Both the position numbers and the translations under genes were made by a program. From a virus, in the IMG/VR virus record IMGVR_UViG_3300035199_000042, positions 1 to 26,448 of that record: a DNA stretch of 26,448 nucleotides. The stretch is one strand, 5' to 3'. Positions 1 to 26,448 of this stretch are shown here, piece by piece (within the stretch, counting starts at the first letter, position 1; the number at the start of each line of letters is the position of its first letter). The notes beneath the pieces are model-generated. The model made no database searches and was not told the origin of the DNA. It saw nothing but the letters and a program-made list of their open reading frames with translations.

Positions 1-2636
1 CTTGGATCCCACGGATTGTCGGATGTCATCCCAAAGGCTTCCCAGTTGTCCTTCGTAAACCTCCCAATGTGATCCCATGGTGTTAGTCGTGGGGTTCCAT
101 CAGTGTTGTATTGTCCCCACCACCTATTCGGACCCGACACATCCTGTACGTTGACTAAGTACCCCTGTGGACTCCCATCAATATGGTCATCCAACACAAC
201 CAGGTCGAAGTTTTGCCCAACCGACTGTTTGAACGCAGCCGCCACATGCTCAAGGAACTGCGACTGTGATGCCCCGCCTGACGGATGCCCCAAAGCAGCC
301 GCGTTGACAACAGCATCAGCATAAAGATTGATTATCTGGCCACGGGTAATATCGTTGGTCATGGCATGGAAGGTCACATCATCTGCCATCGGCACACCAG
401 ACTCCCCGCGAACGAGAAGGCCACGCTCTTTGTGCATCTGTGCCAAAATAGGGACCACTAAATTTTGTGTTGCGCCGATGAGATCATCTTCGCCGTGGAT
501 CCCCAGGTGGACAGCGGCCCTATTGATCTGTGCTGTGTCTGGTTTCTCCCACTTATCAATCCTCTCTAACTGGACGGCCAATGACTCCACTGCGTTCTTG
601 ACAGAAACCGACATCTCCTCGCCAAGACCATCCATGAGTGGGAGGTTGGCGGTAGAGGTTTGGATTACGGTCATGGCGAACTCAAACTTATCCCCATCGG
701 GCAGTGACTCCGCCGCCTTCCTGAAGTCGTCGTATGCCGCGCGGTCGGGCATCTGGCCCATGATGGCAGCCATCGCCACGACATCCATCCTCTCGGATAT
801 GGATCCGTTCATCATTTGTAACATCGCTGTCTCGACCAGTACGCTCGGCACAGTTTTGGCATTACTCAGCATGTACCCAACAGCCAGGCCGTTGCGGATT
901 TTTCCTTCATGGTCAACCCCAGTCGCCCTTGGCCCCAAACCAGTCTTATCGTGCATATCTTTCAGGACATCAATCATATTGGGGTGGTGAGCGGTGGTGA
1001 TATAGTTCCCACCACCCATCATCGCACTGTGGGCTTCCGTGTCCTTGATTTCTGCTTCTGATGACTGTGTGAATACCCTCTTCAAGTGACTCCGCTGGGC
1101 ATGGGTTAGGAAGACTGGACTCCCAGGGTCGTTATAGATCGGTGCCGAAAGCAACTTATCCAACTCCGCCTTATCTCTCGCCGCAACAAACATCCCATTC
1201 CATGTCGTCGGTGCGCCGCCTGATTGGTACCCAATATCAGACGTTAGCCGTGGCTGCCAATCATCTGCCCAACCCACCTGGCCAATCGGCTGCATGAAGC
1301 CTTGCTCATTCCGGTAGATTTGCGTCGTTGCGTCTGCAATGAATGGCATGATCCAAGCCTTCTTATCTGCGTATAGGTCCGCACCAGCCGGTGGGATTCC
1401 AGCAATTTCCTGCTGTTGAGCGGTCATCCAGTTCCGGTTCAACTCAGTCGTTTTGCCCGTTCGGTACCCCCAGCCATCGGGGTACACGGTGTCGTCTTGG
1501 GGAACATGCTGGCGAATATCCTCGATCACCACGGGGTTATCCAATGACGCGGCCATGTGTTCAAACATCCCCGCTTGCATTATTTCTACGGCCTCGGTTT
1601 GCTGTTGGGCTGTAAGAGCAAATGTTTTATCCTCTTGTGCCGCCTTCCAATCCCAGAAGGTCCTCTCGTCGGCAAACCACTTATCACCGTGTTCATCGTC
1701 CCACTGTTTTCTGGCTCGTCCAAGTGGTGTCCCTGGTGCCCCGCCAATTTCAAGGGCTTGCCCGGTCTCCTCATCTACCTCCACCATCTCACCATCGACC
1801 AACCCTCTGCCCTCGGAATGCACTCCAGGCAATCGGCCAGCATTCCACTGCGTCCTTTCATCATTGAATTGCCGGTCCAGGGCCTGGTACGCCCACAGAT
1901 CACCACGCTTGGCCATGGTCTGAAGGGACGGCCTGACGACGCTTGAGTACCAAACACCCTGAACCCTCTGCTCATATGCCCACTCTGGTTCATCGGGTCG
2001 GGGTGGAAAGAGGCCACGAACTACTTCGCCGGTCTGCTCAATGACGACCTCGGCGTGTTCTACTGGTGTTGGTAGTTCCCCATTCGGGTCCCATGTGGTT
2101 GAATAATCCAGAAGGCTCTCTGATGCACGCTGAAGTGTCCCCTGAATCATCTCGTTGCGATGTCCCACACCCCTCGCCATGATCGCCCGCAGTGCGCTTG
2201 ACCCGGCGGTTGCCATGAATGATTCTTTATACCACCCACCGTAACCCTCGGTGTATTCACCCAACCTAGAATCGATGGCTGCCTGGATTTCAGCGACTGG
2301 ATACATCTCACCCTTCTCATTGAAGACGGGGATATCCCAGGCTGGGTCGTTGGTTTCAATTTGAGCCTGGATAATGGGGGCAATCTCACGGCCCGCATCA
2401 GTTCCAAGCGAGCGGTCAACCGCCGCCCACTGTGATGTTGCTTGGCCCATGACCCTGGCTGTTTGCAACATACTTTGGGCAAACCGGGCGATGCTGTCTG
2501 GGTTTCTTGTGGCTTGGGATATGGTACTTAGTGGCGGTACATATGTTCTGTTCTGAACAGAATACGGCACCCGCGGGGTATCGAGTGCGCCGCCGCCAAG
2601 AGTCCCAAGTCCTGTTGATCTTGTTTGTTTAGCCAT
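1..2636 (-). CDS. Large internal virion protein (T7 gp15-like), 3' end cut by window edge
   Basis: I read this frame from an ATG at 2636 to the left edge, 878 full codons without a stop, so the gene continues outside the window. The start has a GAGGT Shine-Dalgarno about 5 bases upstream, and the gene begins 7 bases after the gp14-like gene. The N-terminus (MAKQTRSTGLGTLGGG) is glycine-rich. The rest is long, hydrophilic and mostly helix-like, with many Trp and Gln residues and no obvious membrane span. In T7-type phages the large proteins after tail tubular B and gp14 form the ejected internal core that builds the DNA channel across the cell envelope. Position and length (T7 gp15 is about 750 residues) support that role. 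I see no lytic transglycosylase motif in the visible part. The role is inferred from order, not from a recognised domain. Confidence 0.8.
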   Translation of the reverse strand, partial: MAKQTRSTGLGTLGGGALDTPRVPYSVQNRTYVPPLSTISQATRNPDSIARFAQSMLQTARVMGQATSQWAAVDRSLGTDAGREIAPIIQAQIETNDPAWDIPVFNEKGEMYPVAEIQAAIDSRLGEYTEGYGGWYKESFMATAGSSALRAIMARGVGHRNEMIQGTLQRASESLLDYSTTWDPNGELPTPVEHAEVVIEQTGEVVRGLFPPRPDEPEWAYEQRVQGVWYSSVVRPSLQTMAKRGDLWAYQALDRQFNDERTQWNAGRLPGVHSEGRGLVDGEMVEVDEETGQALEIGGAPGTPLGRARKQWDDEHGDKWFADERTFWDWKAAQEDKTFALTAQQQTEAVEIMQAGMFEHMAASLDNPVVIEDIRQHVPQDDTVYPDGWGYRTGKTTELNRNWMTAQQQEIAGIPPAGADLYADKKAWIMPFIADATTQIYRNEQGFMQPIGQVGWADDWQPRLTSDIGYQSGGAPTTWNGMFVAARDKAELDKLLSAPIYNDPGSPVFLTHAQRSHLKRVFTQSSEAEIKDTEAHSAMMGGGNYITTAHHPNMIDVLKDMHDKTGLGPRATGVDHEGKIRNGLAVGYMLSNAKTVPSVLVETAMLQMMNGSISERMDVVAMAAIMGQMPDRAAYDDFRKAAESLPDGDKFEFAMTVIQTSTANLPLMDGLGEEMSVSVKNAVESLAVQLERIDKWEKPDTAQINRAAVHLGIHGEDDLIGATQNLVVPILAQMHKERGLLVRGESGVPMADDVTFHAMTNDITRGQIINLYADAVVNAAALGHPSGGASQSQFLEHVAAAFKQSVGQNFDLVVLDDHIDGSPQGYLVNVQDVSGPNRWWGQYNTDGTPRLTPWDHIGRFTKDNWEAFGMTSDNPWDP

Positions 2637-2643
2637 GATTACC

Positions 2644-3174
2644 TCAAGTGAGCCAGCCTGGCTTCAGGTCTTTCATACTCGTCCCAATAGCCATCGTAGA
2701 TGCCATGGTTGCCCCGCCTGTTGAGATGGCGGAGAGCATGGCGTTTTGTCGTGACATGGCGTACTGGTCCCAAGAAGCCTGCTGATTGGCCACCATTGAC
2801 ATATACCCCATGTCCCTGGCTGCGGTTGCGTCTTGTCCAAACCGCCCAGCGGCCAAATTGAATGATTCATTAGAAGCCCGACCGAGGATGAGAGAACTAC
2901 CTTGCCCGACCGCCCGGCCCGATCCGCTCATGGCCGCTGCGATGGCTTCTCGTTGTATGTGTTTCTTCTTTGCAAGGTCAGATGTCTCGCGCTCGGTTGC
3001 TACCGCTATCCCTGTTAGTTCAGACGCATACTGGTCGGCCAGGGATTTATTCCGGTTGATGGCCGCTTGTTTTGCCCGTTCGTTCGCGGCCTGTGTCTCC
3101 TCATAAGACACATACGCGGTTGTCCCCGCGATAATCAGCGAGGCAATAATCATTGCAGTTGCGCCACCATCCAT
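2644..3174 (-). CDS. Internal virion protein B-like (T7 gp14-like)
   Basis: A 176-residue protein with a hydrophobic segment near residues 7-22, followed by a long Ala/Gln/Glu-rich helical stretch (residues 25-85) and a glycine-, alanine- and methionine-rich C-terminal half. In T7, gp14 (196 residues) is an ejected internal core protein that inserts into the outer membrane. The similar length, an N-terminal membrane-like segment and the location between tail tubular B and the large internal protein fit that role. The ATG at 3174 has an AGGAG ribosome site 6 bases upstream, and the stop lies 7 bases before the next start. The assignment rests on context and composition; these proteins diverge fast. 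Confidence 0.72.
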   Translation of the reverse strand: MDGGATAMIIASLIIAGTTAYVSYEETQAANERAKQAAINRNKSLADQYASELTGIAVATERETSDLAKKKHIQREAIAAAMSGSGRAVGQGSSLILGRASNESFNLAAGRFGQDATAARDMGYMSMVANQQASWDQYAMSRQNAMLSAISTGGATMASTMAIGTSMKDLKPGWLT

Positions 3175-3183
3175 GGTTTTCTC

Positions 3184-5823
3184 CTATCGAATGTTCGTTG
3201 AGTAAAGACCGTGCCACTCAATAGAGGCCCAGGCGACTGGTTCAGCGTTGATTGTTTTTAGGTACACCTTTGTGCCCTCGGCGTTGGCAGTGACATGGGT
3301 GAGTGAGGTGGAATACTCAGGCTGTCCAACCACAGCAATGTCGTGCGTTCTGTCTGGCTGTGCCGTGTTGTCTGTTTCGATCACCACCTGGTAATCACCA
3401 CTGTTTACAGTGTCAACCAGGAGTTTGGTCAATCGCAGCCTACCCTGTAGAATTGGGTTGTTGTCTTCGCCACGGAAGAACACCCTGCTTAGTTCCACCT
3501 CGGCTTCAAACCGCCGACCCAACATCACCTTATTGCCAGAGAAGTCCCCAGCCAGGGTGGTTAGAGATGTCGGTTGCACATCGGCGTATGCGTACACAAA
3601 CTCCAAGCCCGAATCCACACCACCTGGCACCCTAGAGGGTTCTAGTATCAGAAGTTCACCCTGATATGCAGAAGCAAAGCCACTGCCTAAGACGGCTGCG
3701 TTTATGTTGTGTCCATAGAACGCATCACCCGCACCAGCACCATTTAGGTGTAATTCCCACTTGGTGTACTTGACCGTGGCGTGCCCAACTGAGTCATATG
3801 TTGCCGGGCAGTTTGTGTGTGCGCCACCCTCCAACTGTTGGTCCAGTCGGACTGCGTATGGATAACCATCAGTGGCGGTCGCCTCGTCGCCAAGGGCCAC
3901 CGTGTCAATAAACAGTTCACACCCCGTCTTGCCAGCGTTGTCTCGACGGAGAATGTATAGGACATCATCCACAGTCAGACAATCCAGAAGGCTTTCTGGC
4001 CCGTACTCCCACTTCGCCCACGCGGCCTGTACCCGCTCCCGGCCCTCATCCCACCACCTGAACGTGAAGATGTAAGCCGTTTCTGTGGCCGCTTCGCCAG
4101 TTTCGGTCTCATACCCACCAGCGGCTGTTATTTCCACTGAGTATGTCTTCGTGTCAACCGAGTCTTGTGGCTGTGGTGTTACCTCGTCCGAGGTCAGGGC
4201 ACTCCCTGATCCACGATGCTCCCAGGTTGTGTACTCATGCCATTCGCCATTTGCCCTAGCGTCGTACCCCGCGCTCACCAGTTCCGTGCCAGGTGCATCT
4301 GAAATAACAGCCAATGTTTGGCTTCCCGTGCTGCCAGCGAGGTTTCCAATGGTCAGGGGGAGTAGTCCACGGACATGCTTGCTTATATCCACAGCCTTAC
4401 TTCCGTCAGTTAGATCGTCAAAGAAGTATTGCCAGACCGGCGAGTATGACTCTGCCCGACCAACCATAAACAAGTTCTCGCCCACAGAGATTGGGCGAAT
4501 ATCAGGCAGTGTTTCATACTTGGTGGATGGTGTGATCGCAGCGGTTGATGACGAGAGTGTCGTCACATCCTCCATAAAATACTGCCTGCCTTGCCTGGTC
4601 ATAATCAACAGGCTGCCACGGAACTCCACCACATGCTCAATTTCAGCAACGTCAGTGGATGCAATCTGTATGTCGATGGGGTCGGCGTCTGTCAGTGCCG
4701 AGGGACGCTCAATCCAGAAGTTGAACAACTCATCTACCCGAGACATGGCAACCAAGTCCCGCCCAACAAGTACCAGGCGGCCACGGTAGTAGGCCATATC
4801 TGATATCGCGTACCCGTTCGTAATCAAATCAGGCGGTGGGTTTCTTTCGTTTGAACCCCGCTCCACATAATAAGGCGTGTTGTTCAAATCAACATTGACG
4901 ACAGACAACAAGTGTCCATCTGTCCCACCAGGGAAATCAGGCGACCCATCGCCCAGTCGGAGATCCCTACTGAACTCAATAACTACCGGATCTTTGTTTA
5001 GTGGTCCATGGATACAAAGAGTCTTGCCACTGCCAATGGTCGGTATCTCCTCAAGATACTGGTCAATACCATCACCCTCTTCGCCGGTTACATAATTACT
5101 TGCCTCGGCGTCCCATGGGATATGGTATTCAGTGTCATCTCCAGAACCACCACTTGTTCCTGGGTTCAGAAACTTGACTGATGTTTCGCCCTTGAAACTG
5201 AGTTGGAATGTTCCTTGGGATGGGCTGCTGTCAGGCCGCTGGATTATCTGCTCATAGAAGTTTCGCTCAGTCCATGGGATCGGGCTGCCTGTGAACACCA
5301 CATTGTTGTCAGCGGATGTCCCAGACACCACCATCCGGTGTGGCATGGATTCGGGCTTGAATCCATATTGGGTGCCACCAGCAATATCTGGGTCCGAAAG
5401 TTCTGTGGATACAGTTCGGTTCAGAACGAAGGTGGTATCACCAACAGTCAAGAACCGGATCTGATCCACGGTGGGGCTGTTCGATGAGAGGTACCCACTA
5501 AAAGTTCCTTCTCCAGTGACCGTGATTGTGTTTGTGGGGTTGACCAGATCAACCACCTCCAAAAATCCATTCGCCCCATACACAACCAGGAACTGCTCTG
5601 TCTTATCCCGCTCAATAAGGTGGAGTCCATACGCCTGGTCAATGATTGCGCCCGGAACCCTGAACTTAGAAACGGATCCATGTCGCTTTACAGCACCATC
5701 CAAGATGGAGAAGTTTACGTTGGTAGCATCCTCCACCTGGCTTGGAAACCGTACCGTTGGTGCCTGTGTACTGATCCCATTTGACATGGATCTGACTCGC
5801 TGAGACAGTGGTACATCAGCCAT
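3184..5823 (-). CDS. Tail tubular protein B (T7 gp12-like nozzle protein)
   Basis: An 879-residue protein, somewhat longer than T7 gp12 (794 residues). Its N-terminus (MADVPLSQRVRSMSNGIS, then QAPTVRFPSQ and an LDGAVKRHGS segment) is the typical opening of this family: a 'ganGvSqQp...R' motif followed by 'npv..gl.kRpg'. A middle segment around residues 375-430, with VDELFNFWIERP and GSLLIMTRQGRQYF, matches the conserved core where the chain describes the tail nozzle propeller. The protein forms the lower tail tube below the tail tubular A ring and carries fibre attachment sites. It begins 5 bases after the stop of the tail tubular A gene, so the two are probably translated together. The start is the first ATG and the family motif begins soon after it. 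Confidence 0.93.
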   Translation of the reverse strand: MADVPLSQRVRSMSNGISTQAPTVRFPSQVEDATNVNFSILDGAVKRHGSVSKFRVPGAIIDQAYGLHLIERDKTEQFLVVYGANGFLEVVDLVNPTNTITVTGEGTFSGYLSSNSPTVDQIRFLTVGDTTFVLNRTVSTELSDPDIAGGTQYGFKPESMPHRMVVSGTSADNNVVFTGSPIPWTERNFYEQIIQRPDSSPSQGTFQLSFKGETSVKFLNPGTSGGSGDDTEYHIPWDAEASNYVTGEEGDGIDQYLEEIPTIGSGKTLCIHGPLNKDPVVIEFSRDLRLGDGSPDFPGGTDGHLLSVVNVDLNNTPYYVERGSNERNPPPDLITNGYAISDMAYYRGRLVLVGRDLVAMSRVDELFNFWIERPSALTDADPIDIQIASTDVAEIEHVVEFRGSLLIMTRQGRQYFMEDVTTLSSSTAAITPSTKYETLPDIRPISVGENLFMVGRAESYSPVWQYFFDDLTDGSKAVDISKHVRGLLPLTIGNLAGSTGSQTLAVISDAPGTELVSAGYDARANGEWHEYTTWEHRGSGSALTSDEVTPQPQDSVDTKTYSVEITAAGGYETETGEAATETAYIFTFRWWDEGRERVQAAWAKWEYGPESLLDCLTVDDVLYILRRDNAGKTGCELFIDTVALGDEATATDGYPYAVRLDQQLEGGAHTNCPATYDSVGHATVKYTKWELHLNGAGAGDAFYGHNINAAVLGSGFASAYQGELLILEPSRVPGGVDSGLEFVYAYADVQPTSLTTLAGDFSGNKVMLGRRFEAEVELSRVFFRGEDNNPILQGRLRLTKLLVDTVNSGDYQVVIETDNTAQPDRTHDIAVVGQPEYSTSLTHVTANAEGTKVYLKTINAEPVAWASIEWHGLYSTNIR

Positions 5824-5828
5824 TTATA

Positions 5829-6470
5829 TCAGCCCTGCTGCTGCTGTGGCTGCGCCATCTGCAATGGCTGGGTGTTCATCAACGGGGCGTTCTTCTTCAT
5901 GGGATTCAAACGATCTGTTGATTGGTCCTTCAGGATCTTCTCTTGCTGATAGAACGCATCAGCCTGCGGGCTACCCTGGAGGCGTCGTTGCATGTCCAGT
6001 GCTGCCGTCGTGACGATGTTGGCCTTGAGAAGGTCAGGTAATGTTTCCCAACTCAACTTTCGGACAACATCCAATGTGACGGCCCCTGAGATTTCAGTAC
6101 CAGCATCTGCATCGTAGGTCTTGGGATCTCCGTCTGTGGTACGTCGAAGTGTTAGGGTTCGATGGCCATCGGCTCCGGCCCCTTGGATGAATACGACGAA
6201 TCCGGCAGTTTCGCTGATTGAACTTGCGTCTGACACAGCCTCGGCCATGGTTGTGTTGCACGGCCAGCCCTGAGCCTGGACGCGGGTGTTTGCACGCTCC
6301 AGGAAGCGCAGTGCGCGTTCATGGATCATGGTCCCCGCTGGGTCCTCTGGTGCTGTTGTCACCGGGAACTCACCAATGGATTCAAGAATCTCGTTGATGT
6401 CGTTTATGTAGTCAGCAGATGCCGCTGCTGAATATGTGGTGCTGTTGAATATCCTGTCTGTCATGGCCAT
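5829..6470 (-). CDS. Tail tubular protein A (T7 gp11-like), canonical copy
   Basis: A 213-residue protein, close to T7 gp11 (196 residues). The N-terminal part has the family pattern INEILESIGEFPV followed by ALRFLERANTRVQAQGW. The C-terminal part has LSWETLPDLLKANI and a helix containing MQRRLQGSPQADAF, equivalent to the 'lp...k.yi..raAr.fq...~gs' region. The protein forms the ring between portal and nozzle. The last 20 residues are Gln/Met-rich (QPLQMAQPQQQQG). It overlaps the upstream paralogue by 10 bases and is followed 5 bases later by tail tubular B. It has a second, larger homologue immediately upstream, which is unusual. Confidence 0.9.
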   Translation of the reverse strand: MAMTDRIFNSTTYSAAASADYINDINEILESIGEFPVTTAPEDPAGTMIHERALRFLERANTRVQAQGWPCNTTMAEAVSDASSISETAGFVVFIQGAGADGHRTLTLRRTTDGDPKTYDADAGTEISGAVTLDVVRKLSWETLPDLLKANIVTTAALDMQRRLQGSPQADAFYQQEKILKDQSTDRLNPMKKNAPLMNTQPLQMAQPQQQQG

Positions 6471-7345
6471 AGCGGGTTAGTCCTTCTGGTTGTGTACCGT
6501 GATCTGCCCCTGATCGCGGCGGCTTCATAAGTGTTGAGCAGGTTTACATCATCCTGTCGAGTTTGCGCCCGTCGCATACTTGCATCTGATTTCATCATCT
6601 CCATGCTGAGTGCTGCGTCGGCGTTTGTGTTGTTCAGGAATGCACGGTTGAAGTAGTAGGCCGTACATGCCGTCAGGTATTCCACGAATGGTTGTGGGAT
6701 CTCAGTCCAATCCACCTCATATATATAGGTGACTTTCATGTCCCCGCCGTGGATATCCTCGTTATCGTCCTGGTCATAGAGGTATTCCCCCTGCCGGACG
6801 ACGTTGATTGATGCGTCTGATCCCCAGGTGTCTACATGATAAATCTTGTAGAGTCCGGTTGAGGTGCCCCCGCTGGTCCATGTTGTGTACCCAGTGGAGT
6901 TGACCCCATCCAGGCTGTAGGTGGTGTCCGTGAGATACTTTACGGTGTAATACCTATCGTTCACTTCTGTCATGCCAGCCACCGAGGCGATATAAACCCG
7001 ATCCCCGGTCTGTAGTTTGTGGTTTGTCGATGTTGTTACGACAGCGGGGTTGGCCTCGCTGATGCCACTGATGTTGACAGCGGCCTTCGTTTCCAGCCGA
7101 CCCACCTCGGCTTTGTTGTTGCCGTCTAGGGTGATGTCAACACCCCACTTGATGTTGAAATACCACCCCTCACCAAGAAGTATGTCTGTCTTGCTGTTCA
7201 ACATCCGCTCAACATGGGATGCTGTTGAGGTACTGTTTGGTCCATCCACCGTAGCCTCGTTCGGATTAGTGGTGCTGTTTTGGGCCTGATCGTTTTTGCC
7301 CAGCCGGTTGAGGATGTCGTTGATGATCCGATGCTTTTGTGACAT
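6461..7345 (-). CDS. Second tail tubular A-like protein carrying an FCCH-like beta insertion
   Basis: A 294-residue protein that looks like a divergent tail tubular A. The N-terminal helix region (IINDILNRLGKND, then HVERMLNSKTDILLGEGWYF) and a C-terminal helical part (EIPQPFVEYLTACTAYYF, then MRRAQTRQDDVNLLN) fit the family. Between them, at about residues 92-163, lies a beta-rich insertion. Its pattern, 'NPAVVTTS..H.L.tGDrVyI..V.GMTEvNdr.YtV', resembles the FCCH domain first named in ubiquitin-activating enzymes and often seen in phage tail proteins. The ATG at 7345 overlaps the stop of the 33-residue membrane gene by one base (TGATG), indicating coupled translation. It could form a second ring, mix with the 213-residue copy, or act as an adaptor. 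The membership is my reading of motifs; the function is inferred. Confidence 0.82.
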   Translation of the reverse strand: MSQKHRIINDILNRLGKNDQAQNSTTNPNEATVDGPNSTSTASHVERMLNSKTDILLGEGWYFNIKWGVDITLDGNNKAEVGRLETKAAVNISGISEANPAVVTTSTNHKLQTGDRVYIASVAGMTEVNDRYYTVKYLTDTTYSLDGVNSTGYTTWTSGGTSTGLYKIYHVDTWGSDASINVVRQGEYLYDQDDNEDIHGGDMKVTYIYEVDWTEIPQPFVEYLTACTAYYFNRAFLNNTNADAALSMEMMKSDASMRRAQTRQDDVNLLNTYEAAAIRGRSRYTTRRTNPLWP

Positions 7346-7446
7346 CAGCGTTTGATTCGGTCAACAGTCCATGTGATGCCAGCCGATGCGACTGGGTACA
7401 ATACCAGTCCGATTGCTACACCAAGAAACAGTGCGAAAAGACTCAT
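7345..7446 (-). CDS. 33-residue single-span membrane peptide
   Basis: This small frame starts MSLFALFLGVAIGLVLYPVA and ends in a short basic tail (VDRIKR). Residues 3-22 would make one membrane span. Support that it is real: an AAGGAA ribosome site 7 bases before the ATG, a stop codon that overlaps the start of the next gene by one base (TGATG), and the filling of an otherwise empty 112-base gap in a tightly packed operon. A periplasm-out, cytoplasm-in topology fits the basic C-terminus. It could be a holin- or spanin-like factor or a coupling leader for the tail gene; nothing in the sequence separates these. The product is unrecognised. Confidence 0.68.
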   Translation of the reverse strand: MSLFALFLGVAIGLVLYPVASAGITWTVDRIKR

Positions 7447-7457
7447 GTGTTATTTCC

Positions 7458-8165
7458 TTATGCAATGGGCAGCATCACTTGGATGCTTCCCTCTAGTACC
7501 GTTGCGCCAAATGTGCCTATGCCGCTTTGTGTTGGGAAGGTAATGACAAGACGATCATTGTGTTTGACGATTGTGTAGTCAAGAAGTTTGGCGAGGCCAG
7601 GCGTACCATTGAATCCCAGGACAACCATTGCTTTGTCGCCATCATCCCAGTCGCCAGCGGCTGCCGGGCTTGTGTAATACAGGGTCATTACTGCCCCAGA
7701 CACACCGGATGATCCAAGGTTGAAGTTGCTGGATGATCCAAGAACCTGTTCGCCAAATACGGTCAGTGTCACAGCACCCGCGCCATCCACAGCGACCGAC
7801 ACCTTGAAACAGCCCCACGCCATTAGGTCATAACTTTTGATGTCCTTGCTTCCGGCCTTGATGGTGGTGGCGTCTACGCTGGTGGCGGTGAGTTCACCAT
7901 TCACCGCTGCCCCGGTTCCATTGGCTGTGACTCTTGCTGTTGCACCGACACCAATAGTACAGTTGGCGTTACCACCACTGATGGCGTCACCCGTGATGGA
8001 GTCGGCTGGGAATACGACATTATCTGAGCCACTAAAATCAAGGTTATTCGTACCTGCTGTGGCAAAATCGGCTCCCGCTGCCAAGGTAAAGATTTTACCT
8101 GTTGCCACGGTTATGGTGTTTCCAGTTGATGTGGTGAGTGCGTTGGTTTTGAGTTCTGATGCCAT
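7458..8165 (-). CDS. Unknown virion-associated protein, Gly/Ala/Thr-rich (fibre- or decoration-like)
   Basis: A 235-residue protein opening with MASELKTNALTTSTGNTITV. This resembles the common 'SeLkvn.iTt.~Gn.i.v' opening found at the head of many phage fibre or appendage proteins. Residues 30-105 are low-complexity, beta-prone and rich in Ala, Gly, Thr and Asn. The C-terminal half (from about residue 110, DLMAWGCFKV) looks like a compact beta domain. The ATG at 8165 has a GAGGAAA ribosome site 7 bases upstream, embedded in the end of the lipoprotein gene. Its position among virion genes suggests a surface or appendage protein. I do not recognise a specific family. Confidence 0.72.
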   Translation of the reverse strand: MASELKTNALTTSTGNTITVATGKIFTLAAGADFATAGTNNLDFSGSDNVVFPADSITGDAISGGNANCTIGVGATARVTANGTGAAVNGELTATSVDATTIKAGSKDIKSYDLMAWGCFKVSVAVDGAGAVTLTVFGEQVLGSSSNFNLGSSGVSGAVMTLYYTSPAAAGDWDDGDKAMVVLGFNGTPGLAKLLDYTIVKHNDRLVITFPTQSGIGTFGATVLEGSIQVMLPIA

Positions 8166-8167
8166 GT

Positions 8168-8644
8168 TTATTTCCTCTTAGGCGGTGTGGCTTGGATCTT
8201 TCTTCGGTTGTCCCACATACCGAACAAGAACAACCCGCCAACCAAGGCCAGGCCCATGAATACAAAGATTGAGTACCTGTCCAGCAGTACCGGGAACGCC
8301 AGTAGGCCAATGCCTGCGGCAATAAGGATCATGCTGGTTGATCGTGGGAGCATGGGGAACTTGAATGAGAGACACAGGATGGCAATTCCAAACAAAATGA
8401 GACCCATCGCTGGCCATGATGTGGCTGTGGATAAGGCGTCTAGTGCTTGGTCCAATCCCTGACCTGCGCCAGTGCTAACGACCACTGCGCCATCATTGGT
8501 GATGGTAGCGGTGGCCGCTTCTGTGGCCCCAGGAACACCCGAGACTTCAATCATACGTCCATCCTCCTGAGTTATGCGAATGGTTGCTTGGGGTTGGGAG
8601 CAGCCAACCAAAGCCATGAAGATCGCAAGTGAAAAAAGTTTCAT
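8168..8644 (-). CDS. Predicted phage lipoprotein with three C-terminal membrane spans
   Basis: A 158-residue protein with a type II signal peptide (MKLFSLAIFMALVGC) whose lipobox cysteine is residue 15. A soluble segment at about 16-78 is rich in Thr/Ala/Gly and beta-prone. Three hydrophobic stretches follow, at roughly 79-98, 104-121 and 125-143, with a basic tail (DNRRKIQATPPKRK). Lipid-anchored proteins in podoviruses are usually lysis spanins or superinfection-exclusion proteins, but those lack three extra spans. The location in the middle of virion genes is odd for either. The ribosome site is weak. The function is unknown; host-membrane insertion during infection or superinfection exclusion are possibilities only. 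Confidence 0.75.
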   Translation of the reverse strand: MKLFSLAIFMALVGCSQPQATIRITQEDGRMIEVSGVPGATEAATATITNDGAVVVSTGAGQGLDQALDALSTATSWPAMGLILFGIAILCLSFKFPMLPRSTSMILIAAGIGLLAFPVLLDRYSIFVFMGLALVGGLFLFGMWDNRRKIQATPPKRK

Positions 8645-8663
8645 AGTGATTGTTGATCCGTGA

Positions 8664-11081
8664 CTAGGGTTGACGCTCTCTCAACCTCGTTCGTGTGTTT
8701 CGTGGGAGTGCCATCCGTGTGAGTTGGAACCATCGCCTGGGTGCCTGGGTCGTCATCCTGCTTCGGGGAGGCGTGTGGCCACGGATGGCCCGCTCCAGGG
8801 TGGATAGTTCAAGATCCTGTGCGCCATCTATGTTGCCACCAGCGTCAGTTGGCAGCATCCCGTGTCTGAAATACGCAGCCAACCCAAGTCGAATCAGTGG
8901 CTCTTGGCATCCTCGGGCGTTGTTGTCTGTGTCAGCGGCGAAGGCAACACCATCAGCGGCCTGGAATAGTCGTAGTGGGTGGCTACGGGCTGCATTCGCC
9001 AGGTCCTCACTTCTTATCGACCCATGGGCGTAGGCCGCTCCTGCGTAGGCCACGCTTGAGGTGGGTTCTAGATCGACCTGGCCATATATCTTTGGTGCGC
9101 CGATGGCTGTCGCAAACACACTGAATCTTCGGTCCTCTATGTTAGCGATGAACCGAATATCACCCTCATACCCACTGTTTATACTTGCTTCTGCCGTCCC
9201 ATGATCGCCAGTCTGACCAAACAGCCAGTAGTTATGAATCGTGCTTGCTGACGCATCTTTCCCTATCCTCAAAAGACCACCTGTGCCCTCAGTGGTCAGG
9301 GCATTTTCGTCCAGTGAGTCACCAAAGGAATCAAACAGTTTGTATTGCCATGTGTTTGTTGTCCCTGGTTGTGCGGCGGCGTCGTCACCAACCCATGATG
9401 GCAGTGCCGTTGAGTTGGCCCAAGGATAGGCCGCCCCGCCTGCTGCGGTAGTTGAGTCGCAAACCAAGACGGGCACCGCACAAATCATCAGGCCCCATCC
9501 ACGGCTATGCTCCCAATCACTCACACTCCCCGCTGCTCTCCAGTCTGTCCTGTGGTCGCCATCCTCACTCCAGGTTTCAACCTGTGTCAGTTCCAGTGTG
9601 TTGGTCAGGGATGAGTGGACCAAGGCCGCCTGGCCTGATTTGTTGAGGAACTCCATGGTTGGTTGTGAGGCATCTCGCCACAGCCTGTCGTGGAACATTC
9701 CAAACATATCCGCACTACCTGATCCCCAGGTGTTCGGTTGTATTACTTCTCTGATTCCATGTTTGCCGACCCAATAGCCTGTTGGATGTGGGTCAGCCTC
9801 ATCAATACCGTCGCCATGGATGGGAAGTGTCGCATCGTTGTCGCTCAGTAGTCTGATTGTGAACGCTTGAGTCATGGTCACATAGTGGTCCATGACCTCT
9901 TCGTCGGTGAGTGCCCTGGGGTATGTGGCACATGCGGCCACATGCCCATTTAGGTTGAGAATACTGTTGAACGAGTCTCCAGGATTCACAATCTTGTAAG
10001 CATGGGTTATCCCACCGATCTGCATGGCAAACTTGTGTGGTGCCGAGAAATCACTGAACTTGAAAATCGTGCGGTCGGCACCAGATCCCAGGACATCATT
10101 GAACCTAACAAATGTTCCTGATGCACCACCAACCATGTTATCGTTCTTGTGCCAGAACTCATCCTCGGCGTTCAGAACACACCGCCCGTCATAGAACAAC
10201 TGGATGTGATCCTCACCGTGGACAACAAGAACCAGGTGATGCCAGAGGTTGTCACCACTACCGTAGTTTAGTGTTGGATCACCACCTGCGGTGTACGTCC
10301 ACGGTGTTCCCTCTGTCCCCCTGGTGAGGTTTACGTCTGGGTAGGCGTTGTAGCGGTCAGAATCAACAGCGATGGTGTCATGGGTGTTGAGTAACGGATC
10401 AAACCCACCCCACATTGCAACAGGTATTCCGGCGTCAAAACCAACCCCAACAAATCTCCATGTCGCTGCCGGTGTGGAGAGTGTCCCAGCGTTGGTTTGG
10501 TCCAACCAGGGTCCAACACCTAAAGCCAACCCGTCTTCTGCATCCCTCGTCCATGCCTCAAGGGTAAACGGGTAGTCGCCGGATTCTCTTACTGGGTTCA
10601 GAAATCCCGAACCACCGTCTGTAATCGGTGTGCCCTGGAGTTGTTTTGCTAAGCCCTCGGGAAACACTGATACTTGAGAGGTGTGTGGTGTTGTCGTAAT
10701 CAAGTCGCCGCTGCCGTCCCTATCAGGCTCCTTGCCCTCATCGTTGGCTCGTCGTCTGGCTAGTGGGCTGTGCGAACCAGCATCATGTAGGTACCCCTCA
10801 TTCAACGTGATGCCTGCTGGCTTGGGAACGGGGTGGGCTGGGCCGTCCGTTATACTGTTTGGCCAACCAGCCCCAGGTCCCGTATGGGCTGAGGGTTGGA
10901 AAAACCACCTGGCCCCACTGCGTGGGAGTTCATAATCCTTGTAATCACGGTCATGGATCGCTTCTTTCCAATGATACTCGTCGGGTGTGCCGCCGGTGCC
11001 CGTTACCTTGTGGACAACCTTGTCCCAAAACGCAACGGCACCATGGTGCGCCATCTTCCCGCGAAGGTGATGCCTGGGCAT
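8664..11081 (-). CDS. Large LamG/concanavalin A-like domain virion protein
   Basis: An 805-residue protein. Residues about 165-400 carry the layout of a LamG/concanavalin A-like sandwich: FTLEAWTRD at the first strand, WHHLVLVVHGEDHIQLFYDG in the middle (the usual 'W.hvA.t.dg....lYvdG' element), and a closing 'NGHVAAcatYpRALTdeEv.dHY' segment. This domain binds carbohydrate or protein surfaces and is frequent in phage head fibres and receptor-binding proteins. The rest (400-760) is beta-rich with no domain I can name, and the tail (about 760-805) is basic. Its place between capsid and tail-tube genes suggests a capsid decoration or surface adhesin. A second in-frame Met at 11054 is possible; neither start has a strong ribosome site. 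The gene begins 3 bases after its upstream neighbour. Confidence 0.8.
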   Translation of the reverse strand: MPRHHLRGKMAHHGAVAFWDKVVHKVTGTGGTPDEYHWKEAIHDRDYKDYELPRSGARWFFQPSAHTGPGAGWPNSITDGPAHPVPKPAGITLNEGYLHDAGSHSPLARRRANDEGKEPDRDGSGDLITTTPHTSQVSVFPEGLAKQLQGTPITDGGSGFLNPVRESGDYPFTLEAWTRDAEDGLALGVGPWLDQTNAGTLSTPAATWRFVGVGFDAGIPVAMWGGFDPLLNTHDTIAVDSDRYNAYPDVNLTRGTEGTPWTYTAGGDPTLNYGSGDNLWHHLVLVVHGEDHIQLFYDGRCVLNAEDEFWHKNDNMVGGASGTFVRFNDVLGSGADRTIFKFSDFSAPHKFAMQIGGITHAYKIVNPGDSFNSILNLNGHVAACATYPRALTDEEVMDHYVTMTQAFTIRLLSDNDATLPIHGDGIDEADPHPTGYWVGKHGIREVIQPNTWGSGSADMFGMFHDRLWRDASQPTMEFLNKSGQAALVHSSLTNTLELTQVETWSEDGDHRTDWRAAGSVSDWEHSRGWGLMICAVPVLVCDSTTAAGGAAYPWANSTALPSWVGDDAAAQPGTTNTWQYKLFDSFGDSLDENALTTEGTGGLLRIGKDASASTIHNYWLFGQTGDHGTAEASINSGYEGDIRFIANIEDRRFSVFATAIGAPKIYGQVDLEPTSSVAYAGAAYAHGSIRSEDLANAARSHPLRLFQAADGVAFAADTDNNARGCQEPLIRLGLAAYFRHGMLPTDAGGNIDGAQDLELSTLERAIRGHTPPRSRMTTQAPRRWFQLTRMALPRNTRTRLRERQP

Positions 11082-11084
11082 GGG

Positions 11085-11612
11085 TCAGAATGTCGCGTAT
11101 ACAAAGTTTCTGGTGTCTGCGTCTGCTGTTCCTGCCGCTATGTGGAATACAACCTGTAGATAATGGGCACCCTCAAGATCAACCGTAAGTGATGCGACTT
11201 CATCTGCGATGCCGCTGATAATGCGACATGATTCATCGCCATCTACCAGTGTGATTGTCTCAGCGAAGTATTTTGTGTTGTCAATGACCGGGCTGGAGGC
11301 ATGTCCCTGGAAACCACCAAGCGTCATGTTGAACGCACCAATCAGGGTGGGTATCCAGGTGCCGCTGCCAACCTCGCTCCATGAATAAACACGGGTGTCG
11401 GTCAAGGTCTTGCCGTCAGCATCACCGCCGCCTGTTATGGCCCCATAAAAAAGAAGTTTCGCAAGGTTGGCGTCCTTTACAGAAACAATCCCATCTATGT
11501 CGGATGGTGGTCCGTCTAGGGATGTAACAGGCGATACACCCGTTACGTCGGTGTCTATCTGAAACCCTCTAAAAAATTCTCGGGTGTTGGTTGAAAGTTG
11601 CATAGCAGGCAT
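11085..11612 (-). CDS. Unknown virion-associated protein (175 residues)
   Basis: A beta-rich, acidic protein of 175 residues that contains no signal peptide or membrane span. A central segment, GAFNMTLGGFQGHASSP, and the end, HYLQVVFHIAAGTADADTRN, look like strands of a compact domain. It lies directly before the LamG protein (3-base gap) and 2 bases after the small coiled-coil membrane gene, so it is probably part of the same virion decoration set. A second Met at 11603 is an alternative start; ribosome-site signal is poor for both. I do not recognise the family. Confidence 0.72.
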   Translation of the reverse strand: MPAMQLSTNTREFFRGFQIDTDVTGVSPVTSLDGPPSDIDGIVSVKDANLAKLLFYGAITGGGDADGKTLTDTRVYSWSEVGSGTWIPTLIGAFNMTLGGFQGHASSPVIDNTKYFAETITLVDGDESCRIISGIADEVASLTVDLEGAHYLQVVFHIAAGTADADTRNFVYATF

Positions 11613-11614
11613 AG

Positions 11615-11854
11615 TCAGTTGTCCCTTGTGTTTGTACGCAGGTGGTCGATGGCTTCCTCAAGCCTCTCGACATCCTCGCGGATTTCCTCCTGCTGTTTCT
11701 GAAGGAACTCCTGTCTTATGGTTATGCCTGTTAGGGCACGGTCGTGCGATTGGTAGGCAACCATCGTCGCTCCGATTATTGTTACGGCTACCGCAACAAT
11801 CCCCGACCAATCTCTGTTTGATAAACGCACAGTATCAGTTGTGCCGCGTGTCAT
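11615..11854 (-). CDS. Small membrane protein with C-terminal coiled coil
   Basis: A 79-residue protein with one membrane span at about residues 17-35 (WSGIVAVAVTIIGATMVAY) followed by a heptad-like helix, QEFLQKQQEEIREDVERLEE. I chose the ATG at 11854 because a GGAG ribosome site lies 5 bases upstream. The frame is open further upstream to 11971 (a GTG), overlapping the capsid 3' end, but that extension has no initiation signal. Small span-plus-coiled-coil proteins are common in phages as holin-like, antiholin or membrane-scaffold proteins. The same frame is reached from the capsid gene by a +1 shift (see findings). Function not known. Confidence 0.72.
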   Translation of the reverse strand: MTRGTTDTVRLSNRDWSGIVAVAVTIIGATMVAYQSHDRALTGITIRQEFLQKQQEEIREDVERLEEAIDHLRTNTRDN

Positions 11855-11878
11855 AGTCACTCCAATACCCACCTCGCC

Positions 11879-11898
11879 TGGGGGGATCGCTCCCCCCA
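11879..11898 (-). terminator. GC-rich hairpin with GNRA loop after the capsid gene
   Basis: On the transcribed strand an 8-base-pair stem, TGGGGGGA/TCCCCCCA, closes a GCGA (GNRA) tetraloop. It begins 20 bases after the capsid stop codon and ends 24 bases before the next start. T7 has its main late terminator at the same place, after gene 10, and reading past it lowers expression of downstream genes. No run of T follows this hairpin, so it may instead be an attenuator, an mRNA-stability or processing element, or a frameshift stimulator. The hairpin is seen directly; the role is inferred. Confidence 0.5.
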
Positions 11899-11918
11899 AG
11901 CGCGGTAGGAGGAAAGGA

Positions 11919-13085
11919 TCAGGAATAAACCCCAACATACCCAGCGGTCCATGGGCAGAGGATATCTGCACCGACCATCATTTGGGCTTTGAGGAATCGG
12001 GTGTTGCGCCGTTCGTCATCTTCAATTACCGCGCGCAGCCCTGCTGCCTGGACGAGTCCCAGTGCAGCCGAACCTTCGCTTGCACCACACAGCGCAACCG
12101 CTGCGGGCTTGGCGTTGGACTCAGCCTGGTTCTCGGCGTAGGCACCACCACCACCACTCGCGTCGTCACCGTTGTCACGACCGTCGAAGTGGCCGACGTA
12201 CTTGGCGGCAGCCGCCAACTGGCCGGTTGCAGCGGTCTGGAACGTCGTATCAGCGGTCGGCAGGTGATTCGTGAGAATCACATTGAAGCCTTCCATCATT
12301 CCCAAGATGCGACGGTTCAGATCCCACGGCGCACTGTTCTGATCGCGGCTGTAGGGGTTTCCGGCGGGGCCATCAACCGAACCGACGTTTGACCAACCAG
12401 TACCCTCATGTCGCATGATGGTCCTGATATATGGCGGTACGAACAGGTAACGGCCTTCCTCGGGCACATTGTCCTCATCGAACAACTGCGCCAACTCGGC
12501 CACATCGTCACGGAACCGACTAGAACCAACACTGGTGTTGGGGTAAGCCAACGTCAGGTCAGCAGCGTCGGTTGCGCTGGTTGCGCCATCGTCACGGATG
12601 ATGGCTTTGCCACCACCATGGATGTTCGCGGCTGGTGCTGTTCGTGCGGCCTGGATAGCCAACACGGCCAACTTCTTGTCCATATCGATAGCCAACGCGC
12701 GGCCCAATTTTGTGGCAAACGGTTGCAATACGTCAAAATGCGCGATGTCCATATCAGCGAACGGCACATCCACATGCGATACGAGAACGTCATCGACTCG
12801 GACGACGCCTTCCGTCATGGCAATGGATTGACCCAGGAGTTGGTGTCCAGGGTCGTGGTAAATAGGATCGACTCCCGTGTCATCACCGATGATTGGCCAC
12901 TGGGCTTCGTGCCCTTGACCATTGAGCATCTTGGATGCGAGAATGTTTCCAGTGTTATCCCAGAACACGGTCTTGCTGCGAAAAGCCTCGTAGACAGTGC
13001 CTGAAAAGATTTTTAGAGCGAGATCACGGTTTGTGTCTGCGCCCTCTGGGTCCGTAAGAAAACGGACTGGGCTTGATGCTGTCAT
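11919..13085 (-). CDS. Major capsid protein (T7 gp10-like)
   Basis: A 388-residue protein in the T7 gp10 position, after portal and scaffold. Family-like segments are the N-terminal 'ALKIFSGTVYEAFRSKTVF' part, the GHEAQWPIIGDD region (E-loop area), and VDDVLVSHVDVPFADMDIAH followed by the spine helix containing LGRALAIDMDKKLAVL. It forms the icosahedral shell with the HK97 fold. It is a little longer than T7 gp10A (345 residues). The ATG at 13085 has a strong AGGAGGG ribosome site and a 108-base leader, consistent with high expression. The gene ends TCC TGA T and the +1 frame stays open into the next gene; see findings. Confidence 0.9.
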   Translation of the reverse strand: MTASSPVRFLTDPEGADTNRDLALKIFSGTVYEAFRSKTVFWDNTGNILASKMLNGQGHEAQWPIIGDDTGVDPIYHDPGHQLLGQSIAMTEGVVRVDDVLVSHVDVPFADMDIAHFDVLQPFATKLGRALAIDMDKKLAVLAIQAARTAPAANIHGGGKAIIRDDGATSATDAADLTLAYPNTSVGSSRFRDDVAELAQLFDEDNVPEEGRYLFVPPYIRTIMRHEGTGWSNVGSVDGPAGNPYSRDQNSAPWDLNRRILGMMEGFNVILTNHLPTADTTFQTAATGQLAAAAKYVGHFDGRDNGDDASGGGGAYAENQAESNAKPAAVALCGASEGSAALGLVQAAGLRAVIEDDERRNTRFLKAQMMVGADILCPWTAGYVGVYS

Positions 13086-13193
13086 AGCATTGCCCTCCTT
13101 TTGGTTTCAGTGTCGTGTGAAAGTCACACAGCATCAACCTCAAGGTATCCAGTCTGTCAGCCGGGCCTTACGGGTATCCGGCTTCCCACTGGG
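13086..13193 (-). promoter_or_regulatory. Capsid gene leader with two small hairpins and a strong ribosome site
   Basis: This 108-base gap is the longest inside the virion operon. On the transcribed strand it holds, in order, a GCCGG/CCGGC inverted repeat with a 13-base loop (13160-13182), a second GGATACC copy (the first lies within that repeat, 29 bases away, 13173-13179 and 13144-13150), a GTGTGA/TCACAC stem with a 3-base loop (13115-13129), and an AGGAGGG site before the capsid ATG. The T7 capsid gene has its own strong promoter and a structured leader, so this is the most likely place for a phage polymerase promoter. I could not identify a promoter consensus. Confidence 0.45.
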
Positions 13194-13610
13194 CTATTTG
13201 GTTTCTGTCTCTGTGTCTGTTGAAGTGGCTGGCGAACGTCGCCGCCTCTTCTTCTTTTTCCTACCCGAATCAATAGAAGCGTCCTCCATAAACTGGGTAG
13301 GTTTAGATGATCCATCCCCTTCTTTGAGATTTTCCAACTTGGATTCCAGGTCGGCAATCTTTTGGGTCTGGTTCATGTTTTCTTCTGCAATTTCAGCGGA
13401 GGTTTTGGGTGCCGCCTTTGCGCCTGCTGTTTCCAGTGCATTGTCAAGTGCGGCGTGTGCTGTTCTTCCTGTGCCTCCATGCCACACATTCTTGGTGGAT
13501 ATATCCATCAGTGCACAGTGGCACTTTTGGTTTGACCAGGTGTATTTACAGGTGCTACCAATGGCGTTCAGTTTCTCCCACTGGTCTGGTCTTGGTTGGA
13601 ATACTCCCAT
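13194..13610 (-). CDS. Unknown protein between scaffold and capsid, coiled coil and basic tail
   Basis: A 138-residue protein. The N-terminal 65 residues form a small domain with two nearby cysteines (KCHC) and an alanine-rich helix (HAALDNALETAG). A predicted coiled coil follows at about 75-98 (EENMNQTQKIADLESKLENL), then a basic cluster, GRKKKKRRRRS, and a Thr/Glu-rich end. I chose ATG 13610, which overlaps the scaffold stop by one base (TGATG) and sits 7 bases after AAGGAG. A GTG three bases earlier is possible. T7 has no gene here. Its place and the coiled coil suggest a capsid assembly or decoration partner, but this is inference. Confidence 0.72.
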   Translation of the reverse strand: MGVFQPRPDQWEKLNAIGSTCKYTWSNQKCHCALMDISTKNVWHGGTGRTAHAALDNALETAGAKAAPKTSAEIAEENMNQTQKIADLESKLENLKEGDGSSKPTQFMEDASIDSGRKKKKRRRRSPATSTDTETETK

Positions 13611-14473
13611 CACTCAACTCCTTCCAGCAGGTGCTGGGGTGTCTTGGCCAAGCGGGCCTTGTGTTCTGCTGTTACGCCAGTTTCACGCATCTGGGTAAAC
13701 GCACCCAAGACTTCTTGGACTGTGTTATACCCCTCAACACCTGGCGGTGGTGCTTGTGTTTGTGTGCCAGCCAACGGCTGTGCTGCCTCTGAACCAGTGG
13801 AGGATCGGTGGTCATACAAAACCTCTTTGATCGCACTCTCATAGGTCCTGGGATCGGCTAGGCGTTGGTTGAGGGAGTTGGTCTCCCCCTCATTGTAGTG
13901 ACTCGCGGCCCATTCCATCACTGTTGTTAGTTGCTCTTGTCCGCCAGCCATTTCAGTGGCCTGGCTTTTCATTCGGTCTTGGATAGACTGTTGTTCTTGG
14001 GCAACCGCATATTGTCCGGTGATAAACGTGTCAACCACATCCTTGCTGTACCCCTGGGCGCGGAAGGCGTCGTATTGTTCAGGCGTCAGGCTGAAGGATT
14101 CCTCCCAACTCTTACGAATCTCCGACATATCCAAACCAGTGGCTTCAAGAACAGCCTGGATATCACGGTCGCCTTGCATCTCATTTTCCCATGCCGGGCT
14201 GGCTGGTTGCTGCTGAGATAGTTCTGTGATTTTCCGTTGTGCCTCTTCGTATGCGTTGACAAGTTGGTCCACATTGTCGTACTTGCCCGCAAGTTTCTGC
14301 TCGGCAGCGGCCTCATTGGTGATCTCCCTCTCTTCCTCAAGCGTGGGGAAGGACGCCTCAGCAGCGGTAGGTCCGACAATCTCCACGTTGTCGGGAGGGG
14401 TTGGGAGTTGCATGGCTGCCGGTTCGCTTTGCGGCGGCGGCGGGCTGAGTTGTGTTTCATTCGATTCACTCAT
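13610..14473 (-). CDS. Capsid assembly scaffolding protein (T7 gp9-like)
   Basis: A 287-residue acidic protein with a disordered, Pro/Glu-rich N-terminus (residues 1-60). A 'KYDNVDQLVNAYEEAQRKI' segment near 65-83 is the usual 'GKyk~~eeLekAY~elqkki' signature of T7-type scaffolds, and helix-rich sequence with many Gln residues follows. T7 gp9 is about 307 residues. The scaffold copolymerises with capsid protein and leaves the head before DNA packaging. The ATG overlaps the portal stop by 4 bases (ATGA). Position between portal and capsid agrees. Confidence 0.87.
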   Translation of the reverse strand: MSESNETQLSPPPPQSEPAAMQLPTPPDNVEIVGPTAAEASFPTLEEEREITNEAAAEQKLAGKYDNVDQLVNAYEEAQRKITELSQQQPASPAWENEMQGDRDIQAVLEATGLDMSEIRKSWEESFSLTPEQYDAFRAQGYSKDVVDTFITGQYAVAQEQQSIQDRMKSQATEMAGGQEQLTTVMEWAASHYNEGETNSLNQRLADPRTYESAIKEVLYDHRSSTGSEAAQPLAGTQTQAPPPGVEGYNTVQEVLGAFTQMRETGVTAEHKARLAKTPQHLLEGVE

Positions 14474-16083
14474 TGTACCGTTTCCTCCTGGGTCATTTCG
14501 TTCATCATCGACTGTTCAGCGGCATTTCCTAGAACATCGACACCCTTCTGTTGTGCCTGCTGCATCATTGCCTGTTGTTGTGCAGCCTGTTGTTCTTCTT
14601 GTATTTGTTCTGGGGTCTTGATTAGACCCGGCTCATACACACCAGCGTATCGCATCGTAAGGTCAATGAGTGTGTCTATGTTGATTCGTTGCATGAACTC
14701 AGGTCCGAACTGCCCCAGCATTTGGAATGCACCCATCATCTTCTGGGCGTCTGCTGCGTGGCTCAGGGCTGCGATTCCGGTAACAGCCTCAATATCCACA
14801 CTCTCATCCGGCATGGGTGGAAGCAGTTTATCTCTTGTCATCTGATACCTGAGCCGGTCTACCAATGGGATCTGTTGACTGTCACTGATTGCCCCGAATG
14901 CCCCGGCCAGGGCTTGGTCTAACTCTGTGGCAACCCGACTCACCTGGTATGCGGTTACTCGTTCTCCTGTGGGTGTTGATTCACCCTCCATCAGCATCGT
15001 TGTGGCTAGGTCTTTACGGATACTATCCCTGGTCATAACAACAGTGTTGAAGTCTTGCATCTTGTCAACACGCAGGACTCCGACATCCATGATCTGACCA
15101 GACTGAACCCGTGCGTTGATGACGGACCCCGATGTCTGCGCCAACTCACCATCTCGTACCTGGCTGTTGTAATCCTTGGCGAACAACATCTTCGATGACA
15201 TCGCCGCGAAGTCCAATAGGCTCATGGTCAGTTCGTTCATGGACCGAACATCACCCAGGTTCAACTCAACTATCCCACGACCATAGTGTTCTGTTGGTGC
15301 CAACTCATAGGGTGTGGCAAAGAATGGTGACAATGGTTCCTCGGATTCAACGATTGTCTTGTTCTTCAACTCTTGTCGGATCAGCCACTTGTTGGTTTGT
15401 GGTTGCCACTCAGCCAGGGTGTACAGATCCTCCATCCGATCTGATGTGTCCTTGCCAAACAGATCCACCTCACTATACCCCGCCAACGCACGTTGTTTAT
15501 CCGTGAGTGTTAGTGGGTCCACCCGTTCTTTGACGATGTGGAACATGATGGCACCAGAGGAGTCACGTTGTGTAACGTACTGGTCTCGGCGGAACACTTT
15601 GATCCGGTAGTCATCCGTCAACTGCTCAAGAACATCACCTGTTATGAGTAGTTGGCTGATGGCCGCCCGCTTGCGTGACCTAAATCCATTCCGAGTGCCT
15701 CGGTTTACGGCGGTGGGCTTGGTGGCCTCCAGTGTTGACATCATCGCCATCTCATGCAGGAACAACATCTGCTCAAATGCCTGGATGGCCATCGGGTCAA
15801 CCGCTGGGTTGTATTTGAACTCCTGGCTAGGCTTCAGTTTGAAAAACGGAATGCCGACAGGGAACAACGCCAAGAGTAACTTGCCCTCAAGGTTGTTGAC
15901 ACCCCTACTGGCAAGGCTACTAAAAGGCTCGGGCAACTTCTGGTTATCGTCGTGCCCCTTGGGTGGCAGCACCCATGGTTTTGTTAGTGCTGCGCAGAAT
16001 CTTGCTCGGCTCAGGATTTCCCACCGCTTGGTGTCTTCGGCTCGCCAACGCGCGGCGATTGTTTTATCTGTGCCACTAATCAT
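14470..16083 (-). CDS. Portal / head-to-tail connector protein (T7 gp8-like)
   Basis: A 537-residue protein, the same size as T7 gp8 (536 residues). Diagnostic segments are RGVNNLEGKLLLALFPVGIP (residues about 60-79), TPYELAPTEHYGRGIVELNL and the following 'GDVRSMNELTMSLLDFAAMS' helix near the middle, and a Gln-rich C-terminus (EEQQAAQQQAMMQQAQQ). It forms the twelve-subunit ring at the special head vertex through which DNA is packaged and ejected, and docks tail tubular A. It starts 3 bases after the stop of the proline-rich gene and overlaps the scaffold gene by 4 bases. Confidence 0.95.
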   Translation of the reverse strand: MISGTDKTIAARWRAEDTKRWEILSRARFCAALTKPWVLPPKGHDDNQKLPEPFSSLASRGVNNLEGKLLLALFPVGIPFFKLKPSQEFKYNPAVDPMAIQAFEQMLFLHEMAMMSTLEATKPTAVNRGTRNGFRSRKRAAISQLLITGDVLEQLTDDYRIKVFRRDQYVTQRDSSGAIMFHIVKERVDPLTLTDKQRALAGYSEVDLFGKDTSDRMEDLYTLAEWQPQTNKWLIRQELKNKTIVESEEPLSPFFATPYELAPTEHYGRGIVELNLGDVRSMNELTMSLLDFAAMSSKMLFAKDYNSQVRDGELAQTSGSVINARVQSGQIMDVGVLRVDKMQDFNTVVMTRDSIRKDLATTMLMEGESTPTGERVTAYQVSRVATELDQALAGAFGAISDSQQIPLVDRLRYQMTRDKLLPPMPDESVDIEAVTGIAALSHAADAQKMMGAFQMLGQFGPEFMQRINIDTLIDLTMRYAGVYEPGLIKTPEQIQEEQQAAQQQAMMQQAQQKGVDVLGNAAEQSMMNEMTQEETVQ

Positions 16084-16086
16084 AGA

Positions 16087-16380
16087 TCAAGCCAGCCCGC
16101 CGCCACCATAGGGTCCAACACCCTCTTGTGGTCGAGGGATTACCAATGCTGATGCGGATCCCTTTCGTCTTCTGCGTTGCTTCGCCTCAAGTTTTGTCAG
16201 CCCATGAACCTCAAATGGTTCGACCGCGGCCTTGGGTGGTGGGGGTGGGGGTGGTGGTGAGCCACCGCCGCCACTCTTCCCCATGAACACAGCCAAGACT
16301 GTCTCGGTAACGGGCTGTGGTTTTGGGCTGTTGACACCAACTAATGCTGGTACCAGCCGTTCAAATAAGTGGTCCAGCAT
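16087..16380 (-). CDS. Small protein before the portal, polyproline linker and basic motif
   Basis: A 97-residue protein starting MLDHLFERLVPALVGV at ATG 16380, overlapping the end of the GNAT-like gene by 20 bases. Upstream in-frame Met codons (up to 16473) would lie deep inside the GNAT gene and look like shadow sequence. A GGGGS stretch and eight consecutive prolines (about residues 40-52) link the N-terminal helix to a C-terminal 'LEAKQRRRRKGSASALVIPR' segment. A similar basic 'RRRrGraStil' motif is known from small phage proteins near portal genes. The function of that family is unknown to me; a head-assembly or portal-related role is inferred from position. Confidence 0.68.
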   Translation of the reverse strand: MLDHLFERLVPALVGVNSPKPQPVTETVLAVFMGKSGGGGSPPPPPPPPKAAVEPFEVHGLTKLEAKQRRRRKGSASALVIPRPQEGVGPYGGGGLA

Positions 16381-16831
16381 GTCGGTATTCCTTCGGTAAG
16401 TGTTTGCAATCTTCTCTGAGGCAACCCCAGATACCCTGATCGACAACAGTGCCATCAGGTAATTTCCAGCCACGCCTAACCACGCCTTCTTTCTTGAAGT
16501 ACATGGCAGCCATTAGCCTCTCCATTCGCTTGTGTCCATCAATAACTACGGCGGTGATCCGCTCACACCCCATCCATATGAGTGCGTATTGATGACAGTA
16601 TTGGTAGAAGGAGCGATGGACGTAGGCTGGATTTGTAATCGCTAGGTGTAGTGTTACATTGTTGCCATCGAAGTCAGTAAATATCATCCCACCAACGAGG
16701 TCGCCGTCTGGGTTCTCAACCCCAACCGCTTGGAAGTCTTCGCCGGGATCACCATACCCATCTGGTCGGTATGCTTTTGGTCCGACCCAATCCCCCACCC
16801 TCTTGGGGTCGTCAAGTATCAGGCGAGACAT
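16361..16831 (-). CDS. GNAT-like acetyltransferase-family protein
   Basis: A 156-residue protein with the outline of a short GNAT fold: strands at 'DFQAVGVENPDGDLVGGMIF' and 'NVTLHLAI', a helix with 'VHRSFYQYCHQYALIW', then 'CERITAVVIDGHKRMERLMA' and 'YFKKEGVVRR', the usual 'i.a.v...n....~l~.klGF..eg~~r' ending. Similar short GNAT-like proteins are often found just upstream of the portal in T7-like marine phages, where they may be structural rather than catalytic. The classical acetyl-CoA loop (Q/RxxGxG/A) is not clear. It overlaps the upstream small gene by 20 bases. Confidence 0.68.
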   Translation of the reverse strand: MSRLILDDPKRVGDWVGPKAYRPDGYGDPGEDFQAVGVENPDGDLVGGMIFTDFDGNNVTLHLAITNPAYVHRSFYQYCHQYALIWMGCERITAVVIDGHKRMERLMAAMYFKKEGVVRRGWKLPDGTVVDQGIWGCLREDCKHLPKEYRHAGPLI

Positions 16832-17012
16832 TGAGAAGCCTTGTTAGTTCATCGACTATTGATCGGCGGCCTGCCATGAATGAGATCGCTGGTATGTCAG
16901 CCGCATCAAGTGGTGACTCAACAACTACTGGTGGGTTGAGTTTTTCTAACTGCTCCACCAGGTCGGTGGCATATGTCGGCAGGTGGTTTGGTAGCCCTTG
17001 TTCATTGTCCAT
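16812..17012 (-). CDS. Small unknown protein (66 residues)
   Basis: A 66-residue frame beginning MDNEQGLPNHLPTYATDLVE. It is acidic and contains helices, with 'DLVEQLEKLNPPVVV' and a C-terminal 'GRRSIVDELTRLLNVS'. The ATG has an AAAGGAAAGG ribosome site about 3 bases upstream, which lies in the end of the previous gene (11-base overlap). It overlaps the following GNAT-like gene by 20 bases. Translation coupling and the good initiation signal argue that it is a real gene. I do not recognise it. Confidence 0.65.
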   Translation of the reverse strand: MDNEQGLPNHLPTYATDLVEQLEKLNPPVVVESPLDAADIPAISFMAGRRSIVDELTRLLNVSPDT

Positions 17013-17445
17013 AGCCTTTCCTTTTTAGCCAGCGATGTAGTCCGCTAGGCGTCGTGATCCAGAATGGTGTGGGTATTCCAACCCGACACAGTGCTTCTTT
17101 GGCTATACCAACACAGTCTCCTGGGTATGGCACCAAGCCAAGTGAAAGATATTTCACAACACACCGCCACTTTTGGGGTGGTGGGGCACTCTCCCAATCC
17201 CACAGCCGGGGGCTGGGAAGGTCCTCACCCAGTGGGAAGCAGGCTAACCACTCGTCCGACTCCAGGTACTCAATGTGTGTCCTGAAAATGACCCCGTAAC
17301 CACTATTCAAATCCAAGACAGCGGATGTATCTGCCAATAAGACATGGGATATGCGAGACAATGAGACAGCCTGGATGATGTACGAACACTTCCCGTTGGC
17401 TGCTGCGAAGTAGATTGCGAAGGGTCCCCGTTCGTTTCTCGTCAT
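17002..17445 (-). CDS. Putative permuted NlpC/P60 (papain-like) protein
   Basis: A 147-residue protein. I start it at ATG 17445, 13 bases after the RNA polymerase stop. The frame stays open upstream to 17733, but that part lies wholly inside the polymerase gene and is shadow. A histidine in 'SRISHVLLAD' (H34) and a cysteine in 'YPGDCVGIAKEAL' (C111) followed by 'ITTPSGLHRWLKR' match the layout of phage proteins in which 'H..v' precedes 'tCv..vK..LGi....~TP.qLyr~L'. That His-before-Cys order is the permuted NlpC/P60 type. A role as a virion-associated peptidase or a structural relative is possible. The family call is tentative. Confidence 0.62.
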   Translation of the reverse strand: MTRNERGPFAIYFAAANGKCSYIIQAVSLSRISHVLLADTSAVLDLNSGYGVIFRTHIEYLESDEWLACFPLGEDLPSPRLWDWESAPPPQKWRCVVKYLSLGLVPYPGDCVGIAKEALCRVGIPTPFWITTPSGLHRWLKRKGYGQ

Positions 17446-17458
17446 TGTCTTTGTATCT

Positions 17459-19891
17459 CTAGGCGAAGAAGTAGGGTGATGATAGGACATCCTCCAACAC
17501 CAGTGACCCTGGGGCTGGTGGGTGGGGTAGGTCCAGCCCCGGATATAGGTCGGACCACTCATCCCATAACTTATCCAACAGGCTACACTTATGTAGCCCA
17601 ACAAACTCCTCCCGTAGTATGACACCAAGGCGATCCATCTTGTTGGCATGGGACCAATAACTATCGTGGACTGCCCCAAATGCAATGTCCTCATCATGGC
17701 ACCTTGAGCCAGTGAGAAACATATGGGACCCATCCCAGGAGTGGACGATGTTGGGGGGTAGGCCCAGCACCTGTCGGCTCGGGCTGACCTTCACATTCTC
17801 TTTCCGGTAGGCGAGTGTCACCCGCTGGAGGCATGTCTTGATGGTGCATTTGCCGTAGTTTTTGTATGGTTGAACGACCGGCATACCTATTGGGTTCGTC
17901 CATCGGAGGGGTTGGTATGGTTTGTATGCCACCATCAACTTGCCACAAGTATCAAACCACTCAAATACCTCTGATGCCTTACCACATAGAGACCCTATTG
18001 AGGCAAGTATCTCACCCGATATGTATTGTCCCATCCTAAATAACTGGCCCCTTGGCACACCCAAATCCTTCAGTTCATCTATGACCTGGAGCCGGGCACC
18101 AACTCTTGTAAGGCCATACCACCGGGTCATGCAGGGCCTCTTGACTAGGGATCGGCACAGTAGGGGCATGGTTGCTAACGCAAGGGGGGCACCGGCATCC
18201 GCGTCCAGGCCCACCCTGTGCGTGAGTACATCCAACACATCCAGGTACATATCTTCTGGTGTTTCAGATGGGACCAGGTTGACAGCCCGACCACCCTTCT
18301 CACACCTGCCCGCTGCGCTCAGGTGTTGGAGTCCATTCATCGACCCATCGACCTGGACTGGGAGCATGGCACCTATAGTTTCAGGGTGCCCCAATCCCAT
18401 GCACGCAGCCAGGAATTGTGGTGGGTCATCGGCGTCCATCCATTCGGTGTTCTTGTATGGGCTGTGGGCTATGTCTTGGATCATCTCTATATTTTCATCA
18501 ACCCAATCAGCCCTGGCATCTAGTGGTTGCTTGTCCAACCCAAACATATTTCCGGCATGAACCTTCAACCAATACCAACCCCGCTCATCCAGTGGTTCAT
18601 CAGTACCAAAGCACAACATCGACCTCGCCACTGAATCATTTTGCGCATGCAAGTAGAGGGGTATGGGGTACGCTCGACCACGAAAACAAATCTGATGGCA
18701 CAGCCAGAACTTATCCTCTTGGGTCATCCGCCGAGCCAACCCAATCTTGTGCATAAACTCAACGCGCTGGCCCCGCAACTTGTTGTTGTGGGTATGAACC
18801 TCATGGGCATCGGACTTCCAATCCTTCAGGGCTTGCTCATTGGTATCAATATCATCCGGCTTGGGTGGCATCAACCTGTTTTCTCTGGTTGGTATACCGC
18901 CAACACCACCACCCGAATCCCAAAACTTCTCTAACACATCAACGACCAGTGGGTTGGCCCTCCATGACTGTGAGTTTAGTTTGTTGAGGTGGTCATATAA
19001 CTCACCACTGCGTGGTGCCGCAGCCAGGGCAACCTCTTGTTCTGGTGTCGGCTTAGATATGAGTGGTGTGCGAACCTTTAGGTATCCCCCTTCGTGATCC
19101 TTACTCCATGCAAGCGGCGGCATGAGCATGGGTTGGTACCTGGGTCTTAGGTGTTCCCGTATTGAGTGGCCACCCTCAATGATTCTGAACACCTCATCAT
19201 CCATGCGGATGACGCCCTTCTTTTGGTTGTCCCTCCACTGCTTCTCATGGTGGAAGGCTAGTTTGAAATCTTTGGTGTATGGCTGGGTGGATGCCGAGCC
19301 GATGACGCACCACATCAACTTGGTACCTAGTTGTATGCAAACCTTCCTGTTCCATAGGTTCTGGGTCAGTGTCTTCTTGGCCCACCAGTTGATGCGCTGG
19401 GTGTTGAGCCGCTTGAACTTCCGATCCAACTCCCTGATGCTGGCCCGCTCATTAGCCTTGAGTAGATCCATATGAATCTCTGCTATCACTGATGATCCAA
19501 TGGCGTATGACATGCGGGGTATCAAGTCACCAGATGGTTCCGACATGCACCTACCCATCATTTGGTGCAGGGTTATCAATGCCATCCGGTCGGCGTCCAA
19601 GCACTGGATCACTGGGCCATAGAGTCCACGCCCTGGTGCAGGCTCACCCGCCGAAACCAAACAAACCTCATCCTTGATCGCCTCAACCAATGGCTCAAAC
19701 CAATGGACCAACATACGTTCGCATGGCTTGAGGCCAGCGGCATCACCACGTTCCACTGCCTCTAGTGCGAGCCGTCGATACCTGGCTGCGCCTCGACTGA
19801 TCGCTTCTGTTTCTGTTTCCGCCTGCCTCTCCAGTATTGATCCGGCGAGTACACCACCAACACTAGCCTTTGGTCGGGTCGATAGTCTCAT
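17459..19891 (-). CDS. Single-subunit DNA-dependent RNA polymerase (T7 gp1 type)
   Basis: An 810-residue polymerase, shorter than T7 gp1 (883 residues). Catalytic aspartate D515 lies in 'VDGSMNGLQHLSA', followed by GGRAVNLVPSETPEDMY, nearly as in T7. K584 and Y592 lie in 'LVKRPCMTRWYG' (T7 K631/Y639). The second catalytic aspartate D743 is in 'VHDSYWSH' (T7 D812). The protein ends PYFFA, like the essential FAFA 'foot' of T7. The D515-K584 interval is about 25 residues shorter than in T7. It transcribes the virion genes from phage promoters. Start ATG 19891 overlaps the nuclease gene by 29 bases. Its place, after replication genes and before virion genes, is phiKMV-like. Confidence 0.97.
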   Translation of the reverse strand: MRLSTRPKASVGGVLAGSILERQAETETEAISRGAARYRRLALEAVERGDAAGLKPCERMLVHWFEPLVEAIKDEVCLVSAGEPAPGRGLYGPVIQCLDADRMALITLHQMMGRCMSEPSGDLIPRMSYAIGSSVIAEIHMDLLKANERASIRELDRKFKRLNTQRINWWAKKTLTQNLWNRKVCIQLGTKLMWCVIGSASTQPYTKDFKLAFHHEKQWRDNQKKGVIRMDDEVFRIIEGGHSIREHLRPRYQPMLMPPLAWSKDHEGGYLKVRTPLISKPTPEQEVALAAAPRSGELYDHLNKLNSQSWRANPLVVDVLEKFWDSGGGVGGIPTRENRLMPPKPDDIDTNEQALKDWKSDAHEVHTHNNKLRGQRVEFMHKIGLARRMTQEDKFWLCHQICFRGRAYPIPLYLHAQNDSVARSMLCFGTDEPLDERGWYWLKVHAGNMFGLDKQPLDARADWVDENIEMIQDIAHSPYKNTEWMDADDPPQFLAACMGLGHPETIGAMLPVQVDGSMNGLQHLSAAGRCEKGGRAVNLVPSETPEDMYLDVLDVLTHRVGLDADAGAPLALATMPLLCRSLVKRPCMTRWYGLTRVGARLQVIDELKDLGVPRGQLFRMGQYISGEILASIGSLCGKASEVFEWFDTCGKLMVAYKPYQPLRWTNPIGMPVVQPYKNYGKCTIKTCLQRVTLAYRKENVKVSPSRQVLGLPPNIVHSWDGSHMFLTGSRCHDEDIAFGAVHDSYWSHANKMDRLGVILREEFVGLHKCSLLDKLWDEWSDLYPGLDLPHPPAPGSLVLEDVLSSPYFFA

Positions 19892-20228
19892 ATACCTTGA
19901 ATCCCTTGCCTGACTTTTTGACTAGGTGTAGTTCTTGCCGCCCATATTCTCGCCATAGTTTTTTATCCCGCTTGAACTTCGCTGTCTCAACACCCTTCAC
20001 ATCGACGTACCAACACACACCACACTCACTCACCACAAAAAAATCTGGAACATAAACATTCAACGGCACCCCCAGCCATAGCCTGGGTTGCTCAATGTAT
20101 TCAACAATTTCCCCCAGTTCTCGCAGTTGCCACAGCACCTGCGCGTACTCCATCTCTGCCTTGGAACCGTATGTTCTACCGTTCCATCTTCGATCAGCCG
20201 CTGGGCTAACCCGATACTTTCCAGCCAT
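19863..20228 (-). CDS. DUF1064-type PD-(D/E)XK nuclease, Holliday-junction resolvase-like
   Basis: A 121-residue protein. The catalytic core is visible: E25 in 'YGSKAEMEYA', P61-D62 in 'VYVPDFFV', and D76-x-K78 in 'WYVDVKGVET'. This is the PD-(D/E)XK arrangement of the small phage DUF1064/resolvase-like family, which often follows primase genes. It probably cuts branched DNA during replication and packaging, the job of endonuclease I (gp3) in T7. It overlaps the primase gene by 23 bases and the polymerase gene by 29 bases. No residue of the core is missing. Confidence 0.85.
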   Translation of the reverse strand: MAGKYRVSPAADRRWNGRTYGSKAEMEYAQVLWQLRELGEIVEYIEQPRLWLGVPLNVYVPDFFVVSECGVCWYVDVKGVETAKFKRDKKLWREYGRQELHLVKKSGKGFKVYETIDPTKG

Positions 20229-21072
20229 CCGTGGCCTCCGAACGTGCGTTGTCGATCACCAAGTCAATGACATCCTTGGTTGCTCCTGAGACTATCCACT
20301 CACGGGCATCCTTACCCTTCAGTGGCTCAATTATCTTCACGGTTGGGCATACTTTTACCAGGTGCCCGGCTAACTCAGCCGCACCTATTCTGCCAGGGCT
20401 GTCTTTGTCTGACACCACCACCACTGGGTGTTCTTTGCAGTATGTAACGGCGTGTTGAATTGCACCCCGACATGATGGCCGACCAATGGCGTGGTACCCC
20501 TGGCTGTGTAGGTGCATGGTGTCCGATGGGCCTTCCGCAATCACGATCATCTCATCAGATCCCTTGACTGGTGACGGGAGGAACAACCCCTCCCTGCTGC
20601 CACGGATCGCATACTTCCCACCATCACGCTTGCGTAGCCTGAACCCAACAATCTTTCCTTGGCTGTCTCGCATGGGGAAGGTGTAGGCGAAGTGCCCATC
20701 TGACCACCCCACCTGCATCTCACCCACAGTCACGGCATCTATATCCAGTGCATCACACAACCAATCAAGGTTCGGTGGCATGGATGATCGGAACCTGGCG
20801 TGGATGCGTGTCCAGTTGATGGTGGTTGCTGCGACCCTTTTGATTCGTGGCTTACGCTCACTTGTGACATGGATAGACTGGCCCGCTGGCCAATAATGAA
20901 CCCCACCATTACTGTCCACTCTCAACCGGCGAAGGCCAGTCGTATCCATGTCATCTGTATGCCCCTTGGCCTCGGCCATGCAGCACACCCTTCCTTGGTC
21001 AGTGAATCCACACCACCTGATGGCACCACACACTTGGCATGGGCTACTACTTGAGCATCGCCGCCAACTCAT
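20206..21072 (-). CDS. DNA primase with zinc finger and Toprim domain, no helicase domain
   Basis: A 288-residue primase. Cysteines at 12, 15, 21, 30 and 31 near the N-terminus make a zinc-finger candidate (CQVCG... and RVCC). A middle region (about 85-160) with 'FAYTFPMRDSQGKIVGFRLR' is the usual 'l.~Pmrd..G.ivGfr.R' primase core. The Toprim domain follows: E180 in 'IAEGPSDT' and D222/D224 in 'VVVSDKDSPG'. It makes RNA primers at the fork. Unlike T7 gp4 it ends before any DnaB-like helicase domain; the only helicase nearby is the SF2 protein. It starts with an ATGA overlap on the preceding gene. Confidence 0.9.
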   Translation of the reverse strand: MSWRRCSSSSPCQVCGAIRWCGFTDQGRVCCMAEAKGHTDDMDTTGLRRLRVDSNGGVHYWPAGQSIHVTSERKPRIKRVAATTINWTRIHARFRSSMPPNLDWLCDALDIDAVTVGEMQVGWSDGHFAYTFPMRDSQGKIVGFRLRKRDGGKYAIRGSREGLFLPSPVKGSDEMIVIAEGPSDTMHLHSQGYHAIGRPSCRGAIQHAVTYCKEHPVVVVSDKDSPGRIGAAELAGHLVKVCPTVKIIEPLKGKDAREWIVSGATKDVIDLVIDNARSEATDGWKVSG

Positions 21073-21332
21073 GGCAGGTCATCCAGAATAAACGGTGTGC
21101 CAAGGCCAACGGCCAGGCACATGATGTTATGTGTGTACCAATCCAGTGACTCATCCTCATCCATGCCCTGCTCACGCAGGCACATAATTATCTTGTACCC
21201 ACTGTATACCAGGACAGGTGATGAACCCCACTGTTGTCCCACACCCAAGATAGCCAGGTCGAGACCATCAAACCTCACCGCCTCTGGGTTTGAGTCTGCC
21301 AGGTAGTCGATCATGCGCATGAGTTCCTTCAT
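21069..21332 (-). CDS. Small unknown protein between helicase and primase
   Basis: An 87-residue acidic protein. I choose ATG 21332 because GGAGGAGG lies 5 bases upstream and the codon overlaps the helicase stop (ATGA). An ATG at 21347 five codons earlier lacks such a site. The sequence 'VRFDGLDLAILGVGQQWG' followed by 'ESLDWYTHNIMCLAVG' fits a small family common in phages, with a 'yDG~d.Ai~G~g..~' start and a 'eA.e~~~~N~~~a~~G..TP~~~' end, also seen here in 'GLGTPFILDD'. The function of the family is not known to me. Its place between helicase and primase suggests a replication accessory role. Confidence 0.72.
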   Translation of the reverse strand: MKELMRMIDYLADSNPEAVRFDGLDLAILGVGQQWGSSPVLVYSGYKIIMCLREQGMDEDESLDWYTHNIMCLAVGLGTPFILDDLP

Positions 21333-22972
21333 GCTGGCCTCCTCCACCCATTGGCTTTGATCTTGTCAATGAGTGCGCTGGCCTGTGCCTTGGTGTAGTT
21401 GTTTCCATACCCATACTTGCGTAGTAGTTGGGCCTGCTTCACTGTGCATAACCCTTCACGGTGTCGTTGAACGATGGTCGCACATAACTTCTTCGCCTCG
21501 TTGTACGTCAGACCATCAGGATCCACCCCACTTTTGAGAAGTAATCCCTCCATCTTCTCGCTGAGTGGCTGGTCGTATATGTTGCCATCCACTGGTGGTG
21601 TGATATCCAGTGCGTCGAATGGGTTGATGTTTCTTGATGAGTATTTGACCTTGGCCCTAAGCCGGGATCTCTTGGCGACGGCTCGCTTCCGCTGCTCCTC
21701 CCGCTCCAGGCGAATCTCCTCATCCGCCTGCTCCAAGGATTGTTCGATGTCCTGGGCGTGGCCCGCCGTCCTAGCGGCGTTCTCTTTAGCGCGATCCCTA
21801 ACATCCTGTGGATACCGACCACCCAGAACATCGAAGGCCGAGCATAACTTATGCCTGCCTGCGTTGCCTGAGAAGTCGAGGATTTCTAGGGTGGGTTTGT
21901 TTGATTGAGCGATGGCTGCCGTCCTCGCATCCGCCAGGTCTGGCACATCATCAACAACACCAGGCAGTGGGCGTGTGCCCCGTCCAATCATCTGCATCCA
22001 CAGTGGTGTGGACTTGGTTGGCCTGGCCATGACAATCAGTTCCACACCTGGGTCATCGAACCCCTCAGTGAGGCAGCCAACATTCACCATGATCTCAAAC
22101 TCTTTGTTGGCATACCCCACGATTAGGTCTCGTCGCTCTTGCTTGGGCGTCTTGCCGCATATCCACCTGGCACAATCCCGATGACGATTCAGAATCTCAC
22201 ACATCCGCTCGGCACACTTGACTGATGGAACAAACATCAACGCCTTGCGTCCAGCCGCCATCTCCAGGGTGGGTGTGGCTATGGCATGGAGATGGTGTTC
22301 ATTCTCCATCACATCGGCAAGGTCTTTGCTGTTCAGGTCTCCGGCTGTTGTCCTGATCGCTGAGTAGTCGAGGCCCTGGACCTCCACCATCCGCTGTCTA
22401 ATGGGCACCAGCCAACCATCGGTGATGGCTTGCTCTAGTGTGTATTCATATGCGACCGCACCGAACCACTCACCCATCGCAAGTTTGTCATGCCTGTTGG
22501 GTGTGGCTGTCACACCTAGCACCTTGAGTTTGGGATTCCCCTTGAACCAATCGAGTACCCGCTGCCAAGACTTGGCACCCAGGTGGTGGGCCTCATCGAA
22601 TACCAACAGGCTGAAGTCATAGGGGCTGAACTTTGTCATCCTTCCCTTGCCACCCATGCCTGCGATCAGGGTCTGGACACTGGCGACAATGACTTTGGAT
22701 TGGTGGAACTGCATGGTGTCCACGCTACGCTCGGCCATCTCAATCTCAGGCGGGGATCCTGTGATGGTTGTGATCTTTGCTGCCGCCTGGTCAACCAACT
22801 CCTCCCGGTGAGCGACAACCATCACCCGTCCATGCTGGGCCATGTCGGCCAGGTGTGAGAACACAATGGTCTTGCCGGTGCCCGTTGGCAGCACCAGTAG
22901 TGATGACTGGTGGTGCTTGAATGATTCACACACAGCCTGGATGGCATCAACCTGGTATGGCCGTGGCTTCAC
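21329..22972 (-). CDS. Superfamily 2 DEAH-box helicase (RadD/type III-res-like)
   Basis: A 547-residue SF2 helicase. Motif I is LPTGTGKT (28-35), motif II is DEAH (126-129), motif III is VTATP (154-158) and motif VI is QMIGRGTR (327-334), so both RecA-like domains are complete. A charged helical stretch (about 400-450) is followed by a C-terminal domain. Its last part, 'KQAQLLRKYGYG...TKAQASALIDKI', matches a small module found at the end of phage helicases and related proteins. It probably unwinds or remodels DNA during replication or recombination. The start is GTG at 22972, overlapping the previous stop (GTGA); the helicase motif 'RPYQ' begins at residue 4, so no later start is credible. 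Confidence 0.93.
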   Translation of the reverse strand: MKPRPYQVDAIQAVCESFKHHQSSLLVLPTGTGKTIVFSHLADMAQHGRVMVVAHREELVDQAAAKITTITGSPPEIEMAERSVDTMQFHQSKVIVASVQTLIAGMGGKGRMTKFSPYDFSLLVFDEAHHLGAKSWQRVLDWFKGNPKLKVLGVTATPNRHDKLAMGEWFGAVAYEYTLEQAITDGWLVPIRQRMVEVQGLDYSAIRTTAGDLNSKDLADVMENEHHLHAIATPTLEMAAGRKALMFVPSVKCAERMCEILNRHRDCARWICGKTPKQERRDLIVGYANKEFEIMVNVGCLTEGFDDPGVELIVMARPTKSTPLWMQMIGRGTRPLPGVVDDVPDLADARTAAIAQSNKPTLEILDFSGNAGRHKLCSAFDVLGGRYPQDVRDRAKENAARTAGHAQDIEQSLEQADEEIRLEREEQRKRAVAKRSRLRAKVKYSSRNINPFDALDITPPVDGNIYDQPLSEKMEGLLLKSGVDPDGLTYNEAKKLCATIVQRHREGLCTVKQAQLLRKYGYGNNYTKAQASALIDKIKANGWRRPA

Positions 22973-23643
22973 AGCCGCTCATCCCTGTTATCAATCAAGG
23001 CTTGGTTGACCTGCCCGGTTCCGTTGCAGTGCTGACAACCACCTGGCTTTGCTCCACAGTGGGGGCAGTCATGTTCAAGTATGCCCCAAGCCATAGCGGA
23101 AGTAAGTGCCAGGTATGCCGCTCGGATGCGGGGCCACGCCTTTTTCACCATGTAATACTTCGGATCTTTCAGTTGCTTGGCCATAAAATCAACAGCACTG
23201 CGGACATCGGCTTCACACATGCCAATCTCCATGCCCATTGTGATCTCTGGCTCATCGGCTTCATCAGGTGGTGGTTTCCTTTCCTCCTTGATGCGCTTGG
23301 CTGTCAACTTCCCCCCATCTCGATCAATTTTTTCCAGGATATTTTCAGCCTGAACTACCGTGGTGCCGGTGAGTGCCCTTGCCTGCGACTCATTCAACTC
23401 AACACCAGGCAGCATGTCAACAACCTTTGCTGCCTCCATGAACTGATAGATCCGGCGGGCTGACTGCCCGAACTCTTGCAGGACAAACTCAGCCCAGGTC
23501 TCATACTCCTCACGCCAGAGTTTGCGTGCCCTGATTTCCTCTGCCGCCCTGGCTGCTTCATACCAAGCGTCGAGGCCCTGGTGGATGATGGATTTCAGGT
23601 GTTCATAGTCGTCGGTGTTGTTTAGTTGAATCTGCCGTGGCAT
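22969..23643 (-). CDS. ParB/KorB-like helical DNA-binding protein with C-terminal zinc knuckle
   Basis: A 224-residue protein. Residues 20-95 show the pattern 'A..EIRARKLWREEYETWAEFV...G.SARRIYQFMEAAKVVDML....LNESQARAL', typical of phage and plasmid proteins annotated as ParB- or KorB-like, where this helical region binds DNA. A charged linker (about 110-135) follows. Near the C-terminus, C193, C196, C203 and C206 (CPHC...CQHC) form a DnaJ-like zinc knuckle. Its place before the helicase suggests origin or helicase recruitment. The ATG at 23643 has an AGGAG site 7 bases upstream. It overlaps the helicase by 4 bases. DNA binding is inferred from the family resemblance. Confidence 0.75.
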   Translation of the reverse strand: MPRQIQLNNTDDYEHLKSIIHQGLDAWYEAARAAEEIRARKLWREEYETWAEFVLQEFGQSARRIYQFMEAAKVVDMLPGVELNESQARALTGTTVVQAENILEKIDRDGGKLTAKRIKEERKPPPDEADEPEITMGMEIGMCEADVRSAVDFMAKQLKDPKYYMVKKAWPRIRAAYLALTSAMAWGILEHDCPHCGAKPGGCQHCNGTGQVNQALIDNRDERL

Positions 23644-23653
23644 GGATTCACTC

Positions 23654-23722
23654 CTAGCAGTACATAATGGGTGTGAGGCCCATGATTATGATGAGTCGAT
23701 CCCAGTAGAGGGCCGCAGCCAT
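23654..23722 (-). CDS. Possible 22-residue hydrophobic peptide
   Basis: A tiny frame in the 84-base gap between the Gp157-like and ParB-like genes: MAAALYWDRLIIIMGLTPIM and two more residues. It is hydrophobic enough for one short membrane span, and its stop overlaps the ribosome site of the next gene. There is no clear ribosome site before its own ATG, so it may be chance. I list it because the operon is otherwise packed and the gap is unusually long. Confidence 0.22.
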   Translation of the reverse strand: MAAALYWDRLIIIMGLTPIMYC

Positions 23723-23727
23723 GTGCA

Positions 23728-24246
23728 TTACTTGACTCTCAGGTGTGTGCCCCGTTCCAGGAGAACAGCGAAGTCCAGGTCGGCACCCGCCTCCAGGTCA
23801 TGTCGGATCTTGTCTTTGTCGATGGTGGTCACAACCTCGGTTGCCTGGTACATCTTGGGCACCCCATCCGGGTCAATATCCATTGGTATCTTGCCGCCAT
23901 TCTTTGTGACCGCCACCCTGAAGTGATCGGTCTCCACCTTGTCGATGCCACGGTTCTCAAAGACCCACAGCAGGCGGTCCTTCAACCCCTTCGCTGCGTT
24001 CTTGTTGACCTGTGCCCTCTCCTTCAGGCGGTCAGCCTCAGCCATCATGGCTGCTGCCCTGGCCTCCTTCTCTTTCATCAGCCAGCAATAGTTCTCCACC
24101 TTGGATTGAAGGTCGGCCTCCAACTCCTCACTCCAGGCCAGGATTGATTCGTCAACCTCGGGGTCAGTGACATCACCACCCACCTTGTCGAGCAGGTCAC
24201 CGAGTGCCAGCATGTCATCTGTTATGTCAAAGATTGTGCGTGCCAT
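23728..24246 (-). CDS. Gp157-like phage protein
   Basis: A 172-residue protein with the layout of the Siphovirus Gp157 family. It has an acidic N-terminal helix, a long coiled-coil middle (about 40-95, with 'ENYCWLMKEKEARAAAM' and 'AEADRLKERAQ'), then 'LKDRLLWVFENRGIDKVET' leading to a beta hairpin, 'FRVAVTKNGGKIPMDI', and a 'VPKMYQATEVVTTIDKDKI' tail, matching the usual 'P.ey......~DK..i...lk'. The family lies next to single-strand annealing or SSB genes in many siphoviruses. One streptococcal member was linked to phage resistance when expressed in the host, but the molecular job is unknown. Its ATG overlaps the annealing gene stop by one base. Confidence 0.85.
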   Translation of the reverse strand: MARTIFDITDDMLALGDLLDKVGGDVTDPEVDESILAWSEELEADLQSKVENYCWLMKEKEARAAAMMAEADRLKERAQVNKNAAKGLKDRLLWVFENRGIDKVETDHFRVAVTKNGGKIPMDIDPDGVPKMYQATEVVTTIDKDKIRHDLEAGADLDFAVLLERGTHLRVK

Positions 24247-25034
24247 CAGAATGGGATCTCCTCATCTGCGATAGCGTCCACCTCAATGGAGCAGACCGTC
24301 ATCTCTTTGATTTCACAGTCGCCCCACCTGTTGGCGGCCAGGTGTGTTGCCTCAACATCAGAGCCTTGGTTGATCGCCGCATTGGCAGCGTCAGCAAAGT
24401 CTCCGCGTAGGCTGGTTAGTTTGGTTGCGTCAGCACAGTGGATGACGTACTTGCTGAACGGCTTGCCGTCAGACTTGCGCTTCAACTCCACCACCTCCAC
24501 CTGGGTGGGTGTGTAGGTGCCTTTGATCTTTCCATCTGGTCCTGCGCTGGCCTGTGATACTGGTGCCTGGATGGGCAGGGCACTGCCGCCCTTGGACCCA
24601 TGCGCCTGCACTGTTGCATGTTGGCTTGGCTGGGTGTTCTGCTGGTGGATGGCGTTCGCCACCTCATCGGCAGTCGCCAGGCTGGTGCCACTGGCATCCC
24701 ATCCGGCGATGCCAAGTGCCCGCCCGATTGCGCTGGTCTCACAGTTCTCAACAGCACTGGTGTTGTTGATCTGGCTGGAGCCTCGGTGTTCCTCGGCGTA
24801 GCCGGAGGCAAGGTGGTTGAGTACCATTGGTGGCTCGCCTGAGTCGTTGATCCGGCTGTAGTCTGGTACCAGGATTGATACATCGGCCTTGCATAGGATG
24901 ATGTCACCGTTGACAGTCATGTCAGTATGGATGCTGCCGTGTGGGTTGGTGTGCCTGAATCGTTTCAGCCTGCTTGCCACGGTCTCATACTGGTTGCCGT
25001 GGATGTTGGTGAACTGTGGTTGTGGTGCAGTCAT
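24246..25034 (-). CDS. Single-strand DNA annealing-like protein with SSB-type acidic tip
   Basis: A 262-residue protein in two parts. Residues 15-125 contain 'YETVASRLKRFR', 'GSIHTDM' and 'SQINNTSAVENCETSAIGRA', the signature of a phage protein family with the 'EN.ETSAiGRAL...Gy' motif that sits in recombination loci. A Gln/Ser-rich linker (about 128-168) leads to a second domain (170-250) with strand-rich sequence compatible with an OB fold. The last six residues are DEEIPF, close to the DDIPF tip by which bacterial SSB recruits partner proteins. A role in coating or annealing single-stranded DNA during phage replication is inferred. A strong AGGAGGAAA site lies upstream, inside the preceding small gene. 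Confidence 0.75.
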   Translation of the reverse strand: MTAPQPQFTNIHGNQYETVASRLKRFRHTNPHGSIHTDMTVNGDIILCKADVSILVPDYSRINDSGEPPMVLNHLASGYAEEHRGSSQINNTSAVENCETSAIGRALGIAGWDASGTSLATADEVANAIHQQNTQPSQHATVQAHGSKGGSALPIQAPVSQASAGPDGKIKGTYTPTQVEVVELKRKSDGKPFSKYVIHCADATKLTSLRGDFADAANAAINQGSDVEATHLAANRWGDCEIKEMTVCSIEVDAIADEEIPF

Positions 25035-25162
25035 TTGCTTTCCTCCTGTGGTGGTGTGCCATAGTGCCAGTTTCCCTCATCATCCATCCACTTGGCGTAC
25101 TCGCCTTGGCCGATGATAACGACTGGGTTCATTGTCTTGGTATCGTCCGAGTCCATGGTCAT
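25031..25162 (-). CDS. 43-residue unknown protein
   Basis: A small acidic frame, MTMDSDDTKTMNPVVIIGQG at the start, with 'YAKWMDDEGNWHYGTPP' later. Its ATG overlaps the stop of the 67-residue gene (ATGA), its stop overlaps the start of the annealing gene (ATGA), and it fills the whole gap between them. The AAAGGA site in the end of the upstream gene sits only 1-2 bases before the ATG, so translation is probably by coupling; an in-frame ATG two codons later (25156) has better spacing. The two 4-base overlaps make it convincing as a gene. It holds several Trp and Tyr residues but no motif I recognise. Confidence 0.8.
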   Translation of the reverse strand: MTMDSDDTKTMNPVVIIGQGEYAKWMDDEGNWHYGTPPQEESK

Positions 25163-25362
25163 TCCTTTAGGTAATCGTCCAGGTCCTCGTCCTCCATGTC
25201 TACGCATACCCTCAGTGCTGTCTCAACTGCTTGGTACATGCTGACATGGCATGGGATGATGCTTCGTGATTCCAGGCGGCGGGCTAGTTCCTTCGCCCAC
25301 TTTGGGGCCGGGCTATCCTCCGGCACCTGGATTGATTTGTATTTGGTTGGTGTTTCTGCCAT
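25159..25362 (-). CDS. 67-residue unknown acidic-tailed protein
   Basis: A 67-residue protein, first gene after the early hairpin. It has a Pro/Lys-rich N-terminus (MAETPTKYKSIQVPEDSPAP), a central helix 'KWAKELARRLESRS', a second helix 'MYQAVETALRVCV' and a strongly acidic end 'DMEDEDLDDYLKE'. The helical middle resembles small dimeric antitoxin or ribbon-helix-helix-type proteins in style ('v.v~~~~~~~l~~la'), but I cannot show it. The ATG has GGAG 10 bases upstream. It overlaps the next gene by 4 bases, so it heads the replication operon. Confidence 0.72.
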   Translation of the reverse strand: MAETPTKYKSIQVPEDSPAPKWAKELARRLESRSIIPCHVSMYQAVETALRVCVDMEDEDLDDYLKE

Positions 25363-25434
25363 TCGTCTTGTCTCCTGGCTGGTTGGTGTGTAAACTATTG
25401 CAACTTACGCCGTGGTAGTGTGAGTCCTGGAAGT

Positions 25435-25465
25435 GGGGTGGGTCGGCATCCAAGCCACCCACCCC
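25435..25465 (-). terminator. Long GC-rich hairpin after the HTH gene
   Basis: The stretch forms a 9-base-pair stem (GGGGTGGGT with ACCCACCCC) that continues, after one bulged base, into a GGC/GCC pair around a 6-base loop. On the transcribed strand it begins 10 bases after the HTH stop codon. It separates the two-gene control unit from the replication genes. It lacks a T run, so it would be an imperfect intrinsic terminator, or an attenuator or antitermination target. The rest of the 113-base gap (25363-25434) holds no clear promoter. Confidence 0.55.
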
Positions 25466-25475
25466 CTTCCGTCAC

Positions 25476-25859
25476 TCAACTTAGACTCTTTACGAATTGT
25501 TGCAGCATCACCCGTTGCTCTTTGGGTAGTTGTGTGATGTCGTGTGCCAAGACGAGTGCGTCGAGGCAGGCTGTCTGCACTGCATCAGTGGAGGCAACTA
25601 CTACTGCATCCCCCCTGACCGCTGCGTTGTGTCGTCCTCGCTGAGTGGCTTGATTCGCTAGTCGCACAGCGTCGTGGACTTTCTGCTCATCAACACCCAG
25701 TGCCTTTGCTAGGTTCGTCACAAACTTATACCTGGGTGCAGCCCCGTTTCGCCAGCGTTGCACCGTTCCAATCCCGATCTTGCAGCGTCGGGCGATGGTC
25801 GCATCGTTGCGCCCACTGTCGTTGATAAGTTCAACGAGACTTTTTGTTTGACTGCTCAT
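25476..25859 (-). CDS. XRE-like helix-turn-helix regulator
   Basis: A 127-residue protein. Residues 5-60 are an HTH of the Cro/CI (XRE) type: 'SLVELINDSGRNDATIARRC' with recognition helix 'GIGTVQRWRNGAA', then 'FVTNLAKALGVDEQKV'. The C-terminal half is a short helical region, possibly for dimerisation, with no peptidase domain, so it is not a LexA/CI-type cleavable repressor. I start it at ATG 25859 because it shares an AAAGGAACCACGGC leader with the preceding gene; in-frame Met codons at 25886 and 25904 would overlap that gene. It is a good candidate to bind the operator-like dyad over the early promoter, which would make it autoregulatory; this is inference. Confidence 0.82.
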   Translation of the reverse strand: MSSQTKSLVELINDSGRNDATIARRCKIGIGTVQRWRNGAAPRYKFVTNLAKALGVDEQKVHDAVRLANQATQRGRHNAAVRGDAVVVASTDAVQTACLDALVLAHDITQLPKEQRVMLQQFVKSLS

Positions 25860-25878
25860 GCCGTGGTTCCTTTCGTGG

Positions 25879-26271
25879 TCAGTCATTGAGGTCGTACATC
25901 TCACAATCTATCGTTGTGAATGTGATTTCCCCTGGGTCGTACATCTGTAGCCGCTCCGCTGCGACTATCAGTTCTTCATCTAGTTCAATGGTCTCACCTT
26001 TTCGGTTTGACCCGACCAATATCATGTCGCCGTGCATGGACATCACCTCACTCGGCGTCACACCACTGGCCTTGGCTATCCAGTGTCGGGCTGGTTCATT
26101 CATCGGCAGCATGTCCACACGCCCAGTCTCGTTGCCATACAGGCACCAACCTGGCCCACTGGTGACGGCTTCAAAGTACCCGCCTGTCGCACGCTGGATG
26201 TCGAGGTGGCCCCGCACTTCGGTGGTTGATACCACCCCGTTGGTTTGGAATACTATTGCTTTGGCTGTCAT
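25879..26271 (-). CDS. DUF3846-like phage protein
   Basis: A 130-residue protein, first gene of the operon. The pattern 'MTAKAIVFQTNGVVSTTEV' plus 'DIQRATGGYFEAVTSG', 'LPMNEPARHWIAKA' and 'GDMILVGSNRKGETIEL' fits the DUF3846 layout: a short N-terminal strand, '~q..vgG.ie.v', 'N..A......', '~~Gd.v~vg'. It is a small, mostly early phage and plasmid protein whose function is not established. I start at 26271, where AAAGGA lies 8 bases upstream, not at the ATG 26328, because that extension would run through the promoter and operator. It ends 19 bases before the HTH start. Confidence 0.8.
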   Translation of the reverse strand: MTAKAIVFQTNGVVSTTEVRGHLDIQRATGGYFEAVTSGPGWCLYGNETGRVDMLPMNEPARHWIAKASGVTPSEVMSMHGDMILVGSNRKGETIELDEELIVAAERLQMYDPGEITFTTIDCEMYDLND

Positions 26272-26294
26272 GCCGTGGTCCTTTCCTGTGTTGG

Positions 26295-26309
26295 TCGGTA
26301 TCTTACCGA
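26295..26309. promoter_or_regulatory. Operator-like dyad over the -10 box
   Basis: TCGGTA, a 3-base centre, then TACCGA: a perfect 6-base inverted repeat spanning 15 bases. It covers the -10 hexamer of the early promoter and the presumed start site. A protein bound here would block RNA polymerase. The helix-turn-helix protein two genes downstream is the obvious candidate. Confidence 0.6.
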
Positions 26310-26328
26310 TTGTCTCATCTATCGTCAA
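26300..26328 (-). promoter_or_regulatory. Sigma70-like early promoter
   Basis: On the minus strand TTGACG (5 of 6 to the -35 consensus, 26323-26328) and TAAGAT (4 of 6 to the -10 consensus, 26300-26305) are separated by exactly 17 bases. The expected start near 26293 gives a leader of about 22 bases with the ribosome site AAAGGA before ATG 26271. It would let the host polymerase transcribe the early genes before the phage polymerase exists. Confidence 0.68.
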
Positions 26329-26383
26329 GTCGCTGTGATACTGGAACCAAGGGGTGCCAGCGGCAAGGTCGGCGGGGTTTACT

Positions 26384-26440
26384 ATTTACCCGCAAGCCCT
26401 CTCCGTGTACCACCACATCTGTGGTAAATTCAGTACACGG
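26384..26440. promoter_or_regulatory. Nested inverted repeats at the right edge
   Basis: Three nested or interlocking dyads occur: ATTTACC (26384-26390) with GGTAAAT (26423-26429); CCGTGTAC (26403-26410) with GTACACGG (26433-26440); and ACCACA (26412-26417) with TGTGGT (26420-26425), the last almost a continuous palindrome. No gene covers this stretch. It could be a second operator set, a replication-initiation or cruciform site, or a terminator of a gene outside the window. The rest of 26329-26383 shows nothing I can name. Confidence 0.5.
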
Positions 26441-26448
26441 CAGACTGC

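Follow-up and report, generated by a model that had tools for sequence, protein, structure and literature searches.

A T7-related lineage of uncultured phages with no detectable DNA polymerase probably relies on the host replisome

The phage DNA analysed here appears to come from a deep lineage, mostly with integrases, that has a T7-type RNA polymerase (RNAP) but neither a DNA polymerase nor a replicative hexameric helicase, and in which the host replisome would synthesize the DNA. We give this reading a probability of about 0.72. The stretch examined, called the window below, is the entire IMG/VR record IMGVR_UViG_3300035199_000042, a linear fragment of 26,448 bases. All its main genes, including the module, RNAP, acyltransferase, virion, 67-aa and HTH genes described below, lie on the minus strand. 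It is incomplete; judged from relatives, about 15 kb is absent. No GenBank phage near-identical to the window was found. The sequences establish the gene content, the conserved gene order, the absence of a polymerase from near-complete relatives and the monophyly of the group.

An earlier note on this DNA described T7-type polymerase and virion genes joined to a replication set of another kind, and the first part of that description is borne out. The gene at 17459-19891 encodes a T7-type single-subunit RNAP of 810 aa (phrog_414, E 6e-172) with the catalytic motifs DGS, RWYG and HDS, an assignment that also rests on a tree. Its identity to the closest GenBank phage RNAPs is only 30%. There follow an acyl-CoA N-acyltransferase (16361-16831; phrog_4470), positioned as in phiKMV/Alfirin-type phages, a T7-type portal (14470-16083; phrog_449), a scaffold (13610-14473; phrog_1052), the major capsid protein (11919-13085; phrog_267), tail tubular A-type genes (6461-7345 and 5829-6470; T7-type) and a T7-type tail tubular B gene (3184-5823). 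The small gene upstream of the portal, at 16084-16360, contains a long C-rich run that encodes a proline- or glycine-rich stretch, and relatives carry a similar gene of 76 aa.

Of the features of the Autographiviridae, the single-subunit RNAP is present in the window by family match and motifs, and so are the T7-type portal, capsid and tail tube A and B genes, with the terminase present in relatives. The family-A DNA polymerase is absent from the window and its relatives, and the sole trace of a gp4-type primase-helicase with a DnaB-like domain is a homologue of the primase half. Because the family-A polymerase is missing from both the window and its relatives, the window phage falls in a deep lineage of its own that has the transcription and virion genes of T7, and is not a canonical member of the Autographiviridae. 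The early promoter that had been said to bracket the replication module did not hold up: the stretch from 16 to 26.4 kb has 5 sigma-70-like sites, which is not above the 7.0 +/- 2.7 expected by chance. A repeated-word search for phage promoters of T7 type found no repeated word.

The genes claimed for the replication module at 19863-25034 were all located there by family and structure matches. The module sits ahead of the T7-type RNAP and virion genes and contains no DNA polymerase. Next to the annealing-protein gene, which is discussed below, lies a gene of the Gp157 family (23728-24246, 172 aa; PF05565, 1.7e-32; phrog_253), and the two also adjoin in G005, G006, G015 and G043. The 224-aa product of 22969-23643 is predicted to have a ParB-type helical DNA-binding domain and a C-terminal Cys4 zinc motif (AF2 model; Cys motif in A7). 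The best match of the model (pLDDT 82) is the DNA-binding domain of Spo0J-parS 4umk, with a probability of 0.99 and a weak E of 0.22. There is no Pfam ParB match for this protein, and a ParB_N domain is present in its G043 homologue. The fold match and this domain weakly bear out the ParB-like label given earlier, and the product is a candidate origin-recognition protein.

The gene at 21329-22972 encodes an SF2 helicase of 547 aa (phrog_16; ResIII 1e-31) whose nearest solved structure is RadD. The SF2 core of bacterial RadD aligns with the phage helicase over about 340 residues (E 1.5e-41), whereas the C-terminal third of RadD is unaligned. Residues R21, R49 and R145 of the RadD SSB-Ct pocket have K, Q/H and K as alignment equivalents in the phage helicase. 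Homologues of the phage helicase keep DEAH and motif VI, and used as a query for close relatives it found no loci. A small conserved protein of 92 aa (21069-21347; phrog_13182) occupies the same slot in several relatives. The primase gene (20206-21072, 288 aa; phrog_239, 7e-17) encodes a stand-alone Toprim primase with an N-terminal zinc motif and no helicase domain, and C12, C15, C21, C31, E180, D222 and D224 are its conserved residues. It has no full-length match among 50,697 GenBank phages. Since its profile matches, distantly, the primase half of T7 gp4, the primase seems to have been retained or re-acquired without the gp4 helicase half, which is absent. The description of a non-T7 replication set thus fits the module overall but not this primase, a distant relative of the T7 gp4 primase half. 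The last gene before the RNAP (19863-20228, 121 aa; phrog_190) encodes a DUF1064 protein, resembling PD-(D/E)XK nucleases and resolvases, that keeps the PD-(D/E)XK signature (E25, D62, D76 and K78 conserved).

The annealing-protein gene at 24246-25034 encodes 262 aa (phrog_11717) that an AF2 model divides into an N-terminal annealing domain and an SSB-like OB domain. The N domain of the model is Rad52-like (human RAD52 8rjw, Z 8.8 by VIA-align, 96 residues, 2.8 A); Foldseek matched it to Sak 8pq8 with prob 0.94 and a weak E of 0.085. The C domain is SSB-like (H. pylori SSB, Z 9.0), with a flexible tail that ends DEEIPF. OB-fold matches to toxin B subunits were disregarded, as only the fold is shared. 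Given its modelled fold of Rad52/ERF type, the product is a predicted single-strand annealing protein. In relatives this slot is filled by homologues or by proteins with other N domains, with two N-domain families, phrog_11717 and phrog_19042.

A C-terminal [DE]x[ILMV]PF was found in 6 of the 3,414 ORFs over 24 records, and all 6 are in the annealing-protein slot despite the two N-domain families. G006, G021 and G028 have only a degenerate SSB-type tail or none. It is not a fixed property of phrog_11717, as it was seen in only 5 of the 59 distinct relatives found elsewhere. Nor is it a proof of host dependence: the gp2.5-type SSBs of two phages that encode a polymerase, TRX32-1 (L123 5259-5969) and RHph_I20 (L122 26843-27526), end in DDDIPF and EQIPF, bacterial SSB-type peptides, rather than in the acidic tail of T7, which ends DF. 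The tail is neither specific to polymerase-less phages nor diagnostic of them. In E. coli the SSB-Ct peptide is bound by RadD, PriA, RecQ, RecO and the chi subunit (PMC10238739). An Exonuclease VIII-like gene (phrog_412) lies directly after the slot in G021 (L114 5736-6635), the sole near-complete relative seen with one.

Relatives were sought in IMG/VR with RNAP and primase alignments. A T7-type RNAP was present in 21 of the 50 records tested, and of these G012 alone encodes a family-A polymerase. We built an RNAP tree by a quick method, adding 18 reference phages and G012 to a sample gathered partly via the primase; the 22 rows of the window group, some of them short fragments spanning only part of the module, fell on one side of a branch with an SH-aLRT of 100. 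The stem of this clade is long (0.87), and the G012 RNAP falls outside the clade. When records were scanned with the RNAP only, module genes were found in every record reaching that region, except G012. The gene order, derived with our own profile HMMs over 24 records, is integrase, annealing-protein slot, Gp157 slot, ParB-type protein, SF2 helicase, phrog_13182, Toprim primase, DUF1064 and RNAP, followed by portal, scaffold, capsid, tail tubes, internal virion proteins and terminases. It is kept in all seven complete or near-complete relatives (G006, G013, G015, G017, G021, G028 and G043; 37-42 kb). G028 (40,955 bp) carries a terminal repeat of 77 bp; the two ends of the contig share a single gene between them in each of G013, G015 and G017, and fall in neighbouring genes in G006; and in G021 and G043 all blocks are present, module and terminase included. 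In G043 the SF2 helicase (L118 13418-15081) is split over two overlapping frames of 431 and 125 aa, by a frameshift or an assembly error.

These comparisons suggest that the window belongs to a previously unrecognised, uncultured lineage related to T7. It is highly improbable that the window arose as a mosaic or an assembly artefact, or that its polymerase module was lost recently. The window is a single fragment that mixes T7 morphogenesis with siphophage-type replication genes; however, the same join occurs in some 20 records of wide divergence, the RNAP clade and the module are inherited together, and such an origin is already contradicted because the gene order is conserved.

In the window, the family-A polymerase (PF00476) and DnaB_C profiles found no match, which agrees with the earlier statement that no T7-type polymerase or primase-helicase is encoded there, and no T7-type exonuclease was recognised in the module. 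PF00476, for which the positive controls T7, LUZ100 and TRX32-1 all matched, is also absent from the seven near-complete relatives, as are the DnaB_C and Pol III alpha profiles; G005 has no detectable polymerase or DnaB either. The earlier note had left two options, a polymerase encoded elsewhere in the genome or dependence on the host replisome. The former is contradicted by these relatives. The latter is the better supported of the two because the seven near-complete relatives and G005 have no detectable polymerase or DnaB, and it is from this absence that we infer the probable use of a host DNA polymerase by the window phage.

A DNA polymerase of the lineage's own, hidden among the unassigned genes in a form too divergent for the profiles, seems unlikely. 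Absence judged by profiles is compatible with a very divergent polymerase, family matches are lacking for some large genes, the family-B (PolB_2) search carries no weight as its positive control was silent, and the same option has been left open for the MPP-C phages (PMC9860041). However, every ORF of at least 450 aa in the near-complete genomes either has an assignment or is positioned within the virion block, the one exception being a 1204-aa ORF that only G017 has. The unassigned genes on the replication side are shorter than 400 aa and yielded no shared family; outside the virion block, no unassigned gene is both large and shared. The G017 ORF (L112 9457-13068) is on the strand opposite to all main genes and has no PHROG match.

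T7-like phages without a DNA polymerase are already known. The MPP-C cyanopodoviruses lack the polymerase but retain the primase/helicase, exonuclease and SSB of T7, and use of the host polymerase has been proposed for them (PMC9860041). The window phage is like them in having T7-type virion genes and no DNA polymerase gene, but it has an annealing protein, a RadD-like helicase and a stand-alone primase instead of the T7 primase/helicase, exonuclease and SSB. The MPP-C pattern, in which the polymerase alone is lost, does not describe a module with no DnaB_C match and no recognised T7-type exonuclease. Within the literature searched, replacement of the whole replisome in a T7-like phage is new.

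The temperate T7-like phages LUZ100, TRX32-1, HTVC019P and Pasto, the last two compared over the RNAP region only, share the T7 RNAP and T7 virion genes with the window, and an integrase and lysogeny have been reported for the group. In contrast to the window, LUZ100 and TRX32-1 encode a DNA polymerase, a gp4 primase/helicase, an exonuclease and gp2.5. In Autographiviridae of the phiKMV, Alfirin and RHph_I38 type, the RNAP ends the replication block and is followed by acyltransferase, portal, scaffold and capsid genes, as here, whereas the block itself has a DNA polymerase, an exonuclease and endonuclease VII, to which Alfirin and RHph_I38 add a DnaB-like helicase and a ligase. The RNAPs of this type are outside the window's clade. 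Seven reference phages whose RNAPs are nearest or whose frame is the same (Alfirin, RHph_I38, RHph_I20, TRX32-1, ctgrD200, SI01 and LUZ100) all carry a DNA polymerase, and no SF2 helicase, DUF1064, Gp157 or ParB-type gene was found in them. The phrog_16 helicase of temperate siphophages of Streptococcus and Enterococcus (EFC-1 and Javan phages) is 34-35% identical to that of the window over its full length; to our knowledge, a T7 RNAP is not expected in siphophages of this kind.

The triad of ParB-type protein, SF2 helicase and Toprim primase is not unique to T7-type phages, being present also in about 20 IMG/VR loci without a T7 RNAP (L026, L027, L032, L040, L048 and about 15 further loci). 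Because it recurs in this way, the triad is a portable cassette, widespread and uncultured. RecT/Bet annealing proteins and an exonuclease lie upstream of the triad in the loci without RNAP that were examined, a context that favours annealing as the function of the slot protein.

A tyrosine integrase is encoded by 6 of the 7 near-complete relatives and by G005. In the window, the gene at 25159-25362 encodes a 67-aa protein whose homologue adjoins the integrase gene in most relatives. No integrase is present at 25034-25362, between this gene and the annealing-protein gene, where relatives have it; the integrase of the window phage may lie in the missing DNA. A gene at 25476-25904 encodes a repressor-like HTH regulator, judged from weak HTH matches. 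A phosphoadenosine phosphosulfate reductase-like gene (phrog_424) adjoins the integrase in G006 (L104 9485-10459). With regard to tRNA-based attachment sites, no tRNAs were found in the window or relatives, and a search of 84,980 bacterial and archaeal genomes with the RNAP and primase alignments found no prophage.

In the lytic cycle, the phage module may create single-stranded entry points at which host DnaB and Pol III would then carry out synthesis. The ParB-type protein would mark the origin, the RadD-like helicase and the primase would open and prime the DNA, and the Rad52-fold/OB annealing protein would coat and anneal single strands. Its DEEIPF tail may dock the phage helicase and host SSB-binding proteins, e.g. 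PriA or the Pol III chi subunit. Annealing would yield concatemers, which the DUF1064 nuclease may resolve for the T7-type terminase, and the phage RNAP, the final gene of the block, would then transcribe the virion genes. Unwinding by the phage RadD-like protein is not assured because RadD itself reportedly showed no helicase activity in vitro with branched DNA (PMC8887467).

Host Pol I, or recombination-driven repair synthesis only, might copy the phage DNA in place of a recruited Pol III replisome. The module is recombination-like in its annealing protein, RadD-like helicase and resolvase-like nuclease, and host Pol I has been named as an option for MPP-C (PMC9860041). However, the module has a dedicated primase as well as a ParB-type protein, which suggests that forks assemble at an origin, and no recruiter specific to Pol I was recognised, so that we consider this improbable. 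Use of the host replisome remains our preferred reading. We put forward only tentatively, at somewhat less than even odds, the fuller proposal that a family-level and mostly integrase-bearing lineage has swapped its whole replisome for an annealing-driven system, with host Pol III receiving the phage DNA from a RadD-like helicase and a Rad52-SSB fusion that bears a host-type tail.

DNA polymerase serves as a marker gene in surveys of T7-like phages, and for that reason such surveys would miss this lineage. The lineage shows that the transcription and virion half of a T7-like genome is separable from its replication half, and that the latter can give way to a portable cassette of the recombination type. 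Through the SSB-type tail and the RadD-like helicase, the lineage may offer a natural test case for how phages recruit host replisomes. If our reading is true, these phages would pair a phage RNA polymerase with a host DNA polymerase.
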